This document shows, one piece after another, positions 1-64,000 of a stretch of DNA of 64,000 nt. Below the pieces are notes generated by a model. The model did no database searches, had not been told where the DNA came from, and saw nothing but the letters and a program-made list of their open reading frames with translations. Source of the DNA: a candidate division WOR-1 bacterium RIFOXYB2_FULL_46_45 (GTDB lineage Bacteria; Margulisbacteria; WOR-1; XYC2-FULL-46-14); contig MEUE01000001.1 in the NCBI GenBank assembly GCA_001771585.1, forward strand, positions 372,001 to 436,000, in the 5' to 3' direction. Every line of letters begins with the position of its first letter. Positions within the stretch are counted from its first letter, which is position 1. The position numbers and the translations under genes were made by a program.

Positions 1-2123
1 CCGACAATATTCCCGGGATAAAAGGGATCGGAGAAAAGACCGCGTTGGAACTATTACATGAATTCGAATCATTGGATAACCTTTTTGAACATTCGGATAA
101 AATCAAAAAGGAACGCATTAGAAAATTAGTTGAGGAAGGAAAAGAGATGGCCCTGTTGAGTCGAATGCTGGGGACGATCAAGACCGATGTTCCGATAGAG
201 ATAAAAATTAAGAACCAGGAAAAATACAAGATCGACTGGGACAAAGTGGTGCGGGTTTTTGAAAAATTCGAATTTGGTTCCCTGATAAAAAAGTATTCCA
301 ACCATAAACACTCCAAACAAACTCTTGAAGAAAAGAGGGAACAAATTTCCAAATTTGATTTCCATTGCGTCGATTCCGAAAATAAACTGCAGGAATTGAT
401 CAAAAAACTGGAAGCGGCCGATTCTTTCGCTTTTGATACCGAAACCGATTCGGTCTCTGCTTTGGATGCGAATTTGATCGGCATTTCGTTTTCCGTTAAA
501 CCCGGAGAAGCGTTTTATATTCCTATTGAAGGCGAGAATTCGAATTCTCGCCTTCAATTATTCAAATCAATCCTCGAATCAAATAAACTTAAAGCCGGCC
601 ACAACATCAAATACGATATCGAGGTCCTGCTGAAATACGGCATCAAGGTCGCCCCACCCTATTTCGACACCATGGTCGCCGCCTATCTGCTTGATCCTAA
701 TTCGGACCAGCTGAACCTGAAAGCGGCCGCCGCCCGCTACCTGGGACGGCATGAAATGATCCGGCTGGACGAGCTGATCGGAAAAGATGCCGAATATAAA
801 AATTTCTCCGAAGTGCCGAAAGATCTGGCCGCCCAGTATGCCTGCTCCGATGCCGACGCGACGATCGGATTAAAAGAGGAGTTTGAAAAATTATTCACCG
901 AAGGCGAGAATTCGAATTCTCGCCTTCGGAAATTATTCCATGATGTGGAGATGCCCTTGATTTCGGTTTTGGTTGAGCTGGAGAAAAATGGGGTTTATGT
1001 CGACACCAAAATTTTAAATAAAATCTCCAAAGAGCTTGAAATTGAGATGAAGGATTTGGAGCGGAACATCTTCGCGATTGCAGGAGAGACCTTTAATCTT
1101 AATTCACCAAAACAACTGGCGGTAATTCTTTTTGAAAAACTGAAAATACCGATCGTCAAAAAGACCAAGACCGGAGCGTCGACCGACGCGTCGGTCTTGG
1201 AAGAGTTGTCGGCCAAATTTGAGATCGCGGCAAAACTTTTGGAGTACCGCACCTATGCAAAACTAAAATCGACTTATGTCGACGTCCTTCCCGAACTGGT
1301 GCGGAAAGATACCGGCAGGATTCATGCCAATTTCAACCAAACGATCACCGCCACCGGGCGGCTTTCAAGTTCCAATCCGAACATGCAGAATATCCCGATC
1401 CGCGGCGAGCTTGGAAAAAAGGTTCGCTCCGCCTTTGTCCCGCAAAAAGAAGGATACAAGATATTGGTTGCGGATTATTCGCAGGTCGAGCTTCGCATTC
1501 TGGCCCACCTGAGTCAGGATGAACAGCTGATCAAAGATTTTAAAGAAGACAAAGACATCCACCAGGCGACTGCCGACAGCCTCGGCATTTCCCGCTCTGC
1601 GGCGAAAGCGATCAATTTTGGGATCATCTACGGCCAGAGCGCCTTTGGATTGGCCAAGAGTTTAAAGATCGGGCGGAAAGAGGCGCAAGAGTTTATTGAC
1701 AAGTATTTTGAGCGCTATAAGGGAGTAAAAAAATTTATTGACAAGACTATTAAGGAGGCAGAGGAAAAGGGTTATGTTGAGACGATGCTGGGGAGAAAGA
1801 GGGAATTACCGGATATAAACAGTCCGAACCAGTCGCTCAAATCCTTCGCCGAGCGTACGGCGATAAATACGCCGGTGCAGGGGACGGCTGCCGATTTGAT
1901 AAAAGTGGCGATGGTTAATATATGGAAGAAATACCCCACAATTAATTGTGGGGATTATATGCTCATTCTTCAGGTGCATGACGAATTGGTTTTTGAAGTT
2001 CCGGACAATGAACTAGAATCCATCCAAAAAATCGTGGTGGAGGCGATGGAATCCGCTATTCCACTTTCGGTGCCGCTTAAAGTGGATGTCGGGGTTGGGG
2101 AGAGCTGGAGCGGGGCCAAATAA
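1..2123 (+). CDS. polA: DNA polymerase I, 5' end cut by the window edge
   Basis: Replication and repair polymerase of the A family. The reading frame is open from base 3 and begins inside the helix-hairpin-helix of the 5'-3' exonuclease domain (DNIPGIKGIGEKTA), so the N-terminus lies outside the window. A 3'-5' exonuclease domain follows with its DxE pair (FDTETDS), suggesting active proofreading. The polymerase motifs are A (DYSQVELRILAH), B (KAINFGIIYGQSAFG) and C (QVHDELVFEVP), all intact. Three short perfect palindromes lie in frame in loops between conserved blocks and add residues such as EGENSNSRL twice. The stop codon sits 1 base from the end of the convergent gene downstream. Confidence 0.97.
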   Translation, partial: DNIPGIKGIGEKTALELLHEFESLDNLFEHSDKIKKERIRKLVEEGKEMALLSRMLGTIKTDVPIEIKIKNQEKYKIDWDKVVRVFEKFEFGSLIKKYSNHKHSKQTLEEKREQISKFDFHCVDSENKLQELIKKLEAADSFAFDTETDSVSALDANLIGISFSVKPGEAFYIPIEGENSNSRLQLFKSILESNKLKAGHNIKYDIEVLLKYGIKVAPPYFDTMVAAYLLDPNSDQLNLKAAAARYLGRHEMIRLDELIGKDAEYKNFSEVPKDLAAQYACSDADATIGLKEEFEKLFTEGENSNSRLRKLFHDVEMPLISVLVELEKNGVYVDTKILNKISKELEIEMKDLERNIFAIAGETFNLNSPKQLAVILFEKLKIPIVKKTKTGASTDASVLEELSAKFEIAAKLLEYRTYAKLKSTYVDVLPELVRKDTGRIHANFNQTITATGRLSSSNPNMQNIPIRGELGKKVRSAFVPQKEGYKILVADYSQVELRILAHLSQDEQLIKDFKEDKDIHQATADSLGISRSAAKAINFGIIYGQSAFGLAKSLKIGRKEAQEFIDKYFERYKGVKKFIDKTIKEAEEKGYVETMLGRKRELPDINSPNQSLKSFAERTAINTPVQGTAADLIKVAMVNIWKKYPTINCGDYMLILQVHDELVFEVPDNELESIQKIVVEAMESAIPLSVPLKVDVGVGESWSGAK
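525..558. repeat. 34-bp perfect palindrome inside polA (copy 1)
   Basis: Half-site GAAGGCGAGAATTC is followed directly by its reverse complement; the symmetry extends 3 bases further on each side. It is read in frame as EGENSNSRL and sits just after GEAFYIPI, a variable loop of the proofreading domain. The same core recurs at 898-929. Confidence 0.9.
898..929. repeat. 32-bp perfect palindrome inside polA (copy 2)
   Basis: Second copy of the GAAGGCGAGAATTC inverted element, in the same reading frame (EGENSNSRL), in the linker before the palm-domain helix that starts DVEMPL. The flanking bases differ from copy 1 but are again symmetric (CC and GG), so each copy was extended or repaired symmetrically. 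Confidence 0.9.
1934..1953. repeat. 20-bp perfect palindrome inside polA
   Basis: CCCCACAATTAATTGTGGGG, read as part of PTINCG in the loop just before motif C. A near-twin with core ATTTAAAT occurs in coaX at 8995-9020, so this looks like a second palindromic family with G/C arms and an A/T centre. Confidence 0.8.
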
Positions 2124-2124
2124 T

Positions 2125-3180
2125 TTATCTTTCTGCGTACTGCTCTCTCCATTCCGTTAAAAAGCTAGTGTTAAGATGGACTTCAGCTCCTATCTTCTCA
2201 AGATAATCATTATACAATGTTTCCTTCAACACTCTAAATACGCCATTTTTATCAAATAAATACTGATTCCTAACCATAGCAAGATGCAAAGCGGTTGGAA
2301 GCAGCAATTGGTTGCCACAAAGTAAACAAGTGTTCCAAATTGCCTCAAAAACCTTAGATGCTTTTAATTTTTTTCCTGTTTTTTCTGGAATTGGTACAGG
2401 TAAAAGTCCTTCTACTATCGGATCCCATTCATTCGCCAAGCCAAAAATCCCTGGTCCGACACAATAAAAAGAATCTTTCTCTCGAAGATAATAACCCGCC
2501 ACATGATTGGCCAAATTAAAATGTCTTTCGACAAAATCCAATGATAAAGCGGGACGGATATTTTCATCAGGAATAGTGATTTTCCCGCCGGTTAATTTAT
2601 AAATCTTCCCACGAACAAAATCAACTCCTTCTTCCTTTATAAGTGCAACTATCCTATCCTCAATCTTTCCTTCCATCTCTCTTTTTGATATAAGCCGCCC
2701 GTCAATCGCTATCGCCGGATGGTTTTTTAAAACATAGCTCAACCACTTTTCATTCGTGACCGGTATATTTTTCTTTGATAAATCGGCGCTAAAAGCATCC
2801 AATGATAATCGTGAATTTTGAGTATGTCTAAAAAACTCAATCCATATGGCAACATATAGATCGGAAACGACTAGGCGTTCTACCGCACAGGAAGCAACAT
2901 CATCCCATCCTCTTGTTTCCGCAATCTCCTCATTTGCTGTTAATTCCACAATGTCGGGCAATCGTTCTGGTTTACAAGCATGCAGATATGAACGCATAAC
3001 CTCAACGAAACCATTAACATCTATCTTGTACCTGTTCCCGCTCATTCTAAATCTTATTCCTTTGCCGTTTAACTGGACACTCATTTCACTGATTTCTTGA
3101 ACAGGACCAGAATTAGGAATAGATATTCCACGTGTCCCAGAAGGACCACTTAATCCCCTATGAATTACTTGTTTTAACAT
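2125..3180 (-). CDS. Unrecognised 351-aa protein
   Basis: I do not recognise the family. The protein is soluble-looking, with no signal peptide or clear membrane helix, mixed charged and hydrophobic, and with three cysteines in its last 100 residues (LLCGN region). Base composition is more AT-rich than the core genes around it. It lies 51 bases after the next minus-strand orphan (3232-3975) and probably shares its transcript. It ends 1 base from polA. The assigned start gives an N-terminus rich in Gly/Ser/Pro that may be disordered; a later start such as MSVQLNGKG is possible. The reading frame is long and uninterrupted, so a real gene is likely although its role is unknown. Confidence 0.7.
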   Translation of the reverse strand: MLKQVIHRGLSGPSGTRGISIPNSGPVQEISEMSVQLNGKGIRFRMSGNRYKIDVNGFVEVMRSYLHACKPERLPDIVELTANEEIAETRGWDDVASCAVERLVVSDLYVAIWIEFFRHTQNSRLSLDAFSADLSKKNIPVTNEKWLSYVLKNHPAIAIDGRLISKREMEGKIEDRIVALIKEEGVDFVRGKIYKLTGGKITIPDENIRPALSLDFVERHFNLANHVAGYYLREKDSFYCVGPGIFGLANEWDPIVEGLLPVPIPEKTGKKLKASKVFEAIWNTCLLCGNQLLLPTALHLAMVRNQYLFDKNGVFRVLKETLYNDYLEKIGAEVHLNTSFLTEWREQYAER

Positions 3181-3231
3181 GCTTTAAATATATCTCCTAT
3201 CTATTCTATGCAAAAAAAATTAACTCTTTAA

Positions 3232-3975
3232 TTAAAAATCACCAAATAAAAATAAACTTCTTGATCTTGGTAAATGGGCATCTGGAGGCAAATTGCCCCG
3301 TACATACTCTGCACTAGGAACAACTGCTATTAATCGGTCAATATTGATCCCTCCATCTATTCCTACCGGCCAGAGCCCAATAAAGTCTCTTGTAGAACTT
3401 ACTGCTATAGATTTTTTGGTCTTATATGATGAATCATAATAAGTAAAACATACTTTGTAGGTTTGGGTTTGAGGATCAAAACTAATTGTTAACGGCTTAT
3501 ATTGAGTCCCATTCTCAATTGGCAATGGTTTAAAATCAATAGTCCGCGGGACGCGGATATGGACAGCCTCATCTGGCAGCAAAGGATCTTGCCTGGAATC
3601 ATAAATATCATTACTCATTCCCCTACCGACAAACACCCGCTTTCCATCTTTAAAATAAATAGATGAAAAATACAAAGAATTATCCGGTAGCATATTATGC
3701 ATCATATAGCCCCACACTCCGCCGGTATTAATTTGATTCAAAGAGGCACTTAAAACCGCTACTCTAGGAACACCCGTATCCCCCAACAAATCATAAAAGT
3801 CCGCCTTAACAAGCCACCTTACATCCTCTCTGTTCCCTATGGAAGGATGTTCAAATTCGACCATTTGGGTGCTATCCCAGCGATACCAGACAGCATAGCC
3901 CGGTTTGCCATTCGACTGACAAGGAGGAGACATTGCCACCCTGCTTCTATTTCCAACCATTAATCCTATATTCAT
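3232..3975 (-). CDS. Unrecognised 247-aa protein
   Basis: No family recognised. The sequence is rich in aromatic residues and beta-forming stretches (YAVWYRWDS, YKVCFTYYDSSYK), which suggests a beta-sheet protein. No signal peptide or transmembrane segment is visible. It is transcribed away from tldD and sits upstream of the other orphan at 2125-3180, likely as a two-gene unit. AT-rich relative to tldD and metF, so it may be an accessory or laterally acquired gene. The start at 3975 (MNIGLMVGN) is the first ATG and no strong ribosome-binding site is seen. Confidence 0.65.
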   Translation of the reverse strand: MNIGLMVGNRSRVAMSPPCQSNGKPGYAVWYRWDSTQMVEFEHPSIGNREDVRWLVKADFYDLLGDTGVPRVAVLSASLNQINTGGVWGYMMHNMLPDNSLYFSSIYFKDGKRVFVGRGMSNDIYDSRQDPLLPDEAVHIRVPRTIDFKPLPIENGTQYKPLTISFDPQTQTYKVCFTYYDSSYKTKKSIAVSSTRDFIGLWPVGIDGGINIDRLIAVVPSAEYVRGNLPPDAHLPRSRSLFLFGDF

Positions 3976-4023
3976 ACTATTTATTTATCTTCACTTTCCA
4001 CCAAAAATTTCACTTTTTTTTGC

Positions 4024-4029
4024 TATAAT
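4024..4029 (+). promoter_or_regulatory. TATAAT -10 box of tldD, leaderless type
   Basis: A consensus TATAAT ends 5 bases before the tldD ATG (4035). Transcription would then start at or next to the ATG, and no Shine-Dalgarno is present. No good -35 hexamer is visible at the usual spacing. Confidence 0.7.
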
Positions 4030-4034
4030 GAGTC

Positions 4035-5417
4035 ATGCTTTCCAAATCCGAACTTGAAGAAATTCTCCATCTAGCGCTTGAGACCGGCGGCGACTTTGCC
4101 GAAATATTTATTGAGGATGAGAACGGAACCACCGTCGCCTGCGAAGACAACAAGATCGAAAAAATCGTAACCGGCAATTCACACGGGGCCGGAATCCGCG
4201 TCATAAAAGATAAAATCATCTCCTACGGGAGCACATCCCTTGTAACCCTGGACGAATTAAAAAAAGTCGCCCGGGAGACCGCCGCCGCCTTTTCCGGATC
4301 AAGCCGAAAAAAAACTTTCGATTTGGTCGCCAGCATACCACCGCACGGAATAGCGGTCAAGCGCAGACCGCATGAAGTCGCGATTGAAGAAAAAGTGGCG
4401 CTGGTTGAAACTTTAAACAAGACCGCAAGAAGTTACGGGGATAAAATCGTCCAGGTAACCGTAAGATACCTCGATTCAAACCAGGCGGTAACAATCGCCA
4501 ACTCCGACGGAATTTACATCGAAGATAACCGGATCCGGACCAGATACTATATCAACGTCATTGCGGCCAAAGGGAACATTTTGCAGACCGGCTACGAAGC
4601 TCCGGGAGGAACCGTCGGTTTTGAATTGATTGAAGAATATAACCCGGAAGAGAAAGCACGACAGGCGACCGAAAGAGCTCTCCTGATGCTCGATGCCCCC
4701 CACGCCCCCGCCGGCCGGATGATGGTCGTTTTGCATTCCACCGCCGGAGGGACAATGGTCCATGAAGCGTGCGGACACGCTCTCGAAGCCGATTTTATCT
4801 ATAAAGGAACTTCAATCTATGGGAATAATATCGGGAAGAAGGTAGCGTCAGAGTTGGTAACCGTCATTGACGACGCGACAATCAGAGGTAAATACGGGAC
4901 CTTTAATTTTGACGATGAAGGGACCCCGGGACAAAAAACTATCCTGATAGAAAACGGAATACTAAAAGGCTTCATGTCCGACAAGTACAACGCGAAACTG
5001 CTGGGGATAAAAGAGACCGGGAACGGCCGGCGCGAATCGTATTTGAGCAAGCCGATCCCCAGAATGACCAATACTATCATCGCTCCGGGAAAGAGCAACC
5101 CGGATGAGATCGTCGCGTCGATCAAAAATGGACTCCTGGTCAAACATATGGGGGGCGGGGAAGTAAATGTCACTAACGGTGATTTTGTTTTTGATGTCAC
5201 CGAGGGCTATGTGATAGAAGACGGGAAAGTTAAACATCCGGTCCGCGGGGCGATTCTAACCGGCAACGGGCCAAAAGTCCTTGAAACAATCGATATGGTC
5301 GGAACCGACCTGGGCTTCCAAACCGGCGTCTGCGGCAAATACGATCATGCTCCGGTCGGCGACGCTCAGCCGACTATCCGGATTAAAGAGATAGTTGTTG
5401 GAGGACGACAGCAATAG
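4035..5417 (+). CDS. tldD: TldD-type metalloprotease
   Basis: Zinc peptidase subunit of the TldD/TldE (PmbA) family, which degrades or trims small peptides in the cytoplasm. The signature GGTMVHEACGHALEAD contains the HExxxH zinc motif, followed by the usual C-terminal beta-rich domain (TPGQKTILIENGILKGFMSD). At 460 aa it is full length. The partner TldE/PmbA is not in this window. The ATG at 4035 is supported by the N-terminal homology and by the -10 box just upstream. Its 3' end overlaps the convergent metF by 35 bases. Confidence 0.93.
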   Translation: MLSKSELEEILHLALETGGDFAEIFIEDENGTTVACEDNKIEKIVTGNSHGAGIRVIKDKIISYGSTSLVTLDELKKVARETAAAFSGSSRKKTFDLVASIPPHGIAVKRRPHEVAIEEKVALVETLNKTARSYGDKIVQVTVRYLDSNQAVTIANSDGIYIEDNRIRTRYYINVIAAKGNILQTGYEAPGGTVGFELIEEYNPEEKARQATERALLMLDAPHAPAGRMMVVLHSTAGGTMVHEACGHALEADFIYKGTSIYGNNIGKKVASELVTVIDDATIRGKYGTFNFDDEGTPGQKTILIENGILKGFMSDKYNAKLLGIKETGNGRRESYLSKPIPRMTNTIIAPGKSNPDEIVASIKNGLLVKHMGGGEVNVTNGDFVFDVTEGYVIEDGKVKHPVRGAILTGNGPKVLETIDMVGTDLGFQTGVCGKYDHAPVGDAQPTIRIKEIVVGGRQQ

Positions 5418-6249
5418 GACCCGCCTGGTTCAACACAAAGAAATGCAAGCCCGGAATTCCTTCCTGTTTCAACCGCGCGCAGAGTTTTGAGGCCTCTTCG
5501 ATCCCGATCTTTTCAATCGCGCTTTGATCCCCCTGGTGCCGGTTGATCTGCCGCATGATTTCATCGGGAATGCTCGCCCCGCACAGCTCGGTCATCTTTG
5601 TGATCTGCTTAAAGCTGTTGATGATCATTATCCCCGGAAGAATCGGGACAGTGATCCCCGCCTTCCGGCATCTCTCTTCAAATTTCAAAAAGAGCTCCGC
5701 CTCAAAAAAGAGCTGGGTGATGATATATTCCGCCCCCGCCTCCACCTTTTGTTTCAGGTATTCGGTATCCTTCTCAATATTTTCCGCTTCGCGGTGCCCT
5801 TCGGGATACCCCGCCACCCCGACGCAAAAATCAGGCTTCTCTTTTTTGATCAAAGCGACCAATTCTTTGGCATAGCGGCAGCCCTTTAGTGCCGGAACAA
5901 ACCTGGAATGCCCCTGCGGAGGGTCCCCCCGCAGAGCCAAAACGTTGTTGACACCAATTTTATCCAATTGGTCAAGATGAACTTTAATATGATCGCGCGG
6001 TTCGGCCACGCAGGTCAAATGCGCCACAGGCGTAATATGGAATTTGTCTTTTATCTCTTTGGTCCAAAAGGTCGTCTTATCCCGGGTGGTCCCCAGCGCG
6101 CCGCAGGTTACCGAAACAAAATCGGGATTATATTCCTTAAGTTTTCCGATAACCTCAAAGAGCTTCTTCTCCTGTTCCTCGGTCTTGGGAGGGAAGAATT
6201 CAAAGGAGAGCGTTTGCTTGTCCCTTTTTAAGGCGTCGATGACTTTCAT
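5383..6249 (-). CDS. metF: Methylenetetrahydrofolate reductase
   Basis: FAD enzyme interconverting 5,10-methylene-THF and 5-methyl-THF, used for methionine synthesis or in the methyl branch of the Wood-Ljungdahl pathway. Family landmarks seen: SFEFFPPKTEEQE at the start, VSVTCGALGTTRD, and NVLALRGDPP. 288 aa is normal for the bacterial form. It starts 3 bases after the lysS stop, so the two form an operon. No acetyl-CoA synthase genes are nearby, so the role in one-carbon fixation is undecided. Its 3' end overlaps tldD. Confidence 0.95.
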   Translation of the reverse strand: MKVIDALKRDKQTLSFEFFPPKTEEQEKKLFEVIGKLKEYNPDFVSVTCGALGTTRDKTTFWTKEIKDKFHITPVAHLTCVAEPRDHIKVHLDQLDKIGVNNVLALRGDPPQGHSRFVPALKGCRYAKELVALIKKEKPDFCVGVAGYPEGHREAENIEKDTEYLKQKVEAGAEYIITQLFFEAELFLKFEERCRKAGITVPILPGIMIINSFKQITKMTELCGASIPDEIMRQINRHQGDQSAIEKIGIEEASKLCARLKQEGIPGLHFFVLNQAGPIAVVLQQLSL

Positions 6250-6252
6250 CGG

Positions 6253-7725
6253 TTATCCCAACGGCCTCATGTGGGGAAACAATAAGACATCTCTAATCGA
6301 TTCCGCGCCGGTTGCGATCATGACCAGTCGGTCGATGCCGATCCCAAGCCCGCCGGCGGGAGGCATCCCGTATTCAAGGGCCAAAAGAAAATCTTCGTCC
6401 ATCGATTCGGCCTCTTTGTCCCCGGCCGCTTTTAAATTGGATTGCTTTTCAAGCCGCCCTCTCTGGTCGATCGGATCGTTTAATTCGGAAAAGGCGTTGG
6501 CGATCTCCATCCCGGCAACAATCAGCTCAAAACGTTCAACTTTATTTTCGTCATCCCGTTTCTTTTTTGCCAGAGGAGTAGTTTCCAGTGGATGATCGAT
6601 CACAAAGGTCGGTTGTATAAAATCGGCTTCGACAAATTTATCATAAAGGACGTTTATCAATTTGCCAAATCCTAATTCGTTTGCCCCTTCAATCCCTTTC
6701 TTCTTTGCTATCTCTCTTATTTCTCCCTCGTTTTTTCCTGTAAGGTCTACTCCCCCATGCTCACGCAGGGCATCAATTAGAGTAATCCTTTTCCACGGCC
6801 GTTTAAAATTCAACTTGTGCCCTTTATATTCAACTTCCAATGTCCCCAGTGTTTCTTTTAAAACAAAAGTTACCAATTCTTCGGTCATCTCCATGATATG
6901 GTTATAATCGACATAGGCCTGGTAAACTTCCAGCATCGTATATTCGGGATTGTGTTTATAGGACATCCCCTCGTTGCGGAAGACCCGGCCGAGTTCAAAT
7001 ACTTTTTCAAACCCGCCAACCAGTAAACGCTTCAGATAAAGTTCGGGAGCAATCCGCAAAAATAACGGCATGCTTAAGGCATCGTGATAAGTTTTGAATG
7101 GAGTGGCGGCCGCCCCGCCCTGCAGAACATGCAGCAGCGGAGTCTCAACTTCCATAAAGCCCCGCTCCTCCAAAAATTTGCGGATTTGAGAGACGATTTT
7201 GCTCCGTTTGACAAAAAGGTCTTTTACCTCTTGATTGACCATCAGGTCGACATAGCGATGGCGGTAGCGAAGTTCTTTGTCTTGCAGTCCGTGCCATTTT
7301 TCGGGGAGCGGATGGACCGATTTCGCCAGAAGCTGCCATTCTACGACACGAATAGTCAGCTCTCCGGTCTTGGTACGGAAGACCTTCCCTTTTACACCAA
7401 TGAAATCTCCGGTATCGAGCTTTTGGAATAATTCATAACTATCGGCCAAAGCCTCCTGTTTGGCATAAATCTGGATTTTACCGATTCCATCTTGTAGATG
7501 AGCAAAGCAGGTTTTGCCGTGTCCGCGCTTGGTCATTAGCCGTCCGGCAATTGAGACCTCTTCGGGACTTTCATCGTGTCCTTCCAGTTTTTCGTATTTG
7601 TCCTTAATTTCTTTGGAGTTAGTCGTTATATTATATGTATAAGGATACGGATTGACCCCCGCGGCCTTAAATTCATCCAGTTTCTGCAATCGCCCTTTGA
7701 TCAAATCATTAATTTCTTCGGTCAT
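6253..7725 (-). CDS. lysS: Lysyl-tRNA synthetase, class II
   Basis: Charges tRNA-Lys. An N-terminal OB-fold anticodon domain (about residues 55-165; VSIAGRLMTKRGHGK, ICFAHLQDG-like strands) precedes the class II core with motif 2 (FRNEGMSYKHNPEYTMLE) and motif 3 (GLGIGIDRLVMI). 490 aa is the usual length. A Shine-Dalgarno AAGGAG lies about 7 bases before the ATG, with a TATATA just upstream of it, so the leader is very short. First gene of a lysS-metF unit, divergent from a small orphan across a repeat-filled gap. Confidence 0.97.
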   Translation of the reverse strand: MTEEINDLIKGRLQKLDEFKAAGVNPYPYTYNITTNSKEIKDKYEKLEGHDESPEEVSIAGRLMTKRGHGKTCFAHLQDGIGKIQIYAKQEALADSYELFQKLDTGDFIGVKGKVFRTKTGELTIRVVEWQLLAKSVHPLPEKWHGLQDKELRYRHRYVDLMVNQEVKDLFVKRSKIVSQIRKFLEERGFMEVETPLLHVLQGGAAATPFKTYHDALSMPLFLRIAPELYLKRLLVGGFEKVFELGRVFRNEGMSYKHNPEYTMLEVYQAYVDYNHIMEMTEELVTFVLKETLGTLEVEYKGHKLNFKRPWKRITLIDALREHGGVDLTGKNEGEIREIAKKKGIEGANELGFGKLINVLYDKFVEADFIQPTFVIDHPLETTPLAKKKRDDENKVERFELIVAGMEIANAFSELNDPIDQRGRLEKQSNLKAAGDKEAESMDEDFLLALEYGMPPAGGLGIGIDRLVMIATGAESIRDVLLFPHMRPLG

Positions 7726-7744
7726 GTTGGCTCCTTATATAGGG

Positions 7745-7830
7745 TATCAGCAGATCAGAAAATCGGGCAAAATCCCCTTGATATCCTGATTGCCCGATTT
7801 ACCACCCACCGATCTCCTGATAACCTGATA
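7745..7830. repeat. Nested inverted and tandem repeat between lysS and an orphan
   Basis: AAATCGGGCAA (7760-7770) pairs with TTGCCCGATTT (7790-7800). Outside these, TATCAG at 7745 faces CTGATA at 7817 and 7825. The hexamer CCTGAT recurs three times. It looks like a dispersed intergenic repeat rather than a terminator, since both flanking genes point away from it and no T-run follows. Confidence 0.6.
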
Positions 7831-7904
7831 TGCTTATTTCATTATAACCCATCTAGATTTCAAAATTAAGTGAAATTTTACTGATAATAAGACGAAACCA
7901 TATT

Positions 7905-8258
7905 ATGAGAGTTTTTCATGTTTCCCCTCAAGTTGTCGGGTACAGAAGCAGATTAAACAGCACCCTCTATCGAGAAAACGCCGTACATAAATTGGAAATA
8001 CTGGATATTTTAAAGGCTTTGCGAGACTCTTTTGCCAACCAATCTTACCATCCCTATTATGACAGAGACCAAGTAGCTAATTTATACAAGGAACAAGTTT
8101 TAAAAGAATTTCATAATGTCACGTATTATCCCAATGGTCCAGCAACTCCTTTGTTATGGCAGGATTTCGTTGGAAATCTTAACGCCTCATCAAGAAGCTT
8201 AAGAAGCATGTTAGTTCACCGGAAAAAGCAAAAAGGCCACACACAAGAAATATCATAA
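7905..8258 (+). CDS. Small orphan protein, 117 aa
   Basis: No family recognised. Basic protein with a helical middle (HKLEILDILKALRDSF) and a Tyr-rich stretch (YHPYYDRDQVANLY), ending in a Lys/Arg-rich tail. No signal peptide or membrane helix. There is no clear Shine-Dalgarno; a TATAAC about 60 bases upstream could be its -10 box. AT-richer than its neighbours and isolated, divergent from lysS and convergent with coaX. It could be a lineage-specific gene or a non-functional frame; the open frame of 118 codons in AT-rich DNA favours coding. Confidence 0.5.
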   Translation: MRVFHVSPQVVGYRSRLNSTLYRENAVHKLEILDILKALRDSFANQSYHPYYDRDQVANLYKEQVLKEFHNVTYYPNGPATPLLWQDFVGNLNASSRSLRSMLVHRKKQKGHTQEIS

Positions 8259-8337
8259 AAATTGACCGAAGGAATGAGAGAATTGAAGATAGTAGAAGAC
8301 TGGTTGTATTATTTCGGCAGACAAGAGCTTGACAATT

Positions 8338-9087
8338 TCATCCGGTTTTTAGAAGCATTAAACCCTTCAAAGTAATATCCTGATCCACTATATCAATCAC
8401 TTTGGCATGTTTCGCGATTAGTCCGGCAAATCCGCCGGTTGCTATTATTTGAATTTTAGATTTAGGATTTCGGATTTGTTTAGAGTTTAGGGTTTCGGAT
8501 TTAATTCTAGCAATCATCCCTTCAACCAACGAAACATATCCGTAAACCAATCCCGAAAGTATCGCCTCTCTGGTGTTTTTTCCGATTAGCCTTTTGGGGG
8601 GGGCAAGTACAACTTCGGGAAGCTTCGCGGTGGCTTGATGTAAAATCTTAGCGGCTAATCCGATCCCGGGAGAAATCGCTCCGCCCAGGTATTCCCCTTT
8701 GGCGGAAATCATATCAAAGGTCGTTGCGGTGCCAAAATCAACGACAATTGAAGGCGCGCCGTATAATTTATACGCCGCCAGAGCGTTCACTACCCTATCC
8801 GCCCCTACTTCTGACTTCTTGGCTTTGACTTTTATTCCTTTTATATTTTTTGCGGTGACAAAATGGGCTTGGGGAAATCTCTTTTTAATTATTTTGTCAG
8901 CCTTGGGGACGACGGAAGAGACGATGACGTCTCCAGAAAAGTTTGGCAGATTATGGGAAAGCTTCTTGGTTTCAACCCCCCATCTTTGACGAATATTCCC
9001 CACATTTAAATGTGGGGAATTATCCCTAACCCCTTCAAACAAGCCAAAAGTGGTCGTAGAATTTCCGACATCAATCGCAAGCAGCAT
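8338..9087 (-). CDS. coaX: Type III pantothenate kinase
   Basis: First step of coenzyme A synthesis, ATP plus pantothenate to 4'-phosphopantothenate; this form does not use a P-loop. ASKHA-fold motifs visible: LLAIDVGNSTTTFGLF (phosphate 1), VVDFGTATTFD with its catalytic Asp, and GGAISPGIGLAA. Length 249 aa is typical. Two foreign-looking in-frame repeats are present: a palindrome near residues 25-33 (SPHLNVGN) and the peptide LNSKQIRNPKSKI in a surface loop before IATGGFA. One base separates its ATG from the rluD stop, so it is translated with rluD. Confidence 0.94.
   Translation of the reverse strand: MLLAIDVGNSTTTFGLFEGVRDNSPHLNVGNIRQRWGVETKKLSHNLPNFSGDVIVSSVVPKADKIIKKRFPQAHFVTAKNIKGIKVKAKKSEVGADRVVNALAAYKLYGAPSIVVDFGTATTFDMISAKGEYLGGAISPGIGLAAKILHQATAKLPEVVLAPPKRLIGKNTREAILSGLVYGYVSLVEGMIARIKSETLNSKQIRNPKSKIQIIATGGFAGLIAKHAKVIDIVDQDITLKGLMLLKTG
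8455..8503. repeat. Dispersed AT-rich repeat inside coaX
   Basis: Two near-copies of the unit TTAGGATTTCGGATTT (8462-8477 and, with one change, 8487-8502). On the coding strand it reads as NSKQIRNPKSKIQ in a loop where other CoaX proteins are shorter. The same unit occurs at 15848-15878 in the hydrogenase protease. Confidence 0.8.
8995..9020. repeat. 26-bp perfect palindrome inside coaX
   Basis: Core CCCCACATTTAAATGTGGGG with three more symmetric bases each side. Read in frame as part of NSPHLNVGNI, an insertion in the N-terminal lobe. Same design as the polA palindrome at 1934-1953. Confidence 0.85.
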
Positions 9088-9088
9088 C

Positions 9089-9928
9089 TTATATCAATTT
9101 TAGCATGTCATCGGGCAGTTTGGCCTCAAATTCCAGCTCTTTCTCCGTGCGAGGATGAGTAAATTTTATCTTATAAGCATGCAGCAACTGCGCATTTCCC
9201 TTGCCATAAACCGGATCCCCAAGTATCGAATGCCCAATATGTGCCAGGTGCACGCGTAATTGATGCGTCCTTCCCGTTTTCGGTTTCAATTCGACCAAAC
9301 TGTACTCCTTAAATCGTTTAAGAACCTTATAGTGCGTCACTGCCTCGCGCCCCTTATGAGAGACCGCCATTTTTTTGCGGTTCACCGGGTGGCGGCCAAT
9401 TGGCTCCGCAATCGTCCCTTCGTCTTTTTTGGGATTCCCTTTCACAATCGCCAGATAAGTTTTCTGAATCGTCCGATCCTTAAATTGCGCCGAAAGGACT
9501 TGGTGCGCCTTATCATTTTTTGCGACCAATAAAATCCCCGAAGTATCCTTGTCCAACCGATGCACAATCCCCGGCCGCTCCACGCCCCCTATCCCCGACA
9601 AATCCCGGCAATGATGAAGCAGTGCGTTTACCAGCGTCCCGGAACGGTTCCCCGCCCCCGGATGGACCGTTAATCCCCGCGGTTTGTTGATAACCAAAAT
9701 ATCTTTGTCTTCATAAATAATATCAAGCGGAATATTTTCCGCTTCCAACTTGGATTTCTCCGGTTCAGGAACATTAATATCCACCTTGTCTTCTTTTTTT
9801 AACTTATAATTTGGTTCCGCTTTTATCCCGTTAACCGTAATGTGTCCGGATTCGATCAGTTTTTTTATTCGCGAGCGGGAAAATTCGGTGGTTTCCGAAA
9901 GGAATTTATCGAGTCTTTGTTTTTGCAT
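9089..9928 (-). CDS. rluD: RluD-type 23S rRNA pseudouridine synthase
   Basis: Converts uridines of 23S rRNA to pseudouridine. An N-terminal S4 RNA-binding domain (QKQRLDKFLSE...RSRIKKLIESGHITVNG, residues 2-50) precedes the RluA/RluD catalytic domain with the HRLDKDTSGILLVAK motif that holds the catalytic Asp. 279 aa is slightly short but complete for the family. It overlaps the end of lgt by 23 bases, so lgt-rluD-coaX are probably one transcript. Assignment to RluD rather than RluC rests on the S4 domain plus overall resemblance. Confidence 0.9.
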   Translation of the reverse strand: MQKQRLDKFLSETTEFSRSRIKKLIESGHITVNGIKAEPNYKLKKEDKVDINVPEPEKSKLEAENIPLDIIYEDKDILVINKPRGLTVHPGAGNRSGTLVNALLHHCRDLSGIGGVERPGIVHRLDKDTSGILLVAKNDKAHQVLSAQFKDRTIQKTYLAIVKGNPKKDEGTIAEPIGRHPVNRKKMAVSHKGREAVTHYKVLKRFKEYSLVELKPKTGRTHQLRVHLAHIGHSILGDPVYGKGNAQLLHAYKIKFTHPRTEKELEFEAKLPDDMLKLI

Positions 9929-10586
9929 ATAAGATTATGCCAAGGAGGAAAAAGAGGATTGAAATAAGCTGGGCTTCGCTTAGGTTAAAAAGATAGCGGG
10001 GATTGACCCTCAAGAATTCCATCAAGAAGCGATATCCTGAATATAAGATCAGGCCAACGGAAAAAACCTGGCCGTCAAACTTTTTCCGCCCGTGTAAAAC
10101 AACCAAAAAAACAAATAAGACCGACCAGATCATAGTCGAATAGAGCTGGACCGGGTGACCGTCGATCCCGCGGCAGCAGCCGTTTAAAAAACAGCCGATC
10201 CGGCCGATCGCGTAGCCGATCGCGGTGGCGGGGGCGGCCAAATCCAAAATCTTCAGAAACGGGATTTTTTTGGTGAAACCAAACAGGATCAAGGCCAAAA
10301 CCCCAAAAAACATCCCGCCGTAAAAGACCAATCCCCCCTCCCACACCCTTAACATGTCAAGGGGAGAAGAGAAGGTGTTCCAAAATTCAACGACATAAAA
10401 AAGCCGCGCCCCGACAATCGACGCAAGCATTACCCACAAAACCCCGTCAAGCACCGTTTCGGCCGAAATCGATTCTCTTTTTCCGATTAAAATCGAGGCC
10501 GTTATCCCGGCCAAAAAAGCCAGTGCAATCATAACTCCGTAGGAATGCAGGGTAAAACTACCGATTGTAAAAAGTTCCGGATGCAT
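9906..10586 (-). CDS. lgt: Prolipoprotein diacylglyceryl transferase
   Basis: Membrane enzyme that adds diacylglycerol to the lipobox Cys of prelipoproteins, first step of lipoprotein maturation. Several transmembrane helices and the Lgt signature region (YAIGRIGCFLNGCCRG) are visible. The ATG at 10586 (MHPELFTIGSF) matches the normal Lgt N-terminus and lies 1 base after the lspA stop. A longer frame runs upstream inside lspA, and an ATG at 10601 is also possible since AGGGAG directly abuts it. 226 aa is a compact form. It is paired with lspA, the next enzyme of the pathway. Confidence 0.92.
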   Translation of the reverse strand: MHPELFTIGSFTLHSYGVMIALAFLAGITASILIGKRESISAETVLDGVLWVMLASIVGARLFYVVEFWNTFSSPLDMLRVWEGGLVFYGGMFFGVLALILFGFTKKIPFLKILDLAAPATAIGYAIGRIGCFLNGCCRGIDGHPVQLYSTMIWSVLFVFLVVLHGRKKFDGQVFSVGLILYSGYRFLMEFLRVNPRYLFNLSEAQLISILFFLLGIILYAKTKTR

Positions 10587-10587
10587 C

Positions 10588-11028
10588 TTATTTAAAATCA
10601 TCTCCCTTTGAACGTATGATCTGAACCAGGACCAGGAAAAAACCGACATTAATCATTATATCCGCCAGGTTAAAGACCGGCCAAAAACGAAAATCGATAT
10701 AATCGACCACATATGAACGAAAAAGCCGGTCAAAAATATTCCCCAGGCTTCCTCCCAAAATAATTGCCAGCGGGATATGCAAAAAATCCCTCTTCTTGAC
10801 ATGGTTGTTGATGTAAACGATCAAAATTAACGCCGCAAAACCGACCAAAAGCAGGGTAAGACGCCAGCCGGAAAGGATACCAAAAGCCGCCCCATGATTT
10901 TGCACGTAAGTCAAATGGAGAAAATTCTTAAATATCGGGAACGACTGTCCCGGATACATAAAACGGTGGACAAAAAACTTTATAAGCTGGTCGAGAAAAA
11001 AAACCAGAAGTGCCAGACGAATAAACAC
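10588..11028 (-). CDS. lspA: Lipoprotein signal peptidase (signal peptidase II)
   Basis: Aspartic membrane protease that cleaves the signal peptide after Lgt has acted. Four hydrophobic helices; catalytic Asp motifs GGSLGNIFDR and FNLADI are present. 146 aa is a usual length. The start is GTG (11028), sharing no bases but abutting the TAG of the upstream gene. The order DUF5665-lspA-lgt-rluD suggests a single transcript for membrane and ribosome housekeeping. Confidence 0.95.
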   Translation of the reverse strand: MFIRLALLVFFLDQLIKFFVHRFMYPGQSFPIFKNFLHLTYVQNHGAAFGILSGWRLTLLLVGFAALILIVYINNHVKKRDFLHIPLAIILGGSLGNIFDRLFRSYVVDYIDFRFWPVFNLADIMINVGFFLVLVQIIRSKGDDFK

Positions 11029-12572
<1,544 letters not shown>

Positions 12573-12574
12573 TT

Positions 12575-12593
12575 ACCTCCGTCGATTATTATA
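12575..12593 (-). promoter_or_regulatory. ahcY promoter -10 and Shine-Dalgarno
   Basis: On the minus strand TATAAT (12593-12588) is followed by GGAGGT (12580-12575) and then the ATG at 12569. The leader would be only about 12 bases but contains a strong ribosome-binding site, in contrast to the leaderless starts elsewhere in the window. Confidence 0.6.
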
Positions 12594-12598
12594 TCATA

Positions 12599-13960
12599 TC
12601 AGAGGCCGAGTTTTTTCTCTTTAAAGAGGAGGGTGTTGCGGTGGAGGCCGAGCATTTTTGCCGCTTTGGTCTTTTGCCCGCCGGCTTTTTCGATCGCTTT
12701 CTTTATGAAAGCCGACTCAAAACGCCGGCTCGCTTCTTTAAAATCAACTTCTTCGGTCTGGTCGGTTGAAGGTTGCTCTTCTGCCTGAAAAAGTTCTTTT
12801 GGCAGGTTATCCGTTCCGATATGGTCGCCATGACTTAATACCACCAGGCGTTCCATCAGATTGGAAAGTTCCCTCACGTTCCCCGGCCAGCGGTAGTTCA
12901 TAAACAGCTCCATCGCTTCGGGAGAAACGCTTTTGACCTTTTTGCCAAATTCACGGTTATACACCCGCATAAAATGCTCCGCCAGAAGACCGATATCTTC
13001 CCTTCGGTTTCGCAGCGGAGGAAGATTAAGCGGCAGGACATTCAAGCGGTAATAAAGATCGGAACGGAAGTTCCCCTTTTCAATTTCCCGCGTCAGGTCG
13101 CAGTTGCTGGCTGAAATAACCCTAACGTCAACTCCGATCTGCTTGTTCCCTCCCAGTCGTTCAATCTCCTTTTCCTGCAGGGAACGCAGCAGTTTCCCCT
13201 GCAGTTTGAGCGGCAAACTGCCGATCTCGTCCAGAAAGAGGGTTCCGGAATCGGCAATCTCAAATTTTCCGATCCTTCTTTCTATCGCTCCGGTAAACGC
13301 CCCCCGCTCATGGCCGAACAATTCGGATTCAATCAGGTTTTCCGGGATGGCGGCACAATTGACCGGGACAAAAAGCCGGTTCCGGCGGGGACTCAAATTA
13401 TGGAGGGCGCGCGCCACCAGCTCTTTTCCGGTGCCGGATTCACCGGTTATCAAGACCGTGATATCTTTTTTGGCGATCTGTGAGATCACCCCGAAAATTT
13501 CTTTCATGACGCTTGATTTTCCGACAATCTTTTCAAACTGGTGACTTTTTTCGATTTCTTCCCTAAGATAAAGGTTCTCTCTTTCTAAAACCCGTTTTTC
13601 CAGTACCTTGGCTATGATCGACTGGATCGCTTCGATGTCAAAGGGCTTGGTTAGATAATCGTAGGCTCCCAGCTTCATCGCTTCGACCGCCTGGCTGACA
13701 GTGTTGACTGCGGTAACCATGATTACTTCCAGCGACGGATCGTTCTCTTTAACTCTTTTTAACACCTCAATCCCGCTGATGTCCGGCAGGCGCATATCAA
13801 GCAAAACCAGGTCGGGGGAAGCTTTCGCAACCTGCTCCAGCGCTTCGGCTCCGTTTTCCGCGAAAAATAAATCGTACTGCGAAGCCAGCAGAAAGCTAAG
13901 AGAATCGCGCAGATGCTCTTCGTCGTCAACTATTAAAATTCTGGACTTTGCCTCTCCCAT
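12599..13960 (-). CDS. Sigma-54-dependent response regulator (NtrC/AtoC type)
   Basis: Two-component transcription activator. Receiver domain at about residues 5-118 (ILIVDDEEHLRD, phospho-site region LVLLDMRLP, TAVN, YLTKPF); AAA+ sigma-54 interaction domain from about 145 with Walker A GESGTGKE, the GAFTGA loop that contacts sigma-54, and Walker B TLFLDEIGSL; Fis-type helix-turn-helix at the end (KAAKMLGLHRNTL). The start at 13960 overlaps the rpoN stop (TAATG); an upstream frame extension lies inside rpoN and is not used. No cognate kinase is adjacent. Next to rpoN and the hydrogenase, so hydrogenase control is plausible but inferred. Confidence 0.93.
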   Translation of the reverse strand: MGEAKSRILIVDDEEHLRDSLSFLLASQYDLFFAENGAEALEQVAKASPDLVLLDMRLPDISGIEVLKRVKENDPSLEVIMVTAVNTVSQAVEAMKLGAYDYLTKPFDIEAIQSIIAKVLEKRVLERENLYLREEIEKSHQFEKIVGKSSVMKEIFGVISQIAKKDITVLITGESGTGKELVARALHNLSPRRNRLFVPVNCAAIPENLIESELFGHERGAFTGAIERRIGKFEIADSGTLFLDEIGSLPLKLQGKLLRSLQEKEIERLGGNKQIGVDVRVISASNCDLTREIEKGNFRSDLYYRLNVLPLNLPPLRNRREDIGLLAEHFMRVYNREFGKKVKSVSPEAMELFMNYRWPGNVRELSNLMERLVVLSHGDHIGTDNLPKELFQAEEQPSTDQTEEVDFKEASRRFESAFIKKAIEKAGGQKTKAAKMLGLHRNTLLFKEKKLGL

Positions 13961-15282
13961 TATTTTTTCCTCATACCAAAGGTCGGGATCTTTAACTCGT
14001 CGCGCAAGGCCGTCACCGTCCGGCGGCTTAGTTTTATCCCGTTTAAACCGAGCTGTCCCGCTATTTGAGAATCCGAAAACGGTTTTTTCGGGTCTTCCTC
14101 TCCAATGATTTTTTTGATCTGTTCTTTTATCTCGAATTGGGAAAAGCCCCTGATCCCGCGAGGACAAAGGTATTTGAGGGACAAAACTCCCTTTTTGGTC
14201 TGTACGTATTTTTCGGCAATCGCCCTTGATATCGTTGAAGGATGCAGTCCCAAAAAATCGGCAATTTCCTTTTGGCTTAAAGGCCGAAAATGGGCCGGCC
14301 CCTTAAGAAAAAAATTACGCTGCCGCTCCGTTATCATGTCCATAATTTTGGTCCCCGTATCCCGGCGCCGCGCCAGGTTTTCGATCATCTCACTTGCTTT
14401 TTCGAAGTGTTCTTTTAAAAATTTCAGGCTATTTTGGTCGGTGCGGGGATCTTTCAGCATTTTCTCGTACTCTTTTGAGATCTTGATTTTCGGTCCGTAG
14501 CGCTCTTCAAGATTGGTCGAAACAATTTCCCCGTCTTTAACCTCTATCGCGAAAGAAGGGACCACGACCCGCTCCGCTTCGGAAAATCCCCGGGCCGGAA
14601 AAGGATTTAAGTTTTCTTTTATGAACCGGGCGGCGCAGGCGACGTCTTCTTCGGAAACATCCTCTTTGGCGGCGATCTCCTTATAACTTCCGGCCGCGAT
14701 CAGATCGAGATGCCGGTTGATTATATTTATAATTACCTCTTCAAGTTCCGGATCGTCAAAATTGTGCTCCCTAACCTGCAGAGACAGGCATTCTTTTAAA
14801 TCACGCGCCGCAATCCCGTCCGGTTCAAACCCCTGGATCACGGATAAAATCTCTTCGGCTTTCTCTTTTTTTATTTTTAGGCGCCCGACAACCTCATCAA
14901 AATTTTTCAAATAGCCGTTTGGATCAAGGGCGTGAATAAACTCTTCGGCCAAGGCCCGGTCTTTTTCGGACAAATCAACCAGCTTCAACTGCTCCAAAAG
15001 GTGGTCTTCCAAACCAATCGTTTTGGCGGCAACGTTTTTTAATCCGTCGTATTCCGAAAAATCTACCTCTCTTTTAATCTTTCGGTCTGAACCAAGATAT
15101 TTAATATATTCAAAAAGGACTTCCGGCTTCTCTATTTCCAGGAAGGGATTTTCTTCGGATTCGCGGTCGATTTTTTCAACCAGTTCGATAAAGGGAAGGC
15201 TCAAAATATTGAGCATCTTGAGCATGCGGGGAGAGAGCATCATCTGCAGATTGTTGCCCAATTTAAGGTCGTGTTGCAGCAT
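13960..15282 (-). CDS. rpoN: RNA polymerase sigma-54 factor
   Basis: Alternative sigma factor. The Gln/Leu-rich activator-interaction region is at the N-terminus (LKLGNNLQMMLSPRMLKMLNIL), the core-binding domain follows, and the C-terminus holds the helix-turn-helix and an RpoN box variant (LSRRTVTALRDELKIP). 440 aa is normal. GGAG lies upstream of the ATG, 3 bases after the HypA-like stop. Its activator gene is translationally coupled downstream. I could not find a convincing GG-N10-GC sigma-54 promoter in the window. Confidence 0.95.
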   Translation of the reverse strand: MLQHDLKLGNNLQMMLSPRMLKMLNILSLPFIELVEKIDRESEENPFLEIEKPEVLFEYIKYLGSDRKIKREVDFSEYDGLKNVAAKTIGLEDHLLEQLKLVDLSEKDRALAEEFIHALDPNGYLKNFDEVVGRLKIKKEKAEEILSVIQGFEPDGIAARDLKECLSLQVREHNFDDPELEEVIINIINRHLDLIAAGSYKEIAAKEDVSEEDVACAARFIKENLNPFPARGFSEAERVVVPSFAIEVKDGEIVSTNLEERYGPKIKISKEYEKMLKDPRTDQNSLKFLKEHFEKASEMIENLARRRDTGTKIMDMITERQRNFFLKGPAHFRPLSQKEIADFLGLHPSTISRAIAEKYVQTKKGVLSLKYLCPRGIRGFSQFEIKEQIKKIIGEEDPKKPFSDSQIAGQLGLNGIKLSRRTVTALRDELKIPTFGMRKK

Positions 15283-15285
15283 TTT

Positions 15286-15528
15286 TTATTCTCCGTCAAA
15301 AGAAACTAAACGCAACTCCCTGGTCGGACTTTTTTCTATTACGACCTCCGCCCCATCTACAATCGTCCCTTTGGCATGTTCGGTAAAATAGTGGCGCAAT
15401 ATATCTTCGTTAATTTCGGTAAAATCGCCCATCCTAAGATAGACTTTACCGACTTTATTAATCTTATTATCCTTCGCGTGTTTCAAGATATCCTCTAACA
15501 AATCCTTCAACAGGTGCATTTCGTGCAT
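15286..15528 (-). CDS. hypA: HypA-like nickel chaperone lacking the zinc domain
   Basis: HypA inserts Ni into [NiFe] hydrogenase. The Met-His-Glu nickel-binding N-terminus (MHEMHLLKDLLEDIL) and the following alpha/beta fold (KVYLRMGDFTEINEDILRHYF) are clear. Normal HypA is about 113 aa with a four-Cys zinc domain; here VVIEKSPT runs straight into the final strand RELRLVSFDGE, so the zinc loop is missing and the protein has no cysteines. The gene overlaps the hydrogenase protease by 22 bases at the end of the hyd operon. It is a clean short form rather than a frameshift, as rpoN begins 3 bases later. Confidence 0.8.
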   Translation of the reverse strand: MHEMHLLKDLLEDILKHAKDNKINKVGKVYLRMGDFTEINEDILRHYFTEHAKGTIVDGAEVVIEKSPTRELRLVSFDGE

Positions 15529-15989
15529 AGCTTTATTATCTCCTTTGCTGTCTTTTCTACTTCCGGACTAATCCCTTCCCCCAAGTCCATTCTAGCAGGT
15601 TGGATTCCCAAAAAAAAGACCGGGGAGGCGGTATCATCTTCTATCATTTTGGCAATTATGGGGAGCGGAAAGGTATGAGTACTCAAAGTCGTTTGCGGAA
15701 TATGTTCTTTATCGATAATGCGGGCCTCTCCCACTTTGCCCCCAAAATCCGCCGCATCAATTATGATCGTTTTGGCCGGCTTGGTTTTGACTGCCTCTTC
15801 TATTGAGCTTTCCGGTTTATCATTTGTATTTAGAATTTTGATATTGTTTAGGATTTCGGATTTAGGATTTAGGATTTGCTCCGCAATATAAGGTCCTACT
15901 CCGTCGTCATGGCGCAGAGTATTGCCGACGGTGATCACCAAAATGGTTTCCGAAGAGGAAAAAAGTTCAGCGGCCGACGAATTTAACAT
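15507..15989 (-). CDS. Hydrogenase maturation protease
   Basis: Endopeptidase of the HycI/HoxW/HyaD family that trims the C-terminus of the large subunit after Ni insertion. The N-terminal motif ILVITVGNTLRHDDGVGPYIAEQIL holds the metal-sensing Asp. IIIDAADFGGKVGEARI and the STHTFPL segment are also typical. 160 aa is normal. A dispersed repeat adds LNPKSEILNNIKILN after the first helix. It overlaps the end of hydA by 23 bases, matching its substrate. Confidence 0.9.
   Translation of the reverse strand: MLNSSAAELFSSSETILVITVGNTLRHDDGVGPYIAEQILNPKSEILNNIKILNTNDKPESSIEEAVKTKPAKTIIIDAADFGGKVGEARIIDKEHIPQTTLSTHTFPLPIIAKMIEDDTASPVFFLGIQPARMDLGEGISPEVEKTAKEIIKLCTKCTC
15848..15878. repeat. Dispersed AT-rich repeat inside the hydrogenase protease
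   Basis: Repeats of TTAGGATTT(CGGATTT) read on the coding strand as ILNPKSEILN. Same unit as in coaX (8455-8503). It falls after the first alpha helix, a position where related proteases are shorter. Confidence 0.75.
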
Positions 15990-17295
15990 CTAAAAAGTGC
16001 GCCGAGCATGAGATGCAGGGATCGTAGGCGCGGACGAGCATTTCCAAAGCAAGCGTTATCTCTTCGTCGGTTTTATCAAGAATCTCCGGAACCAATTTTC
16101 TCATGTCATGTTCAATATTGTTGACGTTCTGGCTGGTCGGAATAATACAGTTGGCTTTAATAATAATCCCCTTCTCGTCAACTTCATAATTATGGAACAA
16201 TATCCCGCGAGGAACTTCAACCGCCCCTACTCCGATTCCCGGCTTAACTTTAATCCGGTCCTGTTCGTTTAAGCCGACTAAAACGACCTCGTCCTGATTG
16301 ACCCCGTTTTTCTTAAACTCTTCAAGGATACGAATACCATCTTCCAGCGAATGGACGCATTCGATCAGCTGGGCAACCGTGTTTAAATATGGATTAATAA
16401 CCTTTGGTTTCACGCCTAAAGCCGCGGCCAGCTCCTTTGCCTTGGGATGGAGCTTTCCTGCATTAAGGTTAACTCTGGCCAGTGCGCCGACCATATAGGA
16501 TTCGCGGTTCCATTTGGCGTGCTTTGCGCTGGAATGAGGAACCACAAACTCATTGGTCGCCTTTTTATAATCTTTTTTGTTTATTCTTTTTCCGTCGGTT
16601 GAGCCGATATCTCCCATCAACATCGGATACTCGGCATCGTCGGAAACCAGTCCGACAAATTCCATGTCCCTTTCAAACTGCGGAAATTTTAAAGTGGCGG
16701 CCAGTTCAACCGTTGCCGTCATATCCGCCCGCATATCATAAAGGATCTGAAGCATCGCGTCCAAATCTTTCTCTTTCGGCAGTTTGGTGAATCCGCCGAC
16801 GATGGACGAAATCGGATGGACGTGGCGTCCGACTAAAATATCGCAGACATCGTTGGCCGCTTTTTTCATCCTTAAAGCGCGGCGGACAACCTTGTTGTGG
16901 GTATCAATCAACGGGACAAAACTCTTTACCCCCAGCAGATCCGGAGCAACCAAAAGATAAATATGCAGAATATGAGAATCCAGATTCTCCATGTGCAGCA
17001 AGAATTTGCGAAGTTCGGTCGTCTGCTTTGAAGGCTTGAAGCCGATCGCATCCTCCGCCGCTTGAATAGAGGCCAAAGTGTGTCCGCAGGAGCAGATCCC
17101 GCAGATGCGGCAGGTAATATGCTGGGCCTCAAAAATTGACCGCCCTTTGATCATCCCCTCAAAAAATCTTGGAGATTCGACAATCTGTAGCTGGCAGGTC
17201 TCAAGCTTCCCCTCTTTTACGTCAACCACGATATTTCCGTGCCCCTCGACGCGGGTCAAATATTCGACATTAACACTAACGTTTCTTTTGCTCAC
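15967..17295 (-). CDS. hydA: [NiFe] hydrogenase alpha (large) subunit, group 3b type
   Basis: Carries the NiFe(CN)2CO active site of a cytoplasmic NAD(P)-linked hydrogenase. L1 motif RICGICSCGHTLASIQAAED and L2 motif DPCISCSAHFLDVKFVGR supply the four metal-binding cysteines. The 9 residues after the L2 His are the expected tail removed by the protease encoded next. 442 aa. The order hydB-hydG-hydD-hydA on the minus strand is that of sulfhydrogenase-type group 3b enzymes. Its start overlaps the end of hydD by 20 bases. Confidence 0.93.
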   Translation of the reverse strand: MSKRNVSVNVEYLTRVEGHGNIVVDVKEGKLETCQLQIVESPRFFEGMIKGRSIFEAQHITCRICGICSCGHTLASIQAAEDAIGFKPSKQTTELRKFLLHMENLDSHILHIYLLVAPDLLGVKSFVPLIDTHNKVVRRALRMKKAANDVCDILVGRHVHPISSIVGGFTKLPKEKDLDAMLQILYDMRADMTATVELAATLKFPQFERDMEFVGLVSDDAEYPMLMGDIGSTDGKRINKKDYKKATNEFVVPHSSAKHAKWNRESYMVGALARVNLNAGKLHPKAKELAAALGVKPKVINPYLNTVAQLIECVHSLEDGIRILEEFKKNGVNQDEVVLVGLNEQDRIKVKPGIGVGAVEVPRGILFHNYEVDEKGIIIKANCIIPTSQNVNNIEHDMRKLVPEILDKTDEEITLALEMLVRAYDPCISCSAHFLDVKFVGR

Positions 17296-18043
17296 GTTTA
17301 TCTATCTCCCTGCATTTGTTATACATATTCATCTTGTTGATGACCATATCCATCGGAATATTATATTTTTTAATAATATCCATCGCGCCGTTTTCGTTGG
17401 GATTCGAAACCATCCCGCGGCAGCCGTAGCAGATATTGCCGTTGTTAATACACCAGGAATTGCAACCGGCACGGGTAACCGGACCCATGCAAGCCACTCC
17501 CCGATCATACATGCAGACATTTTCATTTAATTTACACTCAACACACACCGCGTGATCGGGAACCTCGTATGGAATTCCCTGTAGCGCGGCTTTTAGTACT
17601 TTAACAAATTCCGGAATATAAACCGGGCAGCCGTTTACAAAATAGTCCACTTTTACTACTTGATGAACCGCTTTGGTTTCGACAGTGTCAAAATAATTAA
17701 AACGGTCGCCGTAAACCTCTTTGCGGATATCGTCAAGCTTGAAATTGTTCTTCATGCCGTTCACTCCGCCGATAGTGGCACAGGATCCGTAGGCGATCAA
17801 AACCTTGGCACGATCGCGGATTTTCTTAATCCGCTCGATCGCGTGTTTGTCGGTTATGCTCCCCTCAACCACCGCCACGTCGATTTTTTCGGGCCCCTTC
17901 TCCGACATTACTTCGCGGAACTCGACAACCTCAATTAAGCCAAGAACGTCAAGAAGAAGCTCTCCCATATTTGCCACCTGGAGCTGGCACCCTTCACAGC
18001 ACGCAAAATCAAAAAACGCCACTTTTGGTTTTGTCCTGGTCAT
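17276..18043 (-). CDS. hydD: [NiFe] hydrogenase delta (small) subunit
   Basis: Electron-transfer small subunit with the proximal and further [4Fe-4S] clusters. FACCEGCQLQ near the N-terminus, YGSCATIGGV, VNGCPVYI and a Cys-rich C-terminal half (VCVECKLNENVC, CMGPVTRAGCNSWC, ICYGCRGM) match the family. No twin-arginine signal, so the enzyme is cytoplasmic. 255 aa. ATGA-type overlap with hydG upstream. Confidence 0.93.
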   Translation of the reverse strand: MTRTKPKVAFFDFACCEGCQLQVANMGELLLDVLGLIEVVEFREVMSEKGPEKIDVAVVEGSITDKHAIERIKKIRDRAKVLIAYGSCATIGGVNGMKNNFKLDDIRKEVYGDRFNYFDTVETKAVHQVVKVDYFVNGCPVYIPEFVKVLKAALQGIPYEVPDHAVCVECKLNENVCMYDRGVACMGPVTRAGCNSWCINNGNICYGCRGMVSNPNENGAMDIIKKYNIPMDMVINKMNMYNKCREIDKREQKKR

Positions 18044-18876
18044 AACGCCTCCGGGACCCCTTTTATTTTATCGTAGCTAAAAACCGGTCCGTCCTGACAG
18101 CAGTATAAACCGTTGATCTGGCAGTGTCCGCACTTTCCCAGCCCGCATTTCATGTTGCGCTCCAGTGAAACCAAAATTTGCCTCTCCGGAATCTGTTTTT
18201 TCAGAAGCTCGGCAATGACAAATTTATACATGACCGGAGGGCCGACTATCACCGCAAAGGTCCTCTCCGGCTCAAGTGTGACCCCCGGAATAAGGGAAGT
18301 GATCATACCGACATTCCCCTTCCAATCGGGGTCGGCCCGGTCAACCGTACAGCTAAAATTAACATCCAGCCGCTTGGTCCACTCCGCCACCTCGTCGCCA
18401 AAAAGCATATTTTGCGGAGTGCGGCAGCCCAAAAGGATCGAAACTTTCCCAAAATCGCGGCGATTGTCTATCACAAAATTTATCAGCGAACGCAAAGGAA
18501 CAATCCCCAGCCCCGCCGCGACAAAGACCAGATCGTTCCCTTCCAAAATCCTGACCGGAAAACCTTTTCCAAACGGTCCGCGGATGCCGATCTCGTCCCC
18601 TTCTTTCAATTGATGCAAAGCGGAAGTAAACCTTCCCACTTTGCGGACAACCATCTCAAAAGACCCCAACTTGGTCGGAGAAGAAGAGACCGAGATCGGC
18701 GCTTCGCCGACCCCCAGGATCGAAACCTCCACAAACTGCCCCGGATCATGGTCCAGACTGTCGCCTCCGGGAAGCTCGATCTCAAAAAACTTCTCCAGGT
18801 CGGTTAAGGTCGTCACTTTGATTATTTTGCTTTTCTTTATTTCGTATTTTGAGTCTTTTAATAAAAGTTTTTTCAT
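18040..18876 (-). CDS. hydG: Hydrogenase gamma subunit, FAD/NAD(P)-binding
   Basis: Ferredoxin-NADP reductase-like subunit that passes electrons from the clusters to NAD(P). FAD-binding barrel with PISVSSSPT, nucleotide fold with FVAAGLGIVPLRSLI, and a C-terminal [2Fe-2S] motif CGLGKCGHCQINGLYCC. 278 aa. Starts directly after hydB stops and overlaps hydD by 4 bases. Resembles PyrK/SulFG gamma subunits; the operon context settles the hydrogenase role. Confidence 0.92.
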   Translation of the reverse strand: MKKLLLKDSKYEIKKSKIIKVTTLTDLEKFFEIELPGGDSLDHDPGQFVEVSILGVGEAPISVSSSPTKLGSFEMVVRKVGRFTSALHQLKEGDEIGIRGPFGKGFPVRILEGNDLVFVAAGLGIVPLRSLINFVIDNRRDFGKVSILLGCRTPQNMLFGDEVAEWTKRLDVNFSCTVDRADPDWKGNVGMITSLIPGVTLEPERTFAVIVGPPVMYKFVIAELLKKQIPERQILVSLERNMKCGLGKCGHCQINGLYCCQDGPVFSYDKIKGVPEAL

Positions 18877-19956
18877 TTATACTTTTCCGGCCTCCGGGTT
18901 TTCCATCCCCTGCTCTTTGATCAGACTGTTTAGCGTCTCTTTTAAATTGATACAAGCCATGCAGGTGCGGGAACAACGGCCGCAACCGGTGCAAAAGAAG
19001 CGTGAAAACTTGGCAATCGGATATTTAAACTTCCGATAGTACCGGTGCCGCTGTCTGGCGCCGCGCTCTTTTCTAAAAGATTCTCCCCCCGCCACTTTGG
19101 CAAAGGACTCGTTCTGGCAGGAATCCCATTGGCGGTAGCGGCGGCCGGTTTTCAAATCCAGGTTCGGTTCGTCGATCATATTAAAGCAATAACAGCTGGG
19201 GCAGACATTGGTGCAGTTCCCGCAGGCGACACAACGTTTATCCAAATCCTCCCAAACCTTGCTATTGTAAGCCCTGTCAAATAATTCCGGAATTTTTTCG
19301 TGCTCGATCGGAATCTCGTTTTTAGCGAATTCCCGGTTTTTTGCCTCCCTGACCCGCTGCAGATCCTCAAAATCTTTTTCTCCGGCCTTTCGCAACAAAT
19401 TGCTCTTTGCGACAAGCTCTTCTCCCGTGTTGGTATTGACATGGATCATAAAGCGGTCGCCCACATCGGTAAAAAAAAGATCGTAGCCTCCGTTGGGGCT
19501 ATGGTTGTGGACCAGGCGACAGGAAGCAAACCGGTCGCAGTAAAAATTACATTCATAGCCGATGATAGTGATCTGATTTTTGCGGATTAAATAATTTAAA
19601 TCCCGGGGACGTTCACTAAAAACCATGTTTAAGCATTGGATCCCAGCCAAATCGCAGGTGTGTACCCCGAAAAGAAGCATCTTCTCGTATTCCACCACCG
19701 GCTCCATGTCTTCCCCATTTGAAAGGTCATAGGTGGCGATATTTTCGTCCCTCGGCATAAAATATTTTTTTGGAGGAAGGATCGTCGGGATATAATCGAT
19801 TGAGATCTCCGAGCCGGACTTCACTTCTTCAAATGAAAACTGGCCGCACCCTTTGGCTACCGGAGCAACCACCTTTTGCTCTTTTACCAGGTCGGAAATA
19901 AAACCGTTAAAATCTTCTTTCTTTAAGACAACGTACTGCGATAAATTATACAGCAT
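18877..19956 (-). CDS. hydB: Hydrogenase beta subunit, 2x[4Fe-4S]
   Basis: Iron-sulfur subunit of group 3b hydrogenase, related to anaerobic sulfite reductase subunit A; with HydG it may reduce sulfur or polysulfide. Two cluster motifs are visible: CVACGNCTNVCPSCYC (around 245) and CTGCGRCSRTCMAC (near 325). An earlier region has GYECNFYCDRFASC. 359 aa. First gene of the hyd operon, with a TATAAA box 5 bases before its ATG, so transcription appears leaderless. Confidence 0.92.
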   Translation of the reverse strand: MLYNLSQYVVLKKEDFNGFISDLVKEQKVVAPVAKGCGQFSFEEVKSGSEISIDYIPTILPPKKYFMPRDENIATYDLSNGEDMEPVVEYEKMLLFGVHTCDLAGIQCLNMVFSERPRDLNYLIRKNQITIIGYECNFYCDRFASCRLVHNHSPNGGYDLFFTDVGDRFMIHVNTNTGEELVAKSNLLRKAGEKDFEDLQRVREAKNREFAKNEIPIEHEKIPELFDRAYNSKVWEDLDKRCVACGNCTNVCPSCYCFNMIDEPNLDLKTGRRYRQWDSCQNESFAKVAGGESFRKERGARQRHRYYRKFKYPIAKFSRFFCTGCGRCSRTCMACINLKETLNSLIKEQGMENPEAGKV

Positions 19957-19961
19957 AGCAC

Positions 19962-19967
19962 TTTATA
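19962..19967 (-). promoter_or_regulatory. -10 box of the hydBGDA operon, leaderless type
   Basis: TATAAA on the minus strand, 5 bases before the hydB ATG, in the 23-base gap after mogA. No Shine-Dalgarno. It suggests the hydrogenase operon has its own promoter in addition to any readthrough from the molybdenum genes. Confidence 0.55.
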
Positions 19968-19979
19968 CTAGCAAATTGA

Positions 19980-20453
19980 TTATCCACATTCAATACTCCC
20001 CTTTTCCAACACTTCCAAAGCATGCGGAATAACCGGCAGGACAATGTTTAAGCACTCTTTAACCGCCCTGGGACTGCCTGGAAGATTAATGATTAAAGTT
20101 TTTCCGCGGGAGCCGGCAATGGCGCGGGAGAGCATCGCGCGGTCTTTTATTTTATAGGATTCAAAACGGATCGCCTCCGCTATGCCGGGAATTTCGCGGT
20201 CAATTACCGCTTTAGTCGCTTCGGGGGTTACATCCCGAGGAGAAAGGCCGGTCCCTCCGGTGGTTAAAACCAAATCGCAGGATTTTTGATCGACAAAGTC
20301 TTTGATTTTTTCTGAAATTTCTTTCTGCTCATCGGGAACGACGGCATACTCATATGATTCGGCCTTAACAATCCGCCTAATCGCCGGACCGCTCAAATCT
20401 TCCCGTTCACCTTTTGATCCTTTATCAGAAACGGTTATAATGCCCATTTTCAT
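19980..20453 (-). CDS. mogA: Molybdopterin adenylyltransferase (MogA/MoaB family)
   Basis: Adenylylates molybdopterin before metal insertion. MGIITVSDKGSKGEREDLSGPAI at the start and LVLTTGGTGLSPRDVTPEAT, the family's TTGGTG motif, are present, with LINLPGSPRAVKECL near the end. 157 aa is normal. ATGA overlap with the MOSC gene upstream. MogA and MoaB cannot be told apart by motif alone; the neighbouring moeA makes the MogA role likely. Confidence 0.9.
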   Translation of the reverse strand: MKMGIITVSDKGSKGEREDLSGPAIRRIVKAESYEYAVVPDEQKEISEKIKDFVDQKSCDLVLTTGGTGLSPRDVTPEATKAVIDREIPGIAEAIRFESYKIKDRAMLSRAIAGSRGKTLIINLPGSPRAVKECLNIVLPVIPHALEVLEKGSIECG

Positions 20454-20872
20454 AAAATTATTTCATCTCCCGCTTTAATAATTCCGCCTTTGATCACTTT
20501 GGCAAAGACCCCTTCGCGCGGCATAATGCAGTCTCCGGCCAAATAATAGATCTGGCAGCGCGCCGGGCACTCTTTGCCGATTTTTGAGATCTCAAGTTCA
20601 GCTTCTCCGATTTTAATTTTTTTTCCGACGGACAAAGAAAGTAAATCTATCCCTTCCGTCACGACATTCTCCCCAAAAGCTCCCGGAAGAAGAGTTAGTC
20701 CCTTCTCTCTCATCTTTTGGATACTCTCTTCCGCCAAAAGACTGACTTGGCGTTCCCCGCCCTTGGCATGAAAATCCCCTTCAACTCCAAGGTTTTCTAT
20801 CAAATTAATACTTTGGATCTCTGACTTTTGACCTTTGACTTTACTTACGCAGGTGTTTTTAACTTTTGGCAT
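20450..20872 (-). CDS. MOSC domain protein
   Basis: MOSC domains handle the sulfide or persulfide of molybdenum cofactor. Visible landmarks: GVEGDFHAKGGERQVSLL, GAFGENVVTEGIDL, and the conserved Cys in GKECPARCQIYY. 140 aa is the stand-alone form usual within Moco operons. Residues about 10-18 (KVKGQKSEI) derive from a dispersed repeat. Overlaps moaC by 28 bases and mogA by 4. The exact substrate is unknown. Confidence 0.88.
   Translation of the reverse strand: MPKVKNTCVSKVKGQKSEIQSINLIENLGVEGDFHAKGGERQVSLLAEESIQKMREKGLTLLPGAFGENVVTEGIDLLSLSVGKKIKIGEAELEISKIGKECPARCQIYYLAGDCIMPREGVFAKVIKGGIIKAGDEIIL
20821..20843. repeat. Dispersed repeat inside the MOSC gene
   Basis: On the coding strand GTAAAGTCAAAGGTCAAAAG reads KVKGQKSE, with internal TCAAA(A)G periodicity. 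It lies near the N-terminus before the conserved block, where MOSC proteins vary. Confidence 0.65.
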
Positions 20873-21303
20873 AATTTTATTTCTCCTATTCTCATCTTTT
20901 TATCAACCGCCTTGCACATGTCGTAAATTGTTAAAAGAGCAACGGAAACAGCAGTTAAGGCCTCCATCTCCACTCCGGTTTTACCGGTGCACTCGACTCT
21001 GGAAGTTATCTTAACCTGATTGTGAAAAGTTTCACAATCTACTTCGATATTATTTAAAAGCAAAGGATGGCACAACGGGATCAGATCTCCGGTTTTTTTG
21101 GCCGCCTGGATCCCGGCAATCCTGGCTACCGCCAAAACATCCCCTTTTTTCATTTTATTATCTTTAATCAGTTTAATGGTCTCTTTTGCCAGAAAAATGG
21201 AACCTTTCGCAACCGCGGTTCTTTTTAAATCCGGCTTATCCCCGACATCAACCATCTTTGCTTTGCCTTTGCCGTCAATATGTGAAAAATTTTTAGCCGC
21301 CAA
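20845..21303 (-). CDS. moaC: Cyclic pyranopterin monophosphate synthase
   Basis: With MoaA makes cPMP from GTP, first stage of Moco synthesis. FSHIDGKGKAKMVDVGDK, KKTGDLIPLCHPL and TGKTGVEMEALTAVSVALLTIYDMCKAVDK are the family blocks with catalytic Lys and Asp. 152 aa, complete. Overlaps moaA by 11 bases. A perfect Rex-operator-like inverted repeat falls within its coding sequence (21020-21037). Confidence 0.96.
   Translation of the reverse strand: MAAKNFSHIDGKGKAKMVDVGDKPDLKRTAVAKGSIFLAKETIKLIKDNKMKKGDVLAVARIAGIQAAKKTGDLIPLCHPLLLNNIEVDCETFHNQVKITSRVECTGKTGVEMEALTAVSVALLTIYDMCKAVDKKMRIGEIKLCQKLKTPA
21020..21037. promoter_or_regulatory. Rex-operator-like inverted repeat inside moaC
   Basis: TTGTGA-N6-TCACAA with one more symmetric base pair outside on each side. 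It matches the arms of the two Rex operators at 35.7-35.8 kb but sits inside coding sequence. It could be an internal Rex site, or chance in codons for CETFHNQ. Confidence 0.35.
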
Positions 21304-22093
21304 TTTGGATCATCTCCCTTTTCAAAGATTTATCTCCCTTTTCGGGCTTATTTTCGATAACTTGCCTAAAAGCCCGCTCAATCCCAACCGTACGCACATC
21401 AACCTCGTAATCGGAAAACAAACACGAACGGAGTTTGCCGTCCGCCGTCAAGCGCACGCGGTTGCAAATAGAACAATTCCCCCCCTCGCCTCCTTCCACT
21501 CCGTAGTAATCACCGCTCTTCAAATCCATCTTTTTAACAAAACGGATCTTCATCTTATTTTCATCCGCGAATTTTTTCAGGTTGTCTTTTTCGTCGTCGT
21601 TAAACCCGTCGACAATCACCGCGTTAAGTTTTGTTTTTTCAAAACCGGCCTCGCGGGCGGACTTTATTCCGGCCAAAGCATCGGCAAGCTCCCCTCCGCG
21701 AGTAATCTTATTATATCTTTCTTTATTTAGTGAATCTAAGCTGATATTTAAGCGGGATAATCCCGCCGCTTTTAATTGTTTCGCGAATTGAGGCAAAAGC
21801 AAACCGTTGGTGGTCATCGCCAGAGTCTTGACCCCGTCTATTTGGGCCAGCATTTTAACCAGATCAATAATGCCGCGACGGACCAGCGGCTCCCCCCCGG
21901 TTAAGCGGAATTTATAAAAACCGAGCGAAACCGCGACTTTAACAATTTCCACAATTTCTTCGAAGTTTAATATCTCTTCGTGTTTTTTTAATTTAATCCC
22001 TTCTTCCGGCATGCAATAAGTACAGCGCAGGTTGCAGAGATCGGTCACCGCAATGCGCAGATAATAAATATCCCTATTATATTGGTCTAACAT
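21293..22093 (-). CDS. moaA: GTP 3',8-cyclase, shortened
   Basis: Radical SAM enzyme that cyclises GTP. N-terminal cluster CNLRCTYC, GGEPLVRRG SAM-binding motif, C-terminal cluster CSICNRVRLTADGKLRSC and a terminal GG are all present, so function is likely kept. At 266 aa it is about 60 residues below the usual 320-330. The loss lies between IRFVKKMDL and NCSICN, where other MoaA proteins have an extra alpha/beta stretch. No second frame encodes the missing part. Overlaps moeA by 17 bases and moaC by 11. Confidence 0.93.
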   Translation of the reverse strand: MLDQYNRDIYYLRIAVTDLCNLRCTYCMPEEGIKLKKHEEILNFEEIVEIVKVAVSLGFYKFRLTGGEPLVRRGIIDLVKMLAQIDGVKTLAMTTNGLLLPQFAKQLKAAGLSRLNISLDSLNKERYNKITRGGELADALAGIKSAREAGFEKTKLNAVIVDGFNDDEKDNLKKFADENKMKIRFVKKMDLKSGDYYGVEGGEGGNCSICNRVRLTADGKLRSCLFSDYEVDVRTVGIERAFRQVIENKPEKGDKSLKREMIQIGG

Positions 22094-23246
22094 TGACAGT
22101 CTCCCCGTTTTTTAAAAATTTAATCCCTTTTTTAACGCGCATCAAGGCATTGCAACTGGCAAGAGAAAAAAGATGGCCGGATCCATGGAATTTTAAGGGA
22201 ACGGCATATCCGGCCAAAAGACCAACCGGATAATATAGTTCGCGCTCCGCATTTTTGCGTTCAAAATCTCCGGTCAATACGGCATCAATATATTTATTCC
22301 CTTCCTTTCGATTGGTCAAACCATTGATCAAAGAAGTTACAAACAGCTCAAAAGACACAAAAACAGAAACCGGATTCCCCGGCAAGCCAAAAACATATTT
22401 GTCGCCTTTTACTCCAAAGGTGGTTGGTTTGCCCGGTTGGATTGCCACCCTATCAAATAAAATATCGACTCCGCACTCATTCAGCGCCTTTGAAACAAAA
22501 TCATAATCGCCGACCGACACTCCCCCGCTCAAAATCACAATATCGGCCGTCTTTAGCGCTTTTTCAATCATTTCCTTTGTTGTCAAAAAATCATCCGGAG
22601 CAATTCCAAAATAATTTATTTCTGTGCCGAAACGTTTAAGCAAGAATAAAAGCATTGTGCCATTGCTGTTGCGGATTTGACCGGCTGCCGGTTTTTGTGA
22701 AGGTTCAACCAATTCCGAACCAGTTGAAATCACCGCGACTTTGGGCCGGCGGTAAACCTTGACGCTTGTTTTGCCGACCGTCGCCAGCATCGCCCCCTCC
22801 TGCGGCCGTATTTTGGTCCCCTTATCAAGTACCAGCTCCCCCTTCTTAACATCTTCCCCCCGCAAAGATACGTTTAGTTTTTTCTCGAGAGCCGTAATCT
22901 TTAAGCCGTCGGCCGTTAGCTTTGTATTCTCGACTTTGACAACTTTATCCGTACCTATAGGCAGCATCGCTCCTGTCATAATCCTGGCGCATTGGCCAAA
23001 TTTAATTTTCTTCTTTGGCACATAGCCCGCCGGAATATCCTCGATAATCTCAAAGACTTTAGAAAGATCCTTTGAATTTACGGCAAACCCGTCCATGGCA
23101 GAGCGATTGAAGGCGGGAATATCAATATCCGAATAAACTTTTTCGGCTAAAACTCGACCGAGTGAATCGACAAGATTAATCTCTTCAATCCCCAGCGGCC
23201 TGGCCCGCTCCAATATTATTTTTAGCGCTTTCTCCGGTTTTATCAT
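22077..23246 (-). CDS. moeA: Molybdopterin molybdenumtransferase
   Basis: Inserts molybdate or tungstate into adenylated molybdopterin. Blocks seen: LVDSLGRVLAEKVYSDIDIPAFNRSAMDG split here as the typical N-terminus, ISTGSELVEP, NSNGTMLL, ILSGGVSVGDYDF and FGLPGNPVSVFVSFE. 389 aa is normal. Its ATG overlaps the tupC stop (TGATG), tying metal uptake and insertion into one transcript. Confidence 0.95.
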   Translation of the reverse strand: MIKPEKALKIILERARPLGIEEINLVDSLGRVLAEKVYSDIDIPAFNRSAMDGFAVNSKDLSKVFEIIEDIPAGYVPKKKIKFGQCARIMTGAMLPIGTDKVVKVENTKLTADGLKITALEKKLNVSLRGEDVKKGELVLDKGTKIRPQEGAMLATVGKTSVKVYRRPKVAVISTGSELVEPSQKPAAGQIRNSNGTMLLFLLKRFGTEINYFGIAPDDFLTTKEMIEKALKTADIVILSGGVSVGDYDFVSKALNECGVDILFDRVAIQPGKPTTFGVKGDKYVFGLPGNPVSVFVSFELFVTSLINGLTNRKEGNKYIDAVLTGDFERKNAERELYYPVGLLAGYAVPLKFHGSGHLFSLASCNALMRVKKGIKFLKNGETVNVRPI

Positions 23247-24145
23247 CAGTATACCTCCACCGCCGTGGCCTTAAAAATCAGGAATATTTTCCGCCCCTTT
23301 GCGATATTCAGCGCTTCAACCGAAGCTCGGGTTACAACCGCGCGAAAAACTTCTCCGGCATCTATTGTAACGCTGTAAGACAATCCTTCGGGAACAACAT
23401 CCAAAACCACTCCCTCCAGAGAATTGCGCGCGCTGGTCCCATGCAGCGGTTCGGAAGATAAAATTATGTCTTCCGGATGGACAATTGCCCAGGCGGAATC
23501 CTGATTTGAAGCCGCAACCTCAAAATTAATTTTTTGATTCTTAAAAACCGAACCGGCAATGCTCCCGCGAAAAATATTCTCTATCCCCAAAAAAGACGCA
23601 ACTTCTTGCCCGGCCGGCCTTTGCAAAACATCTTCCGGCCTCCCCTCCTGGACAATTTTCCAGTCGATCATAATCATTAATACATCCGCTACCGCCAGTG
23701 CTTCGGCCTTATTGTGGGTGACCCAAACGGCGCTTATCCCTTTTTCGGAAATTATCCCTTTTAATTCCTGCCTTAACGCCAATTGCGACGGCAAATCGAG
23801 ATTAGCGAACGGTTCGTCCAAAAGCAGGGTTTTTGGTTCAAGCACCAAGGCCCGGGCCAAAGCGGCCTTTTGCGCTTCTCCGCCGGACAAAGTAATTGCC
23901 CTTCTATCTTTAAGCGGGGTTATCTTTAATTTTTCCAGCCAGAACATAACTTTCTTTTCAATATCGGAAGCTTTGCGAAAACGCAGCCCCAATGCCACAT
24001 TTTCAAATACGGTTAAATCAAAAAGAAGCGGCTCTTGGAAGACCATCGCCATGGCCGGATTAATTTCCCCGCTTTCAAGTCCCATCAAACGGCGAAGATA
24101 AGTGCTCTTCCCCGCTCCATTTGGACCAAGCAGCGCCTTGATCAT
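23246..24145 (-). CDS. tupC: Tungstate/molybdate ABC transporter ATPase
   Basis: Energises uptake through TupB. Walker A GPNGAGKST, Q-loop VFQEPLLF, signature LSGGEAQKAALARAL, Walker B TLLLDEPFANLD and H-loop VWVTHN are intact; a C-terminal MOP/TOBE-like oxyanion domain (about 220-299) follows. The start at 24145 overlaps the tupB stop (ATGA) and leaves only 4 residues before the Walker A strand, where most ABC ATPases have about 25-30. An upstream in-frame extension inside tupB ends in KGEKIM but has no homology further up. 299 aa. Confidence 0.9.
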   Translation of the reverse strand: MIKALLGPNGAGKSTYLRRLMGLESGEINPAMAMVFQEPLLFDLTVFENVALGLRFRKASDIEKKVMFWLEKLKITPLKDRRAITLSGGEAQKAALARALVLEPKTLLLDEPFANLDLPSQLALRQELKGIISEKGISAVWVTHNKAEALAVADVLMIMIDWKIVQEGRPEDVLQRPAGQEVASFLGIENIFRGSIAGSVFKNQKINFEVAASNQDSAWAIVHPEDIILSSEPLHGTSARNSLEGVVLDVVPEGLSYSVTIDAGEVFRAVVTRASVEALNIAKGRKIFLIFKATAVEVY

Positions 24146-24798
24146 GATTTTTTCACCTTTTGCTGGATCAGCGTCAAACCAAAATTTACGGAAAAAGACA
24201 AGACCAGCAAAATTCCTCCCAAAATCAGGGCAAAATTGATATTCCCCTTTTGTGCCTCCAAAACGATCGCGGTCGTCATCACCCTGGTCTCCCCCCTTAT
24301 ATTTCCTCCCACCATCATCACCGCCCCGACTTCGGAAATTATTCCGCCAAAGCCGGCCATCACCGCCGCCAAAAGAGAAAGGCGGGTCTCCCTGATCAAA
24401 AGCCAAAGTAAATTCCATCCGGAAGCCCCCAGCGCCTTGGCCTGCCAAATCATTTTTTGCGGCACTTGCTGGATAGTTGCCAGGGTTAACCCTGCAATAA
24501 TCGGAGTGGCGAGAATTACCTGGGCAATAATCATCGCGATCGGCGAATAAATCCATTCAAGAAACCCGAGCGGTCCGGCTCTCCACAACACAATCATAAC
24601 CAGAAGGCCGACCACCACCGGCGGCAGGCCCATTCCGGTATTTATTAATCCGATTAAAATCTTTCTTCCGGGAAACTCCCTTAGGGCAACGAAGAAGCCC
24701 AAACTTATTCCGATAATAACCGAAATAAGCAAAGCGCTCCCCGAAACCCTAAGGGTTAAAAGAATAATCGCAATGATATCTGAAAAATTATTTTGCAT
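24142..24798 (-). CDS. tupB: Tungstate ABC transporter permease
   Basis: Integral membrane channel of the TupABC importer, about five or six helices. GMGLPPVVVGLLV and the EAA-like loop AKALGASGWNLLWLLIRE contact the ATPase. 218 aa from the ATG at 24798 (MQNNFSDII), which overlaps the tupA stop by 11 bases; a longer frame reading into tupA is not needed. Pairing with a TupA-type binding protein favours tungstate over molybdate. Confidence 0.92.
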   Translation of the reverse strand: MQNNFSDIIAIILLTLRVSGSALLISVIIGISLGFFVALREFPGRKILIGLINTGMGLPPVVVGLLVMIVLWRAGPLGFLEWIYSPIAMIIAQVILATPIIAGLTLATIQQVPQKMIWQAKALGASGWNLLWLLIRETRLSLLAAVMAGFGGIISEVGAVMMVGGNIRGETRVMTTAIVLEAQKGNINFALILGGILLVLSFSVNFGLTLIQQKVKKS

Positions 24799-25594
24799 CA
24801 GGGAAAAACAGAACCCCTCCAAACTTTTCTTTGCCGAATTCTGCAATAACTTTCTGAGTAGAAGCGGAAACGATAAAGCCCGAAAAGGCTTTTCCGCCCT
24901 CCGCATTTACTTTGGAGAATTTTGCCGGATTGACCTCAATCACATGGTAAGGATTAAGCAAAACCTTGTCCCCTTCCGACAGGATAACCAGTCTAACCTT
25001 GTCCTTAAAGCTCAAATAGGTCGCTCGGTCGGATAAAGTATAGGCCCTCTTTTGGCTTGCGATCATAAGGGTTGTTCCCATCCCCTGGCCCGATTCCAAA
25101 TACCACAAGTTGGACAAAACCGTTCCGGCCGGCCAAATTGACAGTTCTTTTTTATGCGTGCCGGACTTGTCCCCGCGGGAAACAAAAAGAACGCCGGAAG
25201 AGGCAATTTTTCCAAAAGCCGCTTTGGCGCTCTTAAACGATCCGACCCCGGCCGGATCGTTTGGGGGACCGAGCAAGACAAAATCATTGTGCATTACCGG
25301 TTTGCGGTTTATGCCAAATCCTTCGGCCACCAACTTTTCTTCATCCTTTGGGGAATGGACCAACAAAACATCGGCCTCTCCTCTTTTGCCCATCTCCATT
25401 GCCATACCGGAGCCAACCCCGATGGTCTTAACCTTATACCCGCTCTGTTTTTCAAAAAGAGGGATTAAGACATCCAGGAGTCCCGAATCAACAGTGCTGG
25501 TCGTGGTGGCAAGGATTAAATTTTTAGAGGCCGAAATTGACGGGGCGGAAAACAGAAACAAAACCAATAATAGCCATGCAAAAAACCTTTTCAT
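24788..25594 (-). CDS. tupA: Tungstate-binding periplasmic protein
   Basis: Solute receptor of the TupABC importer. A Sec signal peptide covers about residues 1-22 (MKRFFAWLLLVLFLFSAPSISA). The TupA motif LATTTSTVDSGLLDVLIP, VGSGMAME and SRGDKSGTHKKE are present, the ligand-contacting TTTS and SGT elements. 268 aa. GGAGAG precedes the ATG. TupA proteins prefer tungstate strongly over molybdate, which fits the formate dehydrogenase encoded next to it. Confidence 0.93.
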   Translation of the reverse strand: MKRFFAWLLLVLFLFSAPSISASKNLILATTTSTVDSGLLDVLIPLFEKQSGYKVKTIGVGSGMAMEMGKRGEADVLLVHSPKDEEKLVAEGFGINRKPVMHNDFVLLGPPNDPAGVGSFKSAKAAFGKIASSGVLFVSRGDKSGTHKKELSIWPAGTVLSNLWYLESGQGMGTTLMIASQKRAYTLSDRATYLSFKDKVRLVILSEGDKVLLNPYHVIEVNPAKFSKVNAEGGKAFSGFIVSASTQKVIAEFGKEKFGGVLFFPDAK

Positions 25595-25645
25595 ATTCTC
25601 TCCTTTCCTAAATGGGAGGCCCGGAAGTTACCTTCCAAACCCTCG

Positions 25646-25715
25646 GATCTCCTCTGCCAATATTCGGGAGATCGCCGTCCCGACTATCCCGATGTAACAT
25701 CGGGATACGTCGGGA
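25646..25715. terminator. Two stem-loops between porin and tupA
   Basis: Stem 1: GATCTCC (25646-25652) with GGAGATC (25667-25673). Stem 2: TATCCCGATG (25685-25694) with CATCGGGATA (25698-25707), 3-base loop, extended by TCCCGAC/GTCGGGA outside. They lie downstream of the porin stop and before tupA. No clear U-run follows, so they may attenuate or protect the 3' end rather than stop transcription fully. Confidence 0.5.
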
Positions 25716-25730
25716 TCGAAGATTTATTTA

Positions 25731-26717
25731 TTATATCTGGGTCTGTAACTCGAACATTAACGTATCATTATTGGTTGGCGTTGTCTCTTCCGCCACCAAA
25801 TTATAGTTCACAATAAACTTTGTGTTCTTATTCATGCTATAGGTATACCCCAGGGTAACGGTATTCACGATATTCCCGCCAATCGCGGTGTTGGGATCGT
25901 AGTTCTCATACCGAATCAAGGGCTCATGCGCCCCGCCAAATAACCCCGAAACCTGCAAAGAGGCCTCCTGAAGTTTGGCGGTGGCGGCGGTATTTTGTCC
26001 CAACATGTATTCGGCAACCGTGGTAAACGGACCGGACTTATATTCCAAATCAACCGCCAGGTCCCGTTTTTGCGCTTCGGCCGATCCGGCCTTTCCATAA
26101 TATCCCGATAATCCAATATCGATAAAGTTGTTCTTATAATTCACCCGGCCGACCAGGTCTTTGGTCTTATTGGTATCGGTCGCTCCGGTCCCGTTTACAA
26201 TCGCCGCGTCGTAATTTAACCCCGCCAGGTTGGGAACCGCCCCCATCGCCCTTAACCCATAATCACGGGCCGGCATGATGACCCCGTAATGGCTGGGATT
26301 AAGACCGGTCCCGTAAATCGTTTTGTATTTTCCGGAATCATAGGCAAAAGGGAGCAAAAATTGTCCGGCCCGGACCACAATCCCGGTAACCGGGCATTTG
26401 TATTGTCCGTAAGCGTCGGCCAAAGCTACCGTCCCTCCGCTGGAAAGCCCCGCAAAATCGGGCTGAACCAAGAAAGAAAAATCGGGAGCGACATTTCCGG
26501 TAACCCTAATACGGGCACGGGAAAGGTTTAAGGTGTCCGGACTGGTATTCGCCTGGTAAGCGCTGTAGCGAATACGCAAATATCCGTTCACATCCAATTT
26601 AGTCAAAAAACCGGCCGAATCGGAAACCGAAACGGGTTCAACCTTCTTCTCTGCCGCAATAGAAACAGACGAAACCAGGAACAAAAAAACCAAAACCAAG
26701 CCAAGAATCTTTTTCAT
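25731..26717 (-). CDS. Porin-like outer-membrane beta-barrel
   Basis: A signal peptide (about 1-22, KKILGLVLVFLFLVSSVSIAA) is followed by alternating beta strands such as VNGYLRIRYSAYQ, LSRARIRVTGNV and FSFLVQPDFA, resembling the phosphate-selective porin O/P family. 328 aa. It lacks the usual final aromatic residue (ends FELQTQI), though a Phe lies 7 from the end. GGAGGA precedes the ATG. It sits 13 bases after fdhA in the formate dehydrogenase transcript, which hints at passage of formate or oxyanions. The family is from strand pattern, so moderately sure. Confidence 0.75.
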   Translation of the reverse strand: MKKILGLVLVFLFLVSSVSIAAEKKVEPVSVSDSAGFLTKLDVNGYLRIRYSAYQANTSPDTLNLSRARIRVTGNVAPDFSFLVQPDFAGLSSGGTVALADAYGQYKCPVTGIVVRAGQFLLPFAYDSGKYKTIYGTGLNPSHYGVIMPARDYGLRAMGAVPNLAGLNYDAAIVNGTGATDTNKTKDLVGRVNYKNNFIDIGLSGYYGKAGSAEAQKRDLAVDLEYKSGPFTTVAEYMLGQNTAATAKLQEASLQVSGLFGGAHEPLIRYENYDPNTAIGGNIVNTVTLGYTYSMNKNTKFIVNYNLVAEETTPTNNDTLMFELQTQI

Positions 26718-26729
26718 CTTTTCCTCCTT

Positions 26730-29414
26730 CTAAATTTTTTCTACTCTAACCGCACAGGCCTTGAATTCCGGTATCTTGGCTACCGGATCAAGCGCCGGAT
26801 TGGTCAAAATATTCGCCGCCGCTTCTATGTAATGAAAAGGGATAAAAGTCGTCCCTTTGGGTATTAATTTTTCGCCAACTTCGGCACAGGTCTCAATCTC
26901 TCCCCTGCGGCTTATAACCCTTACCCTGTCGCCATCCTTTATTCCAAGTTTTTTGGCATCCTCTTGCGATATTGTGATTTTGGGACCGGCCAGATTGTTC
27001 AATCCTTCGGTCTTTCTGGTCATCGTTCCGGTATGGAATTGTTCCAAAACCCTGCCGGTGGTTAAAACCAAAGGATACTCATCATCCGGAAGCTCCGCCG
27101 GCTCTTTAAACGGAATTGCTTTCATCAAACCAAGTCCGCGGGCAAACTTGTCTTTATGCAGGTAAGAAGTGCCGGGATGCTCCGGATTGGGACAAGGCCA
27201 CTGCAGCCCTTTTGTGCCGACCCTTTTCCAGGAAATCCCGCCGTACTGAGGAGTAACCGTCACAAGTTCTTCCTGAATATCGCAGGCGGTTTGATACTTC
27301 CACTTTGCTCCCATGGCATTGGCAAGATCCTGTACAATAATCCAGTCCTCTTTTGCCTCTCCCGGAGATGCTACCGCTTTGTTCAGCCGCTGTACCCTTC
27401 GTTCGGTATTGGTAAACAACCCGTCTTTTTCGGCAAAAGACGCGGCGGGAAAAACCACATCGGCAATCGTCGCCGTCTCTGTCAAGAAAATATCCTGCAC
27501 CACCAAAAATTCGGTCTTCTCTAAAGCTTCTTTTACGTGGTTCATATCCGGATCGGACAAAACCGGGTTCTCTCCCATTATGTAAAGAGCCTTAATCTTA
27601 CCCTCCCCAGCGTATTTAAGCTGTTCGGTAACAGTCAGCCCGACTTTGTTGGCAAGCTTTACCCCCCAGGCCTTTTCAAATTTCTCCTGCGCCTGCGGAT
27701 TATTAACCGGCTGGTATCCGGGATAGACATTCGGCAATGCCCCCATGTCACAAGCTCCCTGAACATTCGCCTGCCCTCTTAAAGCATTGACCCCGCCTCC
27801 CGGAATTCCGATATTACCGCACAGCATCTGTAAATTCGCAACCGACCAGACATTGTCGGTCCCGGTGGTATGCTGCGTGATTCCCATGGAATAAAAAACA
27901 GCGGCGGTCTTGGCCTGCCCAAACATTTTAGCAATTGCATTCAGATCCTTTACCGAAATATTTGTAAGCTTTGAGACCTTTTCCGGGGTATACTTCTTTA
28001 CTTCCGTTTTGAGTTCATCAAAATTTTCACAGCGCTCCTTAACATAATCCTTATCGTACCAGCCGTTTTCTATCATAATATGCATTATGCCGTTTAAGAA
28101 AGCGACATCGGATCCGCATCTCTGATTGACATAAATTTCGGCAAAATCGGCCAGCTCAATCCATTTGGGATCGACCACAATCAGTTTGGTCTTGCCCTGC
28201 CGCGCCGCCCTTTTGATGTATGAACCGATTACCGGATGCGCCTCGGTCGTATTTGATCCGATGATCAATGCCACCTCGGCCTTGTCAATTTCGGCAATAT
28301 TGTTAGTCATAGCTCCGGAGCCAAAGGCCGAAGCCAAGCCGACAACCGTTGAGGCGTGGCAGAGACGGGCGCAATGGTCGACATTGTTGGTGCCGATAAC
28401 TGAGCGGATAAATTTCTGGAAAATATAATTTTCTTCGTTGGTAACTTTGGCGGAAGCCAAGCCTCCAATCGCGTCCGGACCGTTCTCTTTCTTTATCTTC
28501 TTAAACTTTTTGGCAACCAGTTCAATCGCGTCTTCCCACGAGGCCGGCTTCAATTCCTTGGTCTTCTCGTCTCTGATAAGCGGAACGGTCAGCCGCTCTT
28601 TTGAATTGACAAAATCATAACCGTAGCGCCCTTTGACGCAAAGCATTCCGTCATTGCACGGAGCCCCTTCAACTCCCGTCACTTTAACCACCCGGTTGCC
28701 GCTGGTATGCAGGGTCAATTGGCAGCCGACCCCGCAATAGGCGCAAACCGTGTTGGTTTGCTTCCTCTCCCAGGGCCTCCCTTTGCCGATAGAATTCCTA
28801 TCTATAATAGCGCCGACCGGGCAGAGCTGGGAACATTCTCCGCACTGGACACAGGACGATTCTCCCATTAAAATATCGTCATCGCAGACAACCGCGGTAT
28901 CATTGCTCCTGTAACCGAAAGACAAGACCTCGTTTACTACCGTATTATTGCATCCTTCAATACAACGGCCGCATTTAATACATTTCTCATTATCCCTGAT
29001 AATAAACTCGGAAGAATTGTCCGGCTGGATCTTTTCTCCAAGCTTAAAAGAAGGGCGTTCAATCCCCAGAAAATAGGCCGCTTCCTGCAGTTCGCATTCC
29101 CCGTTTTTTTCACAGCTTAAGCAATCGTGCCGTCCGGATGAAAGCAAAAGATCAATAACCAATCTCTGAGCGTCGCGGACCTTGTCGGTCGCGGTTAATA
29201 TCTTCATCCCCTCTTTGGCCTTTACGGTGCAGGAGGTTTGCAGTCCCTTCATCCCCTCAACCTCAACCACGCAGGCCCGGCACTTCCCCGCCTGGCCGGT
29301 TTTAACGTGATAGCAAAGGCTCGGAATTTTTATTCCGTTCTCCTTTGCGATTTCCAAAATGGTCTGTCCTTCCGGGGCATCATATTGATTTCCATCAATC
29401 GTAACTCTCATCAT
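26730..29414 (-). CDS. fdhA: NAD-linked formate dehydrogenase catalytic subunit (Mo/W)
   Basis: Oxidises formate, or reduces CO2, at a bis-pterin W/Mo centre in the cytoplasm. N-terminal [2Fe-2S] (C34, C45, C48, C62), a His-Cys cluster near 96-107 (HDCLSCEKNGEC), two ferredoxin-type clusters (CIKCGRCIEGC at 145-155 and CVQCGECSQLC at 188-198), then the [4Fe-4S] motif CAYCGVGC at 224-231. The active-site pair is Cys352-His353 (RLCHAS), so this is the cysteine form, not selenocysteine. 894 aa with complete C-terminal cofactor domain. It starts 6 bases after the diaphorase fusion gene. Confidence 0.94.
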   Translation of the reverse strand: MMRVTIDGNQYDAPEGQTILEIAKENGIKIPSLCYHVKTGQAGKCRACVVEVEGMKGLQTSCTVKAKEGMKILTATDKVRDAQRLVIDLLLSSGRHDCLSCEKNGECELQEAAYFLGIERPSFKLGEKIQPDNSSEFIIRDNEKCIKCGRCIEGCNNTVVNEVLSFGYRSNDTAVVCDDDILMGESSCVQCGECSQLCPVGAIIDRNSIGKGRPWERKQTNTVCAYCGVGCQLTLHTSGNRVVKVTGVEGAPCNDGMLCVKGRYGYDFVNSKERLTVPLIRDEKTKELKPASWEDAIELVAKKFKKIKKENGPDAIGGLASAKVTNEENYIFQKFIRSVIGTNNVDHCARLCHASTVVGLASAFGSGAMTNNIAEIDKAEVALIIGSNTTEAHPVIGSYIKRAARQGKTKLIVVDPKWIELADFAEIYVNQRCGSDVAFLNGIMHIMIENGWYDKDYVKERCENFDELKTEVKKYTPEKVSKLTNISVKDLNAIAKMFGQAKTAAVFYSMGITQHTTGTDNVWSVANLQMLCGNIGIPGGGVNALRGQANVQGACDMGALPNVYPGYQPVNNPQAQEKFEKAWGVKLANKVGLTVTEQLKYAGEGKIKALYIMGENPVLSDPDMNHVKEALEKTEFLVVQDIFLTETATIADVVFPAASFAEKDGLFTNTERRVQRLNKAVASPGEAKEDWIIVQDLANAMGAKWKYQTACDIQEELVTVTPQYGGISWKRVGTKGLQWPCPNPEHPGTSYLHKDKFARGLGLMKAIPFKEPAELPDDEYPLVLTTGRVLEQFHTGTMTRKTEGLNNLAGPKITISQEDAKKLGIKDGDRVRVISRRGEIETCAEVGEKLIPKGTTFIPFHYIEAAANILTNPALDPVAKIPEFKACAVRVEKI

Positions 29415-29420
29415 TGCCTC

Positions 29421-32400
29421 CTATTTTCCAAAGTCGCAGCGCAGGCAGCGCTCGCATTGCTTTACACCGTCGGTATCGTTAAAGCTCCGCTCGACCGGAT
29501 CAAAATTGTTTTTTCTGGCCGAAGCGGGAAGCTCGGGCAGGTTTTTCCTCGGATAAGAGACCGGATCGGCATCCGGGTTGAAATAGGAAGTATTGATCTT
29601 TTCAATCCTCCAAAACGCGTGCTCCTCTCCGGTTAAATATTTATCGATCCCCACCGCCGCCTTTTCCCCGTCGGCTACCGCGGCAATCACGGTCATCTCT
29701 TCGTTGACGCAATCGCCCCCGGCAAAAAGCCAGGGATGGCCGGTTTGGCCGTAAAGCTTATCGGTTTTAAATTTGCTCCCCCAAAGGACATCAACCCGGT
29801 CTTTTTCCGAAACCAGTTTGGAACAATCCAGGGTCTGGCCGATCGCAAAAATGACGGTGTCGGCCTTAATTTCAATTGTCTGCCCCGATTTTTCGGGCCT
29901 CCTTCTGCCGCTCTTGTCATATTCTCCCAAAGTCATCTTGTCGCATTTGACCCCGGCAACTTTGTCGTTTTTTGTAATTATTTCGGAAGGGTTGGTCAAA
30001 GGCAGGATTTTCATCCCTTCTTCAACCGCCGCGCGGACCTCTTCTTCATAAGCCGGCATCTCTTCCCTGGTCCTTCTGTAAACCAGGGTAACTTCGGCTT
30101 TTTCTCTCAACGCGCAGCGGGCGGCGTCAATCGCGGAATTTCCTCCGCCGACAACCACCACTTTTTTACCGACATTAACTTTTCTTTTATAGCTCACTTC
30201 ACGCAAAAAGGTCATCGCGTCCACCACCCCTTCCGCGTCGGCTCCCGGAATTTCCATGGCAATACCCTTGGGAGCGCCGACCGCGATAAAGACCGCTTCA
30301 TACCCGTCTTTGCGCAGGCTGGAAAGGGTAAAATCCTTGCCGAACGTTTTGCCGGTCTTGATTGCAACCCCCATCCCTTCAATCAGCCTGATCTCTTTTT
30401 TAAGTTCATTCCGGGGAAGACGGTAGGAAGGAATAGTCTGCACCAGCATCCCTCCCGCTATTTTTTCCGATTCGAAGACTTCCGGCTTATATCCCAGGCG
30501 GGCCAAAAAGTAGGCTGAACTCAATCCGGCCGGACCGGCCCCTATAATCGCTATCTTCTTCTTGGCGTTTTCGGGATTTTCTTCAACTTCCGGAAGCAGT
30601 CCCTCCGAAGCGTTTTCCACCATATATCTTTTTAAGCCGCGGATTGAGACCGCGGTATTGTCAACCGTTTCCCTGCGGCAAACCGTTTCGCACGGATGCA
30701 CGCAAACCCGGGCGCAAACCCAGGCAAACGGATTCCGGTCGCGGTGAAGTTTTAACGCTTCGTCAAACCTTCCCTCTTTTGCCAGTGAAATATATCCGGG
30801 GACATCCACCTTGGCCGGGCACTTGCTCTGGCAGGGAGACCTGACCAGGTCGGGACAAACCCCGCACTTGCAGCGTTTAAACAAGATGTGGTCTTCAAAT
30901 TCATGCCTGAAGTGGCGCAGGGCCGACAAGACCGGATTAGGCGCGGTCTGTCCCAATCCGCAGAGCGAACTTGAAATAATTTCTTTCCCCATCTTTTCAA
31001 GCTTGTCCAGATCGGAAAGTTCTCCCTCTCCGCGCGTGATCTTGTTGATTATCTCCAGCATCCGCTTGGTCCCTTCGCGGCAGGGGACGCATTTTCCGCA
31101 CGATTCGTCCTGCACAAATTCAAGGAAATATCTGGCAACATCCACCATGCAGGTCCCCTCATCCATTACGATCAGTCCGCCCGATCCCATGATCGCGCCA
31201 AGCTCGTTTAAAGATTCGTAATCCAGTTTTACGTTCAAATGTTTTTTTGGAATGCATCCGCCGGAAGGACCGCCGATCTGCGCGGCTTTGAATTGTTTTC
31301 CGTTGGGAATCCCTCCGCCGATATCATAAATCAATTCGCCAAGAGTGGTTCCGACCGGAACCTCAACCAGTCCGGCATTGACAATCGCTCCGGCCAGGGC
31401 AAAAACTTTTGTCCCCTTGCTCTTTTCCGTTCCGTACTGCGCGAACCAATCTCCGCCTTTCAAAAGAATTTCCGGGACATTGGCAAAAGTCTCGACGTTG
31501 TTTAATGAAGACGGTTTTTGCCACAATCCCTTTTCCGCCGGAAAAGGCGGCCGGGGACGAGGCTCTCCCCTCTTCCCCTCTATGCTGTTGATCAGCGCGG
31601 TCTCTTCCCCGCAGACAAAAGCGCCCGAACCCATTTTTATTTCAAGGTCAAAAGAAAAATCGGTGCCAAGGATATTTTTTCCAAGCAGTCCGGCTTTACG
31701 CGCTCGGTCAAGCGCTATCTCAAGCCGCTCAACCGCCAGCGGATACTCCGCCCTAACATACACATAGCCGTATCTCGCTCCAATGACAAAAGCGCCGATC
31801 GCCATCCCCTCAATCAGGCTGTGGGGATCGCCTTCCAGAACACTGCGGTCCATAAAAGCGCCCGGGTCCCCCTCGTCCGCGTTGCAAAGTATGTATTTTA
31901 TGTCGGAACGGTTGTCGCGGGCAAAGGTCCATTTCAGGTAAGTGGGGAAACCGGCCCCTCCCCGTCCGCGCAAGCCCGATTTTTTCATCTCGGACAAAAC
32001 ATCTTCCGGCTCCATCTTTGTCAAGACCTTGGCCAAAGCCGCGTACCCCTGCCGTCCGATATAATGTTCGAGTTTGGTGGGATCGATTAATCCGCAGTTC
32101 CGCAAGACAACTTTGACCTGGCGCTTAAAAAATTCTATATCGGTCTGGACCGGGACCGGCTTAGCTTCATGGTGCTGCCGCCAGGCCAGACGGGTTACGA
32201 TCTTTCCTTTTTTAAGGTGTTTTTCGACAATCTCTTCAACATCTTTGGGCTTAACATTTGAATAAAAGGTCTTATCGGAGGAGATTACCATCACCGGACC
32301 GGCGGCGCAGGGACCAAGGCATCCGGTCTCAACCAGCGCCACTTTCTTGTCCAGTCCTTTTGTTTTCAATTCTTTTTGAAGAGCTTCTTTTATTTTTAAA

Positions 32401-32531
32401 GAACCGGAAGCGATACAGCCGCCGCCGACGCACAGCAGGATTTTTTCTTTTTTATCTTCGGCAAATTTGGCCTTGTTCTCTTCGTAAAGGGCGGCTAATT
32501 CTTTCGCGTTTTTAATTTTACTTTTTATCAT
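29421..32531 (-). CDS. Diaphorase subunit: Trx-like ferredoxin + NuoF + GltD-type fusion
   Basis: 1036 aa, three modules. Residues 1-110: thioredoxin-like [2Fe-2S] domain (C34, C39, C71, C75). About 130-545: NuoF/HoxF module with the NADH site GRGGAGFPT (189-197), FMN region NADEGDPGAFMDRS and cluster CGKCVPC (478-484). About 555-1036: GltD/NfnB-like flavoprotein with Cys-rich entry (CQSKCPA, CARVCVHPCETVC), FAD site AIIGAGPAGLSSA (661-673) and NADPH site VVVVGGGNSAIDAA. With fdhA and the NuoE-like protein it should form a formate:NAD(P) oxidoreductase. Two pyridine-nucleotide sites raise the possibility of electron bifurcation or transhydrogenation, which is inference. Confidence 0.9.
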   Translation of the reverse strand: MIKSKIKNAKELAALYEENKAKFAEDKKEKILLCVGGGCIASGSLKIKEALQKELKTKGLDKKVALVETGCLGPCAAGPVMVISSDKTFYSNVKPKDVEEIVEKHLKKGKIVTRLAWRQHHEAKPVPVQTDIEFFKRQVKVVLRNCGLIDPTKLEHYIGRQGYAALAKVLTKMEPEDVLSEMKKSGLRGRGGAGFPTYLKWTFARDNRSDIKYILCNADEGDPGAFMDRSVLEGDPHSLIEGMAIGAFVIGARYGYVYVRAEYPLAVERLEIALDRARKAGLLGKNILGTDFSFDLEIKMGSGAFVCGEETALINSIEGKRGEPRPRPPFPAEKGLWQKPSSLNNVETFANVPEILLKGGDWFAQYGTEKSKGTKVFALAGAIVNAGLVEVPVGTTLGELIYDIGGGIPNGKQFKAAQIGGPSGGCIPKKHLNVKLDYESLNELGAIMGSGGLIVMDEGTCMVDVARYFLEFVQDESCGKCVPCREGTKRMLEIINKITRGEGELSDLDKLEKMGKEIISSSLCGLGQTAPNPVLSALRHFRHEFEDHILFKRCKCGVCPDLVRSPCQSKCPAKVDVPGYISLAKEGRFDEALKLHRDRNPFAWVCARVCVHPCETVCRRETVDNTAVSIRGLKRYMVENASEGLLPEVEENPENAKKKIAIIGAGPAGLSSAYFLARLGYKPEVFESEKIAGGMLVQTIPSYRLPRNELKKEIRLIEGMGVAIKTGKTFGKDFTLSSLRKDGYEAVFIAVGAPKGIAMEIPGADAEGVVDAMTFLREVSYKRKVNVGKKVVVVGGGNSAIDAARCALREKAEVTLVYRRTREEMPAYEEEVRAAVEEGMKILPLTNPSEIITKNDKVAGVKCDKMTLGEYDKSGRRRPEKSGQTIEIKADTVIFAIGQTLDCSKLVSEKDRVDVLWGSKFKTDKLYGQTGHPWLFAGGDCVNEEMTVIAAVADGEKAAVGIDKYLTGEEHAFWRIEKINTSYFNPDADPVSYPRKNLPELPASARKNNFDPVERSFNDTDGVKQCERCLRCDFGK

Positions 32532-32543
32532 GCTTTGTCTCCT

Positions 32544-33047
32544 TTACTTGTACTGGGCCAAAATTTCTTTGATTTTTGACGGCTTGACCCTCTGATGGGT
32601 ATCGTCGTTAACCATGATGACCGGGGCCAGGCCGCAAGCGCCAAAGCATCTTCCGATTTCAAGGGTAAACTTCCGGTCGGCGGTTGTCCCTCCGACATCG
32701 ATTCCAAGTTCTTTTTTGAAGGCGGCCAGAACCTCTTTGCTGCCGCGCACATAACAGGCGGTCCCAAGACAGATCCTGATCAGATGTTTCCCGCGCGGCA
32801 TCATGGTGAAGAAATGGTAAAAAGTCGCGACCCCGTACACTTTTGCCAGCGGCTCATGAAGCCCCTTACTGATCATTTTCAAAACGCTTCCCGGCAGGTA
32901 ACCGATCATCTTTTGGGCTATCTGCAGGACCGGGATCAAAGCCCCCGGCTTCCCCTTATAATCGTCAAGTATTTGCCCGAAATTTTTTATTTTTTCCTTT
33001 TCGTCCGCGGTCAGCTCATGGACGCAAACACACTTCTTGTTAGACAT
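32544..33047 (-). CDS. NuoE-like [2Fe-2S] subunit
   Basis: Thioredoxin-fold ferredoxin subunit that partners NuoF-type diaphorases. Helical N-terminus with LIPVLQIAQKMIGYLP and VYGVATFYHFF, then cluster cysteines in CLGTACYVRGS and GRCFGACGLAP. 167 aa, normal length. An extra Cys pair near the N-terminus (KKCVCVHE) is unusual. It overlaps fdhD by 8 bases and precedes the fusion subunit, completing a three-subunit formate dehydrogenase. Confidence 0.92.
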   Translation of the reverse strand: MSNKKCVCVHELTADEKEKIKNFGQILDDYKGKPGALIPVLQIAQKMIGYLPGSVLKMISKGLHEPLAKVYGVATFYHFFTMMPRGKHLIRICLGTACYVRGSKEVLAAFKKELGIDVGGTTADRKFTLEIGRCFGACGLAPVIMVNDDTHQRVKPSKIKEILAQYK

Positions 33048-33834
33048 CTTTTCCCTCCTTCATAACAATCCTCTCCGGCTCCGAATAAATATTCATTTTT
33101 GATCCTCTGGCAAAACCGACCAAAGTTATCTTCAATCGTTTGGCCAGCCGCACCGCCATATCGGTCGGCGCGGAGCGGGAAACTATAATCGGAATGCCGA
33201 TCCTGGCCGCTTTCAAAAGCATCTCCGATGATATTCTTCCGCTCAAAAGCAGAAATTTGTTTTTAGGATCGATTTTCTTTAAAATCAATCCCCCCACTAT
33301 CTTATCTACCGCGTTGTGCCGGCCGATATCTTCGGCGAAGGAAATGATTCTGTCCCCTTCACAAAGCGCCGCGCTGTGGACTCCGCCGGTCTCACGAAAT
33401 GTTTCCGACTTCTTTTGGAATTCGGCGGTTAATCCCAAAATTGTTTTTGCTTCGGCCTTAAAATCGGAATCCACCGGCAAAACATTCTTAAAATCTTCCG
33501 CGTTATAAAAACTGATGTTCCTCCCGCAGCCGGAGGTAATCACCCTGTTTTTTTGCAGCTGTTCGGGCGTTATTTTGTTCTTCGTCCCCACTCCGGCAAA
33601 AAAAGACCTCTCGTTTACGACAATGTCCGTAATGTCGGATTGTGATTCTATGAATCCCTCAACAAACAAATAACCGACTGCCAGCTCTTTAAGATCGGAA
33701 GGAGAAGCAAGCAAGGTGGAGACTTCTTCGTTATTGACCTTTATGGTAAAGGGAACCTCCCGGACGATCTTATCTTTGAAGCCGGCTGCGCCCTCTTTTA
33801 AACTAAAGCGGATAATTTCTGTTTCTTCAAACAT
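33040..33834 (-). CDS. fdhD: Formate dehydrogenase accessory sulfurtransferase
   Basis: Transfers sulfur from a cysteine desulfurase to the W/Mo cofactor, needed for active formate dehydrogenase. Landmarks: VRFSLKEG-type start, ELAVGYLFVEGFI, VITSGCGRN (one Cys where E. coli has CxxC), EDIGRHNAVDKIVGGL, SGRISSEMLLKAARIGIPIIVSRSAPT. 264 aa. Its ATG overlaps the end of mobA by 37 bases. The single-Cys loop is seen in other family members. Confidence 0.94.
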   Translation of the reverse strand: MFEETEIIRFSLKEGAAGFKDKIVREVPFTIKVNNEEVSTLLASPSDLKELAVGYLFVEGFIESQSDITDIVVNERSFFAGVGTKNKITPEQLQKNRVITSGCGRNISFYNAEDFKNVLPVDSDFKAEAKTILGLTAEFQKKSETFRETGGVHSAALCEGDRIISFAEDIGRHNAVDKIVGGLILKKIDPKNKFLLLSGRISSEMLLKAARIGIPIIVSRSAPTDMAVRLAKRLKITLVGFARGSKMNIYSEPERIVMKEGKDV

Positions 33835-34418
33835 TCATAAATTCTTTCCAAATCTTTTTTGGTGTTTAAATTTAAAAACGAAATAAGCGCCGGATCAAAC
33901 CGGCGAAGATCCTCTTCTTCCACAAATTCGACATCCAGCCCGGAAAACATTTCCTGGATCTTATAGTTCCCGGTTTTAATTTGTCTTTCAATTGCCGCTA
34001 TGCAATTTTTGGAATACACGGAGAACAAAGGCTCAAAACCTTCTCCCCTTTTTGGAATTATTAAATCCTGATTCTTGGCCCTTGACCCCAAAAACCTAAC
34101 CAGTTCTGCCTGCGGAAACGGCATATCGCAGGCCATTATAAAATTATGTTCCGTATCGGAAGCCAACAGGCCGGCATGGATCCCGCCCAGCGGACCAACC
34201 CCTCTAATCCGGTCTACCACGATTTCAACCGGATAATTTTTATATTTTTCCGGATAATTGGTTACAATTATTACTTTGTCAAATAACCGGGCCAAAAGGC
34301 CGATGATTATTTCAATGAGGAAGCGAGGATATAGATCCTCGCCTTCTCCAATTTTTACAAACGCCTTATCCTCGCCAAACCTTAAACTTTTTCCGCCGGC
34401 AAGGATGATTCCATTCAT
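33798..34418 (-). CDS. mobA: Molybdenum cofactor guanylyltransferase
   Basis: Adds GMP to make the bis-guanine-dinucleotide cofactor used by formate dehydrogenases. GGKSLRFGEDKAFVKI is the GTP-binding N-terminus, GPLGGIHAGL and MACDMPFP (metal-binding Asp) follow. 206 aa. Residues about 24-34 (EGEDLYPRFL) come from a palindromic repeat related to the polA one and replace the loop that normally reads GGKPLIER. Stop overlaps fdhD; start is 6 bases after the transporter gene. Confidence 0.92.
   Translation of the reverse strand: MNGIILAGGKSLRFGEDKAFVKIGEGEDLYPRFLIEIIIGLLARLFDKVIIVTNYPEKYKNYPVEIVVDRIRGVGPLGGIHAGLLASDTEHNFIMACDMPFPQAELVRFLGSRAKNQDLIIPKRGEGFEPLFSVYSKNCIAAIERQIKTGNYKIQEMFSGLDVEFVEEEDLRRFDPALISFLNLNTKKDLERIYECLKKQKLSALV
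34320..34346. repeat. Palindromic repeat inside mobA, polA-like
   Basis: Arms GCGAGGAT (34323-34330) and ATCCTCGC (34335-34342) with 4-base centre, flanked by GAAG and CTTC as in the polA palindromes; one arm is a base shorter. Read in frame as GEGEDLYPRFL. Confidence 0.75.
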
Positions 34419-34424
34419 TGGCGG

Positions 34425-35642
34425 CTAAGCGGCAACCGCTTCCGGTTTCTTATACAAAGAAACCAGGAAAACTCCGACCGCAAGGAGTCCGGAAGCTATG
34501 ATCAATGCCATTGAAAAACTGCTTGTTACTTTTAAAACATATTCCATAAGCAATGGTCCGACCACTCCGGCCAAACTCCAGGCCAGCAACACCTTCCCGT
34601 AAATATTCCCGCAATTTTTTGGTCCAAAGGTGTCGACGGCGAATGAAGGCATTGTCGCGAACCCTCCCCCCAAACAAGAGAGGATATAACAGCACATCGC
34701 GCCAAAAATCCAGATATTGGAGGCCTGGGGGAGCAGAAAAAAGACCGGTATTTGAGAGCTAAGCATAATTAAAAAGACGTTTTTTCTTCCAATCTTATCG
34801 GAAAGCGAAGCCCAAAACACTCTGCCTAAACCGTTAAAAATGGAAGCGGTAAAGACCAGCGTGCCGGCAACTACCGCGGTTACCCCCAGCTGTGCCTGCG
34901 CCATCGGAGACATATTGCTGATAAGCGCGATCCCGGCGGTCACATTGATAAATAAAACCAACCAGAGTATATAGAATTGAAAAGTACCGAGGGCGTCCCT
35001 CAAACACAATGAATTAACGGCGGCAGAAGAATTGATTTTCGCTCCGGCAGAAACAGGAGGAGACCAGCCTTCGGGAGGATTGTTAAGAAACTGGGCGGCC
35101 AATCCCAAAATTATCAGATAAATTATTCCCAACACATAAAAGGTGGAAGTTATTCCGATTGAAGGAAGCAATAAGGGGACAAATTGGCCAATCAGCGCCG
35201 ATCCAAAACCAAAGCCCATCACGGCCAGTCCGGTAATTAGCCCCCTCTTATCGGGAAACCACCTGATTAAAACCGCGATCGGAGTAATATAGCCCAGCCC
35301 GTTTCCAATCCCGGCAATAACACCGTAGCCCAGCCACAACAGCCACAAATTACCGATGCTGTTGGCATAACCGGCAAGAAGGGTCCCGAAACCAAAAAGG
35401 ATTGCCGCGGTAGTCGCGACCTTGCGCGCTCCGGCCCGATCGACAAACTTTCCGCCGAGAGCGGCGGCCATACCCAAACAAAAAATCGCGATCGTAAAAG
35501 CCAAACCAACCTGAACCCCGGTCCAGCCGTGGCTCTCCATCAGCGGCTTCTTAAACACGCTCCAACCGTACACCGTCCCCAACAGCAGCTGCATTATAAT
35601 CCCCGCCAGCGCGATCCCCCATCGATTTGTCGTTTTTCCCAT
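34425..35642 (-). CDS. MFS transporter, oxalate/formate antiporter type
   Basis: Twelve-helix transporter of the OFA family. Typical N-terminus WGIALAGIIMQLLLGTVYGWSVF, motif A-like GGKFVDRAGARKV and the second-half ASLSDKIGRKNVF. 405 aa, complete. GGGAGG precedes the ATG. It is the first gene behind the Rex-controlled promoter and heads the mobA-fdhD-formate dehydrogenase transcript, so formate (or a related carboxylate) is a sensible substrate, but OFA members also carry other anions. Confidence 0.88.
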   Translation of the reverse strand: MGKTTNRWGIALAGIIMQLLLGTVYGWSVFKKPLMESHGWTGVQVGLAFTIAIFCLGMAAALGGKFVDRAGARKVATTAAILFGFGTLLAGYANSIGNLWLLWLGYGVIAGIGNGLGYITPIAVLIRWFPDKRGLITGLAVMGFGFGSALIGQFVPLLLPSIGITSTFYVLGIIYLIILGLAAQFLNNPPEGWSPPVSAGAKINSSAAVNSLCLRDALGTFQFYILWLVLFINVTAGIALISNMSPMAQAQLGVTAVVAGTLVFTASIFNGLGRVFWASLSDKIGRKNVFLIMLSSQIPVFFLLPQASNIWIFGAMCCYILSCLGGGFATMPSFAVDTFGPKNCGNIYGKVLLAWSLAGVVGPLLMEYVLKVTSSFSMALIIASGLLAVGVFLVSLYKKPEAVAA

Positions 35643-35671
35643 TATGCCTTGCCCTCCCTTATTTTACCTGA

Positions 35672-35689
35672 TTGTGATTTTTTTCACAA
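35672..35689. promoter_or_regulatory. Rex operator, promoter-proximal
   Basis: TTGTGATTTTTTTCACAA: both half-sites match the Rex consensus TTGTGA-N6-TCACAA exactly. It lies in the leader, about +18 to +35 relative to the predicted start, where Rex bound at low NADH would block transcription of the formate dehydrogenase module. Confidence 0.85.
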
Positions 35690-35713
35690 ACTCTTGATTA
35701 TTGCGATACAGGA

Positions 35714-35743
35714 ATTATACCATATTTTTGGGAGGACTGTCAA
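35714..35743 (-). promoter_or_regulatory. Consensus sigma-70 promoter of the formate dehydrogenase module
   Basis: On the minus strand TTGACA (35743-35738), an 18-base spacer and TATAAT (35719-35714). Predicted start near 35707, giving a leader of about 65 bases that contains the proximal Rex operator and ends in a GGGAGG ribosome-binding site. Confidence 0.85.
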
Positions 35744-35821
35744 TGAAAAATCCGGTTTTATTAGGTAAAAACGACTGGATTTATCGCGCTTTTTAATTTG
35801 GCGGAGTGTTTTGAAGTGTAT

Positions 35822-35839
35822 TTGTGAAATATTTCACAA
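35822..35839. promoter_or_regulatory. Rex operator, distal
   Basis: TTGTGAAATATTTCACAA, a perfect 18-bp palindrome with full Rex consensus. It is 150 bp upstream of the first operator (centre to centre) and 11 bases past the rex stop codon. Two sites could allow looping by Rex dimers around the promoter between them. Confidence 0.85.
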
Positions 35840-35849
35840 ACTTGCCGTT

Positions 35850-36467
35850 TTAGCGGATAAAAAAGGAAAGGGTTTTCAGCTCAACCGCCAGGTCGACATT
35901 CGAAACTTTGACCCTGCTGGAGAGGGTAAGCTTTACCGGGGTAAAATTTAGGATCGCCCTGATGCCGGCATTTTCGAGCCGGCGGGCGACTTCTTGCGCC
36001 GATCCGGCCGGCACCGTCAAAACGGCCATATCAATCTGGTTCTTTTTTACGACCGGGGCAATCTCTTTGATATCCCTGCAAACCAGTCCGTCAAATTTCC
36101 TATTGATCTTTTTGGGGTCGGAATCAAACACCGCCTGAATAGTCAGCCCCAGGTCTTCAAAGCCCCGGTATCCCGCCAAAGCGACCCCCAAATTCCCCAT
36201 TCCGGCGATACAAACTTTGCGCAATTTTTCAAAGCCGAGCCTTTTGCCGATTAAATCGCGCAGCTCAAGGACATCGTAACCGGACCCACTTTTGCCAAAC
36301 CTGCCAAAACAAGACAAATCTTTCCTCACCTGCGAAGGGGTGGTTTCCAATATGTCCGCCAGACTTTTGGACGAAATATCACGCGTCCCCTGCTGGAGCA
36401 AAAAAGTTAAATAGCGGTGATAGATCAAAACCCTTTGGATTGTTTTTTTTGGAATTTTCTTTGGCAT
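35850..36467 (-). CDS. rex: Redox-sensing transcriptional repressor Rex
   Basis: Senses the NADH/NAD ratio and releases DNA when NADH rises. Winged-helix N-terminus with TTPSQVRKDLSCFGRFGKSGSGYDV, then the Rossmann domain with GMGNLGVALAGY. 205 aa is normal. It lies 6 bases after hldD and probably shares the leaderless helicase promoter. Two consensus Rex operators follow immediately, in front of the formate dehydrogenase module, so the target is visible in the same window. Confidence 0.96.
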   Translation of the reverse strand: MPKKIPKKTIQRVLIYHRYLTFLLQQGTRDISSKSLADILETTPSQVRKDLSCFGRFGKSGSGYDVLELRDLIGKRLGFEKLRKVCIAGMGNLGVALAGYRGFEDLGLTIQAVFDSDPKKINRKFDGLVCRDIKEIAPVVKKNQIDMAVLTVPAGSAQEVARRLENAGIRAILNFTPVKLTLSSRVKVSNVDLAVELKTLSFFIR

Positions 36468-36473
36468 AAAAAG

Positions 36474-37439
36474 CTACAAATAACTCCCTTCGCTTAAATA
36501 TGAAACATAATCGGCCACGGCGGACTCAAGCGATGCGGTCGGCCAATTATAGCCTGTTCTTCCAAGTTTTGCCATATCCGCTTGAGTAAAATACTGGTAT
36601 TTATCGCGCAGAATTTCCGGCATTTCGATATATTCTATGTTTAATGGAATATTCAAAGCCGCAAAAAGCGCTTTGGCCAAATCGTTCCAGCTTCGAGCCT
36701 TCCCCGTTCCTACATTATATATACCGGCCTTGTCCGGATTCTCGATAAAATAATAGACCATTTGAACCGCGTCTTTGACATAGATAAAATCGCGCTTCTG
36801 GCCGCCGTCCGGATATTCCCTGTTGTATGATTTGAAGAGTCGAATCTTTTTGTCGCGCATCACATCCTTAAAACGCTTGCAGATCAAGCTCATCATCTCT
36901 CCCTTGTGGTACTCGTTGGGCCCGAAAACGTTAAAAAATTTAAAGCCGACAAATTTTTTCTGCAGATTGTTCTTTAAAACCCAAAGGTCAAACCGGTGTT
37001 TCGATTCACCGTAGAAATTGAGCGGCTTAAGCTTTACGGTTTCCGAATCTTCGTCCGAAAATCCCAGGGAGCCGTCACCGTAGGTCGCGGCCGAAGAGGC
37101 GTAGAGGAACCGCATTTCCCTTTGAAGCGCGTATTCGGCCAGGGTCCTGGTGTATTCAAAATTATTTTTTTGGTAATAATCGCGGTCGGGCAAAATGGTT
37201 GAGGAACAGGCCCCGATATGAAGGATCAGGTCGTATCCGGCAAACTTGTTTTTCGCGACCAGTCCGATAAACTCGTCTTTGTCGATTAAATCCTTGAATT
37301 TTTTACCCTTAATGTTTTTTTCTTTTACGGGGTCGTTGAGTTCGTCAACCAGCAGAATATCATCCAGGCCTTTATGGTTTAATTCCGAAAGCAGAACCGA
37401 TCCGATAAAACCGACCCCGCCGGTTAAAATTATCCTCAT
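36474..37439 (-). CDS. hldD: ADP-L-glycero-D-manno-heptose 6-epimerase
   Basis: NAD(P)-dependent SDR epimerase that makes the heptose precursor of lipopolysaccharide inner core. Nucleotide site TGGVGFIGS near the N-terminus, catalytic Tyr-Lys in FYGESKHRFD, and FFNVFGPNEYHKGEM, which is typical for HldD. 321 aa, complete. ATG overlaps the helicase stop by 4 bases. Presence implies an LPS-bearing outer membrane, consistent with the porin. Confidence 0.92.
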   Translation of the reverse strand: MRIILTGGVGFIGSVLLSELNHKGLDDILLVDELNDPVKEKNIKGKKFKDLIDKDEFIGLVAKNKFAGYDLILHIGACSSTILPDRDYYQKNNFEYTRTLAEYALQREMRFLYASSAATYGDGSLGFSDEDSETVKLKPLNFYGESKHRFDLWVLKNNLQKKFVGFKFFNVFGPNEYHKGEMMSLICKRFKDVMRDKKIRLFKSYNREYPDGGQKRDFIYVKDAVQMVYYFIENPDKAGIYNVGTGKARSWNDLAKALFAALNIPLNIEYIEMPEILRDKYQYFTQADMAKLGRTGYNWPTASLESAVADYVSYLSEGSYL

Positions 37440-38653
37440 CTTCTGCGTCGAAAGCGTCCGATCGGCCGTCCCGAACGGCCTCTTGGGCCAAAACTCCGAA
37501 CCATCGCCGTCTCAAAATCGATCGGGACAAAATCGGGATGCCTGGAAACCGGGAGGGCCTTTTGCATAATTTTTTCGATATTTCTTACTTCTCCGCGCTG
37601 GTCGGGGGTCGCAAGCGAGATCGCCCTTCCCTCATGCCCCGCCCGTCCGGTTCTTCCGATGCGGTGGACATAGTTTTCGGCATCGTCGGGAAGGTCGTAG
37701 TTCACCACCAGCTCAATCTCTTTGACGTCTATTCCGCGGGCGGCAATGTCGGTCGCCACCAGGATACGGTATTTCCCTCTCTTAAAACCTTCCAGCGCCT
37801 CTCTCCTCTGGCTCAAAGAACGGTTGGCGTGAATTTCGGCGGCCGTATACCCGAGTCCCCTCAAGCCGTTGGTGATCCGGGTTGCCCCGTGCTTGGTCCG
37901 GCTGAAGATTAAAACGGTCCCGCGGTATTGTTCCAATAATTTGCAAAGGAGCCGGCTCTTGTCCTCTTTTTTAATAATAAACAATTCCTGGAGGATGTTT
38001 TTTGCGGCGGTCCCCGATTTGGCGATTTCAACGCCGACCGGAAGCTTCATGTATCTTGAAGCGATCTTAACGACCGCTTCGGGAATAGTCGCCGAGAACA
38101 GCATCGTCTGCTTATTCACCGGAAGATTCCTTAGAACTTTTTCAATCTGCGGAAGAAATCCCATGTCAAGCATCCGATCCGCTTCGTCCAATACGACAAT
38201 CATAATTCTGTCCAAACGGATGCTCCCGTCCTGCAAATGATCGTTTAATCTTCCGGGAGTGGCAATTATTATACGGGGATTCATTCGCAGTGCTTTTACC
38301 TGCAAATATTTGGAAGCGCCGCCGATCAAAACCGCGGTCTTGATCCCAAGCGGACGGCCGATCTTCATAAGCTCTTCTTCTACCTGTAATGCCAGTTCCC
38401 TGGTCGGGACCAGAACCAGCCCTTTGTCCTGGCTGTTCAACAACCGCTGGATCATCGGAACGCCAAAGGCCAGGGTTTTTCCTGTCCCGGTCTGCGCCAC
38501 TCCGACAATGTCCTTCCCTTCAACCGCGATCGGGATCGCCTTATACTGGATCGGGGTCGGGGTCTTAAATTTTATCCGCTCCAGCAGTTCGATCAGTTTG
38601 GGGGCGATCCCTAAACCGTAAAAATCCTGATTAATACTGTTATTTTTGTCCAT
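37436..38653 (-). CDS. DEAD-box RNA helicase, RhlE-like
   Basis: ATP-dependent RNA remodelling. Q-motif FKTPTPIQ, Walker A AQTGTGKT, DEAD in VLDEADRMLDMGF, SAT in LFSATIP, RGIDV and HRIGRTGRAG are all present. 405 aa with a short Arg/Gly-rich tail (SFGPRGRSGRPIGRFRRRR). TATAAT lies 5 bases before the ATG, indicating a leaderless start. First gene of a deaD-hldD-rex unit. Assigned to RhlE rather than DeaD by size and lack of an RNA-binding extension. Confidence 0.93.
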   Translation of the reverse strand: MDKNNSINQDFYGLGIAPKLIELLERIKFKTPTPIQYKAIPIAVEGKDIVGVAQTGTGKTLAFGVPMIQRLLNSQDKGLVLVPTRELALQVEEELMKIGRPLGIKTAVLIGGASKYLQVKALRMNPRIIIATPGRLNDHLQDGSIRLDRIMIVVLDEADRMLDMGFLPQIEKVLRNLPVNKQTMLFSATIPEAVVKIASRYMKLPVGVEIAKSGTAAKNILQELFIIKKEDKSRLLCKLLEQYRGTVLIFSRTKHGATRITNGLRGLGYTAAEIHANRSLSQRREALEGFKRGKYRILVATDIAARGIDVKEIELVVNYDLPDDAENYVHRIGRTGRAGHEGRAISLATPDQRGEVRNIEKIMQKALPVSRHPDFVPIDFETAMVRSFGPRGRSGRPIGRFRRRR

Positions 38654-38658
38654 ACTTT

Positions 38659-38664
38659 ATTATA
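38659..38664 (-). promoter_or_regulatory. -10 box of the helicase gene, leaderless type
   Basis: TATAAT on the minus strand with 5 bases to the ATG at 38653. It lies back to back with the promoter of the phosphodiesterase gene in a 50-base divergent region. Confidence 0.7.
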
Positions 38665-38670
38665 CCATGT

Positions 38671-38698
38671 TGACAGGCCTTTTCCCCATGCTAAAATG
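38671..38698 (+). promoter_or_regulatory. Promoter of the phosphodiesterase gene, leaderless type
   Basis: TTGACA (38671-38676), 16-base spacer, TAAAAT (38693-38698), then 5 bases to the ATG at 38704. The good -35 hexamer makes this the best single case for a leaderless transcript in the window. Confidence 0.75.
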
Positions 38699-38703
38699 GC
38701 TGG

Positions 38704-39462
38704 ATGAAAATCAGGGTTTTGGGCTGCCACGGTTCGGAATTTTCCGGTACCCGGCTCTGCAGTTTTTTGATCGGAGAAGCGGTCGCGCTTGACGCCGGGG
38801 CAATCACCTCCACGCTCACCAAAGAAGAGCAGGAACAACTAAAATATATCCTTATCACCCACTCCCACCTGGATCACATAAAAGATATCGCTTTTCTGGC
38901 GGACAATCTCCAGGCCAAAAAGCGTGATCCGATTAATATAGTAAGCATTGATTCCGTCCTTGAGATATTAAAAGCGCACTTTTTAAACGGGAAGATCTGG
39001 CCCGACTTCACCAAGCTCCCCGCACCTAATTCTCCGATCTTAAAATATCTCCCGCTTCCGCCTGACCAACCGGCCGCGATTGGGGAGCTTACGGTGCGGC
39101 CAATTAAAGTCAGCCACACCGTTCCGGCGGTGGCTTATGAAATTAAAGAAGGCGATTCAACGGTAATTTTCAGCGGAGACTGCGGAGCGAATTGCATGCT
39201 TTGCGAAGCGGCCAATTCCGCAAAAAACCTCAAAGCGCTCTTTGTGAGCGTCTCTTTTCCAAATAATATGGAAGAGATCGCCAATGTCAGCCGGCATTTG
39301 ACCCCGCGCCTGCTGGAAAATGAAATAAAAAAACTAAAAGTGACCGTGCCGATTTATGCCTATCATCTGAAGACCCAGTTTGAAGAAGAGATAAAACAGG
39401 AGCTGACCACCCTTCTGCCACAAGTAAAAGTTTTAAACGAGAAAGAGACGCTTAATTTTTAG
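38704..39462 (+). CDS. Class II cyclic-nucleotide phosphodiesterase (metallo-beta-lactamase fold)
   Basis: Likely hydrolyses cAMP or cGMP. Zinc motif THSHLDHI, second-shell HTVPAVAYEI, FSGDCGA and the late YAYHLK fit the class II phosphodiesterase/RNase Z-like fold. 252 aa. Cytoplasmic, no signal peptide. A class III nucleotide cyclase is encoded 6 kb away (45166-46257), so synthesis and breakdown of the same messenger may both be here. RNase Z itself is a weaker alternative because its exosite arm is absent. Confidence 0.75.
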   Translation: MKIRVLGCHGSEFSGTRLCSFLIGEAVALDAGAITSTLTKEEQEQLKYILITHSHLDHIKDIAFLADNLQAKKRDPINIVSIDSVLEILKAHFLNGKIWPDFTKLPAPNSPILKYLPLPPDQPAAIGELTVRPIKVSHTVPAVAYEIKEGDSTVIFSGDCGANCMLCEAANSAKNLKALFVSVSFPNNMEEIANVSRHLTPRLLENEIKKLKVTVPIYAYHLKTQFEEEIKQELTTLLPQVKVLNEKETLNF

Positions 39463-39547
39463 CCTAAAATAGCGCTCTCAATTTTTACCCCAAAATACAT
39501 TGGAAACAAACATTAGAAGCAAAAATAGTGAAATTTTTGTAATAATG

Positions 39548-39565
39548 GCCCGATAATAATCGGGC
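39548..39565 (+). repeat. Stem-loop in the leader of the radical SAM island
   Basis: GCCCGAT (39548-39554), loop AATA, ATCGGGC (39559-39565). It begins 2 bases after a TAATAAT that could serve as a -10 box, so it would sit at the very 5' end of the transcript. May stabilise the mRNA or be part of a dispersed repeat. Confidence 0.5.
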
Positions 39566-39597
39566 AGGCAGCAGACGGAAAATAAAGGATGAATTTT

Positions 39598-40461
39598 ATG
39601 ACAACAATAATAAGAAAACTCCAGGAAGTCCCTCATATGGTAACATACGCTTGTCCGCTAAAATGTGATCATTGTTATTTATCGGCCGGAGAAAGAAAAA
39701 CACCGATTCGCCGCTTTACCCAAGATCAAGCCGATGCTTTCTATGACACTTATCGTCCTACAGTGGTTTCCGCAACCGGGGGAGACTCTTTGGTAGAACC
39801 GGAACTGGTCAGAATATTAGCCAGAAGTACGGAGAAATTTGGAGGAGCATTGGAGCTTGTCACCAGCGGAATGCTTTTAAAGAATGATTTTGTCAGAGAG
39901 TTAACCGATATCAACAGAGGCGCTTTTTTTCAAGTATCCTTGGATGGCTTAAAAGATTATCACAACGGATTGCGTCGTGATGTAAATGCCTTTGACGCTG
40001 CCATGAATGCCATTGATCTCTGCTCGGCCACCGGACGAACAACAAAAGTCAGAATGACGGTCACTGCCGACAATGTTGGACAGATTCCCGAGATTATCTC
40101 ACAGCTTGATCGTTTTTCACGATCAAATATTCGCCTGCTTATGAGACCGGTAATCAATGCCGGTCGCGCAAGCAGAAATAGTATCGGTTTTGTAGACACA
40201 TCCTCTTTATCGGGTTTTGGTGGTTTACCTCAACATATTTGGCTTGAAACGGTAAATAGTGTAGGCCCTTGTGGCAACTGCATTGATACTGTCGCAATTG
40301 ATCCTCAAGGCGATATCTACGACTGTGTATATTTCACATTCAACCCTGAATACAAAATTGGCAGCATGTATACAACTTTTAATGGTTTGAAAAGACACCG
40401 GCAATTTGCTGAATATATGGGACGTTGTTACGCCAGAGAACATTATGGGGTAAACGGATAG
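39598..40461 (+). CDS. Radical SAM protein with SPASM-like C-terminus
   Basis: SAM-cleaving [4Fe-4S] motif CPLKCDHC at about residues 20-27 and a GGD variant of the SAM-binding GGE motif (SATGGDSLVEP). The C-terminal part has CGNCIDTVAIDPQGDIYDC plus a last Cys in MGRCYA, resembling a short SPASM domain that binds auxiliary clusters; such enzymes often modify peptides. 287 aa. Start at 39598 has AAAGG upstream; an ATG 9 bases earlier is possible. First of four plus-strand genes. No precursor peptide was found within the upstream 135 bases. Substrate unknown. Confidence 0.8.
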   Translation: MTTIIRKLQEVPHMVTYACPLKCDHCYLSAGERKTPIRRFTQDQADAFYDTYRPTVVSATGGDSLVEPELVRILARSTEKFGGALELVTSGMLLKNDFVRELTDINRGAFFQVSLDGLKDYHNGLRRDVNAFDAAMNAIDLCSATGRTTKVRMTVTADNVGQIPEIISQLDRFSRSNIRLLMRPVINAGRASRNSIGFVDTSSLSGFGGLPQHIWLETVNSVGPCGNCIDTVAIDPQGDIYDCVYFTFNPEYKIGSMYTTFNGLKRHRQFAEYMGRCYAREHYGVNG

Positions 40462-40469
40462 AGATTACA

Positions 40470-41384
40470 ATGACAACCGTCAGGCCATATAATGTTAATA
40501 GGGAATATGTAAACATTGAAAACTATAGCCCCTTCTGTAGGGTCAACGAAGTATCTCCTAAATATCAAAGAGACCCCTTTAGATTGCCCGTAGTTAGAAC
40601 AGCTGTTACTTTTTTCCCTGTCCCGGTTCATCCGGATACCTTCAACGACCTTCAACTCAACCCTGTAGATATAGTTGAAGAAAGGGATGTTTTTCCAACC
40701 AGTTCGTTTAGGACGGTTTACGATCCTTATGATAATTTATTCTTAAAACTTCCTATCTTAAGAAGGATAACCAGAGGATTAAGAGATCTGCCATACATCC
40801 AATTGGACAGAAGTCGAAGAGCAACAGAAATGCTGACTAAATTCCCATTGCAAGGATTTAGCTTTTTGCCCGAAGAATGCCATTACGCCGCTTCGCCCAA
40901 TTTTAACTTTATTAAGAGAGAAATTCCCGATGCCGATCTTTACCCCTGGTTTTACGTCATTAAAACCCGGTGCTTTGATAAAAAGTTAGACCTGGCGTGT
41001 GCAATCAACATAATTCGGAGCTGGCTTTTTTACGCTTCACACCGCATCTTTCTTGAGTATCACACACAAAATATTTTGGTTGACCCTCAAGGCGATCTTT
41101 ATTATAGGGACTTATCCGATGTTAACGGCTCAAGGCCAAAAGTTTTAGAAGAAATGCTGGCGCTTGTCTTTGATAGAACCGTTTGCTCCCAGAATATTGA
41201 CCATCTCTTTCGTTACCGCCCGGATTGGGGAAGTAAAGAACAAGAGATCATCAAAGATGTTATCAAAGAAGAAATAGCCGGGCGCGCCCTGCCATTTCCC
41301 AATTATTCGATGGGCTTTCCGTCGGACGCGACGGAACGTATCCCTGTAAAAATTTCTCTATCAAGTTGGAGAGATTTTTCATGA
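40470..41384 (+). CDS. IucA/IucC-like (NIS synthetase-type) protein
   Basis: Residues in the last third, HRIFLEYHTQNILVD followed by YYRDLSDVNG, match the E-x-H-x-QN and RD signature of the IucA/IucC and FhuF-like C-terminal domains, which hold ATP and substrate in siderophore synthetases. SPNFNFIKREI upstream fits the strand-loop before it. At 304 aa it is about half of a normal NIS synthetase (around 580-600), so it holds mainly the C-terminal half or is a compact relative. Start at 40470 (MTTVRPYNV) is 8 bases after the radical SAM stop. Function would be amide or ester bond formation, by inference. Confidence 0.6.
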   Translation: MTTVRPYNVNREYVNIENYSPFCRVNEVSPKYQRDPFRLPVVRTAVTFFPVPVHPDTFNDLQLNPVDIVEERDVFPTSSFRTVYDPYDNLFLKLPILRRITRGLRDLPYIQLDRSRRATEMLTKFPLQGFSFLPEECHYAASPNFNFIKREIPDADLYPWFYVIKTRCFDKKLDLACAINIIRSWLFYASHRIFLEYHTQNILVDPQGDLYYRDLSDVNGSRPKVLEEMLALVFDRTVCSQNIDHLFRYRPDWGSKEQEIIKDVIKEEIAGRALPFPNYSMGFPSDATERIPVKISLSSWRDFS

Positions 41385-41394
41385 CGGGAAAATT

Positions 41395-42108
41395 ATGAAC
41401 AAAATAACCGCAACCTATAATTTATATGCGGAGGCAGTTGCTTTTATAAACAGGAAGCCGTTATCTAGCAAAGAAGCGATTGTCGTCTTATTACGTCATG
41501 GAAAAACCCGCTTCAACGAAGCACACAAATTGCAATCCTGGGACCCCGATATCGATGAACTTTCACCCGCGGGAGAAAAATGCGCACGACAGTTGCAAGA
41601 ACCTTTAAATCTACTTCCAATTTCTTGGATCGCCTCATCAGATCTTTATAGAGCCATACAAACAACTCGGTTGGCGGCACCAAAAGCTTCATTTCAATTG
41701 TGTTCCTGTCTACGAGATTTAAATTTTGGTGATATCGGCGGCTTAAAATATTGGGAAGGACCAGAAAACGAATTCAAACAAAAGTATCCAACTGCTTATG
41801 AAACCTGGAAAAACGGCAACAAAAGAACCTTTACTGCTCCAGGCGGAGAGAGTTATTTGGATTTTGAGACTCGGGTTAGGCAAGGATTTTTTACTGGCAT
41901 CTTGCCAAATTGCCTGGGGCAGGTGTCCTTAATTATCGCTCATTTTGGAACTGTAAGAGAAATTTTATATGAGATATTTAAGTCTAATGTTAATGAAATG
42001 AAAATTTCAATTGACAACGCCAGTATCACTATCATCCATTTTACCGAGGATGGCAATCAAAAATTATTATTATTCAACAACACAGAACATCTAATGGCAA
42101 AAACATGA
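41395..42108 (+). CDS. Histidine phosphatase (phosphoglycerate mutase-like)
   Basis: RHG motif VLLRHGKTRFNE holds the phospho-accepting His; the second catalytic His is in LIIAHFGTVREIL. DLYRAIQTTRLAA is the usual Arg-bearing helix. 237 aa, with about 30 extra residues at the N-terminus. Comes 10 bases after the IucA/IucC-like gene behind a GGGA, and its stop overlaps the next start (ATGA). It could remove phosphate from the pathway intermediate; the true substrate is unknown. Confidence 0.85.
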   Translation: MNKITATYNLYAEAVAFINRKPLSSKEAIVVLLRHGKTRFNEAHKLQSWDPDIDELSPAGEKCARQLQEPLNLLPISWIASSDLYRAIQTTRLAAPKASFQLCSCLRDLNFGDIGGLKYWEGPENEFKQKYPTAYETWKNGNKRTFTAPGGESYLDFETRVRQGFFTGILPNCLGQVSLIIAHFGTVREILYEIFKSNVNEMKISIDNASITIIHFTEDGNQKLLLFNNTEHLMAKT

Positions 42109-43217
42109 AAGCAACAAATATTCAACTAACGCTCAAAAAACCACCAAGTTTAAAAATGGGTGCCGTCACAAATACAATTATCCGTTTAAGTGATTTATTT
42201 TATAAAATCAACGGCAATTTTGCGGTGCGAGGATCGTTTTCTAGAGGCGACGCCGACTTTAATGATGTTGACGTAGCGATTTATTTGGCTGAAGGAGAAA
42301 GGATTAGCGATGATGGATTGCCAAAAACTTTTTTAGGAAGGAACATAGGCTATTGGTCTATCCCAATAAAAGATGCCGAACGTTACTATGAGCATTGCAT
42401 TAGACCATCAATCTCTTTAGTGGAAACCAAGTTTTTAAAATTAAGAGATAAAGATGTCGGCCAAATGATTGAACGACAACAGCAAAAGTTTTATCTGTTT
42501 AGGCGAATGCAATTCCTGCTTTACATTCTTATCGACGAAGATACCATGCTCAATCTTTACTCCTTTTTATTGAAGGAAGACAGCTATTCCATGCTCAAGA
42601 GACAAGCTGGCAGCAAAAAGACCATTTCCAGAGTAGTTTGGGCCACCAAAGCTCTCTTTCCCGAAACCAGAGAACTAAATTCCATACAAACATTAGAATT
42701 TCTTTGTACCAGAAGAATCATGTCTGAGAAGACAAAAGACACATGTTTGAGAATTTTAGAAAACTTACAAGCCAGACACATTGAGAAGGTTAGATGGGCC
42801 AATGATACAAATCAAATCGACAGATGGTTCCAACAAGAATTTAAAAGCTTGGTTTTAAGTCGTCTGGAAGGGCATCTTGACCCAATACTGGTGAAACATA
42901 GTTTATCCGCCGCCAACCAAGACGCGACCCAAGAAGAAATCGACAGGGCTTTTAAATTTGCCAGAAAATTGCCTCTTGGCCCGGAAAAGTTTATTTTATA
43001 TTTTGCCTTGTCCGGTAATACTCGGACCAGAGGAACAGACCTTGTGGCAATATTTGATGAGATAAAGGGCGACTTTGTTTATAACAATATAACACGCAAC
43101 TTAATCATGAATCCTCATTTTCCGGAAAGATTGTTGTCTCCAGATTTAGTTAACGCTTCCAGTTTATCAAAAAGGGCTTATGAAATAAGAAAGAAACTAC
43201 TAGCCCATCCTGAATAA
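42105..43217 (+). CDS. Nucleotidyltransferase-fold protein
   Basis: The minimal nucleotidyltransferase signature RGSFSRGDADFNDVDVAIYL (about residues 42-61) gives GS and the D-x-D metal-binding pair. The rest (370 aa) is helical, with Arg/Lys-rich segments, and not recognised. Last gene of the four-gene island. It may transfer NMP to a small molecule, protein or RNA. No adjacent HEPN partner is seen, so a MNT-HEPN toxin-antitoxin pair is unlikely. Third codon positions are AT-rich, as in the rest of the island. Confidence 0.7.
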   Translation: MKATNIQLTLKKPPSLKMGAVTNTIIRLSDLFYKINGNFAVRGSFSRGDADFNDVDVAIYLAEGERISDDGLPKTFLGRNIGYWSIPIKDAERYYEHCIRPSISLVETKFLKLRDKDVGQMIERQQQKFYLFRRMQFLLYILIDEDTMLNLYSFLLKEDSYSMLKRQAGSKKTISRVVWATKALFPETRELNSIQTLEFLCTRRIMSEKTKDTCLRILENLQARHIEKVRWANDTNQIDRWFQQEFKSLVLSRLEGHLDPILVKHSLSAANQDATQEEIDRAFKFARKLPLGPEKFILYFALSGNTRTRGTDLVAIFDEIKGDFVYNNITRNLIMNPHFPERLLSPDLVNASSLSKRAYEIRKKLLAHPE

Positions 43218-43222
43218 GTTAT

Positions 43223-45169
43223 TTATTTTGCGACAGTCCTAATTGGGATCGTAAAGCTGAACTTGCTCCCCTTCCCCATCCTGCTTTCCACCCAGATCTT
43301 CCCGCCCTGGAGCTCGATTAGCTTTTTGCAGATTGAAAGGCCGAGTCCGGTCCCGCCAAATTCTCCCTTGTGCACCTGCTTGAATTCCTTAAAAACATCG
43401 TTGATCTTTTCGGGGGCGATCCCCATCCCGGTATCTTCAACCTCAAAAAGAAAATTCTGGTCTTTTTTCTTCACCCGCAAGTTGATCCCGCCCTTCTGTG
43501 TAAATTTGGCGGAGTTGCCGATCAGGTTGATTAAAACCTGGGTGATCCTTTTCCGGTCGGCCCACATCATCGGAAGGTTCCGGTCAACGCTTGGCTTGAG
43601 ATAAAGTTTTTTGCCGTCCAAAAGCGGCTTGGTGGAAAAATGGACCAAATCGATAATTTCTTTGACCGGGACATTTTCCGTCTTAAGCTCGATTTTCCCC
43701 GCTTCAACGTTTGAAATATCGATAACATCGCCGATCAGCCCCGCAAGGTGATCCTCGCTCTTTTTCATCTCTCCCAGCGCTTCTTTAACCTTGTCCGGAA
43801 GCTGGCCGCGGGCGCCGGAAGAGAGCTCTTCGGTAAGCCCGACCACAACATTAAGCGGCGCTTTTATTTCGCGCGACATGTTGGTCAAAAAGCCGGTCTT
43901 CTTTTCGGTGGCCAGCTCCAGCTCCTTGTTTAAACGATCAAGCTGCTCGGTCTTTTCTTTGATTTCCAAAGCCCGTTCCTCGACCTTTTTTTCAAGGCCG
44001 CTGTGCAGCTCCGAAATCTCTTCGATTGAACGGTTCAACCCTTCGTAAAGCTTGGCGTTCTGGAGCGCGATCGCGGACTGGAACGCGACGTTGTTCAAGA
44101 AAGAGACCTCGTCCAGGTTGTAAAAGAGCGAACTGCCGCGCCGTTTCGAGAGGACCAAAAAACCGATAAGTTCTTCATGGTATGAAAGCGGCAGGATAAA
44201 TTCGGCGGAAAGCTCCTTCATCCTGGCCAGGCATTTGTCTTTTACCGGGGCGTAAGAAGGGTCTTCTTCAAAATCATAAATGGAAAGGGGATTGTTTTTG
44301 CGGCGCGCCGCGATCGCAAAAAGCTCCTCTTCCCCCTCCTCCTTTGATAAAATAACCTCCGCCCCGGAAACGTTGAGGGCCGCAACCAGGTCTTCTTTAA
44401 GGCTGGCGATAATTTTTTTGACGTCAAGCAGGGTTGAAATATCGTCGCTGATCTTGGCAAAAGATTTCTGGAGGTTGACGTTTTCACGGAAGATATAACG
44501 GCCTAAGAACTCTTCCATCCGGTCGTAAAAAAAGAGGAAAAATAAGATCATTAAAATCGAAAAAAGCGGGAGCCGATAAACTTCCAATCCGAAAAAAGAG
44601 CCGATTTCATTGATAAAATAATAAACGGATGAGAACAGAATAATGATGATCGTTCCGGTTATAACGCCACGGATGGCGCTTTCGGCCTCATAGGGGTTAT
44701 AGCGCAGCAGCACATAGGCGGCAATCAAAAAGAGCGGAGTAAAAGACAAAAACAAAAACCCCCAGGCCAGGTTGAGGGATAAAGAGAGGAGGCCGGTAAA
44801 AATAGCGGTAAAAATCCCCAAAAGCATCAGCCGGGCGCGCTGGCGGACCAGCGAATCCGAACCCGAAATCCTTACAAAGAGAAGCGACAGCAAAACAAAA
44901 GCCAGCACCAAAAACCAATAGGTCGGAGGGATAACCGCCAGAACCCCGACTCCCGCTACCATCCAGACGGAAAAAAGGGCGGTTAAGACCAGAAAAACAA
45001 AACTCGCGGAAAGGGTCGGCCTTTTTATGCTGACAATCATTCCGCAAGATAAAATTATCAGCGCGCCCAACAAATTGGCGGCAAAAAAAAGACTCGGGAC
45101 CCGGGGAGCATAGAGAAAGATAATAAGCAGGCTCAATCCCATAACCAGTATACTGGCTATTTTTCTCAT
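43223..45169 (-). CDS. Histidine-kinase-like sensor, phospho-acceptor His replaced by Arg
   Basis: 648 aa: about seven transmembrane helices (1-235), a GAF-like domain (250-385), a coiled coil (390-430), a HisKA-like dimerisation domain and a complete HATPase domain (N-box LINLIGNSAKFT, G1 EDTGMGIAP, G2 GGTGLGLSI). The H-box reads FLTNMSREIKAPLN where active kinases have S-H-E; the codon is CGC (Arg). It overlaps the cyclase stop by 4 bases (ATGA), so the two act together. It may control the cyclase without classical phosphotransfer, or bind ATP as a pseudokinase. Confidence 0.88.
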   Translation of the reverse strand: MRKIASILVMGLSLLIIFLYAPRVPSLFFAANLLGALIILSCGMIVSIKRPTLSASFVFLVLTALFSVWMVAGVGVLAVIPPTYWFLVLAFVLLSLLFVRISGSDSLVRQRARLMLLGIFTAIFTGLLSLSLNLAWGFLFLSFTPLFLIAAYVLLRYNPYEAESAIRGVITGTIIIILFSSVYYFINEIGSFFGLEVYRLPLFSILMILFFLFFYDRMEEFLGRYIFRENVNLQKSFAKISDDISTLLDVKKIIASLKEDLVAALNVSGAEVILSKEEGEEELFAIAARRKNNPLSIYDFEEDPSYAPVKDKCLARMKELSAEFILPLSYHEELIGFLVLSKRRGSSLFYNLDEVSFLNNVAFQSAIALQNAKLYEGLNRSIEEISELHSGLEKKVEERALEIKEKTEQLDRLNKELELATEKKTGFLTNMSREIKAPLNVVVGLTEELSSGARGQLPDKVKEALGEMKKSEDHLAGLIGDVIDISNVEAGKIELKTENVPVKEIIDLVHFSTKPLLDGKKLYLKPSVDRNLPMMWADRKRITQVLINLIGNSAKFTQKGGINLRVKKKDQNFLFEVEDTGMGIAPEKINDVFKEFKQVHKGEFGGTGLGLSICKKLIELQGGKIWVESRMGKGSKFSFTIPIRTVAK

Positions 45170-46257
45170 TTTTTACCCAGCAAAGAATAGACCATCAGCG
45201 GCGTTTTCATCCCCTCAATCACAACTTCGCCGATCTTATCAAAATTAAATTTCGCGTCCGCCAGGCTCTCCGTCCTTTGGCTCACCAGAATCTGCCCCGG
45301 TTTGGCATCGGAACAAAGCCTGAAAGCGGCATTGACCTGGTTGCCGATCACGGTATAATCGGTCCGGTCTTCCGGCCCGATATTGCCGACCGTAACATAG
45401 CCGGTGGTCACACCCATTGAAACCTGCAGGTCATGGGAAGCGGCCTTCCATTTTTTTCTCATATTTTGGACTTCCGCCTGCATCGCCAAAGCCATATTCA
45501 AAGCCCGTTCGGCATGGTCTTCCTGCGGGATCGGATCGCCAAAAAAGATAAACATCCCGTCCCCCATGAACTTGTCCACCGTCCCCCCGTGCTGGAAAGC
45601 GATTTTGGTCATCACCGAAAAATATTCGTTTAAAAGATTAATGATATCTTCCGGCTCCGACGCCTCCGAAATCCCGGTAAAATTATCGATGTCGGAGACA
45701 AAAAGGGTAAGCAGTTTGCGGCTGTTAAGCAGTTTGGCGTTGGGATCCTTTTCCATTATCATCTTAACCACCTGCGGAGAAAAATAACGTTCGAGTTTTT
45801 TGGCCGAATCCAACAACTTGTCCTGTTCGCTCACTTTATTTTTCAGCCCGCAATTCATCAGTTCCAGCTCTTTTTGCGCTATTCGCAGCTTTAACAGGTT
45901 TTTTACCCTTGCCAAAAGCTCAATGTGTTCAAACGGTTTGGGAAGATATTCGTCCGCTCCCAGCTGCAGCCCCTTTAAAATATCCTCCGATCCGGAGCGG
46001 GCGCTCACGATGATCACCGGGATCAATTTGGTTTTTTCTTCGGACTTGAGCTTTTCGCAGACCTGAAAGCCGTCCATCTTCGGCATCATCACGTCAAGCA
46101 GGATCAAATCGGGCTTCTCTTCTTCAACTTTTTTCAGCGCCTCTTCTCCGTTAAAGGCCTCGATCACTTTATAATCCTGGCTCAAAAGCCGCGCCTTCAT
46201 GATCTCGACATTCTGCGGGTTATCGTCGACTACCAGTATCTTAGGTTGATCAGGCAT
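45166..46257 (-). CDS. Response regulator with class III adenylate/guanylate cyclase domain
   Basis: Receiver domain at about 5-122 (ILVVDDNPQ, phospho-Asp in LILLDVMMPKMDG, PVIIVSARSG, YLPKPF), a short coiled coil, then a cyclase catalytic domain at 185-350. Metal-binding Asp residues are in FVSDIDNFT and FMGDGMFIFFGD, and the transition-state Asn/Arg in GNQVNAAFRL, so activity is likely. The start MPDQPKILV at 46257 has GGAG just before it; an ATG 18 bases upstream is less likely. Makes cAMP or cGMP. Confidence 0.92.
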   Translation of the reverse strand: MPDQPKILVVDDNPQNVEIMKARLLSQDYKVIEAFNGEEALKKVEEEKPDLILLDVMMPKMDGFQVCEKLKSEEKTKLIPVIIVSARSGSEDILKGLQLGADEYLPKPFEHIELLARVKNLLKLRIAQKELELMNCGLKNKVSEQDKLLDSAKKLERYFSPQVVKMIMEKDPNAKLLNSRKLLTLFVSDIDNFTGISEASEPEDIINLLNEYFSVMTKIAFQHGGTVDKFMGDGMFIFFGDPIPQEDHAERALNMALAMQAEVQNMRKKWKAASHDLQVSMGVTTGYVTVGNIGPEDRTDYTVIGNQVNAAFRLCSDAKPGQILVSQRTESLADAKFNFDKIGEVVIEGMKTPLMVYSLLGKK

Positions 46258-46284
46258 ATTCTCTCCTTTTGCCAAGATTTATGC

Positions 46285-46290
46285 TATTAT
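46285..46290 (+). promoter_or_regulatory. -10-like box before the Cys-rich orphan
   Basis: TATTAT ends 11 bases before the ATG at 46302, in the short gap shared with the divergent cyclase. No Shine-Dalgarno before this ATG, so a leader of at most a few bases is expected. Confidence 0.45.
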
Positions 46291-46301
46291 ATACCAAGTT
46301 T

Positions 46302-46991
46302 ATGATTACTTACAAATACATTTTTGAACCGGAAGCGGGAGAGAAAAAAGAATTTGTCGTCGAGCTTGACGAAAAGACCTTAAACCGCATCGAGAAGCCG
46401 AAAAAAAGCTACCCCTTCTGGGCGCAGTTGGAATACAAAAAATGCGGCAACTGCCCTTTTGCCGCCGGCGAAAAAAAGTTCTGTCCGATCGCGACCGGCC
46501 TGGTCGACCTTCTGGAAACATTCAAAGACACTATTTCACACCATGAAGGACTGGTGACGGTTGTCACCGCCGAGCGCACCATCAGCAAACAGGCTTCGAT
46601 GCAGGAAGGGCTAAGTTCGCTGATCGGCATATATATGGTAACCAGTGCCTGTCCGGTGATGGAAAAACTAAAGCCGATGGTCCGCTACCATCTTCCTTTT
46701 GCCAATGTCAACGAAACGATCTATCGGGCCACTTCGATGTACCTGCTCGGCCAATATTTTGTTGCCAAACACAACAAGACCCCGGACTGGAAGATGGACG
46801 GACTTATTGAAATATATAACGAAGTGGCCAAGCTCAACGGGGAGATCGCCCAAAGGATCCGCTCCGCTTCAAACGAAGACGCCAATATCAACGCGCTGGT
46901 GATTCTGGATATTTTCGCGAAGATGCTCCCCTTTTCGATCGAGGACACTTTGAGCAGAATGGAATACCTGTTCGCTTCTTACTTACGCTGA
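46302..46991 (+). CDS. Uncharacterised protein with CxxC...C motif (DUF6901-like)
   Basis: 229 aa, cytoplasmic. N-terminal beta-rich part ([20 protein letters not shown]), then [19 protein letters not shown], a likely metal-binding Cys cluster, then helices. I associate it with a domain of unknown function (DUF6901), from memory and unsure. Start at 46302 (MITYKYIFE) is preferred over an upstream ATG since it follows the -10 box and matches the fold start. Divergent from the sensor/cyclase pair; ends overlapping pdaD by 9 bases. Confidence 0.7.
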
Positions 46992-47582
46992 CGGCTTGGC
47001 TTCTTCAACCCTTAGAACCGACTGATAATCGAGCAAAAGGACCGCCGCAGAGAGAACCGTCGTCCACATTCCGCGCTGGCCGATAGCGGACTGGGTGATG
47101 TTGGTGGTGCGAACAATCTTGTCGGAAAGCTTCCAGGTTTGCTGGCGCTCGTCCCAATCGGCATTCTCGTCAAATTCAATTCCCAAAGTAGTGGCAAGCA
47201 TTTGTGCCGCCAGATCTTCGGCGTAGTTTCCGCAATCCTCGTCGGTCTGCCCGAAAGAATGGTGCTCGCTCAAATAACCGAAAGTGTTCCGGTCGGCCGG
47301 AAGGGCGACTCCAATTGAAGCGGAGATCAAACGGTGCGGCTCGTCGGTCTGGTTGCGCGACATGACCATAAAAGTGATTTCACCGGGACGGATCAATTTC
47401 AGTCCCTGTTCTTTTGAAAGCAGTTTGGCGTTGGGAGGAAAAATACTGGAGACCTGGACATAGTTTAGGGCCTGGATCCCCGCGTCACGCAGAGCCATTT
47501 CAAAAGAAACCAGCTTTTCCCGGTGCCGCCCCACCCCTTTGGTCAAAAATAATTTATCCGGAACAAAAAAATCACCGTTCAT
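46983..47582 (-). CDS. pdaD: Pyruvoyl-dependent arginine decarboxylase
   Basis: Makes agmatine from arginine for polyamine synthesis or acid resistance. The proenzyme self-cleaves between the two serines of VQVSSIFPP (S45/S46) to give a pyruvoyl group. Also seen: the start [21 protein letters not shown] and [16 protein letters not shown]. 199 aa. Overlaps the radical SAM gene by 11 bases. Confidence 0.93.
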
Positions 47583-48354
47583 CTCTTCGTTTAGGCCTCC
47601 TTTTTAGGGTCTCCGCTTCGTTTAGCGGACTGGTCTCCGGCCGCTTGCCGGAATAAACCGTAACCGTTTTGAGCGGCTTAAATAATTTTTCAATTTCTCC
47701 GAGCTCTTTTTCGCCAAGCGGCCGGTCCGCCGATTCGCGCACCGGGGTTCCGATAAAAACCTTTATCGGACCAATTTCTTTGCTCAACCGGGCAATCCCT
47801 TCCGCGTCTTCCTTATTCACCGGAGAAAACATTACCTGCAAGGCGAGCTTCTCCGGATAAAGCGCTTTAACCGCTTTTATCCCTTCAACTATACGCTCAA
47901 AAACTATTCCCGGAACGGGATGGTTAACCTTATTAAAAACCTTGGCATTACTAGCATCCAGTTTCGCCAAAATCAAATCAATTTGAGCCAAATCTCTTCG
48001 CACTCCGGGATCTTGAAGCAGGCTTGAATTGGTAAGCAGCGCGATTGGAACTTTTGAACGCTTTTTTATCTCTCCCGCCACCTCCGCCAGATTAGAAGCC
48101 AGGGTCGGCTCTCCGCTTCCCGAAAAAGTTATATAGTCAATATATAGCTCTTTAGGCAGGCTGTCAAATTCTTTTATTATTTCGGCGGTCGGTATAAAGA
48201 CCTTCCTTATCAATGAAGCCCTCTTGCCTGCCGGTGACGGCCCCAGCTGGCAGTAGTTGCAGCCAAAGGTACAATACTTTTCTCCGGAGATCAGATCAAT
48301 CCCCAAAGAACTTCCCAGGCGCCATGATGGGACGGGACCGTAGATGTATTTCAT
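47572..48354 (-). CDS. Radical SAM protein, COG0731-like
   Basis: [18 protein letters not shown] followed by [12 protein letters not shown] gives the CxxxCxxC cluster and matches a widespread family of radical SAM proteins related to the wyosine-synthesis enzyme group; [13 protein letters not shown] is the SAM-binding segment. 260 aa. Reaction unknown. Overlaps yggS upstream by 4 bases and pdaD downstream by 11. Confidence 0.85.
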
Positions 48355-48989
48355 ATTTTATTTTTCCTAGCCCCAAATATCGCCGTTCCAATTCTCACCA
48401 TCGTGGCACCTTCTTCAATCGCGACCTTATAAGAATCGCTCATCCCCATCGATAAAATTTCCAATCCGAGTCGATCAAGCAACTGTTTGGTTTCTTTGAA
48501 GTACGGGCGCAAATCCCCTTTTGCCGGCCCCATGGTCATGAGCCCTTTGATCTGGATGTTTTTAAGCCGGGAAATCTCTTTAACGAATTCCTCCGCCTTT
48601 TCGGGAAAAACTCCGGCTTTTTGTTCTTCCCTGCCGCTGTTGATTTCAATTAAAACCGGCATGATCTTATTAATCTTAGCACATTGTCTGTTAATCTCTT
48701 GCGCGTGCTTATAAGAATCGAGCGTCTCGATCAAATCAAAAATTTTTACAGTCCGCTTGATCTTATTGGTCTGCAGGTGGCCGATAAAATGGAGCTTAAA
48801 TCTTTTTACAAATTCCGGACTACTGGCTACCAGCTCTTCCGCTTCCTGAAAATAATTCTCCCCGATTATCTTGACTCCGGCATCAACCGCTTCATTAATT
48901 TCTTCCGGCGTCCTGGTTTTAGCGGCGGCGACAAGTTGGACATTGGAAGGGAGTTCGGCTAGAATCCTTTTAACGTTTTCTTTGATCAT
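48351..48989 (-). CDS. PLP homeostasis protein YggS/PLPBP
   Basis: Alanine-racemase-fold protein that binds pyridoxal phosphate and buffers its level. VQLVAAAKTRTPEEI holds the PLP lysine; IGENYFQEAEEL, LHFIGHLQTNKIK and LSMGMSDSYKVAIEEGATMVRIGTAIFG are the family blocks. 212 aa. Overlaps the ABC permease by 4 bases. Confidence 0.94.
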   Translation of the reverse strand: MIKENVKRILAELPSNVQLVAAAKTRTPEEINEAVDAGVKIIGENYFQEAEELVASSPEFVKRFKLHFIGHLQTNKIKRTVKIFDLIETLDSYKHAQEINRQCAKINKIMPVLIEINSGREEQKAGVFPEKAEEFVKEISRLKNIQIKGLMTMGPAKGDLRPYFKETKQLLDRLGLEILSMGMSDSYKVAIEEGATMVRIGTAIFGARKNKI

Positions 48990-49771
48990 ACCCCTTCGCT
49001 CCTCTCAAAGAAAAAAGAGGCCAAGCCGATCAGGATTAGCGCAAAAAAGGAAGAAAGGAGAAGGTCAAACCAGATCGGAAACATTGAACTCCGAATCAAC
49101 GCCCCCCTGATCCCATCCACCCCATAAGTCAACGGGTTAAGATAAGAAATGACCTGGATAAAAGGAGGGAGATTGGCGATCGGCGCCACCGCGCCGGAGA
49201 GAAAAAAGAGCGGAAACATGACAAAATTAATAATTAATTCAAACCCCTGGGCATCGCGCATGTTGGAAGCGAAAGAGAGCCCCAAAGCGTTAAAAGTTAC
49301 CGAAATTAAAAACATAAAAATAAGCATCAGTAAAAATCCAAAAACCGCCCTAAATAATCCAAATTGCGGGGCTAAAGAAAAACCGAGCAAAAACGATGCC
49401 GCGAAAAAGACGATCCCCTGGATAATCCCGGTGGTCGATCCGCCAAAGATCCTCCCCAGCGCGATTGAGACGCGGGAGACCGGAGCGATCATGATCTCTT
49501 TTAAGAAACCGAACTCCCTATCCCACAGAACCGATATGCCGGAAAACATTGAAGAAAAGAGCATGTTCATCCCGATCATGCCGGGGACCAAAAAGTGGAT
49601 ATAACTTAAGCCGGAATTAAGCCCCGGAATTTCCATCTTATTAAAGCCAAAGCCCAAAAAGGTCAGAAACATAAACGGCATGGCAACGGAGCCGATAATC
49701 CGCTCTTTGGCGCGAAGAAATTTTTTCATCTCGCGCAGCCACAGGACATAGATCGCCGAAAATTCTACCAC
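48986..49771 (-). CDS. ABC-2 type permease
   Basis: Six-helix membrane subunit of a DrrAB-like exporter. YLNPLTYGVDGIRGALI near the C-terminus is the ABC-2 signature, and FLVPGMIGMNMLFSSMFSGISVLWDREFGFLKEIMIAP shortened here to its start and end is typical. 261 aa. Its start overlaps the ATPase stop by 7 bases. Substrate unknown; family members export drugs, lipids or polysaccharides. Confidence 0.92.
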   Translation of the reverse strand: MVEFSAIYVLWLREMKKFLRAKERIIGSVAMPFMFLTFLGFGFNKMEIPGLNSGLSYIHFLVPGMIGMNMLFSSMFSGISVLWDREFGFLKEIMIAPVSRVSIALGRIFGGSTTGIIQGIVFFAASFLLGFSLAPQFGLFRAVFGFLLMLIFMFLISVTFNALGLSFASNMRDAQGFELIINFVMFPLFFLSGAVAPIANLPPFIQVISYLNPLTYGVDGIRGALIRSSMFPIWFDLLLSSFFALILIGLASFFFERSEGV

Positions 49772-50529
49772 TCTTTCTCCCTCACTTCGATATTCCTGAT
49801 CGACGTCCCCACATATTTTAAAAAGACCTCTTCCAGGGTAGCTTCTCCCGCCGCCCTTTTCAGATTTTCGGGAGTATCCAACGCAACAATTTTTCCGTGG
49901 TCAATTATGGCGATCCGGTCGCACAGGTAGTCGGCCTCTTCCATATAATGGGTGGTTAGGATAATTGAAATGTCGCTCTCGTGCGTCAGTTTTCTTATAT
50001 AATCCCAAATCAAGCGCCTGGTTTGGGAATCAAGCCCGAGGGTCGGCTCATCGAGGAATAAAACTTTCGGCTTTTGGATCAGTCCGCGGGCGATCTCCAG
50101 CCGCCGCTTCATCCCTCCCGAATAGTTGCGGACCAGAACCTCCGCTTTTTCGGAAAGCTCAACCAGCGACAAGAAATAATCGATCCGCTCTTTTCTGGTC
50201 TTGGCATCCACTCCGTACATCATGGCGTGGAACTCCAAATTCTCGCGGCCGGTCAGGCGGGAGTCAAGGGCCGGTTCCTGGAAAACCATTCCGATATTGC
50301 GGCGGACATTGGCTTTGTCTTTGGTAACGTCAAAGCCGGCGACAAAGGCGGAACCGGAGGTCGGCTGAAGGAGAGTTGAGAGGATATTGAGCGTCGTCGT
50401 CTTCCCCGCCCCGTTCGGCCCCAAAAGGCCAAAGCACTCCCCTTTTTTTACTTCAAAGGAGATCCCGTCAACGGCAACAACGTCCCGGTTGAACTTTTTA
50501 ACCAGGTCCTTTATTTCGATGGAGTTCAT
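49765..50529 (-). CDS. ABC-2 exporter ATPase (DrrA-like)
   Basis: Walker A GPNGAGKTT, Q-loop VFQEPALD, signature NYSGGMKRRLEIARGL, Walker B VLFLDEPTLGLD and H-loop LTTHYMEEAD are complete. 254 aa, typical. Forms an exporter with the permease downstream. TATAAT lies 5 bases before the ATG with a second TATAAT 8 bases further up, so its transcript looks leaderless. First gene of an ABC-yggS-radical SAM-pdaD run. Confidence 0.94.
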   Translation of the reverse strand: MNSIEIKDLVKKFNRDVVAVDGISFEVKKGECFGLLGPNGAGKTTTLNILSTLLQPTSGSAFVAGFDVTKDKANVRRNIGMVFQEPALDSRLTGRENLEFHAMMYGVDAKTRKERIDYFLSLVELSEKAEVLVRNYSGGMKRRLEIARGLIQKPKVLFLDEPTLGLDSQTRRLIWDYIRKLTHESDISIILTTHYMEEADYLCDRIAIIDHGKIVALDTPENLKRAAGEATLEEVFLKYVGTSIRNIEVREKEW

Positions 50530-50534
50530 TGTGT

Positions 50535-50548
50535 ATTATAGTATTATA
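50535..50548 (-). promoter_or_regulatory. Twin TATAAT boxes before the ABC ATPase
   Basis: Two TATAAT hexamers on the minus strand (50540-50535 and 50548-50543). The nearer one is 5 bases from the ATG at 50529; no Shine-Dalgarno. Confidence 0.65.
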
Positions 50549-50584
50549 ACAGGTTTTATAACTATTCAGGATAATTGCGATTCG

Positions 50585-53005
50585 CTACTTCATCTCTGTT
50601 TCAACATAATCGCCATCTTTTTTTTCAACTTTCAGCAACTGCCCGTTGGGAAAAACAACCAGATAGGCGCGATTGCCTCCATATCCTGCAAACAATCCCG
50701 CATCAACATTTATTCTAGTAAGGCCAAGTGTACCCTGAATTGCCTCTTGTCTTGAACTTGGAGGAGTGTGCGCAAAGATACTGCGATATCCCAACAAACC
50801 AATTCCTTCATTCTGTGATGGATCGCTTCCATCTTCCCAAAAAATACCTCCCACATAGTTTTCGCCACCTCTAGCATGAGGAGCCCCAAAAATAGGATGC
50901 TGATAATCGGATTGGGCAACCGCGTTCCGGAAAATTTCATTAATTCTATCCGCAACATCCTGCAATGATACTTCGTTTATAGCAACCCCTTTCTTTATAT
51001 TTAGTATTAATCTCTCTGCGTTAATTTCATTTTTCAACAATTGAAATAACGGCAACCTTAGCTCCGCGTGGGTATAAATATTATTGCCTTGCACATAAGC
51101 GGCTAAAACTTCTCTTCCCGTAATGTCTTCTTGTAACTCTTGCAAAATCCTTTCCGCTTGATCTAATGGAAAGTTAACATATCTTCTGTTTCCTTCCAAA
51201 AGCAACTGTTCATGATTGCCCCAAAGACGGATTACCCGCTGATTGGAATTAACGTTAGACTGCAAATTTCTTAAAAAGCCAAAGGCCTCTACCGATTTTG
51301 GCCCCCGATCAATCACATCCCCCATTTGCACCAGGGTAAATCCCCCTCGCGACTGAAGCACTCCTTCTCTTGTCAAAAGCTCTCTAAAACCATCAAATTC
51401 TCCATGTATATCCCCGATTGCCACAACTCTTTCCCCCCATCTATCCGCTTTCAGTCCATTTTGAGAAATCATAACAGCAGGGACTCCTTGCGCAGGAGTA
51501 ACCAGTGATTCTCTTATTGTGTCCGCTCCGGATAATTGATCAAAAGATTTTGGATCAACAGCAATTTTTAAGCCGTCAACAAAAGAAGTGATTGTTACTT
51601 TTTCTCCCTCCCTTAAAACCGAAAAACAATCAAAAGGAAAAGAAACAGGCAAAACAAACCTTGAGGCATCAATCTTGTGCGCTCCGATAACAACCTCCAC
51701 TGCTTCATATACCCCTTTGAACTCGTTTTCTTCTCCCAGCAGAAACATTTTATTGCTGTCCGGATAAAAAACCAATCGAAAATGTTTACCGGCATATTCA
51801 ATGGCTAAAGAGGTTACGCCATTCTCAAACGACACCGATCTCTTATCATTTTTATCTAAAACATAACTAGTTCCCGCCCTCAATTCTATTGGCTCACACA
51901 TAGAAGCTAAATCAGCAAGAGTTGTCCCGCCAAATATCGTATCAAATGGACCAACCCTTCTTTGCGTAACAAATGGCAATGTTGTTTTTGCATCTAAATC
52001 ATCTGGCAAAGGCAAAGACAATTCCTCTTCCGGAAGTATTTCTACATTATGATCACCGTCCCCAAAGTTAAGTCCCGCCAAGTAATCCACAAAAACAGAA
52101 GGATCTATTGAAATTGAAATTGTAGGATTCTCATCATAAAGCCGTCCGGAACCTAAAACAGCGGGCGGAACTATTGGAGGAGAAATTATAGGAGGAGCCG
52201 CTTTTTGGGTGACTGGACACAAGAAATATCCATCTGATTGCGGTACAAAACCACCGGCAACCGGATTCTTTGAAAAACCCGGTTCAACTACAATCGGCAG
52301 CCAAACGGGAACGCATTCTGTTTTATGTCTCCCTAAATTAAAAAGAACAATATCTCCCGGCAGTAAAACCGTCCCCGCATGTCCTTCTGTCCCATGAAGA
52401 TCAACCTCCGTCTCAAAATTTGTTCCTTCAAGCCTCCATTCATCTATTTTATATTGATCTTTATCTCCCTCTTTATTTAAAAGATGAAACCTCCCTGCCC
52501 CCACCCGATACGCCCTTGTTGCATCTGTCCCCTCCTGCGCAATAATAATTTTGGTTCCATTGGCTTGCCGGCGGACAACCAAAACACTTTGAGTGCCAAC
52601 AACCTTTAAGCGCAAGCTTCCGGGAGTTTCTGTTTCAGGGCCATCCATATCAAAAGCCGCATGATCACCAGCAAGAATGTCTCCGGCAATTCTGCTAGCC
52701 AATTTGCTTGTTTGTATTTTAACTCCATTTGTTCCAAAGGTTCCAACCCATCTTGTTTTAGCCGGATCAAATGAAACTTCTTCTCCAAAAACACCCAGAT
52801 TAAAAGGTTCCGCGGAACGATAATCTGTCCCCATCATGGTTCCATGTTCCATAGCACTTCTTCCCACTATTCTTTCCAAAAAACCTGACGGGGGTGCATC
52901 CGAAGATCTGTTAAAGGTCACTAAATCTCTTACTTTAAACGCTGGGGTTGAAGAGACACTTCTTCCGGGAAAAGATAAAACGCGGGGCACTCTCGCTATC
53001 GTCAT
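50585..53005 (-). CDS. Large protein with PPP-type phosphatase domain
   Basis: 806 aa. The C-terminal third (about 525-780) is a metallophosphatase of the PPP family: VVAIGDIHGEFDGF, MGDVIDRGP, LWGNHEQLL and later His residues (GAPHARGG, FAHTPP) form the two-metal centre. The first 500 residues are beta-rich and unrecognised, with a Pro/Ile-rich linker near 275 (PPIISPPIVPP). No signal peptide, so cytoplasmic. A GAGGAGG ribosome-binding site precedes the ATG. Single gene, AT-richer than its neighbours. The substrate could be a phosphoprotein or a dinucleotide polyphosphate. Confidence 0.8.
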   Translation of the reverse strand: MTIARVPRVLSFPGRSVSSTPAFKVRDLVTFNRSSDAPPSGFLERIVGRSAMEHGTMMGTDYRSAEPFNLGVFGEEVSFDPAKTRWVGTFGTNGVKIQTSKLASRIAGDILAGDHAAFDMDGPETETPGSLRLKVVGTQSVLVVRRQANGTKIIIAQEGTDATRAYRVGAGRFHLLNKEGDKDQYKIDEWRLEGTNFETEVDLHGTEGHAGTVLLPGDIVLFNLGRHKTECVPVWLPIVVEPGFSKNPVAGGFVPQSDGYFLCPVTQKAAPPIISPPIVPPAVLGSGRLYDENPTISISIDPSVFVDYLAGLNFGDGDHNVEILPEEELSLPLPDDLDAKTTLPFVTQRRVGPFDTIFGGTTLADLASMCEPIELRAGTSYVLDKNDKRSVSFENGVTSLAIEYAGKHFRLVFYPDSNKMFLLGEENEFKGVYEAVEVVIGAHKIDASRFVLPVSFPFDCFSVLREGEKVTITSFVDGLKIAVDPKSFDQLSGADTIRESLVTPAQGVPAVMISQNGLKADRWGERVVAIGDIHGEFDGFRELLTREGVLQSRGGFTLVQMGDVIDRGPKSVEAFGFLRNLQSNVNSNQRVIRLWGNHEQLLLEGNRRYVNFPLDQAERILQELQEDITGREVLAAYVQGNNIYTHAELRLPLFQLLKNEINAERLILNIKKGVAINEVSLQDVADRINEIFRNAVAQSDYQHPIFGAPHARGGENYVGGIFWEDGSDPSQNEGIGLLGYRSIFAHTPPSSRQEAIQGTLGLTRINVDAGLFAGYGGNRAYLVVFPNGQLLKVEKKDGDYVETEMK

Positions 53006-53081
53006 TAAAAATCCTCCTCATTATTTACTGTCTATATACCGAATCTATATATATATCGTAAGAATGAGGAGGAAATTTCAC

Positions 53082-53252
53082 TTATTCGTCGCCGGGTTTG
53101 GAGTTTTCGGCTAAGAACTTTTTAATGTCTTCCAGGTGTTCCATGATCTTCTTGGCCTTGCCGACCCCAAACGAAAAAGGAAAACGGTCGTCGTCCCCGT
53201 ACTTCAACACCAAAAGCGGCTTACCTTTAAATTCCGATCTTTCTGCTACCAT
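53082..53252 (-). CDS. Small conserved-looking protein, 56 aa
   Basis: Reads MVAERSEFKGKPLLVLK, then a DDD-RFPFSFG segment and a helical half (KAKKIMEHLEDIKKFLAE). AAGGAG lies about 10 bases before the ATG. The compact alpha/beta pattern and good third-position composition support coding. I recall similar 55-60 aa proteins in related uncultivated bacteria, without a function. It stands alone between the phosphatase gene and a large hairpin. Confidence 0.7.
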   Translation of the reverse strand: MVAERSEFKGKPLLVLKYGDDDRFPFSFGVGKAKKIMEHLEDIKKFLAENSKPGDE

Positions 53253-53348
53253 ATTTATTTCACGCTCCTTATAGAATTGATTCTAGCAGAAAAAAATCCG
53301 TTTGCCAACCGAACCCCCTTCCCTTCCGCCCCTCCGCCCCAAAGGCGA

Positions 53349-53405
53349 AGGCGCAGGCATAGGCATAGGAAGGCCTTACCTATGCCTGCGCCTGTGCCTA
53401 TGCCT
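53349..53405. repeat. Long GC-rich hairpin of GGCATA-type repeats
   Basis: Left arm AGGCGCAGGCATAGG (53349-53363) pairs with CCTATGCCTGCGCCT (53379-53393); the right side carries a second partial arm (TGCCTATGCCT). Internal tandem units AGGCAT(A/G). Located between the small orphan and glgP, on neither gene's coding strand. Dispersed repeat of REP type is likely. Confidence 0.75.
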
Positions 53406-53467
53406 TAATTTGTATCACATTTTTTCTTCTTGCTTATCAAGATTAATTATTTTAGAATAGTCACAGC

Positions 53468-55381
53468 ATGGAAAAAGATTTTTTTGGGTTTCCACTTGTC
53501 CCGATCAACGAAGCGGAAGAACGCTTAAAAGCCAAAGCCACCAGGGGAATCGCCTATTTTTCGATGGAGTTCGGGTTGGCGCCAAGTTTTTATAACACCT
53601 TTAAACCCGGCGCGAAAGTTTCACCGCTTAATATCTCAACCGGCCATGAGGTCTTTTCCAATATGAAGGATATGGATTACTATCACCTTTTGCCGGTCAA
53701 AAATTTAATCGACCTGCCGATCTACAGCGGCGGCCTGGGGGTTCTGGCGGGAGACGCGCTCAAATCGTCCGCGGACCTGGGGCTCCCGTTGGCGGGGATT
53801 GGAATCCTTTGGCACAAAGGGTATTTTCACCAAAAATTCTGGTTCCGTTCCGGAGGCCAGATCCCGGAAGAGACCACCTGGGATCCCGATTCATATCCCG
53901 GACTGATTCGCCTGAAGCCGACGGTTGAAATAACCCTAAGCGGCCAAAAGCTGATCTTAAATCTCTGGAAATATTATGTCTTTTCTTACGACCGTAAAAA
54001 AGTTGTGCCTCTGATACTTCTGGATGCCAACACCGATGAAAACCCCGAATATTTTAGGGAGCTGACCGACCAGCTTTACCGCTCAACCAACAACTGGATC
54101 AAGATCGCGCAACGGATGATTTTGGGGATCGGCGGGGTTAAGGCGCTTGACACGCTCGGCTATTCGATTGCGACCTATCATCTAAACGAAGGACACGCCG
54201 CTTTCGCGGCGGTAGAAAAGCGGGAAGGGACCTTCTCCTACACCTGCCACACTCCGGTTGAAGCGGGACACGACCGTTTTGATTTGCAGGAATTGGAGGC
54301 GGCGCTCGGGAAAGACGGGACCGATTTTATCAGGAAGTACGGGCGGGACGAAAAGCACCACAACCTGGCCAACTTAACCGTTTTGGCTTTAAACCGGAGC
54401 GGAAAAGCAAATACCGTTTCCAAAAAACATAACGACGTAACCCATCTGCAGTTTCCCAATCACAAAACAAAGATCGACAATGTCACCAACGGGGTCCACA
54501 CTTTTACCTGGATTTCGGAACCGATTTCTAATTTGTTAAAAAAATATAAAGAGAAGATCGGCGACTGGGAAGCGAACCCGAAACTCCTGCTCAAAACCGA
54601 ATATTTGAAGAACGACCCGGAATTTCGCAAGGAGCTCTGGCAGGCACATTTAAAGAACAAGGAACACCTGGCAAAATTACTGAAACATTGGTTTTTTGAA
54701 AAAGATGTTTTTACGATCGCTTGGGCAAGGAGGATCGCCATCTACAAGCGGCCGGGGCTTTTGCTGGAGGAGACGAGCCATTTGATCGATATCGCCAAAA
54801 AGTACGGCCCGCTCCAGATTGTGATTGCCGGCAAGGCCCACCCCGCCGATGTCCCCGCCTCCCTCCACATGGACCAGATGCTGGAAAAGATCAATTTCCT
54901 AAACGGGGAACGAAAATATTTGCGGATCTGTTTTTTGGAAAATTATGATACCTCTTTCGCCCGGTTTTTAACCGGTTCGGTTGATGTCTGGCTCAACAAC
55001 CCGCTCCCCCCGTTTGAGGCCTCCGGAACCAGCGGGATGAAGGCGATTGTAAACGGGGTCCTGCAGTTGAGCACGCTCGACGGTTGGATTGTGGAAGCGG
55101 CCGATAAAAACATCGGGAAGATTTTCGGTTATACCCCAAAAGAAGGCGAGATCGGCCAGGAGACCAATCTCCGGCTGAAAGAAGACTCAAAAGAACTTTA
55201 CAAAAACCTGGACGACCTGGTCCATTTATATTATGGGACGGCGGAAGGCAAAATCAGCCTCAACGAATCGGGCTGGATCGATATGATGATCAACTGCATT
55301 TCCCAGGCCGGCGTCTTCAATACCCACCGGATGATTGAAGAGTATAATGAGAAGATTTGGGAATCCTCAAAACAACCCTGA
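53468..55381 (+). CDS. glgP: Alpha-glucan phosphorylase
   Basis: Releases glucose-1-phosphate from glycogen or maltodextrin. The N-terminal IAYFSMEFGL and GGLGVLAGD and the PLP-lysine region FEASGTSGMKAIVNG are present; TYHLNEGHAAF supplies active-site residues. 637 aa puts it with the short phosphorylases of bacteria and archaea rather than the 800-aa type. TTGCTT-N17-TAGAAT ends 9 bases before the ATG and there is no Shine-Dalgarno, so the leader is nearly absent. Confidence 0.93.
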   Translation: MEKDFFGFPLVPINEAEERLKAKATRGIAYFSMEFGLAPSFYNTFKPGAKVSPLNISTGHEVFSNMKDMDYYHLLPVKNLIDLPIYSGGLGVLAGDALKSSADLGLPLAGIGILWHKGYFHQKFWFRSGGQIPEETTWDPDSYPGLIRLKPTVEITLSGQKLILNLWKYYVFSYDRKKVVPLILLDANTDENPEYFRELTDQLYRSTNNWIKIAQRMILGIGGVKALDTLGYSIATYHLNEGHAAFAAVEKREGTFSYTCHTPVEAGHDRFDLQELEAALGKDGTDFIRKYGRDEKHHNLANLTVLALNRSGKANTVSKKHNDVTHLQFPNHKTKIDNVTNGVHTFTWISEPISNLLKKYKEKIGDWEANPKLLLKTEYLKNDPEFRKELWQAHLKNKEHLAKLLKHWFFEKDVFTIAWARRIAIYKRPGLLLEETSHLIDIAKKYGPLQIVIAGKAHPADVPASLHMDQMLEKINFLNGERKYLRICFLENYDTSFARFLTGSVDVWLNNPLPPFEASGTSGMKAIVNGVLQLSTLDGWIVEAADKNIGKIFGYTPKEGEIGQETNLRLKEDSKELYKNLDDLVHLYYGTAEGKISLNESGWIDMMINCISQAGVFNTHRMIEEYNEKIWESSKQP

Positions 55382-55438
55382 TCCCTCCCCATCGAAAAAC
55401 ATCTGAAATTTCTTGCTGAAACCATAAGATATAAAAGC

Positions 55439-56299
55439 ATGAGAATGAGCCAAATAATAAGCCGCCACGATGTGTTTTTAGTTGATAACTACGGTGTCTT
55501 GAAAACCGCCAGCGGACCGATTGCAGGAACAAACAAAATCATTCGCGCAATTCAAGATCAGGGGAAAAGAGCCATTTTACTCTCCAATACTGCGTCGGAA
55601 TCTCCGCGACATATACAACAAGACCTGGAAACAAAAGGAGTATATCTTGAAGAAAAAGACATAGTAACTTCAGGGATGGTGCTTAAACCTTATTTTTCCC
55701 AACATGGATTAGTAGGAAAGCGCATCTTTAATCTTGGCAATGACGGTGGCGCGGAATATATCCGTAACGCCGGAGGATCGGTTTTAAGTCGGGAGGCTGT
55801 GCTGGCGGATAAAAAACTGGCGGAGGTCGTAGTCGTTACCCGACACAAGCTAACCGCAGAATCCGCGAATCTTATCCCTGCGGCGCTAATCGAAGCGGCA
55901 ATCAACATCTTGCGCTACGGACCTGAAGTACAGGGAATTATTGCCAATCCGGACAAAACGGTACCGTTAAACAACGCCGAAGTCAGGCTGGGACCGGGTT
56001 CAATGGGATTGATAGTTGAAGCCTGTTCCGAACGGCTGCTGGTTTGGCTCGGCAAGCCCCACCGGCCAATTTACGATTTCGCATTCTCTCTGGTTCCGGA
56101 TGTACCAAAAGAAAGGATTTTAATGGTGGACGATTCTCTGGAATATGGCATCCAGGGCGCTTGCAATGCCGGAATTCAAAGCCTGCTGGTTTTGACCGGC
56201 AACACTACAAACCAAGAGCAAATCAAAAGGTCTCCTTTTAAACCCAACTACGTGGCAGGGTCTTTTACGTTGGATGCAAAGGTAAACGCTTGGTCTTAA
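55439..56299 (+). CDS. HAD-IIA family hydrolase-like protein
   Basis: Motif I is FLVDNYGVLKTASGPIAG: the nucleophile Asp is kept but the second Asp of DxD is Tyr, as in the DxWGV subgroup of NagD-like proteins. Motif II is ILLSNTASE, motif III GKPHRPIYD, and motif IV ILMVDDSLEYGIQGACNAG. 286 aa. Substrates of this branch are unknown sugar or nucleotide phosphates. A TAAGAT/TATAAA lies 3-8 bases before the ATG, again leaderless-like. Confidence 0.82.
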   Translation: MRMSQIISRHDVFLVDNYGVLKTASGPIAGTNKIIRAIQDQGKRAILLSNTASESPRHIQQDLETKGVYLEEKDIVTSGMVLKPYFSQHGLVGKRIFNLGNDGGAEYIRNAGGSVLSREAVLADKKLAEVVVVTRHKLTAESANLIPAALIEAAINILRYGPEVQGIIANPDKTVPLNNAEVRLGPGSMGLIVEACSERLLVWLGKPHRPIYDFAFSLVPDVPKERILMVDDSLEYGIQGACNAGIQSLLVLTGNTTNQEQIKRSPFKPNYVAGSFTLDAKVNAWS

Positions 56300-56310
56300 G
56301 TTTACTAAAA

Positions 56311-56384
56311 AAGTCTTTAGTTCCAGTTTGAGTCTTTAGTCTTGAGACCACTACTCAAGACTCACACTATTGCTCAAGACTCAT
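56311..56384. repeat. Short direct/inverted repeats before tRNA-Gln
   Basis: AGTCTTTAGT occurs twice and CTCAAGACTCA twice, with AGTCTTGAG in the opposite sense. A word-like low-complexity repeat of the kind scattered in the window, here at the 3' side of the tRNA and after the HAD gene. Confidence 0.55.
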
Positions 56385-56454
56385 TGGGGGACAGGGATTT
56401 GAACCCCGATACGCAGCTCCAGAGGCTGCAGTCCTACCGTTAGACGATCCCCCA
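56385..56454 (-). tRNA. tRNA-Gln (anticodon CTG)
   Basis: Folds as a cloverleaf: acceptor TGGGGGA/TCCCCCA, D-arm GTCT-AACGGTA-GGAC, anticodon stem GCAGC/GCTGC with loop CTCTGGA (anticodon CTG), variable GTAT, T-arm CGGGG-TTCAAAT-CCCTG. CCA is not encoded. It lies between the HAD gene and a small membrane protein, flanked on both sides by dispersed repeats. Confidence 0.9.
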
Positions 56455-56464
56455 ACGAAAATAA

Positions 56465-56535
56465 ATTCAAAGTTTAAAACTCAAAGCTAAAAAATAATGT
56501 ACATTAATTTTGATCTTTACACTTTAAGCTTTGAG
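56465..56535. repeat. AT-rich inverted repeat after tRNA-Gln
   Basis: CAAAGTTTAAAACTCAAAGC on one side faces CTTTAAGCTTTGAGC on the other. Same low-complexity style as the other dispersed repeats; it fills the gap between the tRNA promoter side and the small membrane gene. Confidence 0.5.
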
Positions 56536-56781
56536 CTAATAAGGCAGTCTCCACCACTGTGGTCTAACCACCAGAATATACCCGCCATACAGGATCACAA
56601 ATACACTGATCCCCAAAAAGATTCTATAGAAAACTGAATCCGGTTCAAGGAAACGCCTGCGCACCCAGAGGGCGAACAAAAGCGCCAGGATGCCGACAAT
56701 AACCGCCGCGCCGCCCTTAAAAAGCGGATTCATATTCGTGAATTCAATAATCTTTATCCCCAACGCGTGCTTCTCAATCAT
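56536..56781 (-). CDS. Small two-helix membrane protein
   Basis: 81 aa. Helix 1 GGAAVIVGILALLFALWV, then a basic/acidic turn (RRRFLEPDS) and helix 2 IFLGISVFVILYGGYILVV. No family recognised. Divergent from nadB, with TATAAT 10 bases before its ATG in the shared promoter region. Could be an accessory inner-membrane protein. Confidence 0.7.
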   Translation of the reverse strand: MIEKHALGIKIIEFTNMNPLFKGGAAVIVGILALLFALWVRRRFLEPDSVFYRIFLGISVFVILYGGYILVVRPQWWRLPY

Positions 56782-56787
56782 ATCTGT

Positions 56788-56797
56788 TATAATTATA
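56788..56797. promoter_or_regulatory. Shared divergent -10 element of nadB and the membrane gene
   Basis: TATAATTATA provides TATAAT on both strands: plus 56788-56793 with 6 bases to the nadB ATG (56800), minus 56797-56792 with 10 bases to the ATG at 56781. One near-palindrome serves two start sites. Confidence 0.65.
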
Positions 56798-56799
56798 GC

Positions 56800-58311
56800 A
56801 TGCCTCGCGAATGTGACATATTAATTATCGGCGCCGGGATCGCCGGACTCCGTGCCGCCTTGACCGCTTCAAAATACGGAAAAGTAATCCTGCTGACCAA
56901 AGGAAAAATCGGCGAATCGGCCACCGAAAAGGCGCAAGGGGGAATCGCCGCCGCTATTGACCATATCAGGGATTCAACCGATTTTCATTTTGAAGACACC
57001 ATCAAGGCCGGAGCGGGACTCTGCAATAAAGAAGCGGTCAGGATCCTGGTTGACGAAGGGGTCGACCGGGTAAAAGAGCTGATCGAAATGGGAGCGCAAT
57101 TCGATCGGGCCGAGACTGAAGGGGGCTTTGCGCTTGCCCTTGAAGGGGCACATAAGCAAAGAAGGATACTTCACGCAGGGGATGCCACCGGAGCGGAGAT
57201 AGAAAAGACCCTCGGCTACAATGTAATTAAAGAAGGGCTGGTTGAAGTCCATCCCCTTACCATGGGGGTAAAACTTCTGGTAAAAGATAACCGCTGCTTC
57301 GGAGCGATTGCAACTGATGAAACCTACTACTCAAAAGCAACCATCCTGGCCACCGGCGGCGTCTGCCAGATATACCTTTATAATACCAATCCGGAAGTCG
57401 CTACCGGCGACGGGATCGCGATGGCGTACGAAGCGGGGGCGGAAGTTGCCGACATGGAATTTGTCCAGTTTCACCCCACTACTCTTGTCCATTCCAAAGA
57501 ATTTGAAGATATCGTCGCCCTCCCCCAGTTTTTAATCTCTGAAGCGGTGCGCGGAGAAGGCGGAATTCTTTTAAATAATAAAGGGGAACGATTTGTCTCC
57601 GAACTGGCTCCCCGCGATATCGTTTCGCGCGCGATTGTCGAAGAGATGGAAAAGACCAAAAGCGAACACGTCTTTTTGAAGCTGGAGATGAAACCGGAAA
57701 AAATCAAAAAGCGTTTTCCGGTAATTTATAAGACCTGCCTGGAGCGCGGGCTTGATATAACACAAGAGATGATCCCGGTCGCCCCCGGCGCCCACTATTT
57801 TATGGGAGGAATAAAAACGGACGTTAACGGAAAAACCAGCATTGAAAATCTTTTTGCCGCCGGCGAATGCGCCTCCGCCGGAGTCCACGGGGCCAACCGC
57901 CTCGCCTCCAATTCCCTTTTGGACGGGCTGGTCTTCGGCCACCGCGCGGCGGAAAGCGCCAAAGAATGCCTCTCACAAAAGATTCAAAAAATAAAAGAAG
58001 ATTTTGACGCCGGAACCGGGAAGTTGGGAAACAAGGAACTAATGCGTTCCAGCCTGGCGCTAAAAACGATCATGTGGAAAAATGTCGGGATTGTGCGGTC
58101 GGCAGAATCCTTAAACGACGCCCTTGAAAAGCTGGAAAAACAAAACGTAACCGATATAGAGCTTAAAAACATGCTTTGCGTTTCCAAGCTGATAACCCGC
58201 GCGGCATTTGACCGGATGGAATCGCGCGGAGCGCACTTTAGGTCCGATTATCCAAAAACAGACGATACCAACTGGAATAAACATTTGACTTATAGTAAAA
58301 TGGCGGCATGA
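56800..58311 (+). CDS. nadB: L-aspartate oxidase
   Basis: FAD enzyme giving iminoaspartate for NAD synthesis; in anaerobes fumarate is the acceptor. FAD site DILIIGAGIAGLRAALTAS, SATEKAQGGIAAAI, ARG/HIS residues in FVQFHPTTL, and GGIKTDVNGKTSIENLFAAGECA. 503 aa. NadA/NadC are not nearby. The ATG at 56800 is supported by the GIAGL homology and the -10 box; an upstream GTG frame adds no homology. Overlaps the AI-2E gene by 4 bases. Confidence 0.92.
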   Translation: MPRECDILIIGAGIAGLRAALTASKYGKVILLTKGKIGESATEKAQGGIAAAIDHIRDSTDFHFEDTIKAGAGLCNKEAVRILVDEGVDRVKELIEMGAQFDRAETEGGFALALEGAHKQRRILHAGDATGAEIEKTLGYNVIKEGLVEVHPLTMGVKLLVKDNRCFGAIATDETYYSKATILATGGVCQIYLYNTNPEVATGDGIAMAYEAGAEVADMEFVQFHPTTLVHSKEFEDIVALPQFLISEAVRGEGGILLNNKGERFVSELAPRDIVSRAIVEEMEKTKSEHVFLKLEMKPEKIKKRFPVIYKTCLERGLDITQEMIPVAPGAHYFMGGIKTDVNGKTSIENLFAAGECASAGVHGANRLASNSLLDGLVFGHRAAESAKECLSQKIQKIKEDFDAGTGKLGNKELMRSSLALKTIMWKNVGIVRSAESLNDALEKLEKQNVTDIELKNMLCVSKLITRAAFDRMESRGAHFRSDYPKTDDTNWNKHLTYSKMAA

Positions 58312-59330
58312 TAAACAATAAAATCCTGATTCGCGTTATGATCTGCCTTCTTTTGGCCGCTTTTCTCTATTATATCCGCGACACCCTTTTTCCGGTCATC
58401 GCTTCTTTTATCTTGTTTTACATTTTAAATCCGCTGGCAACACTGCTCTCCAAAAAAAAGAAAAACTGGCCCGGGGTCAACATCCACATCGCGATCCTTT
58501 TTTCTTTTACCGTAACCGCCGGAATTGTTTATCTTTTCTTTCGCTTTTTAATCCCGCCGCTGGCAAACGAATTTAAGGTATTCGTCCGCAATCTTCCGGT
58601 TTATTTGGCTACCACTCAAAAAATATTAAACAATTTTCAGGGGTGGTACACCGGCTATGACCTGCCCAATACGGTTAATGGAATGATCGGATCCGGCATT
58701 AAAAACCTTATCAATACAATAGTATCTCTGGGAAACTCTTTCATAAAAAGCATCCTTTCCATGGCGGGACAGCTTTTGAAAATAATTATCATCCCGATCT
58801 TTACCTATTATCTTTTAAAAGACAAGGAGAAGCTAAAAGCCGGCCTGCTGGAACTTCTTCCCAAAAACCACGGCCAGGAAAAATTTAGGAAAATTATCGG
58901 AAAGATAAACGAATCGCTAAACAACTATGTCAAAGCGATGTTCCTGCTTTGCGTCATCGTCGGCTCCTGCGCGGGGCTCGGACTGCACTTTTTGGGTGTA
59001 AAATACGCGGGGATACTGGGATTGATCGCCGGGATAACCGAAGCGATCCCAATCATCGGTCCCTGGGTAGGCGCGGTGCCGGCAGTGATGGTGGCTTTAA
59101 TCTATGATCCGGTTTTGGCGCTTAAAGTAGCCTTATTGTTTTTTGTTATCCAACTTTTGGAAAATTCCCTGCTGGTACCAAAGGTTTTGGGCGGTTATTT
59201 AAACATCCATCCGATCGCAATCATAATCGGGATTTTGGTCCTGGGGAAGATCCTGGGGCCGTGGGGATTGTTCTTCGCTTCGCCGCTTTTGGCAATTATT
59301 AATATCGTTTACCACGAACTAAGAAGCTGA
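58308..59330 (+). CDS. AI-2E family transporter
   Basis: 340 aa, about eight transmembrane segments. PF01594-type features: PVIASFILFYILNPL near the start, IIPIFTYYLLKDKEKL in the middle and the C-terminal repeat GITEAIPIIGPWVGAVPA and LVPKVLGGYLNIHPI. Members export quorum signals or work as Na+/H+ antiporters; the substrate here is unknown. Its end overlaps the convergent MFS gene by 12 bases. Confidence 0.9.
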   Translation: MINNKILIRVMICLLLAAFLYYIRDTLFPVIASFILFYILNPLATLLSKKKKNWPGVNIHIAILFSFTVTAGIVYLFFRFLIPPLANEFKVFVRNLPVYLATTQKILNNFQGWYTGYDLPNTVNGMIGSGIKNLINTIVSLGNSFIKSILSMAGQLLKIIIIPIFTYYLLKDKEKLKAGLLELLPKNHGQEKFRKIIGKINESLNNYVKAMFLLCVIVGSCAGLGLHFLGVKYAGILGLIAGITEAIPIIGPWVGAVPAVMVALIYDPVLALKVALLFFVIQLLENSLLVPKVLGGYLNIHPIAIIIGILVLGKILGPWGLFFASPLLAIINIVYHELRS

Positions 59331-60416
59331 TTTTTTAAAATGATGCTCTCTGGTTCCAACCATAAATAAGATCAAGGCGGCCAAGGCAATCACCGCGCCA
59401 TAGGTAAAAGAGACCGTCGCCCCGAAATTATCCCAAAGCAACCCGGCAATCGCGGTGGCGGGAAGAGCCGCCAAACCGATCGTCGTATAGTATGCCCCGA
59501 AAGCGGCCCCTCTTTTTTCCTCCGGCGCAAGGTGCGCGATCAACGCCCTGGGCGCCACCTCCACAATCGCGGTGGCAACCCCGTAGACAATAAAGAAAAG
59601 CCAAATCGGTCTGGCTCCCTCCGCAGAGGCAAAGCCAAGATGGGCAAAACAAAAAAGCAGGTAGCCGACGATTAAAATTTTACGAATCCCCACCCTTTCC
59701 AGTAAATACTCCACCGGACGGATAAATCCGGAATAAACCATGCCGTAGAGAAGATAAATAATCGGCACCAACGGTATCAGCAAGCCCAGTTCCGCGGCGC
59801 GTAAAATAAAAAGGACATAGCTGAATTTGGCAAGTTCAAAGAGCGCCGAAACAAAAAAGAACAATTTTAACCTTTTGCCCAACGATAAAGACAATTCTTT
59901 TTGCTTTTCCTTGCCGCCGATCTTCTTCCTGGCTTCTTTCATAAAAGCGGAGGCGGTCAGCATCCCCAAAATCGCGGGGATAACCGAAAGCCAGAAAATA
60001 TTGCGGTATTGGGACAGAGCGTCCATCTTGAAATAACCGGCAAAGACAAAAAGAAGAAGCGAAGACAGTAGCGCTCCGCAAACCATTCCACTCCGGGAAA
60101 CAGTCCGCTCCCCCCTTCCGATCCGGTCAAAAAAACGGACCGATAAGACCTGGTACCAAAAGTTGCTCAAGGCCAAAAACGGCTTTACAACGGTTGAAAG
60201 AGTGTAGCCGATAACTATCAGCGGCTTCTGCTTCTCAACCCGCTCGGAAACCCAGCCCGAAACGGCCTTTAAAGCGGTTGAAGCGGTCTCCGCTATCCCT
60301 TCGATTATCCCAATCCAGGTCTTGGAAATATTTAACCCGGCCATAAAAAGAGGAAGGATCGACAGAACCATCTCGGAACCAACATCAACAAGAAAACCGG
60401 CTATCCTTTGCGGCAT
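59319..60416 (-). CDS. MFS transporter
   Basis: 365 aa, about eleven or twelve helices. DRIGRGERTVSRSG and ATAIVEVAPRALIAHLAPEEKRGAAFG-like segment (here shortened) resemble MFS proteins found near iron-transport or efflux genes. AGGAGG precedes the ATG. Starts 9 bases after mutL stops. Substrate unknown. Confidence 0.85.
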   Translation of the reverse strand: MPQRIAGFLVDVGSEMVLSILPLFMAGLNISKTWIGIIEGIAETASTALKAVSGWVSERVEKQKPLIVIGYTLSTVVKPFLALSNFWYQVLSVRFFDRIGRGERTVSRSGMVCGALLSSLLLFVFAGYFKMDALSQYRNIFWLSVIPAILGMLTASAFMKEARKKIGGKEKQKELSLSLGKRLKLFFFVSALFELAKFSYVLFILRAAELGLLIPLVPIIYLLYGMVYSGFIRPVEYLLERVGIRKILIVGYLLFCFAHLGFASAEGARPIWLFFIVYGVATAIVEVAPRALIAHLAPEEKRGAAFGAYYTTIGLAALPATAIAGLLWDNFGATVSFTYGAVIALAALILFMVGTREHHFKKSAS

Positions 60417-60425
60417 TTTTTCCTC

Positions 60426-62015
60426 CTAGCGCCCGAACATCTTCTCAAAATCATTTTGCGTGATTTTTATCATTGTAGGTCTTCCGTGCGGACAGGTCAA
60501 GGGATTGGCGGTTTGATAGAGATCACGGATCAACCGGTTGATTTCCGCAACATTTAACGCATCCCCCGCCTTGACCGCCCCTTTGCACGCCATGATTTTG
60601 AAGCGTTCTTCCCTGCTGTTTTTTACCAGTTCCGACAAAGTGTCTTTGATTACGACATTGGTTAAGATTGCCGGCACCGCGCGGAGGATAAAAGAGTTCT
60701 TTCCAAAACCTTCAAGATCGAACCCGAGCTCTTTCAAACTATCGAGGTTTTCTTCAAGCAGGAGTGATTCTTCATGGGTAAATTCCAGTGCTTCCGGTAC
60801 AAGTAAGTTTTGAGCAGCTTGCCCTGAGCTCTGTCGAAGGGTCAGGCAGTCGTAAAGAATCCTCTCGTGCGCCGCGTGCTGGTCGATTAGAACCAGATCG
60901 ATTCCGTCGGTCGCAATAATGTAGGTTTTTTGAAATTGATAGATCGCCGTCAACGGTTGAATCGCGGTGACCGCGATCTCTACTTCTCCTATCTGTACCT
61001 GGTCCAACGGTTCCCAATTCGTAAAAGATGGAGCGGAAGAAACATTCTCCGTTACAACGGCAATGGAAAGTAGCGCCTGTTTGGCCGCCCGGTAGACCGC
61101 ATCGAGAACATCTTTGGTCTTTAGGAACTTGACTTCCCGCTTGGAAGGATGGACATTGACGTCAACTTCCGTTGGATCAACTTCAATAAAGATAACCGCC
61201 ACCGGATAGCGCCCGTTCGGAATCAAGGTGCGATAGGCCGCTTCAAAAGAAGAGAGAACCAAACCGTTCCGGACATATCTGCCGTTTACAAAAAGCGATT
61301 CGTAATTTCTATCCACCCGCGATAAATTCGGCTTTGAGATGTAACCACCAACTCCGGCATCTTTGATTTCGATCAACTGCTTGGCAATTTCGGCCCCATA
61401 GACTACCGCGATGGCATCGAGGAGTTTTCCGTTTCCCGAAGAAATATAAACGACCTTATCGTCGGCGACGTATTTAAATTTGACTCCCGGATTCGAAAGG
61501 ATGAATTTTTCAATCAGAGACGAGATCTGGCTCAATTCGGTAAAATTGCTCTTTAAAAACTTCAGCCGCACGGGGACATTATAAAACAGGTTCTTTACGC
61601 TTATTGAGGTCCCTTCCGGCCCGCCGGTTGTTTCTTCTTTTTTAATTTTTCCTCCCTCAACCAGTATTTTGGTTCCTCCACTCTCCAACTCCGTCTTACC
61701 GACCGAACAGATTGATGGGAGCGCTTCGCCGCGGAAGCCAAGTGTTTGGATATTGAAGAGATCGTCCAAGTTTGAAATTTTTGAGGTGGCGTGCCGTTCA
61801 ACCGACAGTTTTAGTTCCTCGCGATTCATCCCGCTTCCATTGTCGGAAACCCGGATCAATTTCTTGCCGGCATCTTCGATTTCTATTGTAATTTGGGTCG
61901 CCTTCGCGTCAATCGCGTTTTCAACCAGCTCCTTCACGACGGAAGAGGGCCGTTCGATCACTTCCCCCGCGGCTATTTTGTTGACCAAATCCGGCGGCAA
62001 AATCTTAATAAGCAT
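60426..62015 (-). CDS. mutL: DNA mismatch repair protein MutL
   Basis: GHKL ATPase ELVENAIDAKAT, SDNGSGM and GFRGEALPSI at the N-terminus. The C-terminal domain carries DQHAAHERILYD, close to the endonuclease motif, and CPHGRP near the end, so it is the nicking type used by bacteria without MutH. 529 aa from the ATG at 62015; an upstream frame has no homology. A dispersed repeat adds LRQSSGQAA right after the endonuclease motif. TATAAT lies 6 bases before the ATG. Confidence 0.95.
   Translation of the reverse strand: MLIKILPPDLVNKIAAGEVIERPSSVVKELVENAIDAKATQITIEIEDAGKKLIRVSDNGSGMNREELKLSVERHATSKISNLDDLFNIQTLGFRGEALPSICSVGKTELESGGTKILVEGGKIKKEETTGGPEGTSISVKNLFYNVPVRLKFLKSNFTELSQISSLIEKFILSNPGVKFKYVADDKVVYISSGNGKLLDAIAVVYGAEIAKQLIEIKDAGVGGYISKPNLSRVDRNYESLFVNGRYVRNGLVLSSFEAAYRTLIPNGRYPVAVIFIEVDPTEVDVNVHPSKREVKFLKTKDVLDAVYRAAKQALLSIAVVTENVSSAPSFTNWEPLDQVQIGEVEIAVTAIQPLTAIYQFQKTYIIATDGIDLVLIDQHAAHERILYDCLTLRQSSGQAAQNLLVPEALEFTHEESLLLEENLDSLKELGFDLEGFGKNSFILRAVPAILTNVVIKDTLSELVKNSREERFKIMACKGAVKAGDALNVAEINRLIRDLYQTANPLTCPHGRPTMIKITQNDFEKMFGR
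60811..60846. repeat. Dispersed repeat inside mutL
   Basis: Core CCCTGAGCTCTGTCGAAGGG (60822-60841), an inverted-repeat type I recognise as scattered in many bacterial genomes. Read as TLRQSSGQAA in a loop behind the endonuclease motif. Confidence 0.75.
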
Positions 62016-62021
62016 GATTTT

Positions 62022-62027
62022 ATTATA
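62022..62027 (-). promoter_or_regulatory. -10 box of mutL, leaderless type
   Basis: TATAAT on the minus strand, 6 bases before the ATG at 62015, no Shine-Dalgarno. Confidence 0.65.
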
Positions 62028-62089
62028 ACCTAAAATAACCTGAAATTTTAGCGAGTTTTTGACGAAATATATGTAGGAGGATAGCATAT

Positions 62090-63973
62090 ATGCCACCGGG
62101 ACCAACAGCAACTGGACCAGTTGCAAGAGAAAGGCCTGTGCCCAGGACACCAAAACAAATTCCCGTTACCGGCGGTTCTGCTCTTATGCCTCGGGACATC
62201 ACCATCGCGCCCACTACAGAAAGACGAACAATAGCAACCGTTCCAACCACACTGGAAAACATTAATCTCTCAACAAATGTAATAAACGAATTAAGAAATA
62301 ATCGGCTAACCGATCTAAGCGAAGCCGAACAAACATTAAGAATCGATACGGGACTTAAAGAAATTGCCCGGATTAGATCAAATGCGGGGAAAAAAGAAGA
62401 ACTGCAATTGGACCAGGTTGAAAAAGCAGAAGAAATAGGCCGTCTGGCATTATTGGCTAGCTTGCCTCCCAGATGGACAAAGGGATGGGAACCTCTTGTT
62501 GAAGCAATTTTAGACAATGTTACAATAATAGAACTGGCTAGACATATTCAAGCAAGTGATCTGGTCTATTTTTGCGAAGCTTATCCTTTATTTAAAAAAA
62601 TTCCGGTAAAACCGGAGAGTCCTGCCACCACAGCAAGAGACACGACTGCCGCTATAATCGCATGGGGAAGAACCATTGTTGAAACAATAATCCCCGGCAT
62701 CGAAAGAGGATCAACCCAAATTATTGTTAATGCTTTTATGTGCGATCATACAAGAGATCTATTCTTCTCAACCTTAAAAACCGTGAAAATCGATAATCCC
62801 GCTTTTGCAGAAAAAATGTGCACCACCTTGCTTTTGGCTGCGGATGAAATCAACGATATTCTTGGCGACACTACCGGCGGACAAGATTCGACGGCAAAAA
62901 CAGAAAACTACATCGCCCGTTTAAACGATACAAACAAAGGCCGCGACAAAGAAGCAGCAGCTAGAGGAGCCATTGCTGTTATAAAAAAAGGAAGAAAAAA
63001 CAGTCTTTCTTTTAAGATTGCATCGGCAATTCTTGAAAGACAACCACTAGAAGCATTTGATCAATTATCGCAAGAATTATCCGCAACAAACAGTTCGATT
63101 TCCAGCCGCCTCCGCTTTTTTGCAAGCGGCCTTCCCGGCCTGCACTGGATCGGAGGAGAGACGAGAAGCATCTTTGATCTCATCCTGCAAATAATCAGCA
63201 ACATTAACTCTCCCGAACAATTAATGCAAATAATTAAATTGTTGGCGGAGCAAGACAACGGCGCCGCAAAAAAACTGCTGACTCATGCCATTGAAAGGTT
63301 GGACTATATAACAAGGTTGGGAATTTATGCCGGCACCACCTATCATCACAACATTGTTAATTTGTATTATTTACTGGAGGGCTCCTTATCTTTTTTTGAA
63401 TTTGCCAATCCAAAACAAACAATAAAAACCGCAATTGGGACGATTGAAGCGTTACGACAGCTTCATTTAACCCCCAAACAGACCGCGGAAACGATAAGGG
63501 CACTTTATACGGAAAATCCCGTTTTATATAGAATCGGGCTGCCTTATCTCCTAGAAAATCACGCGGAAAGAGAATTAAAGGACATTCTGGAATCTTCGCG
63601 AGGAGCAGAACGAATAGCCTCAATCCTCTCCATAATCGGATCGATCCTTCCCGCCGAAACCTACAACAGAAAAGAAGGCGAAGCAACTTCTATTTCCCAA
63701 GTCCCTCTTTTTGCCGAATTACAAATGGAGAAAATAATAAATCAGGATTATCGGCTCCCCTATTACAGGGCGCTCCAACCGGTTATTATAATGTTTTCGG
63801 ATGCCATAAAACAAGAAGAATTTAAACGCGTTGAAGATGCCCTGCGGGAAATAAAACAATATTTAGAAAGAACAAAAAAGACCCCTTATGAATTAGAGGA
63901 TATTCTGGGAGCCCTTTTAACAAAGAGCTTGGAAATTATGCTGATTTTAAAAGGTCAAGCGCGCCCCGAATAG
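62090..63973 (+). CDS. Unrecognised 627-aa protein
   Basis: No family recognised. N-terminus (1-55) is Pro/Thr/Arg-rich and likely disordered; the rest is almost all alpha-helical, with repeated amphipathic helices (ELARHIQASDLVYFCEAY, LMQIIKLLAEQDNGAAKKLL) that suggest an alpha-solenoid. No signal peptide or membrane segment. AGGAGG lies 9 bases before the ATG. AT-rich like the orphan genes at 2.1-4 kb and 50.6-53 kb. Complete in the window. Confidence 0.75.
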   Translation: MPPGPTATGPVARERPVPRTPKQIPVTGGSALMPRDITIAPTTERRTIATVPTTLENINLSTNVINELRNNRLTDLSEAEQTLRIDTGLKEIARIRSNAGKKEELQLDQVEKAEEIGRLALLASLPPRWTKGWEPLVEAILDNVTIIELARHIQASDLVYFCEAYPLFKKIPVKPESPATTARDTTAAIIAWGRTIVETIIPGIERGSTQIIVNAFMCDHTRDLFFSTLKTVKIDNPAFAEKMCTTLLLAADEINDILGDTTGGQDSTAKTENYIARLNDTNKGRDKEAAARGAIAVIKKGRKNSLSFKIASAILERQPLEAFDQLSQELSATNSSISSRLRFFASGLPGLHWIGGETRSIFDLILQIISNINSPEQLMQIIKLLAEQDNGAAKKLLTHAIERLDYITRLGIYAGTTYHHNIVNLYYLLEGSLSFFEFANPKQTIKTAIGTIEALRQLHLTPKQTAETIRALYTENPVLYRIGLPYLLENHAERELKDILESSRGAERIASILSIIGSILPAETYNRKEGEATSISQVPLFAELQMEKIINQDYRLPYYRALQPVIIMFSDAIKQEEFKRVEDALREIKQYLERTKKTPYELEDILGALLTKSLEIMLILKGQARPE

Positions 63974-64000
63974 CAGCTACCCGATCTATCCCAACGGCTT

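Follow-up and report, generated by a model that had tools for sequence, protein, structure and literature searches.

A predicted compact NIS synthetase encoded beside a radical SAM enzyme and a nucleotidyltransferase-like protein in a putative acquired biosynthetic cassette

In a 64,000-nucleotide stretch of the candidate division WOR-1 bacterium RIFOXYB2_FULL_46_45 genome (contig MEUE01000001.1, positions 372,001–436,000; hereinafter designated the window), a four-gene island encodes a 304-aa protein that, as judged from its modelled fold, is a genuine NIS synthetase of compact size. At all three loci at which this synthetase is found, two of them in metagenome-assembled genomes (MAGs) of a single family, its gene is accompanied by one for a radical SAM enzyme and one carrying a nucleotidyltransferase motif. 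We propose, at somewhat short of an even chance, that the island is an acquired biosynthetic cassette, the core of which (radical SAM enzyme, compact NIS synthetase and nucleotidyltransferase) acts on one small metabolite. If true, the occurrence of the three enzymes together in two phyla would extend NIS chemistry to a new product class.

The island spans positions 39,589–43,217 of the window, and an ORF check confirmed all four genes of the preliminary description, tightly spaced on the plus strand. They encode a radical SAM enzyme (290 aa; 39,589–40,461; Pfam Radical_SAM, 1e-12), the IucA/IucC-like compact NIS synthetase (304 aa from its ATG; 40,470–41,384), a branch 1 histidine phosphatase (237 aa; 41,395–42,108; Pfam His_Phos_1, 2e-31) and a nucleotidyltransferase-like protein (370 aa; 42,105–43,217). 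Gaps of 8 nt and 10 nt separate the first three genes, and the fourth overlaps the third by 4 nt, an arrangement that fits a single operon. Position 39,548, previously given as the start of the island, belongs to the leader, with the first ATG following at 39,589. None of the four proteins reaches the cut-off of any NCBIfam model, and no Rfam element was found in the island.

The island was probably acquired laterally, because a related genome carries the empty site, the composition of the island is foreign, and a relative of the 304-aa protein is absent in the 73 other genomes of the window's phylum that were searched. The left flank is a native gene for a metallo-beta-lactamase-fold hydrolase (38,704–39,462, plus strand) and the right flank, convergent with the island, a native sensor histidine kinase gene (43,223–45,169, minus strand); the two lie 3.76 kb apart, and the interval holds exactly the four island genes. 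In G001, the sole other genome of the window's family among those searched, the orthologues of the hydrolase and the kinase (55% and 53% identical, respectively; locus L046) run towards each other and share 11 bp at their 3′ ends (2707–2717), and the island is absent. GC content is 0.38–0.43 and GC3 0.35–0.41 in the island genes, compared with means of 0.47 and 0.53 in the 49 other genes of the window, in agreement with the earlier remark that the island DNA is AT-richer; codon adaptation is likewise low (–0.04 to 0.03 versus 0.082 ± 0.035, with the window genes only as reference). The window genome measures 1.70 Mb and is 99.5% complete. No convincing border repeats were found around the island, and no mobility genes were seen with it.

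The 304-aa protein matches the Pfam family IucA_IucC (PF04183) at 1e-4, scoring 22.5 bits against a curated cut-off of 25; its two relatives described below exceed the cut-off, at 35.6 and 33.1 bits. A profile match to the aerobactin synthase IucA is weak (E 0.005). The assignment is carried by an AF2 model computed from three-sequence input (pLDDT 73.5, pTM 0.75) and by aligned catalytic residues. The top VIA-align match of the model is AcsD (2w02; Z 22.6, 280 residues, rmsd 3.1, AcsD residues 158–561), and NIS synthetases fill the first 22 places among PDB entries, ahead of Bud32/PRPK kinases at Z 13. In an alignment of the three members with AcsD, IucA and a Bacillus badius NIS protein, T77, S79, R81, K93, T101 and R105 align to AcsD T277, S279, R281, K293, T301 and R305, and E196, H198, Q200, N201, R213, D214 and K294 align to AcsD E442, H444, Q446, N447, R463, D464 and K563. 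All 13 residues are kept in the three members, with the E442-equivalent glutamate of one relative (locus L041) lying one residue further from the histidine. The alignment does not map AcsD R501; R236, a position held by R or K in the relatives, is no more than a candidate for it.

The compact synthetase therefore resembles the AcsD/IucA/SbnC-type enzymes in its predicted fold, in its ATP-binding and adenylation residues and in the equivalents of the general base E442 and of K563, which upholds the earlier view of the half-size protein as NIS-like. It differs from them in length (304 aa versus ~580–620 aa), having no counterpart of AcsD 1–157 (~157 N-terminal residues) or of a stretch in the C-terminal half, and the hairpin from HxQN to RD is four residues shorter, with 11 residues compared with about 15 in the aligned full-length enzymes. 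It is also encoded next to radical SAM and nucleotidyltransferase genes rather than siderophore genes. On the basis of the NIS fold and the aligned catalytic set, we predict a competent acyl-adenylating and condensing enzyme that has been cut down to its core; with the catalytic set kept, such a protein would supply a minimal enzyme for study.

Because single-sequence searches gave nothing, relatives were sought among genome contigs with a DNA pattern coding for the ExHxQN–RD hairpin and its atypical spacing of 11 residues. The pattern returned 33 loci, only one of which, L015 on a contig of a rabbit-gut Bacilli MAG, showed tblastn similarity to the island proteins. A profile search with the window and L015 sequences then found L041 in another genome; both genomes are gut Bacilli MAGs of one family, in a phylum other than the window's. 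L015 carries, on the minus strand, genes for a radical SAM enzyme (2535–1666; 42% identity to the window protein), a nucleotidyltransferase (1745–1197; start codon uncertain) and the compact NIS synthetase (1200–295; 43% identity), the last ending 295 bases from the contig end. The 5-kb contig of L041 carries the same three (radical SAM enzyme, 2023–2898, 41% identity; nucleotidyltransferase, 2898–3818; compact NIS synthetase, 3842–4969, 39% identity), preceded by a consensus promoter (TTGACA-17-TATCCT, 1970–1998), which in turn follows a terminator-like hairpin. At both loci the genes are co-directional with the nucleotidyltransferase gene in the middle, and a terminator-like hairpin lies directly 3′ of the NIS gene, followed by a U-run in L015 and GC-rich in L041. 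The co-directional run, the L041 promoter and the hairpins after both NIS genes suggest that the three genes form a complete unit.

The preliminary description had proposed a check on whether all four families recur together. Radical SAM enzyme, NIS synthetase and nucleotidyltransferase do so at L015 and L041, but no histidine phosphatase gene lies within reach at either locus. By this comparison of gene content, the conserved core is one of three genes, not four, and the histidine phosphatase is an accessory of the window locus rather than a core member. The recurrence also bears on the possibility that foreign genes in decay have come to lie together by chance in the island and that its half-size synthetase is a truncated relic. 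Foreign composition and a NIS protein of half the usual size would suit such decay, to which we nevertheless assign next to no probability: an intact compact NIS synthetase beside the same partners was looked for and found, the compact form and the full catalytic set recurring in other bacteria at 39–45% identity beside the same radical SAM enzyme, and the four frames of the window are open and tightly spaced.

The core set is rare, with two clear members among 386 genomes of the Bacilli family of L015 and L041. Profile searches were also run on three samples: 395 genomes from the class to which the L015 genome belongs, 341 Clostridia-type genomes, taken from the class of a Lachnospiraceae MAG, and 218 genomes from the phylum that contains a Desulfobacterales MAG. 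They gave no members beyond these two, a weak negative for samples of this kind. Searching genome and viral contigs with the NIS or the nucleotidyltransferase protein alone gave no match, nor did a search with a two-row alignment, one with an alignment padded by artificially varied rows, or two DNA patterns applied to viral contigs. Weak matches in four genomes (G089, G284, G335 and G369), each covering one short stretch, were not counted.

The radical SAM enzyme has the CxxxCxxC core and a short twitch/SPASM-like C-terminus in which C228, C246 and C280 are invariant in a three-row alignment. The SPASM domain itself is sub-threshold in the window (E 0.16), above the cut-off in L015 and just below it in L041, and the NCBIfam matches are generic, the best reaching 104 bits against a cut-off of 650. 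The CxxxCxxC core, the Cys-containing tail and significant matches along the core liken the enzyme to NirJ, AhbC, PapB and SkfB; the short form of ~290 aa, the three invariant tail cysteines and the absence of heme or peptide genes nearby set it apart from these groups. One could imagine that it acts in the maturation of a peptide or protein whose gene lies elsewhere, with the other enzymes attaching an acyl group and a nucleotide, given that SkfB and YydG, both peptide maturases, are among its best relatives of known structure and that the family matches take in PapB and further peptide maturases. We consider such a role improbable, since the core matches the heme-pathway enzymes NirJ and AhbC equally strongly and no recognition-element protein, protease or exporter was recognised. 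Short ORFs, a search for which near homologous islands had been suggested, were looked for in the flanking gaps, where none is common to the three loci; at the upstream border of the island (39,463–39,588, between the metallo-beta-lactamase-fold gene and the radical SAM gene), six-frame reading revealed no precursor-peptide ORF. An ordinary linked RiPP pathway appears unlikely for want of a linked exporter or precursor peptide: as noted at the outset for the island, neither is seen there, nor at L015 or L041.

The nucleotidyltransferase of the window is assigned from its Pol-beta-type motif (RGSFSRG-x4-NDVD), the NTP_transf_2 match (0.034) being under the cut-off, and has a long, mostly helical C-terminal part. 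A single-sequence structure model of it was discarded (pLDDT 36), and a match of its C-terminus to TerB (35.8% over 81 aa, E 3e-3, one genus) was judged too weak. All three nucleotidyltransferases contain the active-site motif; the domain exceeds the cut-off in L041 only, and Polbeta matches are under threshold in L015. They share with NTP_transf_2, MntA and CCA types the GS-x(n)-DxD motif, to which L041 adds its Pfam match, but they are three mutually unalignable proteins (182, 306 and 370 aa) beside the same two enzymes, and profile comparison of the single sequences detected no similarity among them beyond the motif. The place thus seems to be filled by one enzyme class, the members of which have no recognisable kinship. 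We read the same motif in unalignable proteins beside the same partners as a sign that this activity is required. The lack of kinship also makes the argument for one conserved pathway step weaker, and the gene could be an add-on with a separate role.

The main rival to a biosynthetic cassette is an anti-phage or stress-response system that, like viperins and nucleotidyltransferase-based systems, would produce a modified nucleotide or, once infection has occurred, nucleotidylate a target. The very sparse, mobile distribution and the compact, self-contained operon are compatible with defence, as are partial viperin matches of the radical SAM enzymes (PADLOC pVip; NCBIfam viperin in L041, 52 bits against a cut-off of 180, core only), weak matches of the Bacilli nucleotidyltransferases to PADLOC PDC-S09 and an oligonucleotide cyclase, and a short DUF1016_N gene just upstream in L041. 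The PADLOC matches, however, are weak and mostly cover shared cores, the radical SAM enzyme carries a twitch/SPASM-like tail and is better matched by NirJ/AhbC/PapB-type proteins, no defence genes were recognised beside the window island or in L015, and we know of no defence system with a NIS synthetase. We therefore regard this reading as unlikely.

A metallophore pathway, which had been suggested for the island, is highly improbable. It would be in keeping with the structural matches, in that all close structural relatives of the compact synthetase are siderophore synthetases and the solved NIS structures matched are full-length siderophore enzymes. Against it, genes for hydroxamate, catechol, amine or diamine supply, for an exporter and for a receptor or uptake are unseen at all three loci (on a 5-kb contig in the case of L041), and to our knowledge no siderophore operon combines one compact synthetase with enzymes of the radical SAM and nucleotidyltransferase types.

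In the proposed cassette, the compact NIS synthetase would adenylate a carboxylate and condense it with an amine or hydroxyl, as its fold and kept catalytic residues suggest; the radical SAM enzyme, by its family, would carry out a single difficult C-H or C-C transformation, either of the building block or of the conjugate; and the nucleotidyltransferase, from its motif and its presence at three loci, may add a nucleotide to a hydroxyl or phosphate. Since no gene for export, uptake or a precursor peptide is linked at any of the three loci, the product is likely to be a small intracellular metabolite, cofactor- or nucleotide-like, and the nucleotidylated product already suggested is plausible. 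In F420 and like cofactor pathways, a ligase works together with a radical SAM enzyme and a nucleotidyltransferase, the same three chemistries, although the analogy with the F420 pathway (CofG/H, CofC, CofE) does not extend to homology with the island's ligase, which is not seen. The presence of the same three-enzyme core in two unrelated gut bacteria makes the cassette look like an undescribed biosynthetic kit moving between bacteria. More specifically, and on the doubtful side, the core-only NIS synthetase, the radical SAM enzyme and an interchangeable nucleotidyltransferase may constitute a mobile module for a nucleotide-linked signal, cofactor or antiviral metabolite, which would mean that NIS chemistry is used outside siderophores. 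The earlier statement that no described pathway has this gene set is consistent with our searches of open-licence literature, which found no paper combining these enzymes, weak evidence of novelty as most subscription papers lie outside their scope. The three-gene core is small enough for direct expression testing.

The accessory histidine phosphatase is a typical branch 1 member with RHGxT, SSDLYRA and AHFG motifs that are intact by eye; in the window only, it may remove a phosphate, either finishing the product or countering nucleotidylylation.

The nucleotidyltransferase-motif proteins of the three loci (42105-43217 in the window; 1197-1745 and 2898-3818 in the gut Bacilli contigs L015 and L041, respectively) cannot be aligned with one another, yet each is encoded beside the same pair of enzymes, a radical SAM enzyme and a compact NIS synthetase, an apparent case of non-orthologous replacement. 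A TerB-family protein encoded on plasmids of Azospirillum is a weak match (35.8% over 81 aa, E 3e-3) for residues 255-335 of the window protein (42867-43109, +). In L041, the radical SAM operon is directly preceded by a gene (1454-1882, +) for a short protein with only a DUF1016 N-terminal domain, perhaps a truncated nuclease gene.

Elsewhere in the window, at 46986-48989 (-), a pyruvoyl-dependent arginine decarboxylase gene adjoins an alanine-racemase-N-domain gene and a radical SAM gene, the latter distinct from that of the island. AT-rich genes with atypical codon use lie at 2128-3180 (-), 3235-3975 (-) and 62090-63970 (+); they have no Pfam match and are possibly further acquired genes besides the island. 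The composition of a gene encoding a calcineurin-like phosphoesterase domain (50588-53005, -) resembles theirs.

A molybdenum/tungsten riboswitch (RF01055, 51.4 bits; 25584-25733, -) stands before a solute-binding protein gene (24791-25594), beyond which, seen from the riboswitch, lies the gene for an ABC ATPase with a TOBE domain (23249-24556). Upstream of the riboswitch is a porin gene (25734-26717). The arrangement is probably an operon for molybdate/tungstate transport.
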